From NCBI GenBank assembly GCA_016806715.1, contig CP060531.1, positions 1,287,966-1,351,965 of the forward strand: a stretch of 64,000 nucleotides of DNA. The letters are read 5' to 3'. This document shows, piece after piece, positions 1-64,000 of the stretch. Below the pieces are notes generated by a model that saw only the letters and a program-made list of their open reading frames with translations, made no database searches and had not been told where the DNA came from. This DNA comes from Thermoplasmatales archaeon (lineage in GTDB: Archaea > Thermoplasmatota > Thermoplasmata > Thermoplasmatales > Thermoplasmataceae). How positions within the stretch are numbered: position 1 is the first letter of the stretch; each line of letters starts with the position of its first letter. The position numbers were made by a program, and so were the translations under genes.

Positions 1-20
1 AAGACTTAGGAAACGTAGGC

Positions 21-1922
21 ATGAAAATCACTTTTAACGCAGGAAAAAAAGATTATGGTCTTTCTGTTCCACACAAAGAACCCAAGGCGATGAATAATAT
101 GGGCTCATACAGAGTTAAATCACCGAAAAAGGGAGAAAGGTTTCAAATAAACATTATGAGGCTTAACAGAACTGTACTCTCATCTTACTCGCCTGGCGAT
201 CAACTCGGTTTTCTTAATCTGGGAGATGAAGTGCATGATATGTTCTGCACCGACGAAAAGAACGAGTTTACGACCATTTCGTTCAGGATACCAACTGAAT
301 ATGGAATATACGGCTTGGGAGAAAACTTCACGACTTTTAACAAAAGGGGAAAGGTTCTTTATACATTCCCTGCCGATAACTATCTCTTGTTTGCGTCCCA
401 AGTTTACAAGGGAATCCCTTTCTTCCTTAGCAATGCGGGACTTGGTATAGTTTTCCCTAGATATGAGCCCATCAAGTTTGATTTTGGGCAAACCATAGAT
501 GGACTCATAATGATCTCAATCCCTTCCACCTCATTTGAGTTCTATATTCTTTATGGAACTCCAATCGAAATTGTGCAGAATTTTGTATCTATGTTTGACA
601 AACCTCAGATGCCTCCGAAATGGAGTTTTGGACTTTGGTGGAGTAGATGGATCGGCATCGGACCACAGTCGGTAAATCAAGTTGCTGAGGTGGTTGATAA
701 GTTCACTAAGGAACAGATACCATTGGATGTCGTTGTGATTGATCCACAGTGGTTAAAGGGTTATATTGCAGGCGTAACTCAGGCATGCTCTTTCGACTGG
801 GATCACAACAAGTTCATGACTGACAACGCGGTGGGAGATCTTCTAGAAAGTAGAGGAAAGAAACTAGCATTGTGGATAAATCCGTATATAGAGTTTTACG
901 GAACTGGATATGAAAAATTGAAGCATTGCTTTCTAAAGGACAAGACTGGAAAAACTGCATTAGTTCCAGTTCAGGATGGCAACCCTAATAAACCAAACAG
1001 AGGAATGGTTGATTTCACCAGGCCAGATTGTGCAGAAGTCTATATTAGTCTAGTTGCCGACCTCATGAAGCGATCCAAGGCGAGGACAGTTATCAGCGAC
1101 TTCGGGGAGACTGTGCCCCCCGATGCAATTGATGAGTACGGCAACCCTGGTTATATGATCAGAAACAAGCTGGGTGATCTCTATCAAATCGCCGCATTCG
1201 ATGGAGTCAAGAGAGGAACTGGTGAAGGCATCATTTGGGGGAGATCTGGATCATTGAGGAGTCATAACCTACCTATTAAATGGGGAGGAGATTCCAACTC
1301 TACATGGGAAGGAATGAAAACTGCGCTAAGAGCAGCACTTACTGCAAGCGTAAGTGGTGCTATCTTCTCCGCATTTGACATTGGGGGGTTCGCAGGTAAA
1401 CCAGATAAGAAATTGTTCCTGAGATGGTCTGCCGCTGCGGCGCTATTCTCCTACTTTAAGCTCCAGGGTACGACGGAAAGAGAACCATGGGCATATGACC
1501 AAGAAACTGTAAATGACTTCAGGGAGTTGTCCGAGCTCAGATACAGACTAATTCACTACATCCTGGACGAAGCAGAGAAGAGCATCAGAGACTACATCCC
1601 ACTGGTTCGCCCCCTTTTAATGGCATTTCCCGAAGACCCGAATGCAGCAAACATAGATGATGAATTTATGCTGGGATCGGATATATTGGTCGCTCCTATC
1701 CTCACGGAAGACGAAATAAGATCCATCTACATACCCGAGGGAGATTGGGTATATTATTACAATGGCGAGAGGACAGGTGGAGGAAAGTGGGTAACAAAAC
1801 AGGAAGGATTCAATAGGGTTCCGCTTTTCGTAAGGAAAGGTGCCAGAATCAAAATCGCAGTTGGAAGAGCAGACAACCTAGAAGAATATCTCAAGCTTCC
1901 AACTCAGATAAGTGAATTCTGA
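21..1922 (+). CDS. GH31 alpha-glycosidase, probably alpha-xylosidase
   Basis: Predicted retaining alpha-glycosidase of family GH31 that would remove alpha-xylosyl or alpha-glucosyl units from oligosaccharides. The 633-residue product has an N-terminal beta-sandwich, then a (beta/alpha)8 barrel from about residue 199 (PKWSFGLWWSRW), then a C-terminal beta region. The nucleophile is D360 in ISDFGE; the FGE form is typical of alpha-xylosidases such as YicI. The acid/base is D424 in WGGDSNSTWE. There is no signal peptide or membrane segment, so it probably works in the cytosol on imported sugars. It lies alone, 20 bases from the window edge, so any upstream partner is out of view. The link to the sugar-acid genes at 6.9-21 kb is inference; glucose-releasing activity is the main alternative. 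Confidence 0.9.
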   Translation: MKITFNAGKKDYGLSVPHKEPKAMNNMGSYRVKSPKKGERFQINIMRLNRTVLSSYSPGDQLGFLNLGDEVHDMFCTDEKNEFTTISFRIPTEYGIYGLGENFTTFNKRGKVLYTFPADNYLLFASQVYKGIPFFLSNAGLGIVFPRYEPIKFDFGQTIDGLIMISIPSTSFEFYILYGTPIEIVQNFVSMFDKPQMPPKWSFGLWWSRWIGIGPQSVNQVAEVVDKFTKEQIPLDVVVIDPQWLKGYIAGVTQACSFDWDHNKFMTDNAVGDLLESRGKKLALWINPYIEFYGTGYEKLKHCFLKDKTGKTALVPVQDGNPNKPNRGMVDFTRPDCAEVYISLVADLMKRSKARTVISDFGETVPPDAIDEYGNPGYMIRNKLGDLYQIAAFDGVKRGTGEGIIWGRSGSLRSHNLPIKWGGDSNSTWEGMKTALRAALTASVSGAIFSAFDIGGFAGKPDKKLFLRWSAAAALFSYFKLQGTTEREPWAYDQETVNDFRELSELRYRLIHYILDEAEKSIRDYIPLVRPLLMAFPEDPNAANIDDEFMLGSDILVAPILTEDEIRSIYIPEGDWVYYYNGERTGGGKWVTKQEGFNRVPLFVRKGARIKIAVGRADNLEEYLKLPTQISEF

Positions 1923-2502
1923 AATTTGTCTGGATATACAGGTTGACCGCTACTTTAGAAGATAAATCTATATTTTTCTGAAAATTAGTTTTGGGCTTAT
2001 AGAGCTCTTTTTTGAAATTTTGCTTCTAAACATCCTGGAGGTAGCAAAAATAGGGGAATTTTTAGATGTTTATTCATCGCCAGTATATTCTGTTCTTTGT
2101 GATTAGATTCAAATTCCTACTACTATGAAAGAAGTTTTTTTACCTTATTCCATAGGCCGTGTAGTAAGGGTCAAGGAAAGGCCGCAAACCAATTTCGTGA
2201 GCTGCGAACTCAATATTTAGGTTCGCAGATTGTGGACCGACACATTCTAGACTGTATGACGATTCAATAAATCCGGAATTCTACGGCATCTACAAACGAA
2301 ATGTCTATTCATTACAATTTATTATAGCACATGATGAACTCATCCAATGTATTAGGATTCTGCAGGAGCCAGTTTCTTCTTCTTCCAGACATGATCGGGA
2401 ATCACATCGATGAAGACAATGCAGCAAGGCCCTGAAATGTTACACGCATCTCTGGATAAATCGCGAAATTAATTAAGATACACTTTGTTCCATGCCTGTA
2501 AA
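1923..2502. other. Gene-free stretch with protein-like debris
   Basis: No intact gene is visible. On the minus strand near 2355-2420 a short frame reads FIDVIPDHVWKKKKLAPAES before a stop, which looks like the eroded end of a coding region that I cannot identify. The rest is AT-rich and probably includes the left part of the decayed insertion sequence that follows. Confidence 0.4.
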
Positions 2503-2841
2503 ATGTCAGAAAGAAGTGTATATAAACCGGAAGAGAAACTGAAAATTGTACTGGAGGGTATGAGCGGAACCATCTCAGTTTCTGATCTGTGCAGAAAATA
2601 TGATGTCAAGCCAGCAAGGTTCTACTCATGGAAGGAGAAGCTATTGAAGAGTTCTTCATACGTATTCGAAGACAGAGGATGGAAGGTTATACCTGCAGGT
2701 AGACGCATTGACGAGCTGAAAAACGAGAATGCAAGGCTCAAGGATGTCATTGCTGAAATTACGCAGGAGAACTTGGAGATCAAAAAAAGTATGGAAGCAT
2801 CTTTCAGAGGAGGGAACGGATATGAGATCGCTTTTTCATGA
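2503..2841 (+). CDS. IS3-type transposase OrfA (HTH protein)
   Basis: Small DNA-binding subunit of an IS3-like element. Residues about 3-45 form a helix-turn-helix of the transposase_8 kind (YKPEEKLKIVLEGM, then VSDLCRKYDVKPARFYSWKE), followed by a coiled-coil segment (IDELKNENARLKDVIAEI) used for multimerisation. I chose the ATG at 2503; a TTG 18 bases upstream is less likely. The frame is open for 112 codons, but the partner catalytic frame directly after it is riddled with stops, so the element cannot move by itself. It is the left part of a mobile-element graveyard ending at about 3735. Confidence 0.7.
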   Translation: MSERSVYKPEEKLKIVLEGMSGTISVSDLCRKYDVKPARFYSWKEKLLKSSSYVFEDRGWKVIPAGRRIDELKNENARLKDVIAEITQENLEIKKSMEASFRGGNGYEIAFS

Positions 2842-3545
2842 CATCCACCGAACAGTTATGAACGCGGTTGAAAGGGCAGGATATCCTCTGGTAAGGGTGC
2901 TTTCAATCCTTGGGATATCCGGATTCTGGTAATATGCCCAGATAGACTTCTCACCCATCCTGGACTGAAGGTTCAATTACTTCGCCGCGAGAGACAATAA
3001 GTTAGTTGTAATGGGATACGGGCATAAATACTCGGAAATATCACTCAGGGAGATTGGATACTCGATGATAGTCGAGGACATTGCGTACCTGTCGCTGCGC
3101 ACTATATACTCCATTCTGTAGAGGAATTACCTCATTGTTTAAAGGAAAAGCCATCGTAGGCACCCACTTGCCTGAAAAAGGCAAATAGACCGAATGAACA
3201 GTGGTAAAACGATATCATGTACATTTAAGATCAACGGTCGGTTCTTCCACCCGCTCATCTTCATCGATGAGTACAGCATGTACATTGTTCACCACGCCTT
3301 TCTGACATCAATGAATGCCGATTCCGTGTCTACGGAGGCAGAGGCTAAATAAACATCCTGAAGAAGGATTCACTCGCAGAGCCAGTGATAGAGAGCGACA
3401 ACGGTTCATCATTCATCGCCTTGGGGTTCAAGACTGAGCTGAGGGAGAATTATCTCACTCAGAAACTAATAAGGTATCATACACCTGAACAGAATGGAAT
3501 CGTTGAAACAGCCAACTAGACCATGTGGGAATCCCTGGTACTGGT
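2822..3545 (+). pseudogene. Decayed IS3-type transposase OrfB (rve integrase)
   Basis: Overlapping orfA by 20 bases, this frame starts MRSLFHDIHRTVMNAVERAG and follows the N-terminal pattern of IS3 OrfB up to LSILGISGFW, where a TAA stops it at 2930-2932. Integrase-core pieces continue beyond: a frame around 3240-3350 reads FHPLIFIDEYSMYIVHHAF, and near 3480-3530 HTPEQNGIVETAN then MWESL, the usual end of the rve domain. Several stops (TAA, TAG, TGA) and frame changes show it is dead. Confidence 0.7.
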
Positions 3546-3557
3546 TATACTGACTTG

Positions 3558-3735
3558 AAGGCATTCTGCAGACCATGCGATTAGGAATAAATTCCGCTGT
3601 TGTTGAAGAACTGAATAAAAAGATCCAGACAGCATTCAGGCATTCTTATGGTTTCAAAGCTCAGAAATAAAGGGACACGATCATCTAACTGTTGGCAGTG
3701 GGTCTGAAATTACCCCCACAATGTTAGAATGTTCC
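3558..3735 (+). pseudogene. 3' remnant of an ISL3-family element
   Basis: The last ~50 codons of an ISL3 transposase, nearly the same as the end of the intact copy at 61006-62208: it reads INSAVVEELNKKIQTAFRHS, then the GLKLPPQC ending, with in-frame stops in between. It runs into a terminal repeat (3710-3735, TTACCCCCACAATGTT then a diverged outer part) that matches the inverted repeat of the intact element. Only the transposase 3' end and one terminal repeat survive. A second similar relic lies at 16000-16170. Confidence 0.8.
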
Positions 3736-3926
3736 ATATATTTTTACTTCCATTCTCATTAGTTACAAGTCATTCTAATGAACCGATACTCATGTCACCT
3801 TCTCACGCCAACTTAGTTTCTGACCGCTGTTATCTGGAATGATCGGATAAAATATGTCTACAATCCACGCCACATCCTAAGCTCATGACTGTAAGAATTA
3901 TAACACTGGTCGTTCTTCACATGTGC

Positions 3927-3999
3927 GGGCTTGTGGTCTAGCGGTTATGACATCGCTCTCACACAGCGAAGGTCGCCGGTTCAAATCCGGCCAAGCCCA
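3927..3999 (+). tRNA. tRNA-Val (anticodon CAC)
   Basis: Full cloverleaf. Acceptor GGGCTTG (3927-3933) pairs with CAAGCCC (3992-3998), discriminator A3999. The D arm is GTC-TAGCGGTTAT-GAC. Anticodon stem TCGCT/AGCGA closes loop CTCACAC, giving anticodon CAC (reads GUG, valine). The T arm is GCCGG-TTCAAAT-CCGGC. No intron, and CCA is not encoded. A TATA-like ATTATAAC at 3897-3904 sits about 25 bases before the 5' end. The gene lies directly downstream of transposon debris. Confidence 0.95.
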
Positions 4000-4198
4000 C
4001 TTTAAGTATTAAACGAATACTTTATTTATAATTTTAGACTATATATTGTATAACCTACAAAGCGAAGTATGATGACCTGATGGAAAATCTCAAAATAAGT
4101 TGATGGTTTGATAATCTTAAGGCTAAATCAATACTTACAGCAACGGTTTACCGAAGGACTTTGGGCTATTCTAACGCTCAGCCTCCGTGGTGATATCC

Positions 4199-4489
4199 AT
4201 GCTAACGGCCTATGGTGTTCTGCTTGATGCGTATGCGATTCTGGAAAGTGTAGCGTCTCCACTATGGATTGCATTTGCTCTTGGTTATGCTTATGTCCTA
4301 GTGAGATTGAGGAAACATAAACTGAAGCTTAGCGTCGTAACCTCAATTGCGGCACTGGAGTTCATATTCAGCATATTGGCACTTCTATGGTTAGGCTTGG
4401 TTTTTTCAATGATATTAGTTGTTTATCCATACATTCAGATAATTCGACACACTCAAAAAATAAGGAAACTTAGTGGAAATCATGTTTAG
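4199..4489 (+). CDS. Small membrane protein, unknown function
   Basis: About 96 residues with three or so hydrophobic segments (MLTAYGVLLDAYAILESV; PLWIAFALGYAYVLVRL; FIFSILALLWLGLVFSMILV) and a basic C-terminal tail. I use the ATG at 4199; a GTG at 4187 would add four residues. No family recognised. It stands alone between tRNA-Val and the next gene. The membrane pattern supports a real gene, but no motif points to a function. Confidence 0.5.
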   Translation: MLTAYGVLLDAYAILESVASPLWIAFALGYAYVLVRLRKHKLKLSVVTSIAALEFIFSILALLWLGLVFSMILVVYPYIQIIRHTQKIRKLSGNHV

Positions 4490-4821
4490 GATTTCCTGAA
4501 ACAAATCTTTAGCAATAGTGCGCTTGGAAGTTATGATGGACATGTATCCACTTAATTAAATTACTGGGTACCTACCCATCCATAACAGGATGGGATTTGC
4601 TTAAAAGTTTAAACAAGCTCGGTCTAGCCCATCATTATCTCATCTAATGTGTCTTGTTCTGAACTCTTCCTGAAAGGAGACTTGCAGTGATTTGGGATAT
4701 GAAATTCCTAAGGTTATCACACAAAGAATTCATGATGAATTCCCAAATTTTTGTCCATTAGGCATCAAACAAACAATTTATTGCTAACCTCAGTTATGTA
4801 GCAGTACCCTATTCCTAAATC
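4490..4821. other. Intergenic region, nothing recognised
   Basis: About 330 bases without a convincing reading frame, RNA or repeat. A TATA-like stretch may lie near 4775-4790 for the next gene. Confidence 0.4.
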
Positions 4822-5544
4822 ATGAACAACGAAATGGACGAAATAGAAAGATTTGCCAAATCAACGCTGGGTGCAATGCCGGAGGTTATTAAACTGCTTG
4901 GCAACCATAATGTGGAGCTTGCGAAAGAGCAGTTCAGGGAGAACAATACAATGTATCTTGGGAGGACCAAGCTCCCTAGGAAGATTCTCGCTCTCACTGC
5001 ACTTTCAGTGTCACTGGCGAATGGCCAGAGTGATTCAGCAATGATACATTTTAAACTCGCACAGAAGTTTGATGCGAATATGCTCGAGGTGCTTGACGCA
5101 ATAAAGGCAGCAAAAATGGCGCTCATGTCTTCCACCATGGCACTAATGGGGACCATTCAGCCCATTGTAGAGAAATTCACGGGTCCGTCGCACAAGAGTG
5201 AGGAGATAGAAAAGATTCTGTCCCATGTGAAAACTGCATCCGGAATGGATTTCCTCCCGGATAATCTTTCTTCACTGGCATCGGTTTCCTTCAATCTTCT
5301 GGAGGAACACCTTAAGGAGAAAACAGAACTGATGTCGCCCTTCGCAGTTGATCAGAAGTACCTCTTCCTCATGGCTTTTGCCGTGAGTATTTCAATAAGG
5401 TACGAGGAATGCGCTAGGGTTTATTTAACGCAGTTCTTCTTGAATGGGGGTCAGAGGGACGAAATGGAAGATGCGCTGTTTTTGACAAGATTCATTACTG
5501 GGAACAAAGCTCTTACATCTTCCATGGAGATACTGAAGTGGTAA
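4822..5544 (+). CDS. Tandem carboxymuconolactone decarboxylase (AhpD)-like protein lacking redox cysteines
   Basis: An all-helical protein of 240 residues in which I see two copies of the CMD/AhpD core. Copy 1, about residues 53-115, reads KILALTALSVSLANGQSDSA then HFKLAQKFDANMLEVLDAI. Copy 2, about 175-238, reads KYLFLMAFAVSISIRYEECA then the GG...EMEDALFLTRFITG region. In AhpD proteins the segment before the conserved His carries a CxxC redox pair; here copy 1 has none and copy 2 has a single Cys. Enzyme function is therefore doubtful, and a structural or binding role is possible. It lies 44 bases upstream of a membrane channel gene on the same strand and may be co-transcribed. The family call rests on pattern reading only. 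Confidence 0.5.
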   Translation: MNNEMDEIERFAKSTLGAMPEVIKLLGNHNVELAKEQFRENNTMYLGRTKLPRKILALTALSVSLANGQSDSAMIHFKLAQKFDANMLEVLDAIKAAKMALMSSTMALMGTIQPIVEKFTGPSHKSEEIEKILSHVKTASGMDFLPDNLSSLASVSFNLLEEHLKEKTELMSPFAVDQKYLFLMAFAVSISIRYEECARVYLTQFFLNGGQRDEMEDALFLTRFITGNKALTSSMEILKW

Positions 5545-5588
5545 CAACCGTATGCTTTAGGATCGTAAAGTAGGGAAATGATACGATT

Positions 5589-6653
5589 ATGAGAAAAAGT
5601 ACGTTAAATTTATTCGGATCTGAGTGGTTCGGAATTTCCATCTCCACACTTGCACTGGCTCAGGTATATATACTGGTTTTCGCAGAATATGCAAATATAG
5701 TCTTCAAGTATATCGCGGAGTCACTTTCAATTCTAGGCATATCAATATTCCTGGTGATATTTGCCATATGGATATACCGGGGATTTGCCATGAAAGACAG
5801 GGTATTTTCTCACTGGAACAACCTGACAAGGCTCAGTTTCACAGCGCTAATACCAATAGTAGGGTTCGTGGGAAATTACCAGCTCATATATTTCTTCGGG
5901 CTCTCCCCGTTAACAGCTGCACTATCTGCTGTTAATTATTATGCCAATTACATTCTGGCCCTTGCCCTGGGTGTTGTTCTCGGCTATCGTCTTTATACCA
6001 AGGAGACAAATCCACGTGAAATGAACTACGCTATTGTAATACCACCTCTGGCCATTGGCACGAGTGTCTTTCTTGCCGCTCCCCTGATGAGTTTTTACAG
6101 CGGGATCGAAAGCCAGACCATGTATTTTCTAGTCCTGATGGGGCTTGGCATATTCTTCTTCCTGTTCATTTTCATAGGGTCACTGGCCCTTGCTGGACAT
6201 GTATCCACAAAGGTGCATGAGACTCTCCCCACAACGATGCTTCCGGTTGGAATATCCAGCTTGATAATCATTAACCTCTTCTCCATAGCAGGGTTTGGCC
6301 AGATAGATCACCTGATTCTTGCCGCATCCTCTGTGGAATTTGTATCTGTGCTGCTATGGGGATTTGAAGTGTGGAACTTCCTTGTTGTAGTCATACTGAT
6401 CTTTACACATCCCGCAAAAGGGACTCTAGGTGTCTGGGCATATGGATTCCCTTTAGGGCTGTTTGCAACTTCCACCATCAAACTGCTGGCATTCACCAAG
6501 TTTCCTGCATTGCTGTGGATTTTTGTGGCAATAGCGGTGATTCTCAATATCCTATGGGTCTATGCCTGGATAAACACAGGGACATTCATGAAGAAAATGT
6601 TCAACAAAGAAAAAAGCGAAAAATACGCGGTCCCAGGGCACGGGTCTGAGTAG
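5589..6653 (+). CDS. TDT/SLAC1-TehA family anion channel or dicarboxylate carrier
   Basis: Polytopic membrane protein of 354 residues with about ten transmembrane helices, the count of the tellurite-resistance/dicarboxylate transporter (TehA/Mae1/SLAC1) family. Supporting signatures are the TTMLPVGISSL turn in the middle and WAYGFPLGLFATSTIKL near the end, matching the conserved W-x-x-x-FPLG segment of the last helices. Such proteins pass monovalent anions or carry C4 acids across the cytoplasmic membrane. The basic tail (KKMFNKEKSEKY) is cytoplasmic. It follows the CMD-like gene by 44 bases. Substrate unknown. Confidence 0.65.
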   Translation: MRKSTLNLFGSEWFGISISTLALAQVYILVFAEYANIVFKYIAESLSILGISIFLVIFAIWIYRGFAMKDRVFSHWNNLTRLSFTALIPIVGFVGNYQLIYFFGLSPLTAALSAVNYYANYILALALGVVLGYRLYTKETNPREMNYAIVIPPLAIGTSVFLAAPLMSFYSGIESQTMYFLVLMGLGIFFFLFIFIGSLALAGHVSTKVHETLPTTMLPVGISSLIIINLFSIAGFGQIDHLILAASSVEFVSVLLWGFEVWNFLVVVILIFTHPAKGTLGVWAYGFPLGLFATSTIKLLAFTKFPALLWIFVAIAVILNILWVYAWINTGTFMKKMFNKEKSEKYAVPGHGSE

Positions 6654-6926
6654 CAGTAGATGTCAATTACTCTACGCTTACCAGTAGATAAAAGTTTAAA
6701 TAATTTTTCAGAAAATTATGTGACATGGATCTCCAAAGTTCAGGAAACAGTGGTCTTACATTTAAGACAGTTAGCACTGCTCCATAACCAACGGCTATAT
6801 GGAAGGATCGCAAACTCAATGGAAAGAACTCAGTAAATAAAGCAGTATGTGAACTTCAAAGATGGGGAATATAGCAGAAGAAATCCGCTCTGAGTATTTA
6901 GTTGTAATTCCAGAATAGCCTACTCA

Positions 6927-7877
6927 TTAGACTATGCGATAATCTGGCTCAGCTCCATTTAAAATGACTTTCTCCACGTTATTGCAACATATCTCATCTA
7001 TCTTTGAAAACGATTTTTCAGTAAATGCTGCTATGTGAGGAGTTACCAGAACCTTATCACTTATTAAAAAGTCGTCAATTTCAGGCGGTTCCTCTGCAAA
7101 AACGTCAAGAGCTACGGAGGCAATTGTCCCATTATTCACGACCCATTCCAAATCTTGCATGTTAATTATCTCGGCACGTGAAGTATTAATGAGATGACTT
7201 CCTTTTTTCATCAGCGAAAACTGTTCACGATTGATCATATTGATGGTTTCCTGGGTCTTTGGCGCATGGATAGAAACTATGTCGGACTCCTTGAAAAGTT
7301 CTGTAAGGTTTACTTTCCTAAATGTCTTTGAATCAACATACGGATCGTAATAAATCACATGACCACCCATCTTATGAACAAGTTCAGCAACTCTTGACCC
7401 TATATGTCCAAGACCTAAGATGCCAACAGTGATCTCACCTATTCCCTTTCCTAGATACCTTTCCCTTTGCCACGAGCCGCTCTTTAATGAGTATGAAGAT
7501 CTGGATATGTTGCGTGTTAGGTTCAGGATGAGACTGAAGGTAAATTCAGCCACAGCGGTTTCCTCTTCTTGTACCGGGGTATTGGTTACCTTAACACCCA
7601 TTCTCTTGCAAGTCAGTAAATCTATCGTATCGATGCCTATACCCCGTCTGGCTATAAGCTTCAGGCTAGACGCATTTTTCAAAACTCTAGAAGTGAATGG
7701 ATCAAGACCTGCAATAACGGCATCGAATTCTCCTATAATGGAACAGAGTTCATTCTCTGTAAACCATCTCTCCATATGATTTGCCCGCACATCAAAATTC
7801 TCTTTCAATCTGTTCAGAAGAGCCGGGGAAAACCAAGGAGAAGTTATAAGCACCCTAGGTCGATTATTGTTTTGCAT
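6927..7877 (-). CDS. D-isomer-specific 2-hydroxyacid dehydrogenase
   Basis: NAD(P)-dependent oxidoreductase interconverting 2-hydroxy and 2-keto acids. The Rossmann motif GLGHIG lies at 155-160, followed by the acidic D at the end of strand 2 (YYDPY), which favours NAD. The catalytic triad is complete: R234 (NTSRAE), E263 (AEEPPE) and H281 (TPHIAAF). The 316 residues match the phosphoglycerate/glyoxylate reductase group. It is the last gene of a four-gene operon; its start overlaps the end of kdgA by 14 bases. In this setting it may act on glycolate/glyoxylate or glycerate/hydroxypyruvate formed after the aldolase step (inference). Confidence 0.88.
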   Translation of the reverse strand: MQNNNRPRVLITSPWFSPALLNRLKENFDVRANHMERWFTENELCSIIGEFDAVIAGLDPFTSRVLKNASSLKLIARRGIGIDTIDLLTCKRMGVKVTNTPVQEEETAVAEFTFSLILNLTRNISRSSYSLKSGSWQRERYLGKGIGEITVGILGLGHIGSRVAELVHKMGGHVIYYDPYVDSKTFRKVNLTELFKESDIVSIHAPKTQETINMINREQFSLMKKGSHLINTSRAEIINMQDLEWVVNNGTIASVALDVFAEEPPEIDDFLISDKVLVTPHIAAFTEKSFSKIDEICCNNVEKVILNGAEPDYRIV

Positions 7878-8724
7878 TTAACAACGCCGTAACTTCCTTT
7901 TCTAGTGCATTTTCCTGTTCTGTTGATAACGCGTACATAGGGGATCTCGGCATTCCTGCATCATACTTTAGTAGTATCCTTATCATACTATAATTGGCTG
8001 CCCACTGCCCATATTTCTGAACCACTGATGTCAAGGTAGAAAGCGTTTTCTGAGATTCCACTCCTTTGTTATCCAGGTCGGAGATAATAGCATTCACCAA
8101 GCTCGGAGCATAGTTACCTGATCCCGCCACCACTCCATCCAGGCCTGCCTTAATGGAAGGATAGATTAATGTGTCCGGCCCGCAGTACACTTTAAATGAA
8201 GGAGAGAATTCCCACTTGAAATTGAGCATGTGAGCCAAATCTGGAAGGGTCTCCTTTATACCTATTATGTTTCCACCCTCCCTATTTACCTTCTTTATCA
8301 ATGGTGGAAAGATGTTATATCCCGTTGTTAGTGGAAAATTGTATGCAAGGGTAGGGTAGATTTCTGAAATCTCTCTGAAATATCTTGAATACCACTCTTC
8401 AGGTACTCTCGGATAATAGTACGGAGGAAGTGCCGCTATTGCTGCTATATTGTATTTCTTTGCAGCCATTGCCAGCAACTTCGACTCTTCGATGTCTAAT
8501 CCGCCTACCTGTAATATGACTTTGTCAGGTAAATCTTTGAATTCTTCTAAAAGACTTATCTTTTCATTAGTCGAGATGGATGGTCCCAAGCCGGTGGAGC
8601 CTGCCAGGAGCAGTTGGTCTACGCCGTTCTTGAACAAGTAATCAGCGTGTTTTCTTAGCTTGGCTTTATCTATAGTATTATCACTTTTAAAAGGTGTAAC
8701 GATAGGTACTATGAAATCATTCAT
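7864..8724 (-). CDS. kdgA: 2-keto-3-deoxy-sugar-acid aldolase (KDG/KDX aldolase)
   Basis: DapA-superfamily class I aldolase of 286 residues, strongly patterned on Sulfolobus/Thermoplasmatales KdgA: GSTGLGPS at 42-49, QVGGL at 72-76, PPYYYPR at 100-106, Y128 in YNFP and the Schiff-base lysine K157 in IIGIKET, then YCGPDTLI. It cleaves 2-keto-3-deoxygluconate, -galactonate or -xylonate to pyruvate plus glyceraldehyde or glycolaldehyde. The GSTGLGPS form separates it from true dihydrodipicolinate synthases, which carry GTTGE. It overlaps both operon neighbours (14 and 8 bases), so the four proteins are probably translationally coupled. Confidence 0.88.
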   Translation of the reverse strand: MNDFIVPIVTPFKSDNTIDKAKLRKHADYLFKNGVDQLLLAGSTGLGPSISTNEKISLLEEFKDLPDKVILQVGGLDIEESKLLAMAAKKYNIAAIAALPPYYYPRVPEEWYSRYFREISEIYPTLAYNFPLTTGYNIFPPLIKKVNREGGNIIGIKETLPDLAHMLNFKWEFSPSFKVYCGPDTLIYPSIKAGLDGVVAGSGNYAPSLVNAIISDLDNKGVESQKTLSTLTSVVQKYGQWAANYSMIRILLKYDAGMPRSPMYALSTEQENALEKEVTALLNAKQ

Positions 8725-9451
8725 TGTAAATCACCGGTGGGGGGGCCTCCTTTTTTCCTATGGTCACAACTAAGTTTGTTTCATCCTCGTTTCTCATTGA
8801 AATATCTACAGTATCTCTCTCTATGTATCCGTCTGAGTTGAATGGAGGATCGTGTCCTGGTATTATAACGTCCGGGTTCAGTTTCCTTATTTTATCTATG
8901 CTCTTCCTAGCAAGATCCAGGTTATAGAATATTATGTCAGGTACTCCGCGCCTGTAAGATCTGAGGTTTGGCATAGCATCACCTGAGATCAGAACGGTTT
9001 TCTTTCCATCAGAGACATTCAGTGAGACATGTCCGGGAGTATGACCCGGTGTGGCAAGTATATGAGTATTTCTCGACACTTGGTTCCCGTCACTGACAGT
9101 CCTGATCTTTCTAGTATTTAGATACTCTTTGAATCCGGCAGTAATCTTGTCAGCAGTTCCGCTTAAGGTTCCGGAGATGAATTCTTCTTTTCCCAATACA
9201 ATTTCTGCGTTTTCAAAAAGGTCTATATTCAGGCAGTGGTCCCAGTTCAGGTGTGTTAGTACTATGGTGTCTATTTCACTCGTCTCAATCCCGAGTTCTT
9301 TCAGGTTTCGAACCAGTACATCCCTGTTGCCAAAGTGTCCTGTATCCACTAGTATTCGCCTGTCATCCTCAACCAGGGTGGATGCTCCAGCCCCCATCGA
9401 TCCAAAAGAACTGATGATCCCAGCTCCCCTGAGGACTCTGGTCACCTTCAT
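8717..9451 (-). CDS. MBL-fold hydrolase, probable sugar lactonase
   Basis: Metallo-beta-lactamase-fold hydrolase, 244 residues. Metal ligands visible: H67, D71 and H72 in THLNWDH (the usual second His of HxHxDH is N69), H137 in PGHTPGH, D158 in SGDAM and H200 in IPGHDP. The layout resembles AHL-lactonase-type enzymes, and its place between a sugar-acid dehydratase and KdgA suggests it opens sugar-acid lactones (gluconolactone, xylonolactone or similar). It overlaps the dehydratase gene by 4 bases (ATGA) and kdgA by 8. A glyoxalase II-like thioesterase role is an alternative. Confidence 0.75.
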
Positions 9452-10590
9452 CTGACATCGCCGTGATATTTGTAATCCTCGCTGAAATATTCTAAGTGCA
9501 TTTTCTGATACGGATATTTGTTCAAGGCATTCTCGTTAACCTCTATTCCCAAGCCAGGCTTATTGCTTGGATAAATGTATCCGTCCTTGAGAGTGAAATA
9601 TTCGTTGATTAGGTCGTGCCTTACTGTTTCAGCGTCAAGCCAGAATTCAAGGACAAGGGCATTTGGCATTGTTATGAGGGCATTTAGTGATGCGGCAGTT
9701 GCAACCGGTCCATTTGGATTGTGCGGAGCCACCGTGACGTAATTGACATTGGCCATCGCCCCAACTTCAATCAGTGGCAGAATTCCACCCATATGGCAAA
9801 CGTCGGGCTGAATGATATCTGCAGATCTTTGTGTGAGCAATTCCCAGAACCTGTTCCGGGAGATAATTCTCTCACCAGTGGCAATGGGTACCTGTGAACC
9901 GTGTCTCACTTCGGCCATGGAAATGATATCCTCCTCTGGAACCGGTTCTTCAAACCAGAAAGGATCATATTGTGCAATTTCCTGCGCAATTTTCAGGGCA
10001 GTTCTCGTGTTGAATCTGCCATGCGCCTCAATCATAAGATCAACGCCTTCTCCAACAGCGTCTCTTATACTTCTAATCCTAGTCTTGGCTTTATCTAGGT
10101 TTTCACTTGAGATATTGGGGCCCGAACCACCAAATGGGTCAAATTTAAGCGCATGGAATCCCATTTCAACTGTCTTAGTCGCAGCCTTGGCGAATTCCTC
10201 CGGGCTAGCATTTCCAGATATAAAGCCATTACCATAAACCTTTACTCTGTCTATAGCCTTTCCGCCAAGCAGCATATAGACTGGCTTCTTCAATGTTTTT
10301 CCCATTGCATCCCATAGGGCTTGCTCTATGGCGCTTTGTGCTGTTGAGAGGATCGGTCCATTTCTCCAGAAGAAATGCCTAACAAAAAAGTCAGTGATTT
10401 CATTAATATTGAGTTCTCGTCCGATCAGGAATGGCTTCAAGTCATTAACTGCTGATTCAACTGTTTTTTCAAAATCACCAAGTGTACCCTCCCCATATCC
10501 TTTTATTCCCTCATCTGTGGTGACTTCCACAATCACAAAATTCCGCCATACAGCTGCAGCAAAGAATGTTCTGAGCTCTTTAATTTTCAT
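9448..10590 (-). CDS. Enolase-superfamily sugar-acid dehydratase (gluconate/galactonate/xylonate type)
   Basis: Mandelate racemase/muconate lactonising-type enzyme, 380 residues, forming a 2-keto-3-deoxy acid by dehydrating an aldonate. The capping domain is residues 1-120 and the barrel follows. Metal ligands are E188 (MIEAHGRF), E214 (WFEEP) and E240 (ATGER); general acid/base candidates are H190 in the AHGRF motif and H290 in APHNPNGP. This set matches galactonate/gluconate dehydratases rather than racemases with a KxK motif. It is first in the operon (10590 to 6927). The 144-base gap to the divergent aldehyde dehydrogenase should carry both promoters. Exact substrate cannot be read from sequence. 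Confidence 0.85.
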
Positions 10591-10734
10591 ATATAGTTAT
10601 TCAAACTCTATATTAATTTCTTTTCTATCTTATACAACATGATATACTAAAACCATAATATTTCAATAGGTAATCCTTTTATCAGAGTATTCAATGACTT
10701 TATTGAACAACTTCTTTTACAGGAGGATTAGAAA

Positions 10735-12174
10735 ATGAAAGGTGCAATAATAGGCAATGAATTTATCTCCGATAAAAAAAATGAGGTATATAATCCCTCC
10801 ACAGGCGAAATACTCGATTTTGTTCCCGCACTGGAAAGGGAAGATGTGAAGCGTGCTATAGACCTTGCCGACAGTGTTTATCCAAAGTATTCTGCTATTC
10901 CAGCGTACATGAGGAAAAAACTTCTAATAAAGACTGCCGAACTCATTCGCAATTCAGTGAACGATCTGGCAACAATTATGTCCTCTGAAATGGGACGGCC
11001 AATTAAGAGTTCGCGTGCGGAAATTGAGAGAACAGCCCAGATTTTTGAATACTGTGCGTGGGAGCTTTCACACGTACTCACAGGTGATTTCGTTCCACTG
11101 GAGGTATACGAGGCACCGGCAGGAAATGAAAACAGGATTGCAATGGTCGCCAGGGAACCCATGGGAGTAATTGCATCAATCACTCCATTCAATTTCCCGG
11201 GGGCAAGTTTCGCTCACAAGGTTGCCACAGCACTTGCTGTTGGAAATACAGTTGTTCACAAACCCACAAAGAATGCTCCGCTTACACAGCTTGAAATAGC
11301 TCAGCTAATGTTGAGGGCTGGCTTTCCGCAGGGGTCTATTAACGTGGTTACCGGAAACTCACAGATGATCGGGGATGAATTTGCAACCAATGAAAAAGTC
11401 AGGCTGATCACTTTCACGGGGTCTTCTAACGTTGGCCTGGAACTTGCATCAAGGGCAATGAAACGTGGCATCAGATCCATAATGGAACTTGGAGGAAGCG
11501 ATGCTCAGATTATACTCGATGATGCTGATCTTCCATCAGCGATCGAAAAAGCGACATTCGGCAGGTACGACTATGCTGGACAATTCTGCAATTCTACTAA
11601 AAGACTCATCGTTTCGGAAAGTGTCGAACAAACCGTAGAAAAGGAAATAGCGGGTAGATTGATCAAGATGAGGGTAGGAACGGCAACTAATGAGTCCAGT
11701 GACATCGGTCCATTGATCTCCAGGGAAGCTGTATCGACAATGCAGAAATTTGTGGAAAATGCAAAAGAAACCGGATCTGAAGTTGTATTCCAGTCAGAGG
11801 TGCCAAAGAAGGGATTCTTCTTCCCACCTACGCTTATTAGGGTTTTAGATGAGAAACCACGTATTGTGAATGAGGAAGTGTTCGGACCTATTCTTCCCAT
11901 TCAAACGGTTAAATCGGACAATGAAGCTGTTGAATTGCTTAACTCATCCAGGTACGGTTTAAACTCATCTATATTTTCTAAAGATTTCTCTCGCGCGTAC
12001 AAAATTGCAAGAAAACTGAAGGTCGGAACTGTTATAATCAATGATACTACCAGGCTGAGATGGGATCAACTCCCATTTGGCGGGCCTAAATTGAGTGGAA
12101 TAGGGCGGGAATCCATAAGCAACACTATGATGGAAATGACAGAACCAAAGGTTATTGCCTATAGACTGGACTAA
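10735..12174 (+). CDS. Aldehyde dehydrogenase (glyceraldehyde/glycolaldehyde/lactaldehyde type)
   Basis: NAD(P)-dependent aldehyde dehydrogenase, 479 residues. Catalytic residues: N153 in the PFNFP oxyanion motif, K176 in HKPTKNAP, E251 in MELGG and the nucleophile C285 in AGQFCNSTKR; EVFGP is present near the C-terminus. SD-like AGGAGG lies about 8 bases before the ATG. It would oxidise the aldehyde released by KdgA, the job of Thermoplasma glyceraldehyde dehydrogenase in the non-phosphorylative pathway. It is divergent from the dehydratase operon and followed after 22 bases by an SDR gene, probably as one transcript. Confidence 0.88.
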   Translation: MKGAIIGNEFISDKKNEVYNPSTGEILDFVPALEREDVKRAIDLADSVYPKYSAIPAYMRKKLLIKTAELIRNSVNDLATIMSSEMGRPIKSSRAEIERTAQIFEYCAWELSHVLTGDFVPLEVYEAPAGNENRIAMVAREPMGVIASITPFNFPGASFAHKVATALAVGNTVVHKPTKNAPLTQLEIAQLMLRAGFPQGSINVVTGNSQMIGDEFATNEKVRLITFTGSSNVGLELASRAMKRGIRSIMELGGSDAQIILDDADLPSAIEKATFGRYDYAGQFCNSTKRLIVSESVEQTVEKEIAGRLIKMRVGTATNESSDIGPLISREAVSTMQKFVENAKETGSEVVFQSEVPKKGFFFPPTLIRVLDEKPRIVNEEVFGPILPIQTVKSDNEAVELLNSSRYGLNSSIFSKDFSRAYKIARKLKVGTVIINDTTRLRWDQLPFGGPKLSGIGRESISNTMMEMTEPKVIAYRLD

Positions 12175-12196
12175 GTAAAGTAGAGGGTTAATAGAT

Positions 12197-12976
12197 ATGA
12201 CAGATTTGAGAGGAAGAAAAGCGATAATAACAGGTGGCACTCACGGAATTGGCGAGGAAATCGCAAGGCATTTTTCTGAGTTGGGAGCGAACGTACTGAT
12301 AATCGGAAGGGATCAGGACCGAGCAAAAGAAATCATTAGAGAATGCAAACAGGGTAGTATTAAGTTCATAAAAGCAGATCTTTCCAAAAGATCTGAGGTT
12401 CTGGATTTGGTAAAGAAGATATCAACGGATGAAACTGTTTATGACGTGCTTATAAATAATGCCTCAAAGAACTCAAGATTCAATGTTGTCAACATACAGC
12501 TCGAAGAATGGGATGCCATGCTTGAACTTAACCTGACAGCCCCTATGTTGCTTTCGAAGTGCATCGCCAGAAAACTAATTGACCAAGGTAAACCAGGGCG
12601 AATCATCAACATAGGGGCAGTGCAGTCTTTTTTCCCTATGGACTCTTCGCTAGCATATTCAACGGTTAAGGGAGGGTTGAGATCCTTCACCAAAAGTCTG
12701 GCAGTTGACCTTGCCTCCCATGGAATCCTGGTTACTCTTGTCATGCCTGGTCCAATATACGCCAAGGGTAAGGAAAGCGAACCTTCCAAGGAACTTGATT
12801 CCAGGTCAGCCGCACTTATTCCGAGAATGGGCAGAAAAATTGAAGTTGCGAAACTCGTGGCTTTCTTAGCATCTGATGAAAATACGTTCATGACGGGCAA
12901 TGAAATAATCATCGATGGGGGAAGAACCATTTCCAGGAAACCGGACCCGGACGAGATCAAAGAGAATGTTCTCTGA
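12197..12976 (+). CDS. Short-chain dehydrogenase/reductase, probable sugar dehydrogenase
   Basis: Classical SDR of 259 residues: coenzyme motif TGGTHGIG (12-19), NNAS (87-90), structural N112, and Y154-x3-K158 (YSTVK). In context it could oxidise an aldose to its lactone. Odd point: the catalytic serine, expected 13 residues before the Tyr, is A141 (the segment reads INIGAVQS rather than INISS). S144 might substitute, or activity may be altered. The tail carries a GG...GNEIIIDGG ending typical of the fold. It follows the ALDH gene by 22 bases on the same strand. Confidence 0.8.
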   Translation: MTDLRGRKAIITGGTHGIGEEIARHFSELGANVLIIGRDQDRAKEIIRECKQGSIKFIKADLSKRSEVLDLVKKISTDETVYDVLINNASKNSRFNVVNIQLEEWDAMLELNLTAPMLLSKCIARKLIDQGKPGRIINIGAVQSFFPMDSSLAYSTVKGGLRSFTKSLAVDLASHGILVTLVMPGPIYAKGKESEPSKELDSRSAALIPRMGRKIEVAKLVAFLASDENTFMTGNEIIIDGGRTISRKPDPDEIKENVL

Positions 12977-13037
12977 AGAGTGTAGGTTTGTCTGTCAATA
13001 CTTTAAAGAAAATGGAAAAATGAAGAGGTGGAATGAA

Positions 13038-14000
13038 TCAATTAGACTTACGATAGATATCTTCAACCGCCCTTAAATTCCGTAAAGCATTCTCAGGGGG
13101 ATACGGCACTTCAGTATTATTCTCAACCGCCCTAGAAAATTCAGATATCTCTTTTTCAAATACATCGTATTTTTCCACTGGTATTTTCTCTCCATTCAAG
13201 ATCAGATCTCCATATACTGTTTTTCTGCTAGGAAATTTGAAATCCTCAAGTGACCTTCCGTTAACATCCTCGTACATTGAGCCACTTTCACCAATTACCT
13301 CAAATCCGGGTATAACCGGGGCGTTTTGATAAGCCCAAGTGTAGAAGAAAATCCCTGTCGCTCCGTTTCTGAAATTGAAAAATGCGTGTGTAGTGTCTTC
13401 ACCTTCCAGCGATGAGCCGCCGTGTATAGATCTGCCCTCGACACTGTCATAGTCTCCTCCCAGATCAAGCAAGGTCTCGATGTAGTGTATTCCGCCATCG
13501 ATGAGCGCTCCCCCACCCATCTTTGAAGTGCTGATTCTCCACACTTTCCTTGTGAAATGGTGTTGATCTCTCACAATAATTGAGTGAATTTTACCAATCT
13601 TGCCTGAGGCAATAATATCTTTTACCTTTCTTATAGTTGGATCGAAAAAGTACTGCTCAGCTACCATGAACTTGACGCCGGTCATTTTTGCCTCACGAAT
13701 CATTTCATCACCGTCCTTCACGGAAGTGGCAATAGGCTTCTCAAGCAGTACGTTCTTCCCGCTTTTCATTGCTTTGATTGCCAGTTCTCTGTGCAAATTG
13801 TGTGGTACAACAAGATCAATTATCTGGGCACCGGATCGCAAAGCCTCGTCAAGATTACTGAAGACTTTTCTGATTTCAAAATTTTCATTGCAATAACGGA
13901 TCGTTTCCAAATCGGTCTCAACTATACTTATATCCATGTTCCTTATGGATCTTAGGTGCACTTTCCCAAATCCTCTGCATCCAACTACAACTATTTCCAT
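13038..14000 (-). CDS. Gfo/Idh/MocA family sugar oxidoreductase
   Basis: NAD(P)-dependent dehydrogenase of 320 residues. The Rossmann loop is VVGCRGFGKVH (5-15), the EKP motif with K88 lies at 87-89 (LLEKPIAT), and the C-terminal domain has GGGALIDGGIHYIE with D168 and H172 completing the usual K/D/H set. Members oxidise free or activated sugars, such as glucose, xylose (to xylonolactone) or inositol. It converges on the SDR gene and is followed by an MFS transporter, also on the minus strand. It is a second candidate for the first oxidation step of the pathway. Confidence 0.82.
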   Translation of the reverse strand: MEIVVVGCRGFGKVHLRSIRNMDISIVETDLETIRYCNENFEIRKVFSNLDEALRSGAQIIDLVVPHNLHRELAIKAMKSGKNVLLEKPIATSVKDGDEMIREAKMTGVKFMVAEQYFFDPTIRKVKDIIASGKIGKIHSIIVRDQHHFTRKVWRISTSKMGGGALIDGGIHYIETLLDLGGDYDSVEGRSIHGGSSLEGEDTTHAFFNFRNGATGIFFYTWAYQNAPVIPGFEVIGESGSMYEDVNGRSLEDFKFPSRKTVYGDLILNGEKIPVEKYDVFEKEISEFSRAVENNTEVPYPPENALRNLRAVEDIYRKSN

Positions 14001-14090
14001 GCTTCCTCATCAATTCCTTTTATCATTATACAAATAAAGTGAATTTTTAATAAAATGAAAAAAAATATAAAATTTTTAATCGACGTATCT

Positions 14091-15494
14091 TTATTTTAGC
14101 TTGACTTCTTTTCTCAACTCCCGGATTGGTCTTCCGTACACTTGATCCATCTGTTCTATTGTCTTTCCTTTCGTTTCCGGTACCATCAACACAACAAATA
14201 TCACAGATATCGCTGACAAGACAAGCTCGAAGGCGAAGAACGAAAATAGGCCATAATCTGCTTTCCAAATTGGGAAGATCCATAGGATAATGCCATTCGC
14301 AATCCAGTCAGCAGCAGCCATAATGCCTGCTCCAGTGACCCTGTAATGTGGATCCAGGGATTCTCCTTGCAAGATCCATCCTACACCTCCAACCCCGACA
14401 TGGAAGAATACTAGGAATAACGTGGAAGCCGCGAAAATTACTATGGCTGCTATTACAAGAGCGCCGGAACTGAAGTACATAATTCCAACCAGCATTATTA
14501 TGAGCGACCCGGCTATTCCGCCATAACCTAGAATTCCAAGTCCTCTTCTTCCCCATTTTTCTATTAGCATAAATGATACCCAGAATTCTAACACTCCTAG
14601 TGTTTCTGAAATAGCTGTATTAAGAATTGCTCTTGATCCAGATAATCCTATGTACTTATATATATAGGGCCCGTAATAGAGGATCACGTTTATACCTGTA
14701 ATCTGTTGGAACGCAAGCCACAAACCCACCACGATGAGTGCATTCCTCACTGATCTGTTTTTTAGAATTTCAAAGTAACTTGCGTCCTTCCCAGGCGGAA
14801 TTATTTTCTCTTTAACCTCAACTCCTATTCTCTTGAGAATCTGCTTAGCCTTATCTACCTTTCCGTTCATAACAAGCCAGCGTGGGCTCTCAGGAAGGAA
14901 AGATCTGAGTATAAGCATCACGGCGGCTGGAAGAGCAGCAAGCCCAAGCATGAGTCTCCAGTCTGCACTCGGTGCCAGAGCGTATCCTACCCAGAAAGAT
15001 ATAACTCCTCCAGAAAATATCATGAGCTGTTGTGAATATGCGTATTTTCCCCTACTCCTAGAAGGCACATACTCTGAAATGTATGACGTCGCAACAGCTG
15101 TGTCAGCACCAATTGCAAACCCTGCTAAAGACCTCCATATTATCAGAAGAGTGAGATTCGTTGACACTGCCGCGAGTATGGCAAAAACAAAGTACATTGC
15201 ACCGTCAGCAATTAGCATTGATTTCCTTCCAAATCTGTCAGTAATAGGTCCAGCAACAACCGCACCAATTGCAGCAATGAACGAAATATAAGAGACTAGT
15301 ATAGCGGTGGAATTCGCGGTTAGCGGAAAGGGAACGTAAAGGAGGACCGACCCTATCACTCCATTATCGTATCCAAATAAAAATCCGCCAAGCGCGGCCA
15401 CAATTGTAATCATGTAAATTACTCTCTTTGCCTTATTTCGATCGATTCTATCTGCGAGTTTGTCATAGCTTATTTCTCCTTCAGAATCAGCCAT
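14091..15494 (-). CDS. MFS sugar porter (SP family)
   Basis: Twelve-helix major facilitator, 467 residues from the ATG chosen here (a TTG at 15515 would add seven). Sugar-porter signatures are all present: DRFGRKS after helix 2, IGADTAVATSYISEYVPSR with the SRGKY following, PESPRWL in the central loop, and PETKGKT after helix 12. It probably imports a hexose, pentose or sugar acid by proton symport across the acidic outside gradient. A TATA-like TTTTAATATT about 25 bases before the ATG fits a leaderless transcript, and the element at 15521-15535 abuts it. Confidence 0.85.
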   Translation of the reverse strand: MADSEGEISYDKLADRIDRNKAKRVIYMITIVAALGGFLFGYDNGVIGSVLLYVPFPLTANSTAILVSYISFIAAIGAVVAGPITDRFGRKSMLIADGAMYFVFAILAAVSTNLTLLIIWRSLAGFAIGADTAVATSYISEYVPSRSRGKYAYSQQLMIFSGGVISFWVGYALAPSADWRLMLGLAALPAAVMLILRSFLPESPRWLVMNGKVDKAKQILKRIGVEVKEKIIPPGKDASYFEILKNRSVRNALIVVGLWLAFQQITGINVILYYGPYIYKYIGLSGSRAILNTAISETLGVLEFWVSFMLIEKWGRRGLGILGYGGIAGSLIIMLVGIMYFSSGALVIAAIVIFAASTLFLVFFHVGVGGVGWILQGESLDPHYRVTGAGIMAAADWIANGIILWIFPIWKADYGLFSFFAFELVLSAISVIFVVLMVPETKGKTIEQMDQVYGRPIRELRKEVKLK

Positions 15495-15520
15495 AAAATA
15501 TATACCGCTTTGCAATATTA

Positions 15521-15535
15521 AAATATTGTGGTCTA
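15521..15535. promoter_or_regulatory. Putative shared operator, copy 1
   Basis: AAATATTGTGGTCTA, immediately upstream of the sugar-porter gene that starts at 15494. Fourteen of fifteen bases match the element at 17701-17715 upstream of the second porter gene. The orientation relative to the gene is the same in both. It overlaps or borders the TATA region, so a regulator bound here could block or recruit the transcription machinery. Prediction only. Confidence 0.45.
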
Positions 15536-15639
15536 GGTGTTATTTGTAATATTCCGAGAAAAGTTTCTACACATACAATCTTCACCCTGCGATCCTCTCT
15601 GAGGGTGGTGCAGTAATCCTTTTGTATTGTGTATCCTTC

Positions 15640-15900
15640 GTATTATCCCTTCTTGAGGTTCTCCTTCAATATCATGCTGGAAGATAGGTTGTGCTTCTCT
15701 ATGAACTCCTTGATGTGATTCATGCAGGGATAAAGCCTTGACGCCCTCTTCCTTTTCTGTTTTTCCCTACTCTCGTTGTCCTGAACTCTTTGCTGACAGT
15801 GTCCTTGGATATATCCAGTTCCTTTATGTTCTCTCTGTTGCTCATTCATGTTACTGATCACTCTCCACACCTTCATACCGTACAACTCAGACAATCGTCA
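15640..15900 (-). pseudogene. Fragment of an IS21-like IstA transposase
   Basis: Minus-strand debris in two frames: one reads IKELDISKDTVSKEFR, an HTH typical of IstA N-termini; the other continues PCMNHIKEFIEKHNLSSSMI then KKG-YEGYT, the usual IstA pattern before the catalytic core. A frameshift separates the two, and the rest of the element is missing. The family call is by pattern only. Confidence 0.5.
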
Positions 15901-15999
15901 ACATGATAAAGTGGATCAGAATTAAACAAGGATCAGGATCACGTCTATACAGCCAAAAAATGCACAATTACCAACCAGAGTTATGAACCACATTGAAAG

Positions 16000-16170
16000 G
16001 TACTTGAAGCAATTAGATCTGGAATAAATTCCACTGTTGTTATGGGATTTAACATCAAGAATCGGACAGTATTCAAGCGTCCTTATGGTTTCAAGGCTCA
16101 GAAATACAGGGGCACACCATATATCTGGTGGCATGAGGACTCAAGTTACTCTACAATGTTAAAGAGTTCC
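16000..16170 (+). pseudogene. Second 3' remnant of an ISL3-family element
   Basis: A diverged copy of the last ~45 transposase codons and terminal repeat of the ISL3 element found intact at 60998-62262. Recognisable segments are the GINSTVV region, FKRPYGFKAQKYRG, and TTACTCTACAATGTT at the repeat. Frame breaks show decay. It lies beside the IstA fragment, so 15.6-16.2 kb is an insertion hot spot between the two transporter genes. Confidence 0.7.
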
Positions 16171-16292
16171 AATGTTATTTATTTTAACACCTAATTTACC
16201 CTATGTGAAAAAATCTCTGAAATTAAATTATTTCCGTGCACACTTTAGTGACAACTTAGCCGATACATCAGCTTAAAAATAAAGAGATTGAA

Positions 16293-17660
16293 TTATGCAA
16301 ATTCTATATCTCCTTTCTCCGATATCTCCTCCAGGGTCTTCTTTTTTGTTTCTGGAGCCAGCATGATAGACAAAACTAGCCCGCCTATACATGTAAGTAT
16401 TATTATCAACAGCTGGTCCCCTATGACCAAGCTTGGAAAGAAAATCCCCGTAAGTACTCCTCCTATCCTTCCTATTCCCTGTTTCCAGCCCTCCGCGGTT
16501 GCCCTGATCCTTGTTGGAAAAAGCTCCGGAGAGTATACCATGTGCAAACTTCCGGGGCCTATTCCCTGAAACATTGCAAACAATACGAAAGCACCCAACG
16601 ACAACACTTTCAGATTGGCGGGAGCCAACGCGAGTACTACAATCGTTATTAACATTCCAGCCCATCCCGTAAGCGTAGAATTTCTTCTGCCGAATGTGTC
16701 TATTACCAGGATACAGATGATATCTCCTACCACGAACAAAATCCAGTATAAGGAAGATCCTATGAGTCCAGCTTCTCCGAATGACGCAAGAATTGAGGGC
16801 CCATATATGGAAGCATTCACAAAGGCTATAGCAAAAAAGAAATAGAAAAGCCCAATAAATATCGCGCTTTTAGTGAATTTAGTCAAAAGCTCCCTATAAT
16901 AACCTGACACCGGCGGTTTCACATTGGAATCCATTATGAATTTTTGTGTATCAGCCGGCATTGAACCACCTGTAACCCTTTCAATAGCACCGATCGCTTC
17001 TTTCTTTTTTCCGTGCTGTAAAAGCCATCTCGGGGATTCCGGAGTTCGTATTCTTGCAGCTATTGTTATTATCGCCGGGATTGCTGCCGAGATCAACATA
17101 TACCTCCAGGCAACGGTAGCTCCGATTGGTAAAAGCAAATATCCAACCACGACTGCCACAACTCCCGCGATGTTAAAGAATGTTATATTCATCACCAAAA
17201 ATTTCCCTCTCGGATTCACTGGAGTAAACTCGCTAAGATAGGAAGTAGCTATTGGGTAATCTAATCCTATTCCTAAACCGACAAGAAAACGAGCAATTAC
17301 TAATTCATATGCATTTGTAACAATTCCTGAAATTATTGCAAACAATACAAATAGAATCAGATCAATTAGGAATATTAAACGTCTCCCTACTCTATCTACA
17401 AAATATCCGGCGAACAGAGCACCAACCAAATTTCCGACTATAACTGAGACACCAATCAGTCCAACAAGAAAAGCATCATTCTGCAAACCGAATAGTGTCT
17501 TTATTCCAGCTAAACCTATCGATATTATAACTATGTTATATCCATCGACAAAAATTCCACCTCCGGTAAGCATGAGCATTTTATAATTGAACCACTTCGA
17601 CTTTTGCCTGTTCATCTGATTATATGCTCTATCTTTTAGCTCTTCCCAAGATTCAGTCAT
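16293..17660 (-). CDS. MFS transporter, sugar-porter-like
   Basis: Twelve-helix major facilitator of 455 residues with DRVGRRL, GLGIGLDYPIATSYLSEFTP, TPESPRWLL and PETKKKTLEEI, the sugar-porter signature set. It probably takes up a sugar or sugar acid by proton symport. The start ATG lies about 25 bases from a TATA box (minus strand, + coordinates 17679-17690), consistent with a leaderless mRNA. It is divergent from the uxaA pair and shares their 113-base intergenic control region. The motif AAATATTGTAGTCTA at 17701 is shared with the other porter gene. Confidence 0.82.
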   Translation of the reverse strand: MTESWEELKDRAYNQMNRQKSKWFNYKMLMLTGGGIFVDGYNIVIISIGLAGIKTLFGLQNDAFLVGLIGVSVIVGNLVGALFAGYFVDRVGRRLIFLIDLILFVLFAIISGIVTNAYELVIARFLVGLGIGLDYPIATSYLSEFTPVNPRGKFLVMNITFFNIAGVVAVVVGYLLLPIGATVAWRYMLISAAIPAIITIAARIRTPESPRWLLQHGKKKEAIGAIERVTGGSMPADTQKFIMDSNVKPPVSGYYRELLTKFTKSAIFIGLFYFFFAIAFVNASIYGPSILASFGEAGLIGSSLYWILFVVGDIICILVIDTFGRRNSTLTGWAGMLITIVVLALAPANLKVLSLGAFVLFAMFQGIGPGSLHMVYSPELFPTRIRATAEGWKQGIGRIGGVLTGIFFPSLVIGDQLLIIILTCIGGLVLSIMLAPETKKKTLEEISEKGDIEFA

Positions 17661-17700
17661 TGCAAATATAACTACACCATATATAAAAATATATTGTTGT

Positions 17701-17715
17701 AAATATTGTAGTCTA
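17701..17715. promoter_or_regulatory. Putative shared operator, copy 2
   Basis: AAATATTGTAGTCTA, just upstream of the TATA box of the transporter gene at 16293-17660 and within the divergent control region shared with the uxaA pair. It is one base different from the copy at 15521-15535. The sugar-regulon GntR protein at 19261 is a candidate ligand, but nothing in the sequence proves this. Confidence 0.45.
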
Positions 17716-17717
17716 CA

Positions 17718-17758
17718 TATTGTATTACATTTTTACGTAAAAATATTAAAATACAATA
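17718..17758. promoter_or_regulatory. Inverted-repeat control region before the uxaA pair
   Basis: Arms TATTGTATT (17718-17726) and AATACAATA (17750-17758) are perfect inverted repeats. Between them lies the palindrome TTTTTACGTAAAAA (17730-17743). The right arm ends 16 bases before the ATG of the small uxaA subunit, so it covers that gene's promoter. This is a strong candidate operator for a dimeric regulator. Confidence 0.5.
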
Positions 17759-17773
17759 TAAGGATTAAACATC

Positions 17774-18058
17774 ATGGTAAGCAAATTTTTGGTGCACGCC
17801 AATGAAGATTTTGTTGGCGTGGCAACATACGATATAAAAAAGGGGGAGGAAGTGGAAGGTGTCTTCCTGAGCAATGGCCAGAAGACATCTGTGAAAGCTA
17901 TAGAGGATATTTCTCTTGGGCACAAGATCGCATTGCGCGACATAAAAAACGGCGACAAAATACTGGAATACAGTGAACCAGTCGGGAAAGCGACAAAGGA
18001 CATAAAGAAAGGTGAACATGTGCATATACATAACATAAAGACAATGAGGTGGGAGTAA
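17774..18058 (+). CDS. UxaA-type dehydratase small subunit (SAF domain)
   Basis: A 94-residue SAF-domain protein matching the N-terminal part of altronate/galactarate dehydratases: HANEDFVGVATYDIKKGEEV, then GHKIALRDIKNGDKILEYSE with the GKAT and GEHVHIHN ending. In bacteria this is fused to the catalytic part; archaea often split it. Together with the next gene it should dehydrate a sugar acid to a 2-keto-3-deoxy acid. Sulfolactate sulfo-lyase small subunit (SuyA) is homologous and a possible alternative. Stop and next start overlap as TAATG. Confidence 0.82.
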   Translation: MVSKFLVHANEDFVGVATYDIKKGEEVEGVFLSNGQKTSVKAIEDISLGHKIALRDIKNGDKILEYSEPVGKATKDIKKGEHVHIHNIKTMRWE

Positions 18059-19209
18059 TGTCAACATTTCGTGGATACGAAAGAGAAAATGGTCGAATTG
18101 GTACGAGGAATCATGTGCTAATAATCCCTCTAGACGATCTTTCAAATTCCGCCTCTGTGGCAGTGGAGAATAATGTGTTCGGGACAAGAGCGATACCTCA
18201 CCCTTACGGGAGGCTTCAATTCGGCAGGGATCTCGATCTGACTTTCAAGACCCTTTCTGGAATGGGTCGTAATCCCAACGTGGCAGGCGCAGTTGTAATT
18301 GGAATTGAGGATCAGTGGGCACAGAAGATAGCAGACAGCATTGCCGAAACCGGGAAGAGAGTGGAGGCCCTCAGCATAGAGGGTAATGGTGACTATCGAA
18401 CCATAGAGAAAGCTTCTAGATTGGCGAAGGGAATGGTGGAGGAAGCCAGCGACAAGAGACGAAAAGATTTTGACGTATCGAACCTGGTAGTGAGCACAAA
18501 GTGTGGGGAATCTGACACGACATCCGGCCTTGCATCAAACCCAACTGTGGGAGTAGTGTTTGACAGACTTGTTGACGAAGGTGCTACAGTTATATTTGGC
18601 GAAACATCAGAATTAACAGGGGCCGAGAGCTATGTCGCAAAAAAGTGTGCTACTCCTGAACTTAGAAAAAAATTTCAGAGGATGTTTGACGAGTACCAGA
18701 ACGATATAGTTAAGGAGGGTGCAGATCTTCTGGGCTCGCAGCCGACAAAAGGGAACATAAAGGGTGGTCTGTCAACCATCGAGGAAAAGGCATACGGAAA
18801 TATACAAAAGGCCGGAACAAAAACAATAATCGATGTCCTAGACTATGCAGAAGAGCCCAAGAAAAAGGGGCTGAATTACATGAATACATCTTCAGCAGCT
18901 GCAGAAGCAGTTACGCTATTTTCAGCAGCTGGAGCAGTTGTTCATCTCTTTACAACTGGGCAGGGAAACATAGTGGGCAATCCAATTGAACCGGTTGTAA
19001 AGACTACTGCAAACCCAAACACTGCGAAGACAATGAGCGAACACATAGACCTTGATATCTCAGGGCTGTTAAGATTTGAATTTGACCTGAAGGAAGCTGG
19101 AAACAGGCTCTACGATAGAATGCTGCGAACAGCTTCGGGAACGCTAACTGCAAACGAGATATTGAAGCATCACGAATTCGCCCTTACCAAGCTCTACATC
19201 TCAGCTTAA
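18058..19209 (+). CDS. UxaA-type dehydratase large subunit
   Basis: Catalytic subunit of the altronate/galactarate dehydratase family, 383 residues. Recognisable segments are RIGTRNHVLIIP near the N-terminus, VSTKCGESDTTSGLASNP (the iron-binding Cys region), GETSELTGAE, and NTSSAAAEAVTLFSAAGAVV with TGQGNIVGNPIEPVVK. I choose the ATG at 18058, which overlaps the upstream stop and has AGGTGGGAG five bases before it; a GTG at 18049 is also open. It probably works on a hexonate or uronate-derived acid. SuyB (sulfolactate lyase) is the main alternative. Confidence 0.82.
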   Translation: MSTFRGYERENGRIGTRNHVLIIPLDDLSNSASVAVENNVFGTRAIPHPYGRLQFGRDLDLTFKTLSGMGRNPNVAGAVVIGIEDQWAQKIADSIAETGKRVEALSIEGNGDYRTIEKASRLAKGMVEEASDKRRKDFDVSNLVVSTKCGESDTTSGLASNPTVGVVFDRLVDEGATVIFGETSELTGAESYVAKKCATPELRKKFQRMFDEYQNDIVKEGADLLGSQPTKGNIKGGLSTIEEKAYGNIQKAGTKTIIDVLDYAEEPKKKGLNYMNTSSAAAEAVTLFSAAGAVVHLFTTGQGNIVGNPIEPVVKTTANPNTAKTMSEHIDLDISGLLRFEFDLKEAGNRLYDRMLRTASGTLTANEILKHHEFALTKLYISA

Positions 19210-19260
19210 TAATTTTATCGATACAAATATTTCTAAATACCTATTTAATAACTCTTTTAG

Positions 19261-19920
19261 ATGGAGCCAAAAGAGAAACTTAATGAACTCGCATATAAGC
19301 ATATTTTTGATGGTTTATTGCAGGGAAAATTCAGGCCTGGAACATTCCTTAACATAGATGATATCTCCGAAAACCTGAAAATCAGCAAAACCCCGATCAG
19401 GGAAGCACTTCTGGAGCTCGAAGGAGAAGGACTGATCATTAGAAATGGACGGTATTATCACATTTTCAGCCCCTCAAGGAAAGAGATCATGGATCTGTAT
19501 GATGTAAGGAGGATTCTGGAAGGCGAAGCTGCAGCCCTGGCTGCCGGGAATCCATCTCCCGCACTGATCACTGCACTGGATCAGACCATAAGCCGAATAG
19601 AGGAGCTATCCATGGTAGGAGAACCAGACCCGATCCTGTTCGCAGACCTTAGCGGCAAGTTTCACTCCATCATCTGTACAGGTTCTGGAAATGAATTCCT
19701 GTCAAAAATTGTGGGCGATATTAGATTGAAGCTTAAGATAGTGAGAGTAACGTCATTCACAAGTTTCAATAGGAGGAAAGAAGACCTGCTGGAGCATAAA
19801 GCAGTCTTCAACGCGATAAAGAGCAAGAATCCATCACTGGCAAAGGAACTTATGATCGATCACCAGAGCAGGGTTATAGAGTACGTGAAGAGGGAATTAC
19901 TCATGCAGTTCTACGAGTGA
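19261..19920 (+). CDS. GntR-family regulator with FCD domain
   Basis: 219-residue transcription factor: N-terminal winged HTH (GKFRPGTFLNIDDISENL then SKTPIREALLELEGEGLI) and a helical FCD effector domain with the usual acidic/His metal ligands (DLSGKFHSIIC, EHKAVFNAI, DHQSRV). FCD regulators sense sugar acids and commonly control uronate or aldonate use. It lies 51 bases after uxaA and converges on the second enolase-superfamily gene. The palindromes at 17718-17758 and 21078-21088 are plausible targets (inference). Confidence 0.88.
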   Translation: MEPKEKLNELAYKHIFDGLLQGKFRPGTFLNIDDISENLKISKTPIREALLELEGEGLIIRNGRYYHIFSPSRKEIMDLYDVRRILEGEAAALAAGNPSPALITALDQTISRIEELSMVGEPDPILFADLSGKFHSIICTGSGNEFLSKIVGDIRLKLKIVRVTSFTSFNRRKEDLLEHKAVFNAIKSKNPSLAKELMIDHQSRVIEYVKRELLMQFYE

Positions 19921-19923
19921 TTT

Positions 19924-21021
19924 TTAGTGAAACCTTAGCATCCGTGTACTGTCGGATATTGGTATGTTCTCGGTTGGCTCTATACCTAGGCCCTTACCTC
20001 CAGGCGAAAGCGTGTTCTTGTCAATAGTTCCGGTGAAAGAGAAAAACTTCGGTATCTCATTTGGTGGAGTTTCTACCAAAGTCTTTCCATCATATGAGCA
20101 GCCAAGGTTTGCACTGGCCAGGATTCCTATCCATCCATTGTGCGGTCTGTTGTGAAAGGCTAGCGTCGCGTTATTTGCCCTCATTAGGCCCATCAACTCT
20201 ATGAATGGGGTTACCCCGCCGATCTTTGTAACATCGGGCTGATAATAGCTCAAGCAATCATTTTCCAGTAATCTCTTGAAATCAAATATGCTGAAGAAGT
20301 TCTCTCCAGCAGCAACCGGACCAATCGTATTTAGTTTCCTGAGCGAATCAAAATCATCAGGAGGCCACATTGGCTCCTCAACCCACTTAAGTTCGTACCT
20401 CGCGGACTTGATCATGAATTCTCTTGCTGTCTCAAAGTCCATTGAGCAGTTCATGTCAACCATGAGGTCGAAATCATATCCCAGTTCATCCCTTATGCTT
20501 TTCACTGTTTCAAGTGTGTCAAACCACGTCTGGTGCAGTTTTATCGACTTATAACCGTCTGAGATCAAATTTCCCACTGCTTTTGTTGCAACGGAGGGTT
20601 CCGAATACCGTGAGAGAGATGCATATCGTTCAACAGATGACCTTCTTTTTCCCAGTATTCTTGCAAGTGAGGAACCGGACTCTTTTGTCAGCATATCCCA
20701 CAGGGCAATATCAACACCTGAAATAGAACCTGTAGTAATGCCGTAACCGCCTGAAAAGGTCATTTTCCTCATGTTATTCCACACTTCCCTGATATTATTC
20801 TCATCCGCGGAGGTTAGATAATCTGTAAGTATGTTCAACAGTGCAATATATGGTTCCCTGGAGTTTCCGGCTGCTGTCAGTATCTCTCCCCACCCTACCG
20901 TCCCATTACCATTCCTTATCTTCACAAATAGCTGATTACCCCATTCCTGAATCCACATCTGTTCCGGGTTGGTCTTATTCAGTGGGATGGATGCTTTTAT
21001 CGCTTCTACACTTTTTAACAT
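19924..21021 (-). CDS. Second enolase-superfamily sugar-acid dehydratase
   Basis: Mandelate racemase/MLE-type enzyme of 365 residues. Metal ligands D189 (MVDMNCS), E215 (WVEEPMW) and E240 (VAAGENF); K161 and H163 in SIKLHQ and H290/H294 in AFHNRPH are catalytic candidates. The set differs from the 9448-10590 enzyme (D189 instead of Glu, lysine on strand 2), so a different substrate, such as L-fuconate, rhamnonate or another acid, is likely. It converges on the GntR regulator gene with a 3-base gap. A short palindrome TATACTGTATA (21078-21088) lies upstream. Confidence 0.8.
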   Translation of the reverse strand: MLKSVEAIKASIPLNKTNPEQMWIQEWGNQLFVKIRNGNGTVGWGEILTAAGNSREPYIALLNILTDYLTSADENNIREVWNNMRKMTFSGGYGITTGSISGVDIALWDMLTKESGSSLARILGKRRSSVERYASLSRYSEPSVATKAVGNLISDGYKSIKLHQTWFDTLETVKSIRDELGYDFDLMVDMNCSMDFETAREFMIKSARYELKWVEEPMWPPDDFDSLRKLNTIGPVAAGENFFSIFDFKRLLENDCLSYYQPDVTKIGGVTPFIELMGLMRANNATLAFHNRPHNGWIGILASANLGCSYDGKTLVETPPNEIPKFFSFTGTIDKNTLSPGGKGLGIEPTENIPISDSTRMLRFH

Positions 21022-21118
21022 AATAACAATAGATTAATGCTTTTCAGGTTAAAAATATTACAGTAAATATCTCTATGTATACTGTATAATATATTCTCTA
21101 CCAATTTCACGGAAAACA

Positions 21119-21724
21119 TTAAAGTGAAAGATCAGCCCGGCGTCCAGAAAGTCCTGAAATCTCTTCATGCCTGAAACAGCTTCTCAGGTGGTCATTCACC
21201 ATCCCAGTCGCCTCCATGAATGAATAGCAAATCGTTGGTCCAACAAACTTAAACCCACGTCTTGAAAGGTCCCTGCTCATTTCGTCAGACTCAGCGGTTC
21301 TGGTTGGAATCTGTTTTATGTTTAGCCAATTGTTGGTAATCTGGGCATTTTCGGTGAATTTCCAGATATATGAGTCGAAAGATCCATACTCTTCTTTCAC
21401 TGTCAGGAAAGCTCTGGCGTTCTGGATCGCTGAGTTTATCTTGAGGTGGTTACGTATTATGCCCTTATCAGAAACGAGCGAAGCTACCTTGATTTCATCG
21501 TATTCCGCTATCTTTACCGGGTCGAAGTTGTCATACGCTTTCCTGAAATTTTCCCTCTTATGCAATATGGTCTTCCACGATAACCCTGCCTGTGTGCCCT
21601 CGAGTATCAGAAACTCAAACAGGCTTCTGTCATCGTGCACCGGTACACCCCACTCCTCGTCATGATACCTGATGTATAGAGAATCGTTCTCCGGCACCCA
21701 GTCACACCTTACCCTGTGTTCCAT
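21119..21724 (-). CDS. tag: DNA-3-methyladenine glycosylase I
   Basis: Base-excision repair enzyme removing 3-methyladenine, 201 residues, close to the usual Tag size. Zinc-snap ligands are all present: C7 and H21 at the N-terminus (RCDWV; YHDEEWG) and H179 and C183 (NDHLRSCF) near the end. E42 in LEGTQAGLSW is in the base-binding pocket, followed by KRENFRKAYDNFDP. Single gene on the minus strand. The C-terminal tail after residue 190 is variable. Confidence 0.93.
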   Translation of the reverse strand: MEHRVRCDWVPENDSLYIRYHDEEWGVPVHDDRSLFEFLILEGTQAGLSWKTILHKRENFRKAYDNFDPVKIAEYDEIKVASLVSDKGIIRNHLKINSAIQNARAFLTVKEEYGSFDSYIWKFTENAQITNNWLNIKQIPTRTAESDEMSRDLSRRGFKFVGPTICYSFMEATGMVNDHLRSCFRHEEISGLSGRRADLSL

Positions 21725-21849
21725 CCGGTTACACCTTTCTCAATTTTTTGATCTTGATCTCCTTCCGATAGGTATAAATCAGCGACAAAGTCACAACAAT
21801 TCTCCCCGTGTAAGCTGGAATGGGAAAGAAAAGCCTATATTGCTGCATT

Positions 21850-23802
21850 TCATCTTACAACTTCCTTCCGGAGGGCTTCTATTGCATCTTTGATCTCGTT
21901 AACAGAGGCTTCGTTCTCAAGTGTGCTGATATCTCCCGGCAATTGATTAGAATACACGGCTTTCAGGACTCTCCTCATTATCTTGCCGCTTCTTGTCTTT
22001 GGAACCATGTGAACGTAGTGGATTTCATCCGGAATCAGGATTGGTCCCATTGTCTCCCTGATACCTTTCTTCAGCTTCTCGGTGAGTTCTCTCCCTGGTG
22101 TAACTCCATGCTTTGGAATGATAAATGCGACAATTCCCTCACCCTTTACATCATCCGGTTTGCCGAAAACTGCCGCTTCAGCTATCTCCGGGAATGAGAC
22201 AAGCGCATCCTCTATTTCAATGGTTCCTATTCTATGCCCGGAAACCTTCATTACTTCGTCGGATCGGCCAAGGAGCCAGTAGTACCCATCTGAGTCTTTC
22301 ATCGCGTAGTCACCGTTGAAATATTTTCCAGGATATCTTGAGAAATAGGCACTCTTGTATCGCTCACGGTCATTATTCAATGACATCATCATTCCGGGCC
22401 ACGGTTTCCGGATTGCGAGGAAACCTCTCTGATTGGCATGCACTTCATTTCCGTCCTCATCAAGAATAACAGGGTCAATCCCGGGGAGCGGAAAAGTAGC
22501 AGAACCTGGCTTCAGTGTTCCAAGTCCAAGTTCGATGGCAGGAGAAATTATGAATCCGCCTGTCTCTGTCTGCCAGTAGGTATCAACAATGGGGCATCTG
22601 GACCTGCCAATTATCCTGAAATACCAGTGCCAGGCTGCAGGGTTAATTGGCTCTCCGACAGTGCCGAGCACGCGCAGGCTGCTTAGATCATGCTTGGCTG
22701 GATACGCATCTCCGTACCTCATGAGGAGTCGAATCGCGGTTGGGGACGTATATAGGAGATTCACGCCGTACTTTTCAACAATATCCCACATCCTGTCAGG
22801 TTCTGGATATGTTATGGCTCCTTCATACATTATGGATGTCAGTCCGAGTATCAGCGGTGCGAATACTATGTAACTGTGCCCTGTTACCCACCCTATATCG
22901 GCCGCACACCACCATCTGTCGTCTTCCTGCGGATTGAATGCCCACTTTAGCGTGTTCGCAATCCATACGCTGTATCCTCCATTTCCGTGTACAACGCCTT
23001 TCGGCTTGCCTGTCGTTCCTGAAGTATAGAGGATGTAAAGAGGATCATTTGAATCCATTTTCTCTGGTTCTACGTAAACGTTCTGCTCTTTTGTAACCTC
23101 ATCATACCAGAAATCCCTGCCTTCAACCATTTCAACAGGATTTCCGGTATTTCTAACCACGATTATCTCGGAGACCGTTGAAGTCTGTTCCACTGCCTCG
23201 TCAACAATTCTCTTAAGATCTATGACCTTCCCGGCTCTGTTTCCACCATCGGCTGTTACGACCACCTTTGCTCCGCAGTCGCGAATGCGTTCCGCAAGGG
23301 AATTTGCCCCAAAACCTGAAAAAACAAGGGTGAATGGTGCTCCTATTCTTGCAGCTGCCAGCATGGCTACTGGTGCTTCAATTATCATTGGGAGGTAAAT
23401 TGCAATGCGATCTCCTTTCTTTATACCCGCGTCAATCAATGCCTTTGCGAACGCGTTCACCCTTTTCAGGAGCCCGTGATATGTCACAATCTTCTCGGCT
23501 CCGGATTCGCCAACCCAGATGAATGCAGCCTTGTTCCTGCGGTGGCTCTTAACATGTCGGTCAAGCGCATTGTATGAAACGTTTATCTTTCCGTTGAGAA
23601 ACCACCTGTAAAATGGGGCATCTGAATCGTCAAGAACTCTGTCCCACTTGCCATACCAATCAACTATACCTGCGTGTTCGTTCCAGAATTCATCGGGACT
23701 TTCAAGTGATCTCCTGTGCATTGCTTCATATAATCCCCTCTGATGAGATACGTACTCATCTACAGGTAGAGTAACATTTACCTTGCCCGTGTCTTCTTCC
23801 AT
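21850..23802 (-). CDS. acsA: Acetyl-CoA synthetase (AMP-forming)
   Basis: Activates acetate (or propionate) to acyl-CoA with ATP to AMP. The ANL-superfamily signature YTSGTTGKPKGVVHG is intact, as are WWCAADIGWVTGHSY, TYWQTETGG and the C-terminal catalytic lysine in KTRSGKIMRR, the site controlled by acetylation in bacteria. I start at the ATG at 23802 (650 residues), because a TATA-like CTTAAAATA on the minus strand (23827-23835) lies about 28 bases before it. An ATG at 23823 would sit too close to that box. Monocistronic. Confidence 0.93.
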   Translation of the reverse strand: MEEDTGKVNVTLPVDEYVSHQRGLYEAMHRRSLESPDEFWNEHAGIVDWYGKWDRVLDDSDAPFYRWFLNGKINVSYNALDRHVKSHRRNKAAFIWVGESGAEKIVTYHGLLKRVNAFAKALIDAGIKKGDRIAIYLPMIIEAPVAMLAAARIGAPFTLVFSGFGANSLAERIRDCGAKVVVTADGGNRAGKVIDLKRIVDEAVEQTSTVSEIIVVRNTGNPVEMVEGRDFWYDEVTKEQNVYVEPEKMDSNDPLYILYTSGTTGKPKGVVHGNGGYSVWIANTLKWAFNPQEDDRWWCAADIGWVTGHSYIVFAPLILGLTSIMYEGAITYPEPDRMWDIVEKYGVNLLYTSPTAIRLLMRYGDAYPAKHDLSSLRVLGTVGEPINPAAWHWYFRIIGRSRCPIVDTYWQTETGGFIISPAIELGLGTLKPGSATFPLPGIDPVILDEDGNEVHANQRGFLAIRKPWPGMMMSLNNDRERYKSAYFSRYPGKYFNGDYAMKDSDGYYWLLGRSDEVMKVSGHRIGTIEIEDALVSFPEIAEAAVFGKPDDVKGEGIVAFIIPKHGVTPGRELTEKLKKGIRETMGPILIPDEIHYVHMVPKTRSGKIMRRVLKAVYSNQLPGDISTLENEASVNEIKDAIEALRKEVVR

Positions 23803-23823
23803 AGTCGAATATATAGGATGCAT

Positions 23824-24237
23824 AGTATTTTAAGTTTGCAGGGGCAATCTGGAGGAGATAACCAATAGTACTTATGGTCCGACAGGAACTTTAATGTTAC
23901 AGGTGAGCAGAATCAATCGAAATTCAAATAACAGCTCTCCCGGCAATGGCTGCCGCCCACTCACTCAAAGTATGTCTGGAGGCTTCAAACAATGTGCAAA
24001 CTTTCAAGGGTTATCCTAATTATTTTCTTGCCTTGTTCTGAAACCGCAGAATAGGGTATTCTAGCGTTTCCTAAAGGGACGCCAACTAGTTCTTAGTCAA
24101 AAGCAGCAAAAACTCGGCAAGTACTTTCCTAGACTCTAATAGACAGAAATAATTAATTTATGAGAGGCTGTCAACGGAGAACCGACAGCATCCAAAAACA
24201 GGATGTGTTTTCCTACAGCATTCTTAAAGTAAAATAT
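23824..24237. other. Intergenic region, nothing recognised beyond promoters
   Basis: About 410 bases between acsA and a methyltransferase gene. Only the acsA TATA-like box at the left edge is visible; I see no RNA, repeat or coding frame that I can support. Confidence 0.4.
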
Positions 24238-24849
24238 CTATTTCTTGAATTTAGCCCTTATGTAGCCGTTCTGCTCCTTAATGTCAACTGCCAGACCAAG
24301 TCTTGTAGATATTTCCTCAAATTTCTGCCGGCTCATAAGGTGTGATCTCACAAATTTCCTGTTGAAACTGCCGTCATCGGTGATCTCGTAGAATATGAGG
24401 CTCCCTCCTATGTTTACTCTTTCCATTATGTTTTTTATGGAATCCTCCCTGTCTTTCCAGTGATGAAAAGAGAGGCTCGAATATGCAAGGTCAAATTTAG
24501 AGTCTCCCGGTATTGACCTGCTGCTCCCGTTCTTGAAAGAAATCCTGTCCTCCAGGTTAAGCTTTTTACTCTTATTTGTTGCCTTTGTAACCATCTGGGT
24601 AGACGGATCTATACCAAGTCCCCGGAAGTTCTCAGTTGTTCCCGCAAGGGAAAGAAGCAGGAAACCTGTTCCAGAGCCTATGTCTAGAACACTTCCAAAG
24701 TCACAGGAGGTGAGGTCATTTAGAACAAAGTTGTAAAACTTCCTGAGGGTGGGAATAGCCCTGGTGATTCCATAAAATTTAGCGCCCAGGCTTCCAAATT
24801 TTTCTTCTCCCTCAGCATACAATTCTTTTCCGTTATAATCAGGATTCAT
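24238..24849 (-). CDS. Class I SAM-dependent methyltransferase
   Basis: Methyltransferase of 203 residues with SAM-binding motif I LDIGSGTG at 55-62, motif II acid GLGIDPST near 77, and a post-motif I region DLAYSSLSFHHWKDRE typical of UbiE/Methyltransf_11 proteins acting on small molecules. No neighbour indicates the substrate. A TATA-like stretch precedes the start at about 24880. Function beyond the fold is not known. Confidence 0.75.
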   Translation of the reverse strand: MNPDYNGKELYAEGEEKFGSLGAKFYGITRAIPTLRKFYNFVLNDLTSCDFGSVLDIGSGTGFLLLSLAGTTENFRGLGIDPSTQMVTKATNKSKKLNLEDRISFKNGSSRSIPGDSKFDLAYSSLSFHHWKDREDSIKNIMERVNIGGSLIFYEITDDGSFNRKFVRSHLMSRQKFEEISTRLGLAVDIKEQNGYIRAKFKK

Positions 24850-25251
24850 AATCAGCAGATACCAGTAATCAATTATCCCGACTGGTTATATAAATTGTCA
24901 CAGCAAAGCAAATACGTCAGTATAATGCCCAGGCCAGTAATGATCTTGCTAGTTGACCAAAGGGAAATGCAAATGAAAATGCAACTTTATGAAAAACATG
25001 ATCCGATCTGTAAAAGTTTCATCTCAAATTCTCCATGCAGAGAGTCCGGCCAACGTTTCAATAGAATGGTATTCCAGAAGCTCGTGCACAAAAGACTGGC
25101 CAGTAGGCAGTGAATTAGCAATAACCGGAGGAAGATTGAAGGACAAAAGTGCACCTTTGTATCCACTTACCAGCCCTCAAGATTTTTTCTAATATTCTCG
25201 GGGTGTTAAATCTGTGCCTAATTTTATTACGCTTGATGCAATTGTGAATCA
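24850..25251. other. Intergenic region between divergent genes
   Basis: Around 400 bases carrying the promoters of the methyltransferase (left) and the P-type ATPase (right). Short frames here lack family resemblance and a plausible start, and I do not annotate them. Confidence 0.4.
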
Positions 25252-27621
25252 TTGTCAAAAGATCAGTCTTCAGAGGCAGCAGATGTGATCGATTTCAAGC
25301 CGGACATCAATAATGGGCTTACATCAGATGAGGTTGAGAAGCTTAGGAAAAAATACGGGTATAACGAAATCCCGGAAAAGAAGGAAAGCCCCTTTCTCTC
25401 CCTCGGCAAGAAATTCTGGGGCACAACCGCATGGATGCTTGAGGTAACCGCTGCACTGACATTTGTATTGCAGAAATACATCGATTTCTACATAATTGCT
25501 GCTCTGCTTATTGTTAATGCTGTAATAAGCTTCTTCCAGGAGGAGCGTGCATCAAAGGCAGTAAGCATATTGAAGCAGAGCCTTCAGGTGAAATGCCGGG
25601 TTCTCAGGGGCGGCAAATGGATCATTGAGGACGCAAGGGCACTTGTTCCTGGAGACGTGATACGCATACGATCCGGGGATCTTGTTCCTGCCGACTCTAT
25701 CCTCGTTGACGGCTATCTGGACGTAGACCAGTCTGTTTTGACAGGTGAGTCCATTTCTGTAGAAAGGAAGAATGGAGAGAAGGTGTTTTCCGGATCAATA
25801 ATCAAAAAGGGCGAAAGCACGGCGATGGTTATTGCTACTGGAGCTGCTACATATTTTGGAAAAACTGCCGAACTCGTCCAGACGGCATCCCCAAAACTGC
25901 ACATAAATGAAGTTGTTTCCGGAGTGCTAAAATGGCTTCTCGCTATTGCCATTACGCTGGTTATAGTTTCTCTCATAATATGGATTATAAGAGGACTCAA
26001 TGTCATTGCCATACTCCCGCTCCTCCTGGTGCTCCTTATAGCTGCCATCCCTGTGGCCCTTCCTGCAATGTTCACAGTCAGTATGGCGCTTGGCTCCATG
26101 GATCTGGTCAAGAAGGGGATAGTGGTCACCCGGCTCAGCTCGATTGAGGATGCAGCAAGCATGGATATCCTCTGCACCGACAAGACGGGCACAATAACAC
26201 AGAACAGGTTAACAGTCGCTTCAGTCATACCTCTGGATGGATACAGCGAAGACCAGATAATCATGTATGGCGCCATGGCTTCGTCTGACGCAAATAATGA
26301 TGCTATAGATTCCGCGTTCCTTCAGGAATACAGGAAGAGAAAATTACCCGAATTCTCTGTGGAGAAGTTCGTTCCCTTCGATCCGTCCACTAGGAGAACG
26401 GAATCAGACTCTGTCATTGACGGCAGAAGACTCCACATAATGAAAGGTGCAGTCAAGACCATTGCTTCGCTGGTCCAGGACAACAGCAACGATGCAGAGA
26501 AAAGGATGGCGGACCTTGCTGTCAAAGGATACAGGACAATAGCCGTGTCCATCGCGTCGGCAGAAAAAAAAGCGGAAATTGCGGGTTTTGTGGCACTGTA
26601 TGATCCCCCTAGGAAGGATTCCAGGGCCCTCATAAGCGAGCTGAAGGATCTTGGAATCAATGTGAAAATGCTTACCGGGGATTCCGAGGAGATAGCGATG
26701 GAAACCGCACGGCAGGTAGGGCTGGGGCTTTCAATCACTCCGGTGCATAATGACATTTCTCCGGATACCATTGAAAAGAGCGACGGTTTTTCTGAGATTT
26801 ATCCCGAGGACAAGTACCAGATAGTCAAGGCGCTGCAGGAGAAGCACCACGTCACCGGGATGACGGGAGACGGAGTAAACGACGCACCTGCTCTCAAGGA
26901 GGCGGAGGTGGGCATTGCTGTCAGCACATCTACTGATGTTGCCAAGGCAGCTGCAAGTGCTGTACTGACAAAAGAAGGGCTGGAAAACATCGTGGATCTC
27001 ATAAAGGATGGCAGAGCCATATACCAGCGGGTTGTCACATGGGTTCTTAATAAGATCACGAGAACCATAGAAATAGTAGTCTTTGTGTCCCTTGCCTTCC
27101 TCATTCTTGGGAGCTATATAGTCAGCGCATTTGACATCGTACTGACACTTTTCCTGATAGATTTTGTCACAATATCACTGTCAACAGACAACGTGAGGTG
27201 GTCGAAAAAACCGGAATCTTGGGATATTACTTCATTGGTCAAGGTGGCAGCTGTTATTGGAGCCATGATGATCGCTGAGTCATTTTTATGGCTGTTCATT
27301 GGGATGAAATACTTGTCCGTTGGAAATCAGGTGCCCATGTATTCCTTTTCCTTTGGTATACTGCTCTATTTCGGAATATTCACAACGTTTGTGACCAGAG
27401 AAAGAAAGCATTTCTGGTCATCCATGCCCGGAAAGCCTCTTTTCATTGCGCTCATTGTTGATATTTTTGTGGTCTTAGCAATAGAAACCTTTGGAATTCC
27501 CGGCGTTGCTGCAATGCCTATATGGATCACGCTGCTCACACTTTCATTCACCGCGCTTGTGTCGCTAATTGTCAATGACGGCATAAAGTCGATCCTGCTC
27601 AGGACAGTTAAGATTGTATAA
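25252..27621 (+). CDS. P-type H+-ATPase (P3A, plasma-membrane type)
   Basis: Proton-pumping ATPase of 789 residues, starting at a TTG since no upstream ATG is in frame. Conserved P-type motifs: TGES (164-167, dephosphorylation loop), D310 in CTDKTGT (phosphorylated aspartate) preceded by AIPVALPAMFTVSMALG, KGA in the nucleotide-binding domain, and MTGDGVNDAPAL in the hinge. About ten helices. The ALPAMF..MALG segment and short termini match archaeal/fungal P3A proton pumps. In an acidophile it would help hold near-neutral internal pH. Monocistronic. Confidence 0.88.
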   Translation: MSKDQSSEAADVIDFKPDINNGLTSDEVEKLRKKYGYNEIPEKKESPFLSLGKKFWGTTAWMLEVTAALTFVLQKYIDFYIIAALLIVNAVISFFQEERASKAVSILKQSLQVKCRVLRGGKWIIEDARALVPGDVIRIRSGDLVPADSILVDGYLDVDQSVLTGESISVERKNGEKVFSGSIIKKGESTAMVIATGAATYFGKTAELVQTASPKLHINEVVSGVLKWLLAIAITLVIVSLIIWIIRGLNVIAILPLLLVLLIAAIPVALPAMFTVSMALGSMDLVKKGIVVTRLSSIEDAASMDILCTDKTGTITQNRLTVASVIPLDGYSEDQIIMYGAMASSDANNDAIDSAFLQEYRKRKLPEFSVEKFVPFDPSTRRTESDSVIDGRRLHIMKGAVKTIASLVQDNSNDAEKRMADLAVKGYRTIAVSIASAEKKAEIAGFVALYDPPRKDSRALISELKDLGINVKMLTGDSEEIAMETARQVGLGLSITPVHNDISPDTIEKSDGFSEIYPEDKYQIVKALQEKHHVTGMTGDGVNDAPALKEAEVGIAVSTSTDVAKAAASAVLTKEGLENIVDLIKDGRAIYQRVVTWVLNKITRTIEIVVFVSLAFLILGSYIVSAFDIVLTLFLIDFVTISLSTDNVRWSKKPESWDITSLVKVAAVIGAMMIAESFLWLFIGMKYLSVGNQVPMYSFSFGILLYFGIFTTFVTRERKHFWSSMPGKPLFIALIVDIFVVLAIETFGIPGVAAMPIWITLLTLSFTALVSLIVNDGIKSILLRTVKIV

Positions 27622-27792
27622 TGTAGTGTGGCTCAAACAGATTCATAATCGCTCACACTGCTCATTGCAATCATGTTCAATGTAATGTGTTTCAATTCCA
27701 AGCAAGACAGGGCATGGGGTGGATCCGGGGTGATTAGCTTTCATCCCTGTTTTTGGGGATAAAAGAATTTTCCAGTGGGCAAACCGCAGTTA

Positions 27793-28248
27793 TCAGCGAA
27801 CTATCAGTACTGAAACTGGTGAGTTTGCAGACACTCTCTGGGACACAGACCCGAAGAGTATGCCTTTCTTGAATCCAGGTTTTCTGTTGCCCATGACGAT
27901 CATGTCAGGCATAAGTTTCTCTGCCACTTCCAGTATGCTACTCACAGGGTCTCCGTATTTTATTATCCCCTCACAGTTTGTTATTCCTGCCTTCTTTACT
28001 TCATCGACCAATTTTTTAATTCTCTCCTTGGTTTCCTTTATGATGTCGGAGTTCTCATCGAGAAGAACTTCCGTGGCTCCGGTCAGGTCACCCATCGGAG
28101 CATATACGGGCTTGACGACAGTGATTATGTAGAACCTGGCGTCGTCATGCGGTACCAGTATGTTTTTGGCAAATCTGTAAGCCCTCTCTGCCTCAGGAGA
28201 AAAATCCGTGGCAAGCAGTATTGAACTTATTTTATCTTTTGAATCCAT
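27793..28248 (-). CDS. Universal stress protein (UspA family)
   Basis: ATP-binding stress protein of 151 residues. The N-terminal strand SSILLATDFSPEAERAY and C-terminal nucleotide loop GNRKPGFKKGILFGSVSQ (the G-x2-G-x9-G-S pattern, ATP-binding subgroup) are intact. I use the ATG at 28248 because GGAGTGA precedes it; upstream codons to 28299 are open but lack such a signal. A TATA box (ATATATAATAAA on the minus strand) lies about 35 bases upstream. Role in stress survival is by family. Confidence 0.88.
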   Translation of the reverse strand: MDSKDKISSILLATDFSPEAERAYRFAKNILVPHDDARFYIITVVKPVYAPMGDLTGATEVLLDENSDIIKETKERIKKLVDEVKKAGITNCEGIIKYGDPVSSILEVAEKLMPDMIVMGNRKPGFKKGILFGSVSQRVSANSPVSVLIVR

Positions 28249-28376
28249 ACATTTCACTCCTTCCAAAACAACAGCGATGTTGTTTATTATATATCCCACA
28301 CATCATAATAAAGCAATACTCTATAATATTAGCATCCAATTTTAGGAACTATAAATCGTTAGAGAATAGCGGATGA

Positions 28377-28727
28377 TTAAAGATACTTGATCAGCCGTAA
28401 CGGCTTAACATCAAGATTTCCGAACATGTTATGTTTTCCGGAGCCAATGCCCAACAGCAAACCCTTCTTATCGGACACTTCAAGCCTTGTTTCCTGATCC
28501 GCCAGAATATAAGACATTTCCTGCAGAAAGGAAATTTTTTTCAATTCCCTTGGTACTTTTCTGACAATTTTTCTCACTACTCTCGGTTCATCGAGAGATA
28601 CGACTATGTGCTTATCGGCGAACTGAGCCGACATAGCATGTTCCCTTTCGAGAGAAATAGAAATCCTGCCTGACTGCACGACAGGAACGATAAATTCCAG
28701 CATGCTTCGGAGGTTACTGTCTTTCAT
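28377..28727 (-). CDS. Conserved-looking protein of unknown function
   Basis: 116 residues, mixed alpha/beta, with no motif I recognise. Its ATG lies inside the end of the preceding small gene (14-base overlap with 28714-28887), which argues for a coupled pair. Charged, soluble sequence with a basic middle (RVVRKIVRKVPRELKK), possibly nucleic-acid or membrane-surface binding. No function assigned. Confidence 0.55.
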   Translation of the reverse strand: MKDSNLRSMLEFIVPVVQSGRISISLEREHAMSAQFADKHIVVSLDEPRVVRKIVRKVPRELKKISFLQEMSYILADQETRLEVSDKKGLLLGIGSGKHNMFGNLDVKPLRLIKYL

Positions 28728-28887
28728 GTATAGGTCTGGCTGTGAAGCTTATCTTTCCGCTGATTGTGAAAGAAGCGTTTACCCAGGGAAGTTTAATTTT
28801 AACATCCTCCATAACCAAATCTGCACTGCTCTTTGTTCCTTCCACTGCCTTGATAAAATTCTCGATCAAAGTTTCTTCCTGTCCCAT
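28714..28887 (-). CDS. Small protein (57 aa) paired with the next gene
   Basis: A short frame starting MGQEETLIENFIKAVEGTKS and ending KISFTARPIHERQ. The alternating hydrophobic pattern (VKIKLPWVNASFTISGKISF) suggests beta strands, as in a real protein. Its stop overlaps the start of the 116-residue gene, so both are probably translated together. No family recognised. Confidence 0.5.
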   Translation of the reverse strand: MGQEETLIENFIKAVEGTKSSADLVMEDVKIKLPWVNASFTISGKISFTARPIHERQ

Positions 28888-29138
28888 AAGTAATCAATAA
28901 AGGATAGTATTTAAGCATATCTGATTACGTTGTGTCGCAGAAGAGTGTTATGCATATTTTATGCGCGGATACTGAATCAGCTCTTGAATCAGTTTCCATT
29001 CCTCGGGGTACCACATTTGCAGTGCGCCTAAAATTAATTTGAGATTCTGCACAATATAAAGAGAATTCTTCCTTTGCACCCTCTTGTCGTATTACCGCCA
29101 CGGTGGCTTTGTGCACTAGAATTACCGATCCGCAGCTA

Positions 29139-29231
29139 TCATAATATCGCGGCAAGGAAAATGATGGCGTATCCCAACAGTATAATGACGACGAGTAAAG
29201 TCACTATTTTCTTGATGCTCAGGTGAAACAT
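29139..29231 (-). CDS. 30-residue single-span membrane peptide
   Basis: The frame starts MFHLSIKKIVTLLVVIILLG and ends FLAAIL: a short basic N-terminus followed by one transmembrane helix, ending at a TGA. The composition is what a small membrane protein should look like and is unlikely by chance, but no family or partner is known. It precedes an MFS exporter gene. Confidence 0.35.
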   Translation of the reverse strand: MFHLSIKKIVTLLVVIILLGYAIIFLAAIL

Positions 29232-29309
29232 AGTGACTGTTATTGGTACATACCTATTTATTGTCTTTATTATAGAAACCCGGCATAGTCACGCAGTCAA
29301 TACTGGAGA

Positions 29310-30530
29310 TCAGGTTACTTTTATTTCACGCCTCTTTTCCCAGCTCCTTATCAACCGGTAATATACGAAAGCTCCAGCGACCTGCAGAGTCCCACCCAGG
29401 ACAAGAGGAAGAGGGAAATAAGCATCCATCAGGTAGCCACTGGCACCTGATGTCATCTGCGATCCTCTGGTGCTTAACCCCTGTATGCTGGATGCAGCAC
29501 CATAATCCTCATTTCCAATCCCCCTGACGCTAATTGCGCTCCTCATAGGTGCCCCAAGTCCCGCAACTGCACTCCTTACGGCATAGAGTGAAAAAGCCAG
29601 GACAACAAAGGGAGAAAATGCCACTATAACAAGCAACAGCCCCTGGAATGTCCTAGCTATGGATGAAACAGTTATTGCGCGCACGTGGGTAGAATTCAGG
29701 AATTTTCCGGAAAGATACGAACCAAGCGCAGTTGCCGCATACGCTAGGGTGAATATCTCGCCAACATACGATACACTTACGCCGTATCGCAGTTCGAACC
29801 ACAACGGGAGGAGAGGAAGTGCCATTCCTATACCAGCACCGTTTATTATGTTAGGCAGCACAAGCCTCATCATGTAACGAAAACTTTCCTTTTTCATTAC
29901 ATGGGTTGTCTTCGTTGGTCTCTTTCTCTCCTTAAGGAGCATTAGAGAGATAAAGGAGACAAGCAATATGAAAAAAGAAACTGCAAAGAGGAGTCTGAAG
30001 GCTAGAACGTTTCCATAGATGGGACTGAGATATCCATGAAAAATCAGGAAGAACCCGCCAAATATTGAGAAGACAGATGCCACAACATTTATCCTGGCCA
30101 GCCGTCCAACCCTGTCATGTTCCTCCGGCCAGCTGCTAGCAACATAGGCAGTCATTCCCGGAGAAAAAGCTCCTCGCATTCCGCCCGCTGTTCCGGTGAT
30201 TCCACCTATAATTGCTGAAACGGATATCACGTATATATTCGAGGACAGGGCGAGACCGAGAATGGCAATAAGCGGCAAGAGTTCACCGATTATAAGCGAC
30301 TTTGCATATCCTATACGGTCTCCGAGCATCCCGAGAACCAGGGCGAAAATCATGTTAAATAATACTATCACAAGATAGAGGATTCCTATGAAGACGAGGC
30401 TGTACCCTAGTATGTTCAGGTATAGGGAAAGGGAGAGTGTTACGAAGATCAAGGCCATGCTCCTGGCGGCTCTTGAAAGAAGTAGGAACTTGAATGATCG
30501 GTTGATTTTCTCTGGCGACTCTGTAAACAT
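29310..30530 (-). CDS. MFS transporter, drug-efflux-like
   Basis: A 406-residue major facilitator with 12 predicted helices, the A-motif-like GDRIGYAKSLIIGE after helix 2 and a short central loop rich in Lys/Arg (LLKERKRPTKTTH). It lacks sugar-porter signatures, and its size fits drug or metabolite exporters. A TATA-like region precedes the ATG. It is divergent from a MarR regulator gene 197 bases away, which is a common pairing for regulated efflux. Confidence 0.75.
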   Translation of the reverse strand: MFTESPEKINRSFKFLLLSRAARSMALIFVTLSLSLYLNILGYSLVFIGILYLVIVLFNMIFALVLGMLGDRIGYAKSLIIGELLPLIAILGLALSSNIYVISVSAIIGGITGTAGGMRGAFSPGMTAYVASSWPEEHDRVGRLARINVVASVFSIFGGFFLIFHGYLSPIYGNVLAFRLLFAVSFFILLVSFISLMLLKERKRPTKTTHVMKKESFRYMMRLVLPNIINGAGIGMALPLLPLWFELRYGVSVSYVGEIFTLAYAATALGSYLSGKFLNSTHVRAITVSSIARTFQGLLLVIVAFSPFVVLAFSLYAVRSAVAGLGAPMRSAISVRGIGNEDYGAASSIQGLSTRGSQMTSGASGYLMDAYFPLPLVLGGTLQVAGAFVYYRLIRSWEKRREIKVT

Positions 30531-30727
30531 AAATTTCCTTATATCACTAAATTATTTATTCGTGACGTTTTATGCTAACAAGCAGAATTATCACTTTCCA
30601 ATTTATCGCCAATATAAACAAGCGAATTCGACTGAAAAAGTTTTTATTCATTGTTGGTGATAGACAAACATAACAGAAAAGTCATACTAACATGATTGCA
30701 TTTAGTAACAGCAACAGGAGAACAAAA

Positions 30728-31201
30728 ATGTCAAAATCTGGAGAAAACTCATCCATCTTGGTCTGGAGGACAATGAAAGACGTATGGAAACTGTGGTACA
30801 GGCAGGCCGAGAGAAATCTTTCTCTAGTTGGGCTCAATAATATGGAATACAACGTACTCAGGATACTTTCCGAGAATAATGCCCTCTCCATGGTACAACT
30901 GGCTAACCTGTCGATGGTAACCCAGGGATGGATAACCAGTATGGTTGACAAACTTGAGGAACGGAAATTGCTTGAAAGATCCAGGAGCACTGATGATAGG
31001 CGTATCATAATGATTCAAATAACAAATGCCGGTAAGAGGCTGATGTCACGTGCGCAACAAGCTCACGTGAAGTTCCTGGAAGAGTCAATTAAGGGGTTGA
31101 ATGAGTCTGAAATTTCAGATTTGCTTGGCTTACTCGAAAAACTTAAAGCATCTCTGGTTGAAAGACCAGAAAAAACAGAAGAGTTGTCTCAAAGCCATTG
31201 A
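30728..31201 (+). CDS. MarR-family transcriptional regulator
   Basis: Winged-helix dimeric regulator, 157 residues from the ATG at 30728, which has AGGAG six bases upstream (an ATG at 30692 is also open). The wHTH core is YNVLRILSENNALSMVQLAN then TQGWITSMVDKLEERKLLER and the wing STDDRRIIMIQITNAGKRL. It is likely to control the divergent MFS gene and perhaps the MMPL transporter that follows 325 bases downstream. Confidence 0.85.
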   Translation: MSKSGENSSILVWRTMKDVWKLWYRQAERNLSLVGLNNMEYNVLRILSENNALSMVQLANLSMVTQGWITSMVDKLEERKLLERSRSTDDRRIIMIQITNAGKRLMSRAQQAHVKFLEESIKGLNESEISDLLGLLEKLKASLVERPEKTEELSQSH

Positions 31202-31526
31202 AATCAGGTTATGTGATTAAGACAACTTTTCCATTAATATCTTTTTGGTTAACGTTCTAAATCGGTTCTGATCATTCTTTTGGTTTGCAGTTTCGTTTCT
31301 GTAAGCTTCCCAAATGTATCAGCAATGGTATAAGAAGTCAGACGTGTTTCCACGGACCAGTCTCTGGATCAATTTAGTTGTATAAAGTAGGGGGTTCAAT
31401 TCCCCTTCAGTGGCTCTCGAAACATGTTTGCAATCCACGTCGTTAGAATATAATCTTGACATAACTGGGGATTTTTATAAAATTTTTTTTTAATGAACCA
31501 TAAGTAGGACCTCTTGATTTGGAGAT
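31202..31526. other. Intergenic region with promoter for the MMPL gene
   Basis: No gene. The AT-rich stretch TTTTTATAAAATTTTTTTTT near 31470-31490 includes a TATA box suitable for the next gene. Nothing else is recognised. Confidence 0.4.
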
Positions 31527-34172
31527 GTGAAGCTATCTCGTACATTGATTAAAAGAAGAAGGATGATAATAATAGTCTGGATAATTATAATGGTCGCAGC
31601 AATCCCAGCGTTAATGGGGTACTCCTCATTGATATCCTATTCAAACACGGGCCCATCTAACAGCTCAACAGAATCTGCAATGGCGAGCAGTATCTTGAAA
31701 AATGTGTCCTCATCAAACCAGAGCCTCATTATACTCGTTCAAGGAGACCCTTACAGTTCTGGAGTAGCCAATATTTCACTTGGTCTACAATCGACGCTTT
31801 CGGCAAGCAGTATCAATAATTTTACCGGAAGTGATTCTCCGTTCAGTTCTTACTCAAATTACATCAATTCGATTGCTTTGGCGGATAAGGCAGATATAGT
31901 TGACACCAATACTAATCTCACCATCGCATCTACAAGGATTTTCGGATTTCCTCAGGCCTTCTTTCTCAACTGGAGCGAATATGGATTTACCCGATCAAAC
32001 ATAACGCATTCAGCCCAGATCGCAGGATACAATAATTCTCAGTATGAGCGGTCGTTCCTTAATAGCCTAAATGAAACCATGGCAAATACCAGTTCCCTGA
32101 CGTATTCCTCTGCACTCTCTGCTGTTAGTAATGCAGTAAATTCTTCAGTTTCCAGCCTTTATGGACAGAATGTCTATATTTTAGCTGTTGCAAAGTATCT
32201 AACGGTTCTTAACTTCACTGAAAATCCTGCATTTATTACTGCAAGCATAATTAGTCAATACTCTGGAACAAGTGTTTCGACGGAAATGGTCAATTCCATA
32301 TTGGTATCATTAAATCCGGGGGAGTACTATTTGAAAAATTACGGACTTTCTGGTATACCGAAATTCCTGGCAAGCAATTACATAAGTCCGGATAGTAAGT
32401 ACTTCATCATTGATGTGAATTTCAATTCACCCTCGTCGTACCTTGATAAAAATGGAAGCTCCCCCTCACAATCAGCTACACCGTTTGTGTCTGCAGTAGC
32501 TAAACAGTTCTTTGGGAGTAATGCATCAGTAACAGGACTTGGAGCGATATCATACCAGACTCAACAGGTTACAAGCTCATCAGGTTTTGCATTTGCATTG
32601 ATATTTGTGGTTCTTGCTATTGCTGTTTTTATCACCTTGGTGTCTTATAAGGCATCAATTCTCAGTTTAGTAATGGTATCAATAGCCACTGCACTGGGAT
32701 ATATTTCTATATATATCACCGGAACCCTTTTCCACCCGGTAAACTATGTGGTGAATTATACGCTCACTGCCGTGATCCTTGGTGTTTCAACTGACTATCT
32801 TGTTTTCATTCTTTCAAGATTCAGACAGGAGTTGAGGGAGGGAAAGGATCAGGAATCTGCGCTTGAAATCGCTGTTTCACGTGCTGGAAAGGCAGTCCTG
32901 ATCAGCGGAATTACGGTATCTGCCAGCCTCTTGATGTTTGCAGTATTTCCAGGGTTCAGAACATGGGGGATTGTACTTTCACTGGCAATAATACTGACAG
33001 TGATTATGGAAGTCACCCTTCTTCCGGCCATTATGAAGTTCCTCGGTCCAAAAATATTCATGAAATCAGGAATGAAACCACTTTCTACCGGGTATCACCA
33101 GAACTCATTATTCTACAGGACAACCAAGGCAGCCACAAAGCACAAACTTGCCGTTGTTGGCATCATACTAATTCTTGCAGCTCCAGCAGTATACACGGTC
33201 CTGACGGCTCAGACCACCTATAATTTTGACACGGGTCTCCCCCAGGGATTATCAAGTGTGAAAGCTCTTAATCAGATAGACAGCAGCTTTGGGTCCAACA
33301 AGCTGTATCCAATTGATATTATTGTTACTCTCGGCACTAATTCGTCAGGAAAACTTACAGCCGGAGATTTATCCAGTTTACAAAAAGCAGCCTCGATTAT
33401 CAATTCAACTGAGGGTATTCAGGGTGCCGCAGGACCTTATTTCAATAACCTGACTTCAGCCGCGCAATTTACATCTTTCATAGTTGATAACGGGAAGTAC
33501 GCTTATTTCATCGCTTACTCTTCTTACACACCTTACAGTCAACATGCCATAAATAGCGTTAACGCCTTAAGATCCAACCCTTCTTTGATTGTTGGAGGAC
33601 TTACATCTCAGGTTATAGACCAGAAGAACCAGAACTCTGTTACCTATACCGAGCTTGGAATTCTCATAGTTGCAGTGATATCGCTGGTTCTGTTTATATC
33701 GTTCAGGTCAATAAAATACTCGATTATTTCGGTTAGTGGTTCATTGATAAGTATAAGCTGGACTGCAACAATCGTTTACTTCATATCCGGGTATTTCCTG
33801 CATCAGTCTCTGATCTACCTTATTCCCATCATTCTTTTCGTAATATTGATGTCGCTCGGGAACGATTACACCGTCTTCATAATATCAAGGGTCAGAGAGG
33901 AACTTAGCTCCGGGGGAGATTTGAATGAAGGAATATCAAGAGGGATGGTAGGGTCCGGGAAAGTTGTTACGTCGCTAGGTCTTATTCTGGCAGCATCACT
34001 AGGGGTTCTGGCACTTATTCCATCCGGATTTCTAGAGCAATTGGGCATTGCGTTCATAATTTCGCTGGTACTGGATACGTTCGTGATCAGGGTTTTCTAT
34101 TTCCCGGCAATGGTGAGCCTGATGTTTGGGAAGAAGAGTATTGATAAGAACCGATTAAAATTTAAAAGTTAA
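31527..34172 (+). CDS. MMPL/RND-superfamily transporter
   Basis: Large exporter, 881 residues, beginning at GTG (GGAG just upstream). It has two halves, each with one helix, a long extracellular domain rich in Ser, Asn and Thr (residues 30-350 and 575-700), and a block of five helices, giving 12 spans. The paired motifs TDYLVFILSRFRQEL and NDYTVFIISRVREEL mark helix 4 of each half with the proton-relay Asp. MMPL proteins export lipids or hydrophobic compounds. It sits between MarR and Lrp-like regulator genes. Confidence 0.88.
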   Translation: MKLSRTLIKRRRMIIIVWIIIMVAAIPALMGYSSLISYSNTGPSNSSTESAMASSILKNVSSSNQSLIILVQGDPYSSGVANISLGLQSTLSASSINNFTGSDSPFSSYSNYINSIALADKADIVDTNTNLTIASTRIFGFPQAFFLNWSEYGFTRSNITHSAQIAGYNNSQYERSFLNSLNETMANTSSLTYSSALSAVSNAVNSSVSSLYGQNVYILAVAKYLTVLNFTENPAFITASIISQYSGTSVSTEMVNSILVSLNPGEYYLKNYGLSGIPKFLASNYISPDSKYFIIDVNFNSPSSYLDKNGSSPSQSATPFVSAVAKQFFGSNASVTGLGAISYQTQQVTSSSGFAFALIFVVLAIAVFITLVSYKASILSLVMVSIATALGYISIYITGTLFHPVNYVVNYTLTAVILGVSTDYLVFILSRFRQELREGKDQESALEIAVSRAGKAVLISGITVSASLLMFAVFPGFRTWGIVLSLAIILTVIMEVTLLPAIMKFLGPKIFMKSGMKPLSTGYHQNSLFYRTTKAATKHKLAVVGIILILAAPAVYTVLTAQTTYNFDTGLPQGLSSVKALNQIDSSFGSNKLYPIDIIVTLGTNSSGKLTAGDLSSLQKAASIINSTEGIQGAAGPYFNNLTSAAQFTSFIVDNGKYAYFIAYSSYTPYSQHAINSVNALRSNPSLIVGGLTSQVIDQKNQNSVTYTELGILIVAVISLVLFISFRSIKYSIISVSGSLISISWTATIVYFISGYFLHQSLIYLIPIILFVILMSLGNDYTVFIISRVREELSSGGDLNEGISRGMVGSGKVVTSLGLILAASLGVLALIPSGFLEQLGIAFIISLVLDTFVIRVFYFPAMVSLMFGKKSIDKNRLKFKS

Positions 34173-34199
34173 TATGATTCTCTTCAATATTCTTTTAGA

Positions 34200-34973
34200 A
34201 TGGATAATGTCGATAAAAAAATCATATTTTATTTGATTAAGAACGCACGTACACCCATGAAGGAAATCTCAGAAAGAATTGGCATTTCGGCCCAGGTCCT
34301 GAACTATCGGGTCGCTCGGCTCCAAGAATCAGGCGTCATAAGGAAGTTCTCAATTCATGTCAATCCGCAGATAATGGGGTTAATCAGCGGATTCGCTGCT
34401 TTCAGGAATTCAAACTATGAATCGAAACACGTGGTTTCAAAGTTCAAGTGCCTAGAGGAAATCACAATATACGAATTTAATGGAAAGGACCGGGACCAGA
34501 TTTTAGAGTTCATAAGCGACGCCACACAGAAGCTCGGAGAACCGTTCATGAGGTACATTCCTGAGACACGAGATCTTAGAATGTCCATTGGAAAATTCGA
34601 TCTCGACGTCATAAGAATCTTGAAAGAGAATCCCAGGATGCCAGTACAGGCTATTGCAGAAAGAATGGACACAAAACCAGCCATAGTAAGAAAACGGTTG
34701 AACATGATGGAAAAAAACAAAGTAATTACCGCAGTTGCAGAAATTGATCTGACCAAAACTGACTCAACTATACTTTCAATAATATCCAGCAGCATTGAGA
34801 ACCTTTTTCCATATTTCAGGGATAACATAATATTCTACATATCAGATAAAGGGAATGGAATTATCATTGGTTACTCGGATGATCTGAAAAAAGCCAGGAA
34901 TACTATTGAAAAGCTGAAAGAAACTGATCCGTCAAGCCAGGTTATGGTTGTCTATGAATACGAGTTTAATTGA
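34200..34973 (+). CDS. Lrp/AsnC-type regulator with two HTH domains
   Basis: 257 residues. The first HTH is KKIIFYLIKNARTPMKEISE then SAQVLNYRVARLQESGVI. A second winged HTH of the same kind follows at about 135-185 (VIRILKENPRMPVQAIAERM then PAIVRKRLNMMEKNKVI). This gives a duplicated architecture with ligand-binding-like regions after each, unlike standard single-HTH Lrp. It starts 27 bases after the MMPL gene and is probably cotranscribed, so it may regulate that exporter. Confidence 0.75.
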   Translation: MDNVDKKIIFYLIKNARTPMKEISERIGISAQVLNYRVARLQESGVIRKFSIHVNPQIMGLISGFAAFRNSNYESKHVVSKFKCLEEITIYEFNGKDRDQILEFISDATQKLGEPFMRYIPETRDLRMSIGKFDLDVIRILKENPRMPVQAIAERMDTKPAIVRKRLNMMEKNKVITAVAEIDLTKTDSTILSIISSSIENLFPYFRDNIIFYISDKGNGIIIGYSDDLKKARNTIEKLKETDPSSQVMVVYEYEFN

Positions 34974-35298
34974 ATCAGGTCCCTCATGAAATTATTCACT
35001 TGCAAACAGGTTTCAAGATATGATCGATTTGCGGATATATCATAATTCATCTACTATGGGGTGCCTTACATAGCATGTAAACATATGTAGGAGGAGTTTT
35101 GATTCTCGTTACAAAAAAGCTTCTGAAGATGTAATTGAGTGGGTTTCAGGAGATCACAGGATTAACCATTATTCAACGGCTGGAGGATGAAATTTCAGAC
35201 CGAGGAAAAAGCAATATGTGGATCATTTTACCTTACCCATTAAAGTGCAAGAAAGGTAGAATCATAAAAGGAGTTTAGCCTGAAACACAGACAAAACA
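34974..35298. other. Intergenic region, nothing recognised
   Basis: A 325-base gap between convergent genes. Probably holds both transcript ends; no conserved element seen. Confidence 0.4.
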
Positions 35299-36003
35299 CT
35301 ATTTGCCGGCCAGGGCAATCATGTTTTTAGCCAGTTCTTCTGGTCTGGTCACCATCGGCCAGTGCCCAGTGTCCATTACCCAATAGGGTCCATAAAGCTC
35401 TCCCCACTTACCTTCAATGATTTCGTCTACAGGGTCACCGGTTCTGCTGCAAAATATGTAATTGCTCTTGATCGAGTCAAAGTTCTTTGATAGGACTATA
35501 GGGTCTGTGGAATGTCTCAATGGCCACGGAGTGGCTTTTGTTAGCATCCAGTCTCTTTCAGGACCCTGAACGTCAGGCCCGATATTATTTAGAATATTTT
35601 CATTGAATTGAATTCCAAGGCTCCCACTGGGAGGTTTCCCAAATTCAGCTGCAGGATCAAAACTCCCCTGGGGTGTTCTAATCCTCTCAGGTCTTGTGGC
35701 ATCCAGGTACAGTATGGACCTAACCTTTTCAGGAATGCGATCACCAACAGGTGCTACCACCTTTCCCGCAAAACTGTGTCCTACGAGTATAACATCATCG
35801 AGATCATTGTATTTTATGACATTTAGGACGTCCTGTATTGCAGTTTCAATTCCCACATCCTTGGAAATGAGATGTGATCTTTCTCCCATGCCCGTGAGCG
35901 TTATGGGATAAACTTCATTTCCCTTGCTTTCCAGCGGTCGAATTACTTTCTTCCAGACCCATGCACCTAACCATGCACCGGGAACGAGTACAAAATTTGA
36001 CAA
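35299..36003 (-). CDS. Alpha/beta-hydrolase (esterase-like)
   Basis: Serine hydrolase of 234 residues. Nucleophile elbow GHSFAG with S77; the oxyanion region is LVPGAWLGAWVW near the N-terminus; the catalytic His is in DTGHWPM close to the end. The N-terminal pattern (PGAW.GAW.W) and size resemble the methylesterase/hydroxynitrile-lyase-like group often annotated EstC. Stand-alone gene; the substrate is not evident. Confidence 0.85.
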   Translation of the reverse strand: MSNFVLVPGAWLGAWVWKKVIRPLESKGNEVYPITLTGMGERSHLISKDVGIETAIQDVLNVIKYNDLDDVILVGHSFAGKVVAPVGDRIPEKVRSILYLDATRPERIRTPQGSFDPAAEFGKPPSGSLGIQFNENILNNIGPDVQGPERDWMLTKATPWPLRHSTDPIVLSKNFDSIKSNYIFCSRTGDPVDEIIEGKWGELYGPYWVMDTGHWPMVTRPEELAKNMIALAGK

Positions 36004-36495
36004 ATAAATTCTCCTTATATGCTATAAAGTAGTAATTGATATAATGTTTCGTTAACCTTAGTCTGGGTCGCATGCCTGATCATTAAAGTTGGCAGCCACT
36101 GTTCACGACGAATGGATCCGGGGCAATGCTGACTTTTCGCCATCAAGGAAGGAATTGCGGGAATGCCAGGAATCAACACTATTCTAAAGTCAGCATATCT
36201 TCAGCTCAAACAGATCATATGTTGGGGTAACCGGTAAGGGAATGATCATCAATCGTTCATTTGAATATGTGCAGCAAAGAATGTAATCTGATCGTCCAGG
36301 ATGCATCCATTATAAAAGCAAGAGCGAGCACGTTAAAGCTGTCTAATTAATATTAAAGTTCTATAATTTCAACAGCAAAGTCCAGAACATAGGTTTTCCC
36401 AATCTACGATGAGAGTTTCCAAAAATGGCGGAGTCTATTTGTTCGTTTTGCAAAAGCAACGATATGCTTTTTAACAGAACTTAACATACGACTGC
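36004..36495. other. Intergenic region, nothing recognised
   Basis: About 490 bases between divergent genes. TATA-like boxes near each end; no coding frame or RNA that I can support. Confidence 0.4.
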
Positions 36496-36924
36496 ATGGA
36501 CCCTCAATGCAGTATCTGCAATGGTAATGCAGACGACGAGTTCAAGAGAGTCGAAGTATGGAAGAACATGTTGTGGAGGATAACGATCAGCACTTACAGG
36601 ATGGTCGAGGGGTTCTGTTATCTGGAACCAGTGAGACACATTCCCAGCATAACGGACCTTGATGGGGAAGAAGCAAATGAGTTTGGTGCTATTCTTGCGC
36701 GTACGAGTTCTGCCCTAAAAACCGTGATGCATGCAAAACTTGTCTATATATACATATTCGGTGATCACATTCCGCACCTGCATGTTCATCTGGCACCACA
36801 CAAGGACGGAGACATATACACAAATGATGTGATAAGGCATGATGCGAAAATGGACGAATCAGTTTATTCCCGGGACCGGATAAAGCCGCTTATCGAAGAG
36901 TTGAGGAGGGCTATTCATGAATGA
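36496..36924 (+). CDS. HIT-family nucleotide hydrolase/transferase
   Basis: 142 residues with the histidine triad HLHVHLAPH (H94, H96, H98) preceded by the family pattern of a beta sheet and helix (FGDHIP). An N-terminal QCSIC could bind zinc as in some HIT proteins. These enzymes cleave nucleoside phosphoramidates or dinucleoside polyphosphates. Its stop overlaps a possible start of the next gene as ATGA, suggesting an operon. Confidence 0.85.
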   Translation: MDPQCSICNGNADDEFKRVEVWKNMLWRITISTYRMVEGFCYLEPVRHIPSITDLDGEEANEFGAILARTSSALKTVMHAKLVYIYIFGDHIPHLHVHLAPHKDGDIYTNDVIRHDAKMDESVYSRDRIKPLIEELRRAIHE

Positions 36925-36968
36925 ACCAGTGCATTTCCACATGGCTAACAAGTATGGAGGGCGTGAGG

Positions 36969-37391
36969 ATGACTATTGATAGTGATGAGATCGAGCAGTT
37001 AGCGGCGAGTATTGCCAAAGCATCTCCAGTCAAATCATTTCCGGAAGGATACACTTCTGAACTTACTGGGGAGAAACTGGAAATTCCCGTTGGTATAGAC
37101 ATCGTCATGTTCAGGAAGGACGAATATACGGTGATATCAATAGACTCTGAGCGGATTTATTCTACTTCGCTGGATGAAGCGAAATACATATTCTACTCGG
37201 CAAAGAGAGGCCAAAGATTTGTTCTCAAGCCAAGGGACATTTCACTGAAAGACATAATTCGAAGATTTGAAGACGACCTGGAAGAGACAGTTCGGATGAT
37301 AGAGGAAATATCAAATGGCTGGCCTGATTCAAGCAAGGATGAACTGAAGCAGGCATGCTCCAGACTGCTTGGATATCACGAAATTTTCTGA
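36969..37391 (+). CDS. Unknown protein following the HIT gene
   Basis: 140 residues, alpha/beta, with acidic composition (EIEQLAASIAKASPVKSF, then RRFEDDLEETVRMIEEIS). I use the ATG at 36969 because GGAGGG lies eight bases upstream; an ATG at 36921 overlapping the HIT stop is an alternative that adds 16 residues. No family recognised. Its tight linkage to the HIT gene suggests a shared process, otherwise unknown. Confidence 0.55.
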   Translation: MTIDSDEIEQLAASIAKASPVKSFPEGYTSELTGEKLEIPVGIDIVMFRKDEYTVISIDSERIYSTSLDEAKYIFYSAKRGQRFVLKPRDISLKDIIRRFEDDLEETVRMIEEISNGWPDSSKDELKQACSRLLGYHEIF

Positions 37392-37557
37392 CAGGAGACA
37401 TATACATCCTTAGGCGAACCAAAGAACTTTTTTTTGAATCCCTGAGATCGATCTTACTTTAATTGAGCGCACTCTGTTATATTTCTGTGAAAAGAAATCT
37501 ATATTCTCACAATGGGAAACGACATAATTTTATATCCAGCACCCTATTCCTCTTGAC

Positions 37558-38148
37558 TTGGACGCATTTCTCATCCTCCTGATAACAGTAGCAGTTCTTT
37601 CTGCGATTCACATGATGGCACCTGACCACTGGCTTCCCGTGGTTCTTATATCAAGGAGAGAAAATTACACACGCCGGAAAAGACTCAACCTTTCCCTGAT
37701 GCTTTCCTCTGTCCACGCGGTTACTTCCATAGTCCTTGCTGTTGGCATCGTGTTCCTGAGCCTTTTGTTCCTTCACCAGTTCTCAACCTATCTCAAGGAC
37801 GCAGGAATTGTGCTTATGTTTGCGGTAGGCGTATATTTTTTCTTTAACGGTGTAACTGAAAAGTCAGACGAGGCATCATTTGTTAAGTTTTCATTCATCC
37901 TTGGTGTCAGTGCTTCACCTGATCTTTCCCTGCTTCCGCTTCTCATAGAGGCACAGGCATACCCGTCCAGCTACAGTGAACTTATGATACTCGTCTTTGC
38001 GTTTGTTTCCATAGTTTCACTCATGATAGCAGTCACCGTGGCAGATTTCGGCATCGGAAAATCCCTGCAGAAACTGGAGCCAAGGTACATGGATTACGTC
38101 ATGGGTGCAATACTCATAGGAATCGGCATATTCCTGTTCTTCTCCTGA
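37558..38148 (+). CDS. NicO-like membrane transporter (nickel/cobalt efflux-related)
   Basis: Integral membrane protein of 196 residues with about six helices and a TTG start; there is no in-frame ATG before HMMAPDHW. The motif AIHMMAPDHWLPV in helix 1 resembles the H-x(4)-DH signature of NicO/HupE-like nickel-cobalt permeases, and a second short conserved stretch is in LGVSASPDLSLLPLLIEA. It converges on the ornithine cyclodeaminase-like gene with no gap. Metal specificity cannot be told. Confidence 0.5.
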   Translation: MDAFLILLITVAVLSAIHMMAPDHWLPVVLISRRENYTRRKRLNLSLMLSSVHAVTSIVLAVGIVFLSLLFLHQFSTYLKDAGIVLMFAVGVYFFFNGVTEKSDEASFVKFSFILGVSASPDLSLLPLLIEAQAYPSSYSELMILVFAFVSIVSLMIAVTVADFGIGKSLQKLEPRYMDYVMGAILIGIGIFLFFS

Positions 38149-39063
38149 TCAGATCTCTCCGACTTTTTTCAGGACAACATAGGCAGCGCACAGGTCCTCT
38201 ATCCCTAACCCCATGGTCTTGAATATTGTCCTGTTGCCCAGACTGTACTCTCCCGGATTAGAAACAAACTTCCCCATGTCCACAAGCCTGAGATCACTTC
38301 TATTTAAGCCGGAGCCAATTATTTCCCCGGATTCAAGAAAAGCCTGGTCAATGTGTTCAACTATGACAGAGCTGCTAGCATTGATTACGTCTGGTCCAAC
38401 CTCAGAACGGTTCGGCAGGTTCCCTCCTGCAAGGTTTATATGGTAATGATCGGGAAGCATTGCAGAGCTGAAAAGTGGGGTTCTTGAAGTGGTTATGGTG
38501 GAAATTACATCAGAATTGCGCAAGGCTTCTGCAGGGTTGTCGACGCTGACAACATCCAGCCCAAGCTCCGCAGAGAACCTCTGTGCGAAAGCCCTGGACC
38601 TTTCAAGGTGCTGTGAGTATACAAACACTTTTCCAATTTCAAATGCAAATGCCATCCCTTTGAGTTGAGTTTGTGCCTGAAATCCAGATCCAAAGAGCCC
38701 GAAATTAATGCTCCTCTGTTTCAGGATCACTGACGAGACCATAGCTGGGAGTGCTCCAGTACGCATCTGCCCCAATATATTTGCGTCAATTATTGCGATT
38801 AGTTCCGGAGGGTCTATCTTGAAAACATTGACAACTGCCCTGAACCCGTTTCTGGACGATATATAAGATTTCAACCCTGCGACATTGTATTTTGGTGCAC
38901 TCGCAGGCATTGTATTCAATATGTGGGTGCCGGTTATGATCCTGTTCCTGGGGCTGGAAAAAGCATCTCCTCTCCCATAATCTGCTATAAAACTCTTTAG
39001 GGCAGGGATGAGGTCCTTCATCTCAAGGTTCTCTTGAACCTCTTTTTCTGTTAAGTATATCAT
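38149..39063 (-). CDS. Ornithine cyclodeaminase/mu-crystallin family dehydrogenase
   Basis: 304 residues. NAD-binding Rossmann segment GLFGSGFQAQTQLKGM (near 130) and the substrate region with MPASAP and GLKSYIS at the N-terminal half identify the family, which includes ornithine cyclodeaminase, alanine dehydrogenase and ketimine reductases. The archaeal Ala dehydrogenase (AF1665-like) is one option. An R-x-G-A-L-P-A-M-V-S-S-V dimer segment is also visible. Substrate unresolved. Confidence 0.8.
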   Translation of the reverse strand: MIYLTEKEVQENLEMKDLIPALKSFIADYGRGDAFSSPRNRIITGTHILNTMPASAPKYNVAGLKSYISSRNGFRAVVNVFKIDPPELIAIIDANILGQMRTGALPAMVSSVILKQRSINFGLFGSGFQAQTQLKGMAFAFEIGKVFVYSQHLERSRAFAQRFSAELGLDVVSVDNPAEALRNSDVISTITTSRTPLFSSAMLPDHYHINLAGGNLPNRSEVGPDVINASSSVIVEHIDQAFLESGEIIGSGLNRSDLRLVDMGKFVSNPGEYSLGNRTIFKTMGLGIEDLCAAYVVLKKVGEI

Positions 39064-39224
39064 GGATGAAGAATGTGAATGGGTAAAAATAGATTGCCCA
39101 AAGGCTCAGGTAACTAAAACCTGGCCTGTCCATATAAAGTGCAGATTACGCCTCTTGATTGTACAGTCATCTATCCTCCAAAATAGATGATAATAGTAAA
39201 ATAATAAATGGGAATGACAAGCGC

Positions 39225-39512
39225 ATGAAACCTTCAATAGAAACTTCCAAACTTGAGGATTATGTCAAGGGAAACAATTCATACTACCTGTACAGGGAAG
39301 ATGGGAAAATTGAGCTCCATTTTTCACCGGAATTCCCGGAAGCCGTTGCGCATCTTCCGGATGGAGAGCCGGTAGAACACATAATGTACGGGTACGAAAA
39401 GGAAGGGAGGATTTATTTCACGGCATTCAAGACAAAGAGCAGTTTTGGTGAGACCACAACTGAACTCGACGGGGAGGACGACCCTGTCATGGAATGGCTG
39501 AAATATATTTAG
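39225..39512 (+). CDS. Small unknown protein
   Basis: 95 residues from the ATG at 39225, mostly beta, acidic at the end (GEDDPVMEWLKYI). No motif or family recognised. It is convergent with the deoxyhypusine synthase gene, whose end lies 12 bases away. The upstream codons to 39159 are open but read through low-complexity AT-rich sequence, so I do not include them. Confidence 0.5.
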   Translation: MKPSIETSKLEDYVKGNNSYYLYREDGKIELHFSPEFPEAVAHLPDGEPVEHIMYGYEKEGRIYFTAFKTKSSFGETTTELDGEDDPVMEWLKYI

Positions 39513-39523
39513 AGTAAAGAACT

Positions 39524-40459
39524 TCAGTCAAGCAGCGAACCGATAAGGATTGGAAGGATAACAGTTATGTCTCCATACAGGTTTACAAATTCAGCGTCTT
39601 CCCTGATTTTTCTCCAGGAGATTGCTTCCTCTAGTTTTGCCCCTGAGAGTGATCCGTCGTATTCCTGGGCTGTCGTTACGTATACTGCAGAATCCAGGCC
39701 ACCGCGAAACTGGTTCCACCAGATAGTGTGGTGCTTTGATATGCCGCCGCCGAGCATTAGGGCGCCTGTCTTTTTTGCATCAAATACAACATCTGAAAGC
39801 AGGTGCTCGTCCTCAAGCAGGTTTATCTTGAAATCCCTGTGGGTTTCGTAAAAGGACCAGAACTGTGATCCTACCGATCCATCAGTCATTCCCGGAACAA
39901 AAACGGGTATATTGTTCCTGGCAGCGTTATAGAGAATTGAGGATTCGTCTTCAATCTTCAGGCCGATGCGCTTAAGTAACTCAGATCCGCTCCACTCTTT
40001 CTTCTCTTCATATAAGTCATTAAGAATAAACTGAATTTTCTCCTCTATGAGTTCGCCATAACTCTCGTCTGGAACAAAAACATTTCCTAGCCTGTTGATT
40101 CCGAGTTCTGCAAGCTTTCGATCGCTGAAGTCAAACGTGCCGGAATAGTATTTGCCAAATGTCCTCGCGACATCGTGATCCAGGGTTCCGGTTGTAGTTA
40201 TGATGACATCGACCATTTTTCTCTTCACAAGATCATTTATTATCCCCCTGGTGCCAGTAGAAATTATGTCTGCCGGGAATGAAAGGAATGTCGTGTTATC
40301 CTCGGTGAACATTTTTTTCAGAATGGAATAAGCTGTGAATATCTTTGCAGAAGTGAAGCCTCCTGACTCGGAGAACTGGTCAATCACATCCCTTAAGGTT
40401 GAATTCATGGATAGGTGCATGTCCCTTACAACGTCCTTAAGAAGGTCATTCTTTTCCAT
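39524..40459 (-). CDS. dys: Deoxyhypusine synthase
   Basis: Transfers the aminobutyl group of spermidine to a lysine of translation factor aIF5A, the first step of hypusine formation. 311 residues with the active-site lysine K242 in GGGISKHHTIWW, the NAD-binding ITTTGTLDHDVAR (about 87-99) and TAQEYDGSLSGA near the end. Its start lies 58 bases from the divergent gene at 40518. The aIF5A gene is outside this window. Confidence 0.93.
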   Translation of the reverse strand: MEKNDLLKDVVRDMHLSMNSTLRDVIDQFSESGGFTSAKIFTAYSILKKMFTEDNTTFLSFPADIISTGTRGIINDLVKRKMVDVIITTTGTLDHDVARTFGKYYSGTFDFSDRKLAELGINRLGNVFVPDESYGELIEEKIQFILNDLYEEKKEWSGSELLKRIGLKIEDESSILYNAARNNIPVFVPGMTDGSVGSQFWSFYETHRDFKINLLEDEHLLSDVVFDAKKTGALMLGGGISKHHTIWWNQFRGGLDSAVYVTTAQEYDGSLSGAKLEEAISWRKIREDAEFVNLYGDITVILPILIGSLLD

Positions 40460-40517
40460 GACTCATGATTACATCGCCAATGATAATCTTATTTATGGCG
40501 GAGAAACATATCGGGCG

Positions 40518-41006
40518 ATGAATGTACTGGACGCAGCGATCCTCTGGATCCATCTTTTCTCAGCTATCATCTTCATCGGTGGCTCTTTTTTTATATGGCT
40601 CGTCCTGTGGCCCTCCTCTTTCGATTTCAATCTAGACGAGAAAGAAAGAACCAGGGTCATAGGGAAAGTCGCAAAGCGTTTTGCGTGGTTCACGCACATA
40701 ACTCTCATAGTACTTGTTATTACGGGTTTGTACAACGTAACGTGGTATTTACCCAACATTTCCGATCTATTTACCACTCCGGCAGGACAGTTGCTGACAA
40801 TCAAGGCCATTACCGTGCTTGCAATGATTGTGATAATGTACGGAAACAACATATATCATGGCCGAAAGATTGTCAGGCTCGCATCTGAAGGGAAGTTGGA
40901 CGAAGTAAAGAAAATCAGAAAATTAACCCACAAAATTTCAACGCTTACGCTTGCACTCATGATATTAATAACAATTGAAGCCGTTGGGCTCCAATTCTTT
41001 AGTTAG
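40518..41006 (+). CDS. CopD-like/DUF-type four-helix membrane protein
   Basis: 162 residues from the ATG at 40518 (an earlier ATG in the same frame lies inside the divergent gene). Four transmembrane helices: LDAAILWIHLFSAIIFIGGS, the segment after HITLIVLVITGLYNV, TIKAITVLAMIVIMYGN and STLTLALMILITIEAVGL. Conserved H in the first and second helices (WIH, FTHIT) resembles copper-resistance CopD or cytochrome b561-like proteins. A TATA-like CTTATTTATGG lies about 30 bases upstream. Function uncertain. Confidence 0.65.
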   Translation: MNVLDAAILWIHLFSAIIFIGGSFFIWLVLWPSSFDFNLDEKERTRVIGKVAKRFAWFTHITLIVLVITGLYNVTWYLPNISDLFTTPAGQLLTIKAITVLAMIVIMYGNNIYHGRKIVRLASEGKLDEVKKIRKLTHKISTLTLALMILITIEAVGLQFFS

Positions 41007-41007
41007 A

Positions 41008-41571
41008 TTACCTGGCAGAAGCCGCTACTCTCTCTATCTCTTCCTTCTTGCTCACCGAGAAGGAACTGGCATCGTTCTTGGCGGCCAGCATTATCTCGTC
41101 CGCGAGGCAGTCCTCAATTGCCTTCTTATGCTTGAATGATGCATTTGTGGCGCCTATTGCAATGTTTCTGAGCGAAACATCCACTCTTCTGGAAGGTGAG
41201 ACATCTACAGCTTTGGGAACTGCAATTCCGCCATATTTCAGTCTTGTTACTTCCTCTCGCGGGGCTGAGTTCTCTATGGCATTGATGAGTATCTGTACAG
41301 GGTTCTGCTTGGTCTTATCTGCAATTTTTGCGAATGCCTCCGACAGGATGCGGTATGCGCTGTATTTCTTTCCAGTCCACTTTTCTGTGCGCATGAGCTT
41401 GTTAAGAAGCCGCTCTACCGTGTTTACATTCCTCTTGCCGGCAAAGTAATTTGAAAATCTCCCGCCCGTGTGCAGGTTCAGGTTTGAGGTTAGGTTGATA
41501 TATTTGGAAAGGCCCTGGTCGTGAATCTGGATTTCATTGATATCATACTGCCCGAGTAATTTTATTTCCAT
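41008..41571 (-). CDS. rps7: Ribosomal protein uS7
   Basis: Small-subunit protein that nucleates assembly of the head domain on 16S rRNA. 187 residues, with the archaeal N-terminal extension and core segments [40 protein letters not shown], and [20 protein letters not shown] with the following [13 protein letters not shown]. It directly follows rps12 (1-base overlap). The EF-2 gene usual next in the str operon is absent; a convergent membrane gene lies there. Confidence 0.95.
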
Positions 41572-41999
41572 TATCTCACCGTCTTCTCCTTTCTTCCCTT
41601 CACAAGTTCATGAAGCGATATGCCGTTTACCTTTACGACCTTGTATCTGACTCCAGGGATATCTCCCTTGCTTCTTCCCATTCTTCCCCTGATGCCTTCC
41701 ACGACGACCTCATCGTGTTCATCAATGTAATTTATGGCGCCGTCACCAGGCGCAAAAGCCGTTATTTGCCTGCCGTTTTTTATGAGCTGAAGCTTCACAC
41801 ACTTCCTTATGGCTGAGTTTGGCTGTTTTGCCTCAATACCAACTTTCTCTATTACAATTCCCTTGGCAGAGGGTGCACCCTCCAGCGGGTCGCTCTTTTT
41901 CTTAAGCTGTAGAACTCTCCTCTTGTAGTCACGGTCAGACCACCTGTATTTGTTTCTTTGCGAAACTAGCTTTGATCCTGCATTCTCTCCATTTGCCAA
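41571..41999 (-). CDS. rps12: Ribosomal protein uS12
   Basis: Decoding-centre protein of the small subunit, 142 residues. The conserved loop [19 protein letters not shown] and the C-terminal [20 protein letters not shown] are intact; archaeal N-terminus [25 protein letters not shown] six or so bases before the ATG is a good Shine-Dalgarno. A TATA box (TTTAAATTTAA) is about 25 bases further upstream. First gene of an rps12-rps7 operon. Confidence 0.96.
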
Positions 42000-42106
42000 T
42001 GTATCACCTTAATTTTTAGGTTAAATTTAAAGTAACTTCGGAATAAGGAGATTATATTTAATCTATTCTCTGGCAATATCCGGCAGCTTTCATTCTTGCA
42101 TACTTG

Positions 42107-43291
42107 CTACACTCTTCTGGTAACTATCTTGATAACATCGTTGTCCTTCAGCGGATAATCCTTTGATACAACCATTTTTGTTCTGCCGTTTATGGCACGG
42201 ATGAAACCCTCGCCTATTTCGGTGTGTACGCTGAACGCAAGATCCAGCGCATTTGATCCTTCGTGCATCAGGAAAGCATCTGGAAGAATATTTCCTTCCC
42301 TGTCACACCATTTTCCCTCATCGTAAACCGGGAAAACCACTATGTATCGAAGCAGGTTGTAAACAATTGACGATACAATACTCCCTATTCTTGATACGCC
42401 CGGGATGGCAAAAAATGCATTAATTCTCCGGAGCGCATCTTTCCGGGCTTCATTCAGGTCCGGGTTAATGGCTATTGGTGTATCCGCTGACCCTATCATT
42501 CCAGACGAAAGCGCCCTGGATATGGCCATTTCATACAAGCCTGATACAAGGAAATTGTTTTCAGCTATGCCGGACAATCCCTGCATTTCGCTGGGGAGAA
42601 CTTCGTCTGCTTTATTGCCCAGATGGACAATTGGCTTGATGTAGCGGAAAATTGCAGCTGCAAACGATACAAAATCCTCCTCCTTCCAGATGGATAGCTT
42701 TGCGGGAAAGACTTCCTTGAGGAGTATTGTCTCTATGTCCTTTTCTTTCAGGCCAAACGCTCCGACCTTTGGCATCAACCTGGATTCAATGCGTTCTCCT
42801 GTACTGTCAGCCTTCCTTGCAAATTTCTCCCAATCCCTTGATAACCGCGATGCAATCCAATTGACGAGCTCCTCATTTATGAATGAAATCTCATCCGAGG
42901 GATCCATACGCTCTGTGGAAGCGTTTCCGTCTGCGGTGGTTTTTCCAGACGCATCATAGACATGGATTATGGCGTCAACGTCCCTGATGTTGTCGAGGAA
43001 TTCATTTCCCATGCCTTTTCCCTCGCTCGCGCCCGGGATCAACCCTGGTACGTCTATGATCTCAACAGGTATCATGCGTATTCCGTTTATGCATGTGCCT
43101 TCTTTCGGGTTGCATTTGTGCCCCAGTTCAACTTCGGGGCACCCATGCTCTATGAACGTTACCCCTAGATTAGGTTTTACGGTAGTAAAGGGGTAATTTC
43201 CTATCTCTGCCTGTGTTTTGGTTATTGCGGAAAAAATTGTGGATTTGCCTACGTTCGGTTTGCCCACAAGTCCTATCTTTATTCTCTTCAT
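42107..43291 (-). CDS. Obg/YchF-type GTP-binding protein
   Basis: P-loop GTPase of 394 residues: G1 GLVGKPNVGKSTIF (residues 7-20), G3 IIDVPGLIPGASEGKGMGN, G4-like HLGNKADEV, and a C-terminal TGS domain ending KDNDVIKIVTRR. The layout matches the archaeal branch of the YchF/Ola1-like family (MJ1332-type), which bind ribosomes. It is followed by the UPF0179 gene upstream on the same strand (9-base gap), suggesting one transcript with the G1P dehydrogenase. Confidence 0.88.
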   Translation of the reverse strand: MKRIKIGLVGKPNVGKSTIFSAITKTQAEIGNYPFTTVKPNLGVTFIEHGCPEVELGHKCNPKEGTCINGIRMIPVEIIDVPGLIPGASEGKGMGNEFLDNIRDVDAIIHVYDASGKTTADGNASTERMDPSDEISFINEELVNWIASRLSRDWEKFARKADSTGERIESRLMPKVGAFGLKEKDIETILLKEVFPAKLSIWKEEDFVSFAAAIFRYIKPIVHLGNKADEVLPSEMQGLSGIAENNFLVSGLYEMAISRALSSGMIGSADTPIAINPDLNEARKDALRRINAFFAIPGVSRIGSIVSSIVYNLLRYIVVFPVYDEGKWCDREGNILPDAFLMHEGSNALDLAFSVHTEIGEGFIRAINGRTKMVVSKDYPLKDNDVIKIVTRRV

Positions 43292-43300
43292 GTTCCTGCA

Positions 43301-43747
43301 TCAATGGAGAGTTATGGCCACTTTCCTGAGGTCATATCCTTTCGGGCATTCTACCTTGCCCTCGATCTTCTCAACGATGGCTTTTGTCCCTTCTCTCATG
43401 TGAATCAGGTTGCATGTTTCAATGTTAGGGCATGCATAGTTGTCGCAACCTATAGAGGATAATGTAACTGTAGACCCTTCCTGAAGCCGTTTTCCATGCT
43501 GTATGTGAGCATAGTTCTGTACATCTTCAACCTCAATGGTTGAAACTTTGTCAGTATCGAAAACAAAACACGGGTTAACCTTGTCCCTGACCTTGGTTAT
43601 CCTGTATTTCTTTCCAGGTTCCAGATTGAAGCAAACATTCTTTATTCTGCACTCCGCACAGCCAACAAGTGGCGTAACGAAAGTGAATTCCAGACCTTCC
43701 TTTGCAAGGTCGACTCCTATGAGTGATATCTTCGCCGTTTTTTTCAC
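43301..43747 (-). CDS. UPF0179 family protein
   Basis: Conserved archaeal protein of unknown function, 148 residues from a GTG at 43747, just after the stop of the upstream gene (starts further upstream would overlap that gene by 65 bases). Four or more Cys pairs (LVGCAECRIKNVC, GCDNYACPNIETC) suggest a zinc or iron-sulfur site, as usual for the family. C-terminal half reads VECPKGYDLRKVAITLH. Lies between egsA and the YchF-like gene in one strand. Confidence 0.8.
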   Translation of the reverse strand: MKKTAKISLIGVDLAKEGLEFTFVTPLVGCAECRIKNVCFNLEPGKKYRITKVRDKVNPCFVFDTDKVSTIEVEDVQNYAHIQHGKRLQEGSTVTLSSIGCDNYACPNIETCNLIHMREGTKAIVEKIEGKVECPKGYDLRKVAITLH

Positions 43748-43751
43748 CTTT

Positions 43752-44810
43752 TTAAATGATTCCTGCGATCTCCAGTGTCCTTTCAGCGGCATCGTAACTG
43801 AGGTCGCTCTCTCCAAGTATTGTATACCTCTCCTTCCGCACGCTATGGGCAGTCATCAGAGACTTTATTGCTATTGATCTTGAAATGCCATAGGTCTTAG
43901 CACTGAGGCTTATGCCTATTTTTTCGTAGGTTTTAACGAGTTTTTTCCATTCTCCGCCATGCAGATACATGGCAACAACTGAACCCATTGCCACCTGTTC
44001 ACCATGAATTGAGTTTCCAGAACCGTAGAGTTCAAGCGCGTGAGCAAACATATGTTCGCTACCGCTTGCGGGCCTGGACGATGACGCAATGGCCATTGCA
44101 GTACCGGAGGCCAGTATCTGTTTTGTAACGAGCCAGACAGATTCCTCTACTCCGGGGAGTATCATGTGTGCTTTTTCTATAAGTTCCCTTGATGCGTATT
44201 CTGATATCGCAGCCGCGCTGGAACTGAATTCCTCTCCCTTAAGCCTGTTTGCAAGCTGCCAGTCAAGAAGAGCAGTTATGTTGGAAATGACATCCGCAGC
44301 ACCTGCAGCAAGAAATCTGAATGGAGCCTTAACCATCACTGAAGTGTCCGCAATTATGGCAACCGGCATAACAGCCTCTACAGATGCCACAGACCCTGAG
44401 CCCTTTATTGAAGCTCTTGGAGACGCTATTCCATCGTGGCTGGCAGAGGTTGGAACGCTGACGAGTGGAATGTCAAAGTCGAACGCGGATTTCTTAGCGA
44501 GATCTATCTTCGTTCCCCCGCCGATTCCGACGACTATGCCGGCCTTTGTTTCCCTGATGAATGAATTAACCTTCTCAAGGTTCTCCATGTTTGCTTCGCC
44601 GGTTTTAAGCGTAAAGACTTCAAACTTGGAATCCCGCAGTATATCCTCTGCTTTCCTGCCGGCGATATCAAATGTATTGTTACCAGTGACTATTGCGATG
44701 GAACCCGTTCGGAGGTTCTTTTTTATTACCCCGGTTATGTTTTCTATTGCATTATGCCCAACGAATATGTCTCTGGGGAAATGCATTGTCCGTATTTTTT
44801 CGAATTCCAT
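43752..44810 (-). CDS. egsA: sn-Glycerol-1-phosphate dehydrogenase
   Basis: Reduces dihydroxyacetone phosphate to sn-glycerol-1-phosphate, the archaeal lipid backbone. 352 residues from the ATG at 44810: a TATA box GAGATATAAA (44831-44840) lies about 25 bases upstream, so the transcript is probably leaderless and the ATG at 44822 would be at or before the start site. Dinucleotide motif GIGGGTKIDLAK, then PTSASHDGIASPRASI, and the metal-binding HMFAHALE and SIHGEQVAMG segments. Confirms an archaeal host. Confidence 0.93.
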   Translation of the reverse strand: MEFEKIRTMHFPRDIFVGHNAIENITGVIKKNLRTGSIAIVTGNNTFDIAGRKAEDILRDSKFEVFTLKTGEANMENLEKVNSFIRETKAGIVVGIGGGTKIDLAKKSAFDFDIPLVSVPTSASHDGIASPRASIKGSGSVASVEAVMPVAIIADTSVMVKAPFRFLAAGAADVISNITALLDWQLANRLKGEEFSSSAAAISEYASRELIEKAHMILPGVEESVWLVTKQILASGTAMAIASSSRPASGSEHMFAHALELYGSGNSIHGEQVAMGSVVAMYLHGGEWKKLVKTYEKIGISLSAKTYGISRSIAIKSLMTAHSVRKERYTILGESDLSYDAAERTLEIAGII

Positions 44811-44878
44811 TGCACGTATCATAATATTGAGAGATATAAACCTTAACCAGCCATCAAGCCAATTTCAATTTTGCCCTC

Positions 44879-45712
44879 TCATTTCCGGAAAAGTCCAGTT
44901 GCCATGTCTTTGTTCGCTGAATGGGCAATTTCAGTAGAGGTAAGGGCAATTGCGCCGACCGCCACATCGCCGAACCTGAATATCTCATCGTCCATTATTC
45001 TCTGCAGCGGTTCCTTTCCCATCCTCGCATATATGCTGAAGCACAGCTGTCTCCTGATGATTTCCTCACCGATCCCGGTTGCGACAACTGCCCCCTTATC
45101 TCCTGCAAATATTCCGGATCCGGGTATGGGGCAGTCTCCAACTCTTCCACGCATCATCGGAGATGACCCTCCGGTGGAAACGGCAGCGGCAAACCTGCCG
45201 TTGATCCTTGCAACCGCTCCAACGGTGTCATGAGTTTTATCGGAAATGGACAACAGGAAAAGTTCTCTTCTCATATCTGCATCAGGATTTGCCTTAAGTT
45301 CCTGTATAACTTTACCAAGTCTTGTCCTTGCTTTCTCCGTGGATGGGTCATAGTCTTCATGTCCCATCATTCGCGCGAATCTTGTCGCCCCGTCTCCGGC
45401 TATGATCACATGGGGTGACTTTTCCATTACTTCTCTTGCAACAATTATTGGATTCCTTACCCTTTCTATTGATATTACTGCCCCGAATTTTCCTGGAACC
45501 ATAACAGATGCGTCCATCTGTATGGTGCCGTCTATTCTCATTACGGACCCAGTACCAGCATTGAACGTTTCATCATCCTCCATCATGCTTACTGCCCTTA
45601 CCACTGAATCAAGGGAATCTACAGAGATCGCACTGCTGGCAAAGCCATTAAGCTTGCTGTTCAGTACGGAATCAGAGCCAACGCCGCCGTGAAGGAGAAT
45701 TACGTCATTCAT
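44879..45712 (-). CDS. Isoaspartyl peptidase/L-asparaginase (Ntn hydrolase)
   Basis: Plant-type asparaginase of 277 residues, self-cleaved before T163 (KTHDTVGAVAR) to give the N-terminal nucleophile. Other signatures are FNAGTGSVMRIDGTIQMDAS and STGGSSPMMRGRVGDCPIPGSG. It hydrolyses isoaspartyl dipeptides or asparagine and may repair or recycle damaged protein. It is divergent from moaC with a 97-base gap. Confidence 0.9.
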   Translation of the reverse strand: MNDVILLHGGVGSDSVLNSKLNGFASSAISVDSLDSVVRAVSMMEDDETFNAGTGSVMRIDGTIQMDASVMVPGKFGAVISIERVRNPIIVAREVMEKSPHVIIAGDGATRFARMMGHEDYDPSTEKARTRLGKVIQELKANPDADMRRELFLLSISDKTHDTVGAVARINGRFAAAVSTGGSSPMMRGRVGDCPIPGSGIFAGDKGAVVATGIGEEIIRRQLCFSIYARMGKEPLQRIMDDEIFRFGDVAVGAIALTSTEIAHSANKDMATGLFRK

Positions 45713-45809
45713 GGAAAAGGAATCGTACGGAATGATTAAGTTTTAGGGGTCACCCTGTTTGCAAATTTATCTCCGTAACGTATTTATCCAGTTCCAGATA
45801 TGACCAATC

Positions 45810-46262
45810 ATGATAGACATTTCTTCCAAGGATGTAGTTGCAAGGACCGCAACTGCATCAGGCGAGATTAGGCTGAAAAAATCAACTATAAGTGCCATCA
45901 AAAGCGGGGAAACCAAAAAGGGGAACGTGATCGAGACTGCAAGAGTAGCAGGGATGCAGGCTGCCAAGAGGACCTGGGACCTGATCCCATATTGCCATCA
46001 GATACCCATATCATCGGTTAATCTCGAATTCAGCCTAAAAGAAGAGTCTGTAAGCGTTATGTGTTCTGTCAAGGCAGTATACAAGACGGGAGTGGAGATT
46101 GAAGCCATTACGGGAGTCCAGATAGCACTGCTTACGATCTGGGATATGGTAAAATATCTCGAAAAGGATGAAAACGGACAATATCCCGGTACAGTGATAC
46201 AGTCTGTAAAAGTGGATAGCAAGATGAAGGCGAAAGTGAATGCATCACCCGACAGACAATAA
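45810..46262 (+). CDS. moaC: Cyclic pyranopterin monophosphate synthase accessory protein MoaC
   Basis: Second enzyme of molybdenum cofactor synthesis, working after MoaA to make cyclic pyranopterin phosphate. 150 residues: AKRTWDLIPYCHQIPISSV and TGVEIEAITGVQIALLTIWD match MoaC active-site segments, ending YPGTVIQSVKVDSKMK. A TATA box CGTATTTATCC sits about 25 bases before the ATG, so the mRNA is probably leaderless. The next gene starts inside its 3' end (23-base overlap). Confidence 0.95.
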   Translation: MIDISSKDVVARTATASGEIRLKKSTISAIKSGETKKGNVIETARVAGMQAAKRTWDLIPYCHQIPISSVNLEFSLKEESVSVMCSVKAVYKTGVEIEAITGVQIALLTIWDMVKYLEKDENGQYPGTVIQSVKVDSKMKAKVNASPDRQ

Positions 46263-46719
46263 ATATAATCTCAGATTCCTCGTCATAACCGTTTCCGATA
46301 AACGGACTGAAGAAACAGACGAGTCAGGCAAAATTATGAGGAACCTGATAAAAGACGCAGGCAGGATAGTCAGTGGTTATATCATTCCGAACAGCAGCGA
46401 GCGCATAATTCGTGTGGTAGAGGAGGAAATTAACACTGCGGACGTTTTTATATTCATAGGGGGAACAGGACTTGGGAAAAAGGATTATACCTCGAGAACG
46501 TTGAGGAAAATATCTGAGAAAGAAGTTCCGGGGTTTGGGGAGATTTTCCGCTCTAGAAGTGCATCTGGAGAAATTCATTCTGTATTGTCTGATTCTTCAA
46601 TGTTTGTAATCCGCGGAAAGATAGTATTCAGTATTCCCGGATCTGGAGATGCACAGAGAATTGCTTTTGACATAATTAATGACATAGTCGACCATGCTTA
46701 TCATGAAATCATGAGGTAA
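46240..46719 (+). CDS. moaB: Molybdopterin adenylyltransferase-like MoaB/MogA
   Basis: 159-residue MoaB/MogA-type protein, which activates molybdopterin with ATP before metal insertion. Conserved segments: LVITVSDKRTEETDESG, FIGGTGLGKKDYTSRTL (GGTG loop) and FSIPGSGDAQRIAFD. It overlaps moaC, so the two are translated together. Confidence 0.92.
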   Translation: MHHPTDNKYNLRFLVITVSDKRTEETDESGKIMRNLIKDAGRIVSGYIIPNSSERIIRVVEEEINTADVFIFIGGTGLGKKDYTSRTLRKISEKEVPGFGEIFRSRSASGEIHSVLSDSSMFVIRGKIVFSIPGSGDAQRIAFDIINDIVDHAYHEIMR

Positions 46720-46868
46720 GTTGCAGTTCATCCCCTCTTAACACAGTTAGAATCTGTTTCTCTACTACTTTGCGGAGAAGGGCTATATTTGCGCATTTTG
46801 TTGTTATACAGATGATAATAAATCAACATTAGGAACGGATAATAAAGTGAACACTCCGTTTAAGCAAA

Positions 46869-47411
46869 TCACGATAACTTTAGTCTTTCAACATCTGAAG
46901 GGAAATTGACATTTTCGAAACATCTCTCGTCTTCCCTTCCATAATCCATGGCAATTCCAAATTCCTTTACAAAGTCCCGCAGCGATTTTCCACCTCCGGT
47001 AGCATAAGCTTCGAGATTTTTTGAGTCCCTTTCTGCATATATGCAATGAAGCGTTTGCAGAACAGCATCCCTGGATATGGGACACAGGGTTTTTCCCTTA
47101 AACTCGATCAGCATTCTTGAAACTAAGGGTATGCAGATAAAGGGCATGTCTCCGCCAAACGCAAAAATATTCCCGAACTTCCTGACTGCTAGTATAAGAG
47201 AAGCAAGTATTGTTCCGTCAGACTCGTCGGTAATAATTCTTCCGTAATCTGATTTCAGCCCAGGATCCTTGGAAAATATTATTACTTCTTCAAATAAATA
47301 GGATTCAACAAGTTTCTTGGCGATACCCTCCGTCATTCCATAACCATTTACCTGAACACTGTGTTTCCCGGGGAAGCGTTCACTCTTCTTCACGAATATA
47401 ACTGCCCTCAT
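46869..47411 (-). CDS. mobA: MobA-like molybdenum cofactor nucleotidyltransferase
   Basis: 180 residues of the GT-A/nucleotidyltransferase fold that adds GMP or CMP to Mo-molybdopterin. The FAFGGDMPFI segment has the metal-binding GGDMP motif. N-terminal loop (AVIFVKKSERFPGKH) is a diverged form of the usual LAGGxSxRxGxxK, so substrate use is not certain. I choose the ATG at 47411; it overlaps the moeB stop as ATGA. Confidence 0.72.
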   Translation of the reverse strand: MRAVIFVKKSERFPGKHSVQVNGYGMTEGIAKKLVESYLFEEVIIFSKDPGLKSDYGRIITDESDGTILASLILAVRKFGNIFAFGGDMPFICIPLVSRMLIEFKGKTLCPISRDAVLQTLHCIYAERDSKNLEAYATGGGKSLRDFVKEFGIAMDYGREDERCFENVNFPSDVERLKLS

Positions 47412-48142
47412 GGTTCTCCGCAAATTCTGCATTTTAAATTCATGGAAGTTTTTATCCTTTCAATGGCATAATTCCAGGTATCAATGTATACAATATCACC
47501 ATCCACTTCCTCGCCAATCAAGATTTTCAGGCCAAGTGACACAGCCATTGAACCGATGACAACCGGAGTTGATGGCAATATTCCTGTCTGTGCACAGCCG
47601 ATACCCTCGTCGCCGGCATCCGGGTAACCGAGGCAAGCTGTACAGGAAGTCTTGTATGGTATTATTGCCTTGATTGTTCCGAAGGTTTCGTTAGCAGCAG
47701 TCATTACCCATGGAATACGGTTCCTTACTGAATACCTGTTAATGGCGCTTCTTGCGGAGAAATTGTCGGTTCCGTCAAATATCAGTGATGGTTGGCCGAT
47801 GACGGAATAATTATCGATGTTGACTCTGGTGCTGCTAATCTCTACATTCACATTGTGATTTATCGAAACTATTCTCTCTTTAAGCTTTTCCGCCTTGCTC
47901 TTCCCAATGTCCGCTTCGCCGTACTCCACCTGTCTCTGGATATTTGTCAGGGAAACCCTGTCATCGTCAATCAGTCTCAGAGTGGATACACCAGTCCTGG
48001 CAAACAATTCGGCTGCAATTCCTCCGGTTCCTCCGAGTCCCACTACGGTTATGGTGGCCGCGGATATCCTCTTCTGTCCCGAAAGGGAAATCTGTGGAAG
48101 TGCCATGGTTCCGAGGTAACGATCGAACTCAAGAAACGGCAA
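47408..48142 (-). CDS. moeB: MoeB/ThiF/HesA E1-like adenylyltransferase
   Basis: Activates the C-terminal Gly of MoaD by adenylation, so MoaD can receive sulfur. 244 residues with the ATP loop VVGLGGTGG (34-42), D59-D61 and the RQ (DDDRVSLTNIQRQ), plus zinc Cys pairs SCTAC and CRIC and the GCAQTGILPS segment. It overlaps moeA (14 bases) and mobA (4). Confidence 0.9.
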   Translation of the reverse strand: MPFLEFDRYLGTMALPQISLSGQKRISAATITVVGLGGTGGIAAELFARTGVSTLRLIDDDRVSLTNIQRQVEYGEADIGKSKAEKLKERIVSINHNVNVEISSTRVNIDNYSVIGQPSLIFDGTDNFSARSAINRYSVRNRIPWVMTAANETFGTIKAIIPYKTSCTACLGYPDAGDEGIGCAQTGILPSTPVVIGSMAVSLGLKILIGEEVDGDIVYIDTWNYAIERIKTSMNLKCRICGEP

Positions 48143-49949
48143 GTTCTCTTGTCGCCTCCATGGCCTTTTCTACTGCTTTTTCAATGTCGTGTTTCTTTAC
48201 ATAACTGTCAGATGCCAGGATGGAATAGTTAACTCTCCCCACAGGGATAAAATTCACTTCCAGATCCTCAGATTTCCTGAATTTCCCGAGAAACAGGTCA
48301 TTTTCACCACTAGTTAATGATGAGAGGCATGATTCACGGGTAGGCAGGTAATGAATCCGGTCAACCATGCCCTGTGCGTCATCTGCAAGTCCAGAAAGGT
48401 AATCCTTGAATGCTGATGCAACGGCATCATTGCCTGAAATAGCTACTAACCGTACTTTTCCGGCTGATACTGATTTTATGATAGAAGATAATTCCAGATC
48501 CGCATCTCTTGAGTAAAAACCATATGGCACCACATAACTGAGCCTGGTGGTATAGTCCCCGTAGTCTCCAGGATTCGCTAAGGTGGTTCCGGAAACCAGT
48601 GTGATATCCGGCACTATTTCTGTTATGAAACTCCGAACCGAATTTTCATCCATTTTTACTACCGCAGGGTGCGATACCAAGTTAAGGATGAAGGTCTCCG
48701 CGATTTCGTCAGGAGTACCCAGGAAAACGGTTTCAGGTATGCTCTCGCTGAAAAGATATGCATCTACTTTTTCCCCGGCATCTGCGTATTTCCGGTTTCC
48801 CTCCATGATAGCGAATCCTTCCGCATCAAGCAGTCTTGCAATTGACCCCGAGGCGCCATTGACAGGGTATCCATAAATTGTGCTTCCCCTCCTTACGAGC
48901 CGCATTATTATGAGGCTGGTGTACCCTACCCTTAAGAGCGTTTTCATGGCCAGTGTCACAGTAACCGACCTGACAGCTGACCTTTCTCGTGACATCTTCT
49001 CTATCGCAGGCAGGAAGATAGTCCTGAAGATCATCATCGCTGAAACGGGAAAACCGGGCAAGCCATATACCGGCTTTTTCCCTGACATTGCAAACACTGT
49101 GGGGGTTCCCGGCTTAACTGAAACTCCGTGGAAAACAATTCCAGGATTCTCCAGTTCAAGGACTCTGTAAACGAAGTCACCCTCTCCTGCAGATGTCCCT
49201 CCACTCAGTATAATGGCGTCATTTTCGGTCAGCATCCGGCTAATCATGCGCCTTACCTCTTCCATATCATCACGAATAAAGCCATAGCTACTTGTATATA
49301 CGTTGCAAAATTTTGAAAGCTCGGCTTTCACATACGTACTGTTGGATTCGTAGATCTTACCAGCAGAGATCTCCTCCCCGGGGTAAAGAAGCTCATTCCC
49401 GGACGAGGCAATTCCTATGCGGATTTTTCTGTAAACCTTGATTTTATCAACTCCAGCTGCACAGAGGACGGCGACAGTACGTGGATCAACAACGGAATCC
49501 CGTCTTGCTATCAGCGTCCCTCGTGATATGTCCTCGCCAGAGTGAGCAACGTTTTCCCAGCTGGCCACGTTTCTTGTGAATCTTACCTTGTTTCCAGTCC
49601 TGACCGTGTCCTCAACCATTGCAACAGAATCGCAGAATGATGGCATGGCTGCTCCGGTTGCGATATACAGACACGATCCCGGTCCGGGATGTGTTAATGG
49701 AGGATTACCTATTTCGGCATTTCCGGCTAGGAGAAGCTCAATCGGGTTTTCAGGTGAAGCAGCTGAAAGATCAGCAGAAACCACCGCGTACCCGTCGACC
49801 TCAGACCGTGTGAACGGAGGTAGCGGAACTCGAGAATAAACATCAAGCGCGCATATTCTTCCAGTACTCTCTCCGGTGTTGACTGTTTCGGTCTCTTCTA
49901 CCGGATGAGCATGTTCAATTGCAAGTCTCCTAGCATCTGCAAATGACAC
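48129..49949 (-). CDS. moeA: MoeA with C-terminal PBP-like domain
   Basis: Molybdenum insertase of 606 residues. The MoeA core (1 to about 405) has LPPFTRSEVDGYAVVSADL, ILSGGTSAGEGDF and VKPGTPTVFAM then GLPGFPVSAM. After it comes about 200 residues of the LysR/PBP-like ligand-binding type (from LVSHPAVVKMDENSVR), often found fused to archaeal MoeA and thought to bind molybdate or a related anion. It overlaps moeB. Confidence 0.9.
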   Translation of the reverse strand: MSFADARRLAIEHAHPVEETETVNTGESTGRICALDVYSRVPLPPFTRSEVDGYAVVSADLSAASPENPIELLLAGNAEIGNPPLTHPGPGSCLYIATGAAMPSFCDSVAMVEDTVRTGNKVRFTRNVASWENVAHSGEDISRGTLIARRDSVVDPRTVAVLCAAGVDKIKVYRKIRIGIASSGNELLYPGEEISAGKIYESNSTYVKAELSKFCNVYTSSYGFIRDDMEEVRRMISRMLTENDAIILSGGTSAGEGDFVYRVLELENPGIVFHGVSVKPGTPTVFAMSGKKPVYGLPGFPVSAMMIFRTIFLPAIEKMSRERSAVRSVTVTLAMKTLLRVGYTSLIIMRLVRRGSTIYGYPVNGASGSIARLLDAEGFAIMEGNRKYADAGEKVDAYLFSESIPETVFLGTPDEIAETFILNLVSHPAVVKMDENSVRSFITEIVPDITLVSGTTLANPGDYGDYTTRLSYVVPYGFYSRDADLELSSIIKSVSAGKVRLVAISGNDAVASAFKDYLSGLADDAQGMVDRIHYLPTRESCLSSLTSGENDLFLGKFRKSEDLEVNFIPVGRVNYSILASDSYVKKHDIEKAVEKAMEATRELAVS

Positions 49950-49972
49950 CAGGTCCCTGAATATTTTTCCCG

Positions 49973-51163
49973 TTATACCACCCCGTTCAGCTCTACTGTC
50001 ACAGTTTCGCCGTTGTTTATACCTTCTGTATTTTCCATGATTGTCACCGTACCTGTTGAATCAAGCAAGGTAGATAGCACTCCCGACCCTGATACTTTTA
50101 GTGGTGTGCACAAATACCCATCTTCATCAGCTGACAGTTTTACCCTGACATATGTTCTTATTCCCGGATCTGCGTTAATCGTCCCGTTCATCCTCGCCTT
50201 AATGGTTAAAGGATCTCTTTTATATCCAATCATCAATTCCAGGAAAGGCCAGAGAATGGCTTCAGTTGAAACGAGTGCAGCAACCGGCAATCCCGAGACA
50301 GACAGGACAAGTTTCCCTCCCACATTGAAAGCAGATACAGTTCTGCCGGGTTTTATTTTAACCCCGCGGAAAATCACATGTCCGAGTGTTTTCAATACGC
50401 CGGGAACCAGATCTCGTATTCCGGGACCGCTTCCCCCTGTCACAATAAGCGCGTCGGATGATTTCAGTGCATGTATCACCCGATCCTTTATCATCTCAAA
50501 CGAATCGCCTACCGTCCCCTCCTCAACTGTCTGGATGAATGGCATGGAGAAGAATGTGCTCAGCAGTGGTTGTGTGTAATTAGGGACCCTGCCAGAAACG
50601 ATTTCATCGCCTGTAGAAAGAAGGGAAAGGGAAAATTTTCTGTACACGCTGACTGAGTTAATTCTACATGCTAAAGCAGCGGAAATGTTCTCAGGCTTCA
50701 CCCCTTTTCCCCGATGGATAACTATGGAATCAGGCTTGAGGTCTTCTCCTCTCAGGGACACATTTTCCCAGTGTCTAAGGGTTTTAAGTGCAAATATATC
50801 GCTCTTCGTCATCACCGTATCCTCAAGCATTATTACACTGTCTGTGCCTTCTGGCAGGATTTCTCCAGTGCTGATAAGTGTACATCGACCATCATTTCCG
50901 TCTGGCAGAATTGTCCCAATCTTAACGGGCTTACTTTCGGACGCTTCAACCGTCAGGCCAGATTCTGTGGCGTAACCATCAACAGCGCTCCGGTTGTACT
51001 CCGGTACATAGTTACCACAAAGCACGTCAGAATCGGCTATCATGCCCAGGCACTTTTGCGGTTCAGCAACAACATTGTCTATGGGACTCCATTTTTCAGT
51101 CTTCAGCAACCCGATTGCATCATTATATGAAACATACGAAATTTGGCTCATATTGGTATTCAT
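49973..51163 (-). CDS. moeA: Second MoeA, without the extra domain
   Basis: 396 residues with the same core motifs: PEYNRSAVDGYATES, VTGGSGPGIRDLVPG and the SGLPVAAL segment. A second MoeA often occurs in archaea, sometimes serving tungsten versus molybdenum. It sits 23 bases upstream of the fused MoeA, and 6 bases after moaD on the same strand. The GSGPG loop departs from the GGTSxG form. Confidence 0.9.
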   Translation of the reverse strand: MNTNMSQISYVSYNDAIGLLKTEKWSPIDNVVAEPQKCLGMIADSDVLCGNYVPEYNRSAVDGYATESGLTVEASESKPVKIGTILPDGNDGRCTLISTGEILPEGTDSVIMLEDTVMTKSDIFALKTLRHWENVSLRGEDLKPDSIVIHRGKGVKPENISAALACRINSVSVYRKFSLSLLSTGDEIVSGRVPNYTQPLLSTFFSMPFIQTVEEGTVGDSFEMIKDRVIHALKSSDALIVTGGSGPGIRDLVPGVLKTLGHVIFRGVKIKPGRTVSAFNVGGKLVLSVSGLPVAALVSTEAILWPFLELMIGYKRDPLTIKARMNGTINADPGIRTYVRVKLSADEDGYLCTPLKVSGSGVLSTLLDSTGTVTIMENTEGINNGETVTVELNGVV

Positions 51164-51169
51164 GAAGGT

Positions 51170-51415
51170 CTATCCGCCGCTTACCGGTGGAAAAAAGTCA
51201 ATCTCGTCTCCTGCCCTCAGGTACTCTTCATCTCTGGCAAAATTATCGTTCCTGGCGACGATCATGCTTGATTCGTAACTCAGGAGAAGCGGGTGATCAT
51301 TCAGGATCATTTTCTTGAGATCAAGTACATTGATGCCGTCACCCACTTCGACATCCTCTTCTCCTTTTCCTGCAAGTTCTCTAAATCTTGCGAAGTATTT
51401 CACTTTCAATAACAT
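51170..51415 (-). CDS. moaD: Molybdopterin synthase small subunit MoaD
   Basis: Ubiquitin-like sulfur carrier of 81 residues from the ATG at 51415, ending in the required Gly-Gly (PPVSGG). The core reads VKYFARFRELAG and RAGDEIDFFPPVSGG. An ORF start at 51439 would put nine extra residues of unlikely sequence. It overlaps the moaA 3' end by about 35 bases and precedes the second moeA by six. Confidence 0.93.
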   Translation of the reverse strand: MLLKVKYFARFRELAGKGEEDVEVGDGINVLDLKKMILNDHPLLLSYESSMIVARNDNFARDEEYLRAGDEIDFFPPVSGG

Positions 51416-52358
51416 CCGATTCCCTCCAGTAAGGTTCACGTTTCTTCACTGCAACCTTGAAAATTGAATCCAGCATGATTTCCCTGTTTCCTCCCCTTAT
51501 TTCATGAAGGACATCCGTAAGATTGTCGCTTCGCATCAGGCACGGCTTCAGCTGTCCGATTGATGTTAGCCTCATCCTCGTGCAGCTGTTGCAGAAATCA
51601 GTGTTATGCATGGGCTTGACAAATTCAATAGATACTTTCTTTCCCCTGTTTAATATAGTATATCTCTCCCTGTTGTGCAGTTCGTTTCTCTCGATCCCGA
51701 GAGACTGCATTGATATCCTTCTCTCAATTGGCTCCAGGCTGTAATGATATTTCTGGTAGTCTTCTGAGTTCTCCGCTTCCTTTGTAGTTTCATACTCAAT
51801 CAGCTGAAGCATTGCATTATTTTCGGTTGCGAAGTCTATCATCCGGTCGATCTGGTCGACGTTCACATCCTTAAGAACCACGAAATTGATCTTTATGGGA
51901 CCCAATCCAGCTTCCCTGGCTGCTCTTATCCCGTCTTTCACCTTATCAAGGGCATCTGTGCCCGTTATGAACTGAAAACCTTCCCGGTCGATGGAGTGCA
52001 TTGATATGTTAACTCTGTTAAGGCCAGCTTTCTTTAGATCCACTGCCTTATTTACCAGTAGCACACCGTTTGTGGTCAGGGATATGTCCCCGGATATGTG
52101 TTTCCTCACTCGTGCCACAATTTCAACTATGTCCCTGCGAAGCAGTGGCTCGCCACCAGTGAACTTTATCTTGTTAACTCCCCATTTGGCAGCGATCTGC
52201 ACAACCCTTTCTATCTCTGTGGGCTTCATTTCCGAGGAATTCACCTCAGTACCCTCCATGTGACAGAAAAAGCATTTAAAATTGCAGGTGGTGTTCACCT
52301 GGATTCTCATGCTTTTAACCGGTCTGCCAAAATCGTCAAATAGCATCATAATCTTCAT
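51381..52358 (-). CDS. moaA: GTP 3',8-cyclase MoaA
   Basis: Radical SAM enzyme starting molybdenum cofactor synthesis from GTP, 325 residues. N-terminal cluster C25-x3-C29-x2-C32 (CNFKCFFC) and the C-terminal cluster with CNSC and the Cys 13 residues on (QLKPC) are intact, as are FTGGEPLLRRD and LTTNGVLL. First gene of the minus-strand moaA-moaD-moeA-moeA-moeB-mobA run; its start may be a few codons in (MLFDDFGRPV). Confidence 0.95.
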   Translation of the reverse strand: MKIMMLFDDFGRPVKSMRIQVNTTCNFKCFFCHMEGTEVNSSEMKPTEIERVVQIAAKWGVNKIKFTGGEPLLRRDIVEIVARVRKHISGDISLTTNGVLLVNKAVDLKKAGLNRVNISMHSIDREGFQFITGTDALDKVKDGIRAAREAGLGPIKINFVVLKDVNVDQIDRMIDFATENNAMLQLIEYETTKEAENSEDYQKYHYSLEPIERRISMQSLGIERNELHNRERYTILNRGKKVSIEFVKPMHNTDFCNSCTRMRLTSIGQLKPCLMRSDNLTDVLHEIRGGNREIMLDSIFKVAVKKREPYWRESDVIESEILRKI

Positions 52359-52550
52359 GCTATCTTCATATCAAAACTTTCTGTCACTCGGCATTGGTGG
52401 TTTCCAATTTAAATGATGCGGCGAATTCCATTTATACAGCTTTTACAAACTTGTTGCCTGAAAACTGGCAATCTGTGATTTGATTCCTAAAGATGGTTAA
52501 AACATTTCCAAAATCAAGATAATTGCCCAGGCATCATATCGATCTCGCTG

Positions 52551-52970
52551 TCATTCAATGGTCTCCGATCTCCATCTTTCTCCATCGGTGAAGATGTCCT
52601 TTTTCCAGATTGGGCAGTCCTGCTTTATCCTGTCAATTATGAACTCACAACCCTTGAAAGCGTTCTTCCTGTGCATTGAAGCGGCTACCACAAAGACAGA
52701 GGTCTCGCCTGTTTTCACATCACCAATCCTGTGGACAGCAATTGCATCGATCAAGCCAAACCTGCTCATTGCGTCCTCGATAATTTCTGACATTTTCTTC
52801 AGTGCCATGGTCTCCTTCGCTTCATAAAAAAGTGACCTCAGTTCCCTTCCCTCTTCGGTCTCCCTTACAATGCCTGAAAACGTCACCAAAGCACCTGTTT
52901 CGGGTCCGGAGATCTGCCTGATATATTCATCCGGTTCTATCTTCTCTTTTACAATCCTTGAGATCGGCAT
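52551..52970 (-). CDS. moaE: Molybdopterin synthase large subunit MoaE
   Basis: Builds the dithiolene of molybdopterin with MoaD. 139 residues from the ATG at 52970: ALVTFSGIVRE, then HRIGDVKTGETSVFVVAASM and the ending DCPIWKKDIFTDGERW with the active lysines. An upstream ATG at 53012 would be very close to the TATA box shared with the divergent tRNA region (53029-53039). It is separate from the moaA operon by about 190 bases. Confidence 0.92.
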   Translation of the reverse strand: MPISRIVKEKIEPDEYIRQISGPETGALVTFSGIVRETEEGRELRSLFYEAKETMALKKMSEIIEDAMSRFGLIDAIAVHRIGDVKTGETSVFVVAASMHRKNAFKGCEFIIDRIKQDCPIWKKDIFTDGERWRSETIE

Positions 52971-53028
52971 TATTGAAAGTGTGTAGAACTCTTGCGTATT
53001 TATCTTTTGCATTGCTTTCCGCGAAAAG

Positions 53029-53039
53029 AAATATATAAG
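53029..53039 (+). promoter_or_regulatory. TATA box of tRNA-Val(GAC)
   Basis: AAATATATAAG, centred about 28 bases before the 5' end of the tRNA at 53062. The reverse orientation (CTTATATATTT) lies suitably upstream of moaE, so the element might serve both directions. Confidence 0.6.
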
Positions 53040-53061
53040 AGCCAAAAATACAGACCATAGA

Positions 53062-53133
<72 letters not shown>

Positions 53134-53532
53134 TTCCATTAATGGTGATTAAAACGTATTTACATATCCATTTTTCACTGTTTGCTTTTATACTCAGATC
53201 ATAACTTCCCAGAAAATTTGTAGTGTTGAATATGAAAAACCATGTCAATGTTGAATTTGTCCATCGGGGTTGTAAGGATCCAGAGTTCACGGTATAGGCA
53301 TAACCCATGCCCCTTCAATCCTGACAGCTCTGATAACAGAACATTCCAAAACCGGATAGCTTTCATGCCCGATCCTGAGACTGCCAGGCTTCAGCCATAG
53401 CCCAACATGAAGGAGTAATGTAATTATCCTTACGAGGTCAGAAAATGAAGTTTTCGCCGTTATAAAGCCATTTTGAATAAAAATAACAGATTGGAGTCTG
53501 GAGGGAAAAGTGTCGGTCTTCATATCTGAGTT
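53134..53532. other. Gene-poor spacer after tRNA-Val
   Basis: No gene that I can support. A minus-strand frame of 82 codons (53287-53535) is open but resembles nothing. A direct copy of the tRNA 3' end, as an attachment site would leave, is not visible here. Confidence 0.35.
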
Positions 53533-53826
53533 CATCTCGTTGATTCTTGGGTCAGGGACCTACTTATACTGGCATCTTTGATCAAGAACCAGGACACCAA
53601 CAAGGCATATTCAGAAGTGATGAATATCGACAGCTTCCTAGTTAAGGGAATGAGCAAGTCCACATTCTTCCAAAGCGTCAATTATTTATAGAATCTTGGA
53701 CTCATTACATTAATAAAGAAGAAGATAGGCAGGTATTATACAATGGAGTCGCAAATATTATTATCAGACGAGTCGATAGTATCTGTGGAATTAAAGAAGA
53801 GGCTGTAGAAATTAGAGGCAGTTTAA
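53533..53826 (+). pseudogene. Decayed winged-helix regulator
   Basis: One continuous frame reads VDSWVRDLLILASLIKNQDT, then SFLVKGMSKSTFFQSVNYL, stop, NLGLITLIKKKIGRYYTMES and on to KKRL, stop, KLEAV and TAA. It resembles a small wHTH regulator (ArsR-like) with a helix pair and wing. The two internal stops are TAG at 53689-53691 and 53806-53808, both at positions where Glu or Lys would be expected. There is no clear start codon. It lies 33 bases before the mod gene. Confidence 0.5.
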
Positions 53827-53859
53827 TAACCCGGTTTAAGAAGCAATTTTGGTGAACTG

Positions 53860-55839
53860 ATGAAACTTGACGATGGATTGAAACAAGAACTGATTGCGGC
53901 AATAAAGGAGAACAAAGACGTTCCTGAATCGTTTAAAAATTTGTTATTTCCTCCAAAAGAACAACCTAAAGAAATCGAGCTCAGGTACGGTATTAAAGAG
54001 AGGGAAGAAGACATTTTAGCTGATACAATGGCGATGCCCTTTCAGCCAATTAAGCAATTTGGCGTTACAAAAGAGGGAAATGAGCATAATATGCTCATTT
54101 TTGGAGACAACCTGCAGGCTTTAAAGTACTTGAAAAAACAACAGGATGAAGGCAAAATTGAAAAAATCAAATTGATATATATTGATCCCCCTTTTGCCTC
54201 CAATGAAGAAATGAAAGGGACAAAGGGCGAACTTGCATATGGAGATCTTATCGCAGGTGCAAAATTTGTTGAGGGACTCCGAAAAAGATTGGTTTTCATG
54301 AGAGAACTACTATCGGATGATGGTACAATATACGTTCATTTGGATGCAAGAACCTCTCACTACGTAAAAGTTGTTTTAGATGAATTGTTTCCATCATTTG
54401 AGGTAGCAGAAATTGTCTGGGTTTGCGGTCTAATGGGCTCTGGTAAGTTCTATCCAAAGGCACACGAGACGATATTTTGCTATAAATCCAAGTATTCATC
54501 TTTCGACCCGCCAAGAAGATTGGGTTATTCAGAAAGAATAACTAGTGCTTTGATGAAGGACAAAGATGGGTGGTACTATACTAGAGGCAGAGAAAGTAGC
54601 GGCGGCGAGAACTATTTAAAAACTTATATATGCAAAGACCCAAAATTGTCTAAAGAAGAAGCTCTCAAGTTGGCAAACTCTGAAAGACCGCAAACTGCCT
54701 GGAGTGTTTGGATAGGAAAAGAGGATTTGGCTAAAGAATTTAACGACTATCCGGTTGGAACCTACGCTTATACGAGTAGAGAAAAGACTGGCTACCCAAC
54801 CCAAAAACCCGAAGCTCTTCTCGCTAGGATAATTGAGGCCTCCTCCAGCAAAGGTGACATAGTTCTTGATTGCTTTGCTGGAAGTGGTACCACTGGAGTA
54901 GTGGCGGAAAAACTGGGAAGAAGATGGATTATGGCTGATTCTTCCAAACTTTCCATTTATACAATAATAAAAAGGATGCACAACTCAAAAAAGGAGATTG
55001 GGAACAAAGGCAACGCATTGAGACCAAAAACATTTACCCTCTATAATGCTGGATTGTACGAGGATCACGACTTCATAATAAAAATGGGGGAAGAGAACTT
55101 CAAGAGATTCGCACTTGATCTATTCCAAGTTGAATCAAAAGCTTTTGAAATTAATGGTCTAGTGATGGATGGTACTCTCCTAAACTGTCCAGTGAAGGTA
55201 TTTTCTCAGGAAGGATACCTAACGGCAGAATACGTTGATCAATTGGACGAGGTCGTTGGAGAATATATAAAATCAAGGATGTTCATCATTGCTCCTGCTA
55301 GTAGGGTCTATTTTTTACAGGACTTCATTGAAAAAAATGGAGTGAGGTATTATGTTTTAAGGATCCCCTACTCTGTGATTGACGAACTACATAAAAGGAC
55401 ATTTACAAGACCTTTACAACCCACTTCCTTAAAGGACATTAACCAAAATATAGAGCAGATAGGGTTTGATTTTATTCGTCCACCAAATGTAAAAGCAACA
55501 TATTATAAGCAAAAACCAAAGGATAAATTGATAGAAGAGGAATTAATCATTCAAATTGAGGAATTTGAAGCTGTCCAAAGATCTAAAGAGCCTGTGAAAT
55601 TTGACGATCCAAAGGACGCTTTGAGCATGGTCATGGTAGATCGTGACTATAATGGAAAATACTTTAACATGACCGATTATTTCTTTGCAGATAAAATTAA
55701 GAAGGAAGAGTACAAAGTTAGGATTCCGATCGCTAATCTTCTTGGGGAAAACGTATGCATTATTTTTATGGATATCTTTGGAAACGAAAGAGTAGAAGTT
55801 AAAAAAAGGTGGGACTTTAATGGAGAGCGAAATGACTGA
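53860..55839 (+). CDS. mod: Type III restriction-modification DNA methyltransferase (Mod)
   Basis: Adenine-specific DNA methyltransferase of 659 residues; in Type III systems this subunit also recognises the DNA target. Catalytic motif IV is D109PPF in [10 protein letters not shown] and the SAM motif I is D337CFAGSGTT, in the order (IV before I) of beta-class enzymes. Target recognition would lie in the variable region from about 120 to 320. GGTGA precedes the ATG. It overlaps the res gene by 20 bases. Codon use is AT-rich against the moa genes nearby. Confidence 0.88.
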
Positions 55840-58381
55840 AGTGAAAGTCAATGAGTTGGTTCTACAGGTAACAAAAGACATTAATCCAAACAAGCTCGAT
55901 ATAGATAAATACGAGGACTTCCTTGAGGCACTTTGTGGGCACAGAGAGTTCCAAAAAGAGGCTATAAGAAATATCGTAAGATTTCTGCTTGGTGGCGAAT
56001 ACAAAAATACAGAGGACCTTGCCAAGAAGAACTTTGAAAGGAACCCCACTCTTAAAGAATATTACACAAACTTTGATAATTTTAGGAATAAACTCGAATT
56101 TCCGGACAAACTGGCATGCACTGTAGATTTGGCAACCGCAACCGGCAAGAGTTGGGTTATGTATGGGATTGCTCAAATTCTCCTATGCGAGGGCGCGGTC
56201 GATCAGGTGTTGATCCTTTGTCCGTCAGTCACTGTAAAAACAGAACTTTTGAAGAAATTCAAAAGGTTTGCTATTGATAGGAATCTTAGGGCTGCTTTGC
56301 AGGATGAGTCTATTCCAGTTAAATTCAATCCAAGTGTCACTGATGCTTCAAGAACAATAGAGAAATGGGATATATGTATAGACAATGTACACAAGACCTA
56401 TTCTCACGTTACCTCGTCAATTGCCGACAGTCTCACTGGAAAGGGCAGTAAAACGCTCATACTAAACGATGAGGCTCACCACATAATGAATCCAGACTTC
56501 GAATCAGCAAGAACAGAAATTGAGGCTATGAAAGAATGGAAAAAGTTTCTTCAAGATAAGAAATACAATTTCAGATTTATTGTTGGACTCACAGGGACTC
56601 CATATATTGGAAATGAATATGCACGGGATGTCGTCTATAGGTATAGCATAATGCAAGCGATGGAGGGCGACCTTGCAGGGAATTTCGTGATAAAGAAAAT
56701 CGATTATCTAAAAGAATCCAATGCAAAAAACTGGTCTCAGAAATTAGAAGAAATCTATGCAAACCACCAGAGGAATAAGAAAACCTGGAACAAAGCCGAC
56801 AAGCATATTACTATTTTTGTAACCCAAACTATCAGTAAAGCGGAAAATCTTTCCAAAGAATTAAAGAATTTTCTGGTTTCTAAAGAGAAAATTACCCCCG
56901 AAGATGCTGAGAAAAAGGTATTGCCCATCACATCTAGCTCAAAGCACAAGTCGAATAGGTTGATACTTAAAGAGGTTGATGAATCAAAAAATCCTGTCGA
57001 ATGGATAGTCTCAGTCAGTATGTTAACGGAAGGGTGGGATGTGGATAATGTTTTCCAGATCGTTCCCCACGAAGAAAGGGCATTTAACTCAAAGTTGCTG
57101 ATAGCTCAGGTTCTTGGCAGAGGATTGAGGATACCTAAGAGCTATCTTTCTGAGCAGCCCACAGTTACCATATACAACCATTATCAGTGGGGAGAATCGA
57201 TAAGAGAATTGGTAGAAGAAGTAATGGATTATGAAAAAAGAGTAAAGAGTTACATTGTCACCAAAGAAAAAGACTATAATTTTCTACTTCACAATATGAA
57301 ATATGAGAAATCAGAGATCCACGAAAAGCATGCTCGAATAGACCCCTACAGGACACCGACGGTGCCGGAATTAAGCACTCAAACAGGAATTTTGAAATTG
57401 AGGACTACTTATTTTCAATTTAAAGAGCAGAAGGAAAATGAAGTTGTTACAAAAATACCCGTGAAGATGTATTCAGTTGATCGGATAGTTAGCGATATAG
57501 TTAACAAATTATCTGTGTTTGACGATGAAGCAAAGACAGAATATTCTTATAAGGTGGATTCAAGGAAGCTTAAGGCCGATATCGAGAGAGCACTATCAAA
57601 AGCTGACCCCGATAACACGGGTATGTTGACAGAAGAAAACAAGAATAGGATCGAAAGATCGTTCGATGTTCTTAAGAGAGAAGCAACAGGCAGAACGGTA
57701 ATAAGAAGAGATTCAAAGAATCCGTATATCATAAATACCAAAGAGATTCCAACCTCAAGCGCTAAGGTTTCAGAGTTCTCAAAAAATAAAGCAATGATTT
57801 ACGAGAAATACTCAATAGAACTATCCAAGAAAGAAGATATAGAACTAATTGAAAAAGCTAGTAATGAAGCAGCACGGAAGAATGTGATAGTCATTGAGAA
57901 TAGACACCTATTTCATTGCCCCCTAAACCTTGTCATACTCTCCCATGGAAATGAAAGAGAATTCGCTAGGTATTTGGTCAAACCGGAATATGTACAAAAA
58001 ATAGATGCTTGGGTAAAGTCTACAGATAGGGGATTTTACGATATAACGTATACCTATAGAGCAGGTAGTCCAAATTCTTTGGCTCGTCATGGTGGTCACC
58101 AGAAATGGGCAAAATTCAATCCTGATTTCTTCATAAAGATCGGAAAGAATGTTCTGGTCGTGGAAATCAAGTCCGACGAGGATCTCACAGTGGAAAATAA
58201 AGCCAAGCTAAAATATGCTAAAATGCACTTTGATGAGATTAACAGCAAACAGAAGGAAGTAAAGTATCAGTTTATTTTTTTGTCACCAACTGATTTTTCT
58301 TCATTTTTCGAGATGATTAGTTCAGGAAAATTTGAAGGCTATGTTAGTAATCTCGAAGCTGAACTTATGAACAATGGCTAA
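55820..58381 (+). CDS. res: Type III restriction endonuclease subunit (Res)
   Basis: ATP-dependent restriction subunit, 853 residues. SF2 helicase part: Walker A TATGKS with K110, D217EAH220 (motif II), GLTGTPY (motif III) and [10 protein letters not shown] (motif VI). The C-terminal PD-(D/E)XK nuclease shows [20 protein letters not shown], with D and E-x-K residues. With Mod it forms a complex that cuts unmodified DNA. It begins inside the mod 3' end, the classic coupled arrangement. Confidence 0.88.
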
Positions 58382-58607
58382 ACGGGGAAAGCTGTGATAT
58401 AAAGATCGATAGAACTTCAGAAAAAGGTCTGAATTTAAGGACCATAGGCAAAACGCTACAATAAGAAGAATAATTGAGAGACAAACCCCGGGTTTGTGGA
58501 AATTGAGAACTGTACCGTTCAGAGTCTGGTATGAGATAAACGAGGAAGAAAGAAAAGTTACACTCAGAACTATCCTACACAAAGACGACGCTATGAAGTA
58601 TTATTAG
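58374..58607 (+). pseudogene. Broken RelE-like toxin
   Basis: A 78-codon frame starting at an ATG in the last codons of res. It reads MAKRGKL, TGA, YKDR, TAG, NFRKRSEFKDH and on to LWKLRTVPFRVWYEINEEER and TLRTILHKDDAMKYY. The last 45 residues have the RelE/ParE pattern (RVxYEI, RTILHKDD). Two early stops (58395-58397 and 58410-58412) leave it untranslatable. It converges with the antitoxin gene, overlapping its stop. Confidence 0.6.
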
Positions 58608-58777
58608 AGATTCTTCAGGAACTCCCTGGCATTCCTGACCTTGCCCTTCCGTATGTCCTGTTCGCTTCTTTCTAGTTGATCCATGACATACTCATTTTCA
58701 AGAGTCTCAATGGTAGCCTCAAGGCTATCCAAGTCAGATTTAGGTATGCTTACAAGTCTAGATTTCTCAGTGGTCAT
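58604..58777 (-). CDS. RelB/Phd-like antitoxin
   Basis: 57 residues, intact: starts MTTEKSRLVSIPKSDLDSLE with a beta-strand plus helix pattern, then EATIETLENEYVMDQLERSE and REFLKNL. Short acidic antitoxins of archaeal RelBE systems look like this. It lacks a toxin on its own strand; the nearest toxin relic faces it from the plus strand with 4 bases of overlap. ATACC-TTTT-GGTAT lies upstream and may be its operator. Confidence 0.55.
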   Translation of the reverse strand: MTTEKSRLVSIPKSDLDSLEATIETLENEYVMDQLERSEQDIRKGKVRNAREFLKNL

Positions 58778-58806
58778 TACTTATACTCATATCTTTCTAG
58801 ATTTTA

Positions 58807-58820
58807 ATACCTTTTGGTAT
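58807..58820. promoter_or_regulatory. Inverted repeat upstream of the antitoxin gene
   Basis: ATACC-TTTT-GGTAT, five-base arms around four T, 30-43 bases before the antitoxin start and over its likely TATA region. Antitoxins often repress their own promoter at such a site. Prediction only. Confidence 0.35.
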
Positions 58821-59116
58821 GCTTCGTCTCAAATCCATCCCTAACCCCTCTTTGAGCCTTCGCCAATTGCTATATGCTCCTCGCTTCCATGCACACTGAG
58901 CATATTATTCACTCCGGCTGGGGTGCAATTTGAGTGGAACACGTAGGAAGGGCATTTTTGACTGCACAATCACGCTACGCTCAGTGCGTGATAATATGAG
59001 GGAGATTCCCGTTTTGTGTCTGCCTACGACTATTCAAAGAACGATAAAGTACGACCCTGCATAAATATTCATCTAAATAAAGTATTACGGAGAAAAATTT
59101 TTAAATTGAATTGGGT
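58821..59116. other. Spacer with hairpin
   Basis: No gene. A perfect hairpin ATCACGC (58969-58975)/GCGTGAT (58986-58992) with a ten-base loop could be a terminator-like or regulatory structure. A TATA-like CATAAATATTC near 59060 fits a promoter for the nuclease gene. Confidence 0.4.
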
Positions 59117-59572
59117 ATGTCTACTATGGAAAGCGACACAGAGGAGGACAGTGGCACTGGTAGAAACCAGTTAGTTGGGAATATTGGCCTCTATTATGTA
59201 TGTTATGAGCTGAGCAAAAGAGGATGGAATGCCATGCCTACGGCCCGTAATGCAAGAGGGGTAGATATAGTAATATATAACCAAAAGGGAACCGTTTCAC
59301 ATACCCTTCAAGTGAAGAGTCTCACGAAAAGAAATCCCGCTCCTTTTGGAAGCAATCTAGGCAGCCTGATAGCTGAATACATTTTCATTGTGAATAATGT
59401 ATATGAAATGCCCAACTTATACATTGTTGATACATCAACTGCTAAGCCAAGAATACACGAGGGTATCAAGAATGGTAGAAAGAGCTACTGGTTTCAACCC
59501 AGAGATTATGATGAATTTAAGGACAACTGGGACATTATAGGGCAGGGGGCAACAAATGGTCAAAAACTCTAA
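59117..59572 (+). CDS. Predicted PD-(D/E)XK nuclease
   Basis: 151 residues from the ATG at 59117 (a TTG at 59111 would add two). The core shows NIGLYYVCYELSKRGWNAM, then RGVDIVIYNQKGTVSHTLQVK: D52 of the track numbering followed by Q-x-K, the catalytic pattern of small PD-(D/E)XK proteins where Gln often replaces Glu. Such folds occur in restriction and toxin-like nucleases. The next gene starts within its last codons (17-base overlap), so the two are coupled. No homologue is recognised with certainty. Confidence 0.6.
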   Translation: MSTMESDTEEDSGTGRNQLVGNIGLYYVCYELSKRGWNAMPTARNARGVDIVIYNQKGTVSHTLQVKSLTKRNPAPFGSNLGSLIAEYIFIVNNVYEMPNLYIVDTSTAKPRIHEGIKNGRKSYWFQPRDYDEFKDNWDIIGQGATNGQKL

Positions 59573-60263
59573 TTCTAAGCAACGAAATGTCGAAAATTTG
59601 TCTGGGAAAGTGGTTAGCTTATTCTTCATGATAAATTCATTGAAAGACCTTCTTGAGAAACCCCAAACTGTCATGCCTACAAAGACCATAGCACAACGCT
59701 ATCAAGAACTTAGGGAAATGCTTAATGAGATACAGCCAACTATGACTGCCATGCTCCCTCCGATAGATCCAGATAGTGTCTCTGTTGAGGAACTCAGGAT
59801 AGCATTCCAAATGATGTTCGCTGTTAGTGTCCCGTTTATTATGGATTATTCACAAGCATTTGAGAACCTGCTCAAAGTCGCTCATTCATTTATGGGGCCA
59901 AGTTCTCAAGGGCGAGATTTTCTGGAGCCCCATAAGCAGCTACTATTTGCACTAGGTCTCGGCGAGGAATGGGCCTCGGCGGTCATTTTTCTATCAATGC
60001 TTGAGATAATGATTAACGAGAAGTTAATTCAGCTGGGAGAAAATCGTGGCAAACTTAATGACAAATCTTTCCAGGACAAGGTGAAATTGCTTTCTGAAAA
60101 GGGAGGGCACAAGGGTATAGAGATTAACAGTTTATTTGCCGATTCCTTTTACAGAATCAGAAGCAAGGTGCTGCACGAGGGTAGAAAACCAACATCCGAT
60201 GAGCTACAAAAGATAAGCGATTTCATACGCGAGTTTTATCAGTCGATTACACAAATTAGATAG
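59556..60263 (+). CDS. HEPN-like protein, predicted RNase partner
   Basis: 235 residues, mostly helical. The C-terminal part contains FYRIRSKVLHEGRKPT with R202-x4-H207, the RX4-6H motif of HEPN ribonucleases, and preceding helices (FLSMLEIMINEKLIQLG) that fit a HEPN dimer. The N-terminal 120 residues are helical without a known motif. It overlaps the PD-(D/E)XK gene, suggesting one complex or a nuclease pair. HEPN proteins are common effectors in toxin-antitoxin and antiviral systems. Function inferred. Confidence 0.6.
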   Translation: MVKNSNSKQRNVENLSGKVVSLFFMINSLKDLLEKPQTVMPTKTIAQRYQELREMLNEIQPTMTAMLPPIDPDSVSVEELRIAFQMMFAVSVPFIMDYSQAFENLLKVAHSFMGPSSQGRDFLEPHKQLLFALGLGEEWASAVIFLSMLEIMINEKLIQLGENRGKLNDKSFQDKVKLLSEKGGHKGIEINSLFADSFYRIRSKVLHEGRKPTSDELQKISDFIREFYQSITQIR

Positions 60264-60279
60264 GCCAAGTAGTATTCCC

Positions 60280-60450
60280 TTAAAACTTTAAGCAAATCCC
60301 GACCAGACAATTCTTAATTTGCTCTGTTTGTGGCTGATTTTCAAAAAATTGCTTGAAAGCATTGTCAAGTGCGAACACAAGTAATCCAGAGATGTTGATG
60401 CCGTATATGTGGGCCTTTTCTACGAGTTAATTGCCAACTTTTAATGTAAG
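60280..60450 (-). pseudogene. Remnant of a CcdA/VapB-like antitoxin
   Basis: Minus-strand frame LTLKVGN, TAA, LVEKAHIYGINISGLLVFAL, then DNAFKQFFENQPQTEQIKNC. The ELVEKA-x-x-x-GINIS pattern is that of archaeal ribbon-helix-helix-like antitoxins with a Glu turned into the stop. No toxin follows. It supports a history of toxin-antitoxin genes around the R-M region. Confidence 0.45.
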
Positions 60451-60470
60451 ATTTTAGGGTGTCGCATGTT

Positions 60471-60997
60471 TTAGCAAGCAACGATTCTCATTCTCTCCCC
60501 TGGCTTTTCTCCCAATTCCATGCTTGGTACAACCATAAGGTTATATGCAATGGTCTTTAGGCCTATTGCAATATCATAAGACCTGTTCCTTGTGTACCAT
60601 ATATTCCGTGCTCTCATGATCTCCTTAAGGATAGAAAATGTCTGCTCTTATTCTCATTAGAAGGAATATAGCGAAGCATTTCACCTTCATCCTATCATAA
60701 AACTTAATCAGTTTCCCTTCTTTATTCTTCTTTTGCTGATGCCATTATGTGGATTTGTTTATCCCTAATGATTTCCTTTTCTTAGGGTCAATAGATGCTA
60801 TTTTGTCTCTTACATTAACGTATCATTTCTTTATATGGTTATATCTGGTATTTTAAAGTCAAGTGATTTTGTTTTGTCTAGTATAAATTTGCTGAATTTC
60901 CTGATATTCTCAAGCATTAAATTTTCAAGAGTATGCTTTTTTTCCGAACTCATAACATCGTTTGAAATTCTCTTTGATTTTTTCAATCAATAATTTT
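60471..60997 (-). pseudogene. Older DDE transposase remnant, C-terminal portion
   Basis: Minus strand. Frames read KKHTLENLMLENIRKFSKFI, and at the end RARNIWYTRNRSYDIAIGLK then TIAYNLMVVPSMELGEKP, the C-terminal pattern of IS4/IS5-like DDE transposases. Stops and frameshifts are numerous. The N-terminal part lies beyond the ISL3 insertion, at 62263-62378. Confidence 0.6.
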
Positions 60998-62262
60998 GGA
61001 TCTCTTCAACATTGTGGGGGTAATTTCAGACCTCCTGCCACCAGATAGATGATCGTGTCCCTGTACTCATGGGCCTTGAACCCATAAGAACGCTTGAATG
61101 CTGTCCGGATCTTGTTGTTCAGTCCCTCAACAACAGCGGAATTTATTCCGGATCGTATGGCTTCCATTATGCCAGCAAGATGCCGATTTATGGTCTTTCC
61201 AAGCTTGATGATATCCGGCATCCTTGATCGGGATGCCCATGATATCCATTTCCTCAGGTATGATTCAGCAATGCCTGCATTGACCTGCCATAATCTCTGC
61301 AGGGCGATCTTGAAATGATATGCATGCGATGTCTGCAGATCAAGGGATTTCACGGACATGAGGCGATCTCTCTCCTTTTGTAAGAGATCACTGAAATTCT
61401 TCAGCCAGTCATATCTTGTGTGTTTGAGGATTTCATTCTCCCTTGACTCCTTACGCCTGATCCTGTCAAGTGCATCATTCATCATCTTTATGACGTGGAA
61501 GTGATCGAAGACAATTGATGAATCCGGAAAATACCGTTTAGCGCCGGATATGTATGGCGGGCACATGTCCATTGTGATGTGCTCTATGTTCCTGACATCA
61601 AGGAATGGATTCTTCTGCATGAACTTCATGAAAACATCGGAATCCTTTCCCTCCTCGATGTGTATGACCCTGCTGTTCTTTATGTCGTAAAAGAGAGTAA
61701 CATAGACATGATGCTTCTCCACGGAGAATTCGTCTATTCCCAGCACTGATATGCCAGAGAGATCCTGATCTTTCCTGGCCTCATCCACATAATGTTTCAG
61801 GATTCTCCAGACAGAATCCTCATTGATTCCCACAATCCTTGCAACTGAAGATACCGGCATCTCTTTGCCCATCTCCACAACCATTGCTTCAAAGTGCAGC
61901 GAGAATCCCGATCCCTTTCTTGCCCATGGCAGATCAGCGGTCTTCTTTCCATGCTGATCACATTTTATTCTGGGTTCCCTTGCATGCACGTATGTGGGAT
62001 ACTGGAATACGTTCAGGTGCCTCCATGTGCGTTCCTCAGTGTCGTGTACTCCATATGGTATTCCACAGACAGGGCATGGGAATCTAGATCCCTTCGGAAA
62101 ATCTATGAAGATATCCACCCTCTTTTCCTGGTGATCGAACTTTATTTCCTTAATGATCCACGGCTCCTCTAAACCTAGAAGTCTCCTGAACAGTTCCTCA
62201 GAATTCATGAAATGTAAATGAATGAGGGTATATTACTTACCCCCAAAGAGTTCAAGAGATCC
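60998..62262 (-). mobile_element. Intact ISL3-family insertion sequence
   Basis: 1265 bases with one transposase gene. Terminal inverted repeats of 26 bases (60998-61023 and 62237-62262) share 22 positions, beginning GGATCTCTT and ending GGGGGTAA. Immediately outside is an 8-base direct repeat ATAATTTT (60990-60997 and 62263-62270), the duplication length made by ISL3 elements. This indicates a recent, complete insertion into an older transposase relic. Confidence 0.93.
61006..62208 (-). CDS. ISL3 family transposase
   Basis: DDE transposase, 400 residues. N-terminal zinc ribbon (FPCPVCGIPYGVHD, later CDQH), then the HTH, then catalytic aspartates in VLGIDEFSVEKHH and HITMDMCPP, and the last acid in SAVVEGLNNKIRTAF. 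The frame is intact and the ends of the element are preserved, so it could be active. Copies of its 3' end at 3558-3735 and 16000-16170 show earlier rounds. Confidence 0.93.
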   Translation of the reverse strand: MNSEELFRRLLGLEEPWIIKEIKFDHQEKRVDIFIDFPKGSRFPCPVCGIPYGVHDTEERTWRHLNVFQYPTYVHAREPRIKCDQHGKKTADLPWARKGSGFSLHFEAMVVEMGKEMPVSSVARIVGINEDSVWRILKHYVDEARKDQDLSGISVLGIDEFSVEKHHVYVTLFYDIKNSRVIHIEEGKDSDVFMKFMQKNPFLDVRNIEHITMDMCPPYISGAKRYFPDSSIVFDHFHVIKMMNDALDRIRRKESRENEILKHTRYDWLKNFSDLLQKERDRLMSVKSLDLQTSHAYHFKIALQRLWQVNAGIAESYLRKWISWASRSRMPDIIKLGKTINRHLAGIMEAIRSGINSAVVEGLNNKIRTAFKRSYGFKAHEYRDTIIYLVAGGLKLPPQC

Positions 62263-62378
62263 ATAATTTTGTTGTTTGCGGCTTCAATCTGATATGATAA
62301 TTTTCAGTTTTAATAATAGGGTGTTCTCTCATAGACATAAGTAACGCCATTGACCGTCTTCCTGATCCCCTGCGCCAT
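62263..62378 (-). pseudogene. Older DDE transposase remnant, N-terminal portion
   Basis: Minus strand from an ATG at 62378: MAQGIRKTVNGVTYVYERTP followed by a stop and KLSYQIEAANNKII. The VNGVTYVYE start is typical of the IS4/IS1634-type transposases. Removing the ISL3 element and one 8-base repeat joins it to the frames at 60471-60997. Confidence 0.6.
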
Positions 62379-62670
62379 TCACATAATAGTGTGAACTACC
62401 GCCATTATACTTAAATATTTAAATCAGAGAAATGTGCTAAATTATGGTATCAGACAGATTGTAATGTAGGTAAAAAGAGGGAAATTGGGTATAATGTAAT
62501 TACCTGCCAACGAAGTCATTCATAAAAGTTCCTTTCCTCTGCCATCTCCACACATGAATCTTTCTCGACGGTCAAACTGTGTAGTTTGTTTTGGATCTTG
62601 TACTTTCCTCTTTTTGCAACTTCCTCAAATTGCTAAAAGATCATAATTCGTTACATTTGGGAATTAATTA

Positions 62671-62690
62671 TTGTATAGTATATTGTACAA
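62671..62690. promoter_or_regulatory. Operator-like repeat, upstream copy
   Basis: TTGTATAGTATATTGTACAA, a 20-base imperfect palindrome (eight of ten pairs match). It resembles the perfect palindrome at 62705-62722; their centres are 33 bases apart, about three helix turns. Confidence 0.5.
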
Positions 62691-62704
62691 AAAGCATTAA
62701 GTTA

Positions 62705-62722
62705 TGTATAGTATACTATACA
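62705..62722. promoter_or_regulatory. Operator-like perfect palindrome at the AAA gene start
   Basis: TGTATAGTATACTATACA, an exact 18-base palindrome ending two bases before the ATG. Being in the leader, a bound dimer would block transcription start or elongation. It may also include the TATA box. Confidence 0.6.
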
Positions 62723-62724
62723 AC

Positions 62725-64000
62725 ATGGTAACAATTGAAGATTTCAAGTACGTCCTAACACTTTGGAACAATTACGAAATACCAAGTCTTATTGAACGTA
62801 ACGTAAATATTGATTTGGACGCCAACAAAGTTATTGCAATCGCGGGAGTAAGACGTTCAGGCAAAACCCATGTAATGTTTCAGTGTATAAATGCTCTATT
62901 GAAACGTGGCGTTAGAAACGACAACATATTTTATGTCGATTTTGAGAATGAGAGGCTTATTGGGCTACAAGCAACGGATCTTGACAGGCTGCTTATTGCA
63001 CATCGCGAGTTATTCAATCCTGAAGGTACGATATATATTTTCCTTGACGAAATACAGAATGTTGAGAACTGGGAAAAATGGGTTAGAAAGATATATGATA
63101 CAATGAAGTACCGCATAATCATATCTGGTTCCTCATCCAAATTACTAAGCAGGGAGATAGCAACTTCATTAGCTGGAAGAAACCTTACATACGTTGTATA
63201 TCCATTCTCATTTGAAGAGTATGTTTCCGCCAAAAAATTAAGGATTAGCAATCTAGATAAATATTCGATCGATAAGGGAATCATTCTAAAGGCGATAGAC
63301 GAATTTTTAGAATACGGTTCCTTTCCGGAAATAGCTTTGGCGTCCAGCGTCTCCAGAAAACTTGAGGTACTCTCATCTTACTTTGACGCAATTTTCTTCA
63401 GGGATATACTAAGAAGATATAGGATTAGGGAAGTGGGAGAGTTAAACGTTTTTCTCAAGATCATTTCCAGCAACTACTCTTCATATTTCAGTTCAGTAAA
63501 ATCTCTCAATTATTTCAGCAGCCTTGGAATGAAAATAAGCAGGATAACAATATTGAATTTCCTGGAATACACGAAATCTGTCTTCTTGGTGGGTTCACTT
63601 GAGCAATATGAGAAAAGTGTAAGAAAACGTATATCCAGAAAGCCAAAGACGTACATAATTGATGTAGGTATTTCTAGGCTATTCTCTGACATCGACAAGG
63701 GGAGAGCATTGGAAAATGCGGTTTACCTCGAGTTATTAAGAAGAAAAGGTCCTTCAGACACTATTAACTTTCTCAAGCTCAAATCCGGTAAAGAGGTAGA
63801 TTTTATATTTGGAGGCAGGACGAAAGAGCTCATACAGGTTTCCTATGACGTATCTGTCACAATTACCAGGTCGCGCGAGACTGGTGCAATTGTTGAGGCC
63901 GCAATATCGCTTGGGTTAAAGCATGGGACAATAATAACGTACGATTACGAAGGAACAGAAACAGTCGGTGGAATCCTGATAAAATATACCCCCTTCTGGG
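62725..64000 (+). CDS. AAA ATPase with DUF4143 C-terminal domain (truncated by window end)
   Basis: At least 425 residues, running off the window. P-loop G41VRRSGKT48, Walker B IYIFLDEIQN with D108-E109, sensor region ISGSSSKLLSRE, then DUF4143-like LENAVYLELLRRKG and EVDFIFGGRTKELIQVSYD. This family is common in archaea, is often tied to mobile regions, and has unknown substrate. Start ATG chosen; two operator-like repeats lie just upstream. C-terminus outside the window. Confidence 0.85.
   Translation, partial: MVTIEDFKYVLTLWNNYEIPSLIERNVNIDLDANKVIAIAGVRRSGKTHVMFQCINALLKRGVRNDNIFYVDFENERLIGLQATDLDRLLIAHRELFNPEGTIYIFLDEIQNVENWEKWVRKIYDTMKYRIIISGSSSKLLSREIATSLAGRNLTYVVYPFSFEEYVSAKKLRISNLDKYSIDKGIILKAIDEFLEYGSFPEIALASSVSRKLEVLSSYFDAIFFRDILRRYRIREVGELNVFLKIISSNYSSYFSSVKSLNYFSSLGMKISRITILNFLEYTKSVFLVGSLEQYEKSVRKRISRKPKTYIIDVGISRLFSDIDKGRALENAVYLELLRRKGPSDTINFLKLKSGKEVDFIFGGRTKELIQVSYDVSVTITRSRETGAIVEAAISLGLKHGTIITYDYEGTETVGGILIKYTPFW

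What the first reader, a model, noticed from the sequence alone, without database searches (positions are those of the whole stretch)
6927..12976. Compact full set for non-phosphorylative sugar oxidation
Dehydratase, lactonase-like, KdgA and hydroxyacid dehydrogenase genes overlap one another (4, 8 and 14 bases). They are divergent from an aldehyde dehydrogenase and an SDR. All steps from free sugar to pyruvate plus hydroxyacid are present in 6 kb. The final hydroxyacid dehydrogenase in the operon hints at glycolate/glyoxylate handling, as for xylose (Dahms type), which fits the GH31 alpha-xylosidase at 21-1922.
Basis: partly seen in the sequence, partly recalled or inferred. Interest (0 to 1): 0.6.

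Follow-up and report, generated by a model that had tools for sequence, protein, structure and literature searches.

The report
Archaeal sulfonated-sugar breakdown gene cluster
An acid-loving archaeon related to Thermoplasma carries a gene set that most likely breaks down a sulfur-bearing sugar (probably sulfofucose) into pyruvate and sulfite, a capability so far described only in bacteria, rather than an ordinary xylose or glucose pathway.

Summary
The genes and overlaps (4, 8, 14 nt) are as described: enolase-superfamily sugar-acid dehydratase, metallo-beta-lactamase-fold hydrolase, KDG-aldolase-type lyase and D-2-hydroxyacid dehydrogenase, divergent from an aldehyde dehydrogenase and an SDR. 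The block recurs, whole or in part, in at least six other Thermoplasmatota genomes. The xylose/Dahms reading is not supported. SuyB co-occurs with the dehydratase (6 genomes, P=1e-5) and lies near it in five. The dehydratase family matches sulfofucose, not sulfoquinovose, pathways. The SDR tail is shared with two bacterial SDRs from sulfosugar-type clusters. The aldolase keeps an Arg at the putative C6-anion site that 22 homologs lack. The hydroxyacid dehydrogenase belongs to the PGDH clade that includes (S)-sulfolactate dehydrogenase. Best reading: a sulfofucose-type Entner-Doudoroff pathway ending in sulfite. No characterised archaeal sulfosugar pathway was found in the literature searched. 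Lactonase and aldolase differ in family from the bacterial enzymes. All function is inferred; the substrate (sulfofucose or sulfoquinovose), the sulfolactate inversion and the glycosidase remain open.

The parts
6927..7877 (-). D-2-hydroxyacid dehydrogenase (HADH); proposed (S)-sulfolactate dehydrogenase (SlcC-like) or other sulfolactate-handling enzyme
   Evidence: Pfam PF02826/PF00389; NCBIfam best PGDH 240 bits vs glyoxylate reductase 184; PDB best 1wwk; 32% to the 2-HADH in a Rhodococcus SuyAB cluster; SlcC lies in or beside the PGDH/SERA clade; PGDH-type genes accompany SuyAB in GH188 clusters. Replaced by a UxuA-family gene in G042/G043.
7864..8724 (-). KDG-aldolase-type class I lyase (ALD, DHDPS family); proposed 2-keto-3-deoxy-6-sulfo-hexonate aldolase giving pyruvate + 3-sulfolactaldehyde
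   Evidence: NCBIfam Arch_KDGaldase 269 bits, below cut-off 390; Lys in GIKET aligns with GVKDT of Sso KDGA; Arg at Sso R106 site in 6/6 module aldolases and 0/22 other homologs in the order.
8717..9451 (-). Metallo-beta-lactamase-fold hydrolase (MBL); proposed sulfo-aldonolactonase
   Evidence: PF00753; invariant HxNxDH ... H ... D ... H in 7 orthologs; model pLDDT 80; nearest solved folds TM0894, organophosphorus hydrolases/lactonases, 4-pyridoxolactonase, AHL lactonases.
9448..10590 (-). Enolase-superfamily (MR subgroup) sugar-acid dehydratase (DHT), DgoD-type; proposed sulfogalactonate (SfcF-type) dehydratase
   Evidence: PF13378+PF02746, the Pfam pair of SfcF; NCBIfam glucon_galact_dh 317/750 and PRK14017 galactonate dehydratase 289/311 bits; EAH, EEP, GER and APH motifs kept; 36% to the S. 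mexicanum SfcF candidate.
10591..10734 (.). Divergent promoter region between the two operons
   Evidence: Sequence; divergent layout conserved in G042, G043, G046, G081, G100.
10735..12174 (+). Aldehyde dehydrogenase (ALDH); proposed 3-sulfolactaldehyde dehydrogenase
   Evidence: PF00171; PDB best 8hap; FNF oxyanion tripeptide and His at the SLADH Arg171/His164 site.
12197..12976 (+). SDR; proposed sulfosugar 1-dehydrogenase (SfcH-like)
   Evidence: PF13561 as for SfcH; tail DGGRxISRKxDP shared with SDRs of S. mexicanum and Arthrobacter sulfosugar-type clusters, absent in the other SDRs checked.
13038..14000 (-). Gfo/Idh/MocA oxidoreductase, accessory, role unknown
   Evidence: PF01408/PF22725; conserved next to the module in G046 (73%); only remotely similar to GH188 8qc2 (42 bits).
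14091..15515 (-). Sugar-porter-family MFS transporter, candidate sulfosugar importer
   Evidence: TIGR00879 264 bits, above cut-off; near the module or SuyAB in G043, G046, G081, G100.
16293..17660 (-). MFS transporter tied to SuyAB, candidate sulfolactate transporter
   Evidence: PF00083; 86% identical and in the same position next to SuyAB in G097, 67% in G098.
17774..18058 (+). SuyA, small SAF-domain subunit of (R)-sulfolactate sulfo-lyase
   Evidence: PF08666; 37-42% to SuyA in bacterial sulfonate clusters; lies just before SuyB in G042, G043, G081, G098, G100 and G084.
18049..19209 (+). SuyB, large subunit of (R)-sulfolactate sulfo-lyase
   Evidence: 55-59% to bacterial SuyB next to hpsN/hpsO, sulfate exporter, sulfite oxidase or TauE; one clade with them, 100/99; lacks the conserved UxaA/GarD cysteines.
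19261..19920 (+). GntR/FCD-family regulator, SuyR-like
   Evidence: PF07729+PF00392; next to SuyAB in most archaeal loci and in Paracoccus and Rhodococcus.
19924..21021 (-). Second enolase-superfamily protein (ENO2); sulfolactate racemase or a second sulfo-sugar-acid dehydratase
   Evidence: PF13378; adjacent to SuyAB-GntR in G097, G098, G100, G044, G081 and to SuyA in G084; invariant K161, H163, D189, E215, E240, D263, H290, E317; fold MR-type.
21..1922 (+). GH31 alpha-glycosidase, candidate enzyme releasing the sugar from a glycan
   Evidence: YicI alpha-xylosidase model 361 bits, below cut-off 606; lacks YihQ sulfonate residues R301/W304; GH31 and Opp-type ABC genes also flank the module in G078 and G116.
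5589..6653 (+). SLAC1/TDT-family membrane protein, possible sulfite exporter (speculative)
   Evidence: PF03595, TIGR00816 tdt 67 bits; not conserved next to the module elsewhere.

Best explanation
The two divergent operons encode an Entner-Doudoroff-type pathway for a 6-deoxy-6-sulfo-hexose, most likely sulfofucose. Proposed steps: SDR oxidises the sulfosugar to its lactone; MBL opens the lactone; DHT dehydrates the sulfo-aldonate to the 2-keto-3-deoxy acid; ALD cleaves this to pyruvate and (S)-3-sulfolactaldehyde; ALDH oxidises that to (S)-sulfolactate. HADH (and/or ENO2) then serves the inversion to (R)-sulfolactate, and SuyAB, 5 kb away, splits it to a second pyruvate and sulfite, which is exported. 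Shown: the genes, families, conservation, SuyAB clade membership and linkage. Inferred: every substrate and reaction.
For: (1) SuyB belongs to the bacterial SuyB clade (100/99), at 55-59% identity to genes beside hpsN/hpsO, sulfite oxidase or TauE; it has a SuyA partner and lacks the UxaA/GarD cysteines. (2) SuyB and the dehydratase ortholog co-occur in 6 genomes of 117 (11 and 9 carriers), Fisher P=1.1e-5, P=1.4e-4 within the family; they lie within about 10 kb in five genomes of three genera. (3) The dehydratase is of the Pfam pair used by sulfofucose (SfcF), not sulfoquinovose (PF00920), pathways. (4) The SDR tail is shared with S. mexicanum, named as sulfofucolytic, and Arthrobacter, whose SDR-dgoD-DHDPS aldolase-lactonase-ALDH-TauE cluster uses the same aldolase family. 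(5) Arg at the putative C6-anion site in 6/6 module aldolases, 0/22 others, with no kinase in the operon. (6) HADH is PGDH-like, the clade of SlcC. (7) Thermoplasma acidophilum N-glycans contain sulfofucose.
Against: No experiment. The modules also occur apart: G046 has the ED part without detectable SuyB; G044, G073, G097 and G098 have SuyAB without it. All six archaeal module SDRs checked have Ala where the catalytic Ser is expected. The aldolase has lost other Sso C6-end residues (Y132F, and Q at the R237 and S241 positions), and the G078 aldolase, clustered with SuyB, lacks the Arg. The ALDH has His/Asp, not the Arg/Arg or His/Asn pair proposed for SLA dehydrogenases. No ComC-type partner exists for SlcC/ComC inversion. 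The GH31 lacks SQase sulfonate residues. An SRK-tailed SDR in G053 sits in another context.
Confidence: 0.7

Rival explanations
1. Same sulfosugar pathway, but the substrate is sulfoquinovose (6-sulfoglucose) from algal sulfolipid or Sulfolobales N-glycans rather than sulfofucose.
For: Both sugars give the same (S)-sulfolactaldehyde; sulfoquinovose is far more abundant and occurs in Sulfolobus acidocaldarius N-glycans; the dehydratase scores slightly better against the gluconate/galactonate model (317 bits) than the galactonate model (289).
Against: The described sulfoquinovose ED pathway uses a PF00920 dehydratase, and only sulfofucolysis uses the enolase type; the SDR lacks PpSQDH Arg152/Arg154 and carries a tail seen in the S. 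mexicanum cluster; GH31 lacks SQase residues; sulfofucose is documented in Thermoplasma.
Confidence: 0.25
2. Ordinary non-phosphorylative ED or Dahms pathway for a neutral sugar (galactose, xylose, arabinose), with SuyAB an unrelated neighbour.
For: All six families are generic sugar families; GH31 is alpha-xylosidase-like; a sugar-porter transporter is next door; the two modules can occur apart.
Against: Co-occurrence and clustering with SuyAB; PGDH-clade HADH rather than glyoxylate reductase; a separate gluconate dehydratase paralog exists in the genome; aldolase Arg and SDR tail specific to the module.
Confidence: 0.14
3. Two linked but separate modules: the ED operons make and excrete sulfolactate or use another anionic sugar acid, and MFS-SuyAB-GntR-ENO2 is a stand-alone system for scavenging external sulfolactate.
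For: SuyAB-GntR-ENO2 with the same MFS stands alone in G097 and G098; G046 has the ED part without SuyB.
Against: Same 15-kb stretch in the window, G042, G043, G081 and G078; in this genome the product of one would feed the other.
Confidence: 0.2

Closest known systems
Sulfofucolytic ED + sulfolactate sulfo-lyase pathway of Paracoccus wurundjeri (SfcH-SfcD-SfcF-SfcE, SlcC/ComC, SuyAB; PMC12421959)
   Same: Order of reactions, SDR dehydrogenase (PF13561), enolase-superfamily dehydratase (PF13378/PF02746), SuyAB end step.
   Different: Archaeal; MBL-fold instead of SMP-30 lactonase; DHDPS-family instead of HpcH aldolase; a candidate SLA dehydrogenase is present (missing in P. wurundjeri); no ComC; MFS and Opp-type transporters.
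Arthrobacter sp. YA7-1 plasmid cluster (L111; SDR-dgoD-DHDPS aldolase-SMP-30-PfkB-aldolase-SSADH-TauE)
   Same: SDR with the same tail, dgoD-type dehydratase, DHDPS-family aldolase, ALDH.
   Different: Bacterial; SMP-30 lactonase; low identities (27-36%); also carries sulfo-EMP-like genes; uncharacterised.
Sulfoquinovose sulfo-ED pathway of Pseudomonas putida SQ1
   Same: Logic of the pathway; SDR first step; ALDH last step.
   Different: PF00920 dehydratase and other aldolase/lactonase families; excretes sulfolactate.
Non-phosphorylative ED of Sulfolobus/Picrophilus and Dahms pentose pathway
   Same: Dehydratase and KDG-aldolase superfamilies.
   Different: Unsulfonated substrates; no SuyAB; PGDH-clade enzyme not part of them.

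Membership tests
(R)-Sulfolactate sulfo-lyase SuyAB | Large subunit falls in the SuyB clade, apart from UxaA/GarD and other UxaA-like paralogs | tested here: met
   Clade of 8 archaeal + 5 bacterial SuyB, 100/99 support; the bacterial ones sit in sulfonate gene clusters.
(R)-Sulfolactate sulfo-lyase SuyAB | Two-subunit architecture: separate small SAF-domain subunit | tested here: met
   94-aa SAF ORF 17774-18058 overlapping suyB; 37-42% to bacterial SuyA.
(R)-Sulfolactate sulfo-lyase SuyAB | Absence of the four cysteines conserved in other characterised UxaA/GarD members | tested here: met
   PMC6336799; of the E. coli UxaA/GarD cysteine columns only one is shared by all SuyB. The unassigned ux_ paralogs also lack most, so this alone is not decisive.
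(R)-Sulfolactate sulfo-lyase SuyAB | Releases sulfite from (R)-sulfolactate | not testable with these tools
   Needs enzyme assay.
Sulfofucolytic ED pathway | Enolase-superfamily (PF13378/PF02746) sugar-acid dehydratase | tested here: met
Sulfofucolytic ED pathway | SDR dehydrogenase resembling SfcH | tested here: inconclusive
   34-36% to two cluster SDRs with shared SRK tail, but catalytic Ser replaced by Ala; the SfcH sequence itself was not available.
Sulfofucolytic ED pathway | SMP-30 (PF08450) lactonase and HpcH (PF03328) aldolase | tested here: not met
   PF00753 and PF00701 proteins occupy these slots: a functional analogue, not an orthologous pathway.
SlcC/ComC sulfolactate racemisation | D-2-hydroxyacid dehydrogenase of the PGDH/SERA clade (SlcC) | tested here: inconclusive
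   Best model PGDH 240 bits, below its cut-off 454; 32% to a SuyAB-linked 2-HADH.
SlcC/ComC sulfolactate racemisation | ComC (LDH2/MDH2, PF02615) partner | tested here: not met
   No PF02615 protein in the genome; control genomes ring.
GH31 sulfoquinovosidase | YihQ sulfonate-binding Arg301/Trp304 | tested here: not met
   Alignment, (residue roles from own knowledge).
Archaeal KDG/KDPG aldolase (NF040954) | Curated score cut-off 390 bits | tested here: not met
   269 bits.
DgoD galactonate dehydratase (PRK14017) | Curated score cut-off 311 bits | tested here: not met
   289 bits.
Dahms pentose pathway | Glycolaldehyde to glycolate to glyoxylate enzymes (glyoxylate-reductase-type 2-HADH) | tested here: not met
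   2-HADH fits PGDH better than glyoxylate reductase.

The most novel reading that the evidence does not exclude
A complete archaeal sulfosugar pathway that recycles sulfofucose from the N-glycans of Thermoplasmatales themselves: ABC import of glycan pieces, a GH31 that is the first sulfofucosidase, a non-orthologous lactonase and aldolase, the SLA dehydrogenase missing in the bacterial pathway, and ENO2 as a one-step mandelate-racemase-family sulfolactate racemase replacing SlcC/ComC.
Probability: 0.25. Interest if true: 0.9.

Novelty: new variant of a known kind. Interest (0 to 1): 0.72.

Why it matters
A 2026 review states that no characterised sulfoquinovose degradation pathway exists in archaea (PMC12890257), and sulfofucose breakdown was described only in 2025 and only in bacteria (PMC12421959). 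If right, this closes a loop in thermoacidophilic sulfur cycling: sulfofucose is made by Thermoplasma, and relatives would eat it, releasing sulfite. It also predicts that a cultured archaeon, Thermoplasma acidophilum (G097 has exactly its genome size), can use sulfolactate, which is directly testable. It gives candidates for two missing parts of the field, a sulfofucosidase and the SLA dehydrogenase of sulfofucolysis.

Tried and rejected
GH31 as classical sulfoquinovosidase: rejected, R301/W304 absent. Gfo/Idh/MocA protein as GH188 sulfoquinovosidase: only 42 bits to 8qc2, not supported. UxaA-like protein as altronate/galactarate dehydratase: rejected by tree and neighbours. ComC search: none. 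Sulfite oxidase: none; three TauE/SafE proteins lie elsewhere in the genome. Sulfonate-binding residues shared between the archaeal dehydratase and the S. mexicanum candidate: none beyond W212. PpSQDH Arg152/154: not conserved in the archaeal SDR or the S. mexicanum SDR. The published role of Sso Arg106 in phosphate binding could not be read in the library and rests on own knowledge. Microvirga, Halomontanus and Thermomicrobium dehydratase hits gave no sulfonate context; SDR hits in Aulosira, Halobaculum and two Agrobacterium plasmids lack the tail.
Full report
OBSERVATION. The six genes are present at the stated coordinates with overlaps of 14, 8 and 4 nt and clear family assignments. The window lies in a 1.96-Mb single-contig genome. 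The genome also holds a separate gluconate/galactonate-dehydratase paralog and two other DHDPS-family proteins, so the module is an extra pathway and need not be the only Entner-Doudoroff route.

CONSERVATION. A scan of named genomes returned six Thermoplasmatota/Thermoplasma MAG contigs. With the unnamed-genome loci the block DHT-MBL-ALD(-HADH) divergent from ALDH-SDR is seen in the window, G042, G043, G081 and G100, in part in G046 and G080, and in rearranged form in G078 and G116. In G042/G043 the HADH slot holds a UxuA-family protein. Opp-type ABC genes lie next to the block in G078, G116 and G100 and just upstream of the window; GH31 genes do so in G078, G116 and the window.

THE MISSED PART. 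At 17774-18058 and 18049-19209 lie a SAF-domain protein and a UxaA/GarD-type protein. Against plasmids, the large one hits a discrete set at 55-59% identity, with everything else at or below about 42%. The five loci of the close set that were opened include hpsN/hpsO (Cupriavidus), an exporter, sulfite oxidase and HisD/SDR/ADH genes (Paracoccus), TauE (Methylobacterium) and a sulfate exporter (SC52). A maximum-likelihood tree puts eight archaeal and these five bacterial proteins in one clade with 100/99 support. They share blocks such as KCGESDTTSG, FGETSELTGAE and GSQPTKGNI, absent from nine UxaA-like paralogs of the same order, and lack the cysteines that PMC6336799 reports as conserved in UxaA/GarD members except sulfolactate sulfo-lyase. 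This is SuyAB.

LINKAGE. Among 117 genomes of the order, SuyB orthologs (at least 73% identity) occur in 11 and dehydratase orthologs (at least 63%) in 9; 6 have both (Fisher P=1.1e-5; P=1.4e-4 within the family). Relatedness is not corrected for, but they are physically close in G000, G042, G043, G081 and G078, in three genera. In a 390-genome sample of the phylum SuyB is nearly confined to this family. G097, whose 1,564,906-bp single contig equals the Thermoplasma acidophilum DSM 1728 genome size (own knowledge), has MFS-SuyA-SuyB-GntR-ENO2 in the same order as the window (the small SuyA frame there was not extracted separately).

PATHWAY READING. The sulfofucose pathway of Paracoccus wurundjeri was reported in 2025. 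It uses an SDR dehydrogenase, a lactonase, an enolase-superfamily dehydratase, an aldolase, then SlcC/ComC and SuyAB; its SLA dehydrogenase was not found. Sulfoquinovose sulfo-ED uses a PF00920 dehydratase instead. The window has the SDR, an enolase-superfamily dehydratase, an MBL-fold hydrolase whose model matches lactonase folds, a KDG-aldolase-type lyase, an ALDH for the missing SLA step, a PGDH-clade hydroxyacid dehydrogenase (SlcC falls in or beside that clade) and SuyAB. Sinorhizobium mexicanum ITTG, named as sulfofucolytic in that paper, has within 20 kb a SuyAB, a dehydratase 36% identical to ours and an SDR. An Arthrobacter plasmid has SDR-dgoD-DHDPS aldolase-SMP30-...-SSADH-TauE, showing the same aldolase family in a bacterial sulfosugar-type cluster.

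TWO MOLECULAR SIGNATURES. First, the archaeal SDRs end in DGGRxISRKxDP (SRL in G116), as do, with small changes, those of S. mexicanum and Arthrobacter; none of the other SDRs compared do, and chain 9gwu (sulfoquinovose dehydrogenase) ends just after the corresponding point. In related SDRs the C-terminal tail reaches the neighbouring subunit's sulfonate site, so a sulfonate role is plausible but inferred. Second, the Arg equivalent to Sso KDG aldolase Arg106 is kept in all six module aldolases and in none of 22 other homologs of the order. Its phosphate-binding role in Sso is own knowledge, and the six may form one clade, so this may be a single event. Other C6-end residues are changed.

WEAK POINTS. 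Function is inferred throughout. The SDR lacks the usual catalytic Ser. The ALDH has His/Asp at the two positions proposed to hold the sulfonate, against Arg/Arg or His/Asn in known SLA dehydrogenases. The classical ComC partner is missing, so how (S)-sulfolactate becomes the (R) form is open; ENO2, a mandelate-racemase-family protein tied to SuyAB, is a candidate, but in G084 it overlaps the SDR gene, which also fits a second dehydratase. The GH31s look like alpha-xylosidases. G046 has the ED part without SuyB, and several genomes have SuyAB alone. The G078 aldolase lacks the Arg.

VERDICT. A non-phosphorylative ED-type set is confirmed; xylose/Dahms is not supported; a sulfosugar, most likely sulfofucose, is the best-supported substrate. 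It is a new variant of a known kind: the bacterial sulfofucolysis-plus-SuyAB logic, built in archaea from partly different enzyme families. The literature searched holds no characterised archaeal sulfosugar catabolism.

Noticed in passing
12197-12976 and orthologs: All six module SDRs checked (and the one in G084) have Ala at the position of the SDR catalytic Ser (NIGAVQS..., Tyr-13), although the Tyr and Lys are kept.
   Followed up: partly
19924-21021; L106:8833-9939: A mandelate-racemase-family protein follows SuyAB-GntR in many genomes; in G084 its gene overlaps an SRK-tailed SDR gene. Could be a sulfolactate racemase or a second dehydratase.
   Followed up: partly
L102 (G097:C1:1437.7-1442.7 kb): A genome of exactly the Thermoplasma acidophilum size carries MFS-SuyAB-GntR-ENO2 without the ED module: predicted sulfolactate user.
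   Followed up: partly
L094:8320-9309, L095:9451-10431, L098:1416-2411: A UxuA (mannonate dehydratase)-family protein takes the place of the hydroxyacid dehydrogenase in two relatives and lies near the cluster in a third.
   Followed up: partly
L111 (Arthrobacter sp. YA7-1 plasmid): One cluster appears to combine a sulfofucose-type ED set (SDR, dgoD, DHDPS aldolase, SMP-30) with sulfo-EMP-like PfkB and aldolase genes plus an SSADH and TauE.
   Followed up: no
L128 (G053:C90): An SRK-tailed SDR sits next to an apparent aldose-1-epimerase-like protein and an MFS sugar porter, without SuyAB or the dehydratase on the 8.7-kb contig.
   Followed up: no
5589-6653: SLAC1/TDT-family channel protein divergent from the operon end; possible sulfite or organic-acid exporter.
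   Followed up: partly
45810-53045: Run of apparent molybdenum-cofactor biosynthesis genes (judged by eye from the ORF list), while no sulfite-oxidase-type protein was found in the genome.
   Followed up: no
53860-58381: Two large adjacent ORFs that look like a type III restriction-modification pair (Mod, Res).
   Followed up: no
61006-62208: ORF resembling an ISL3-type transposase.
   Followed up: no
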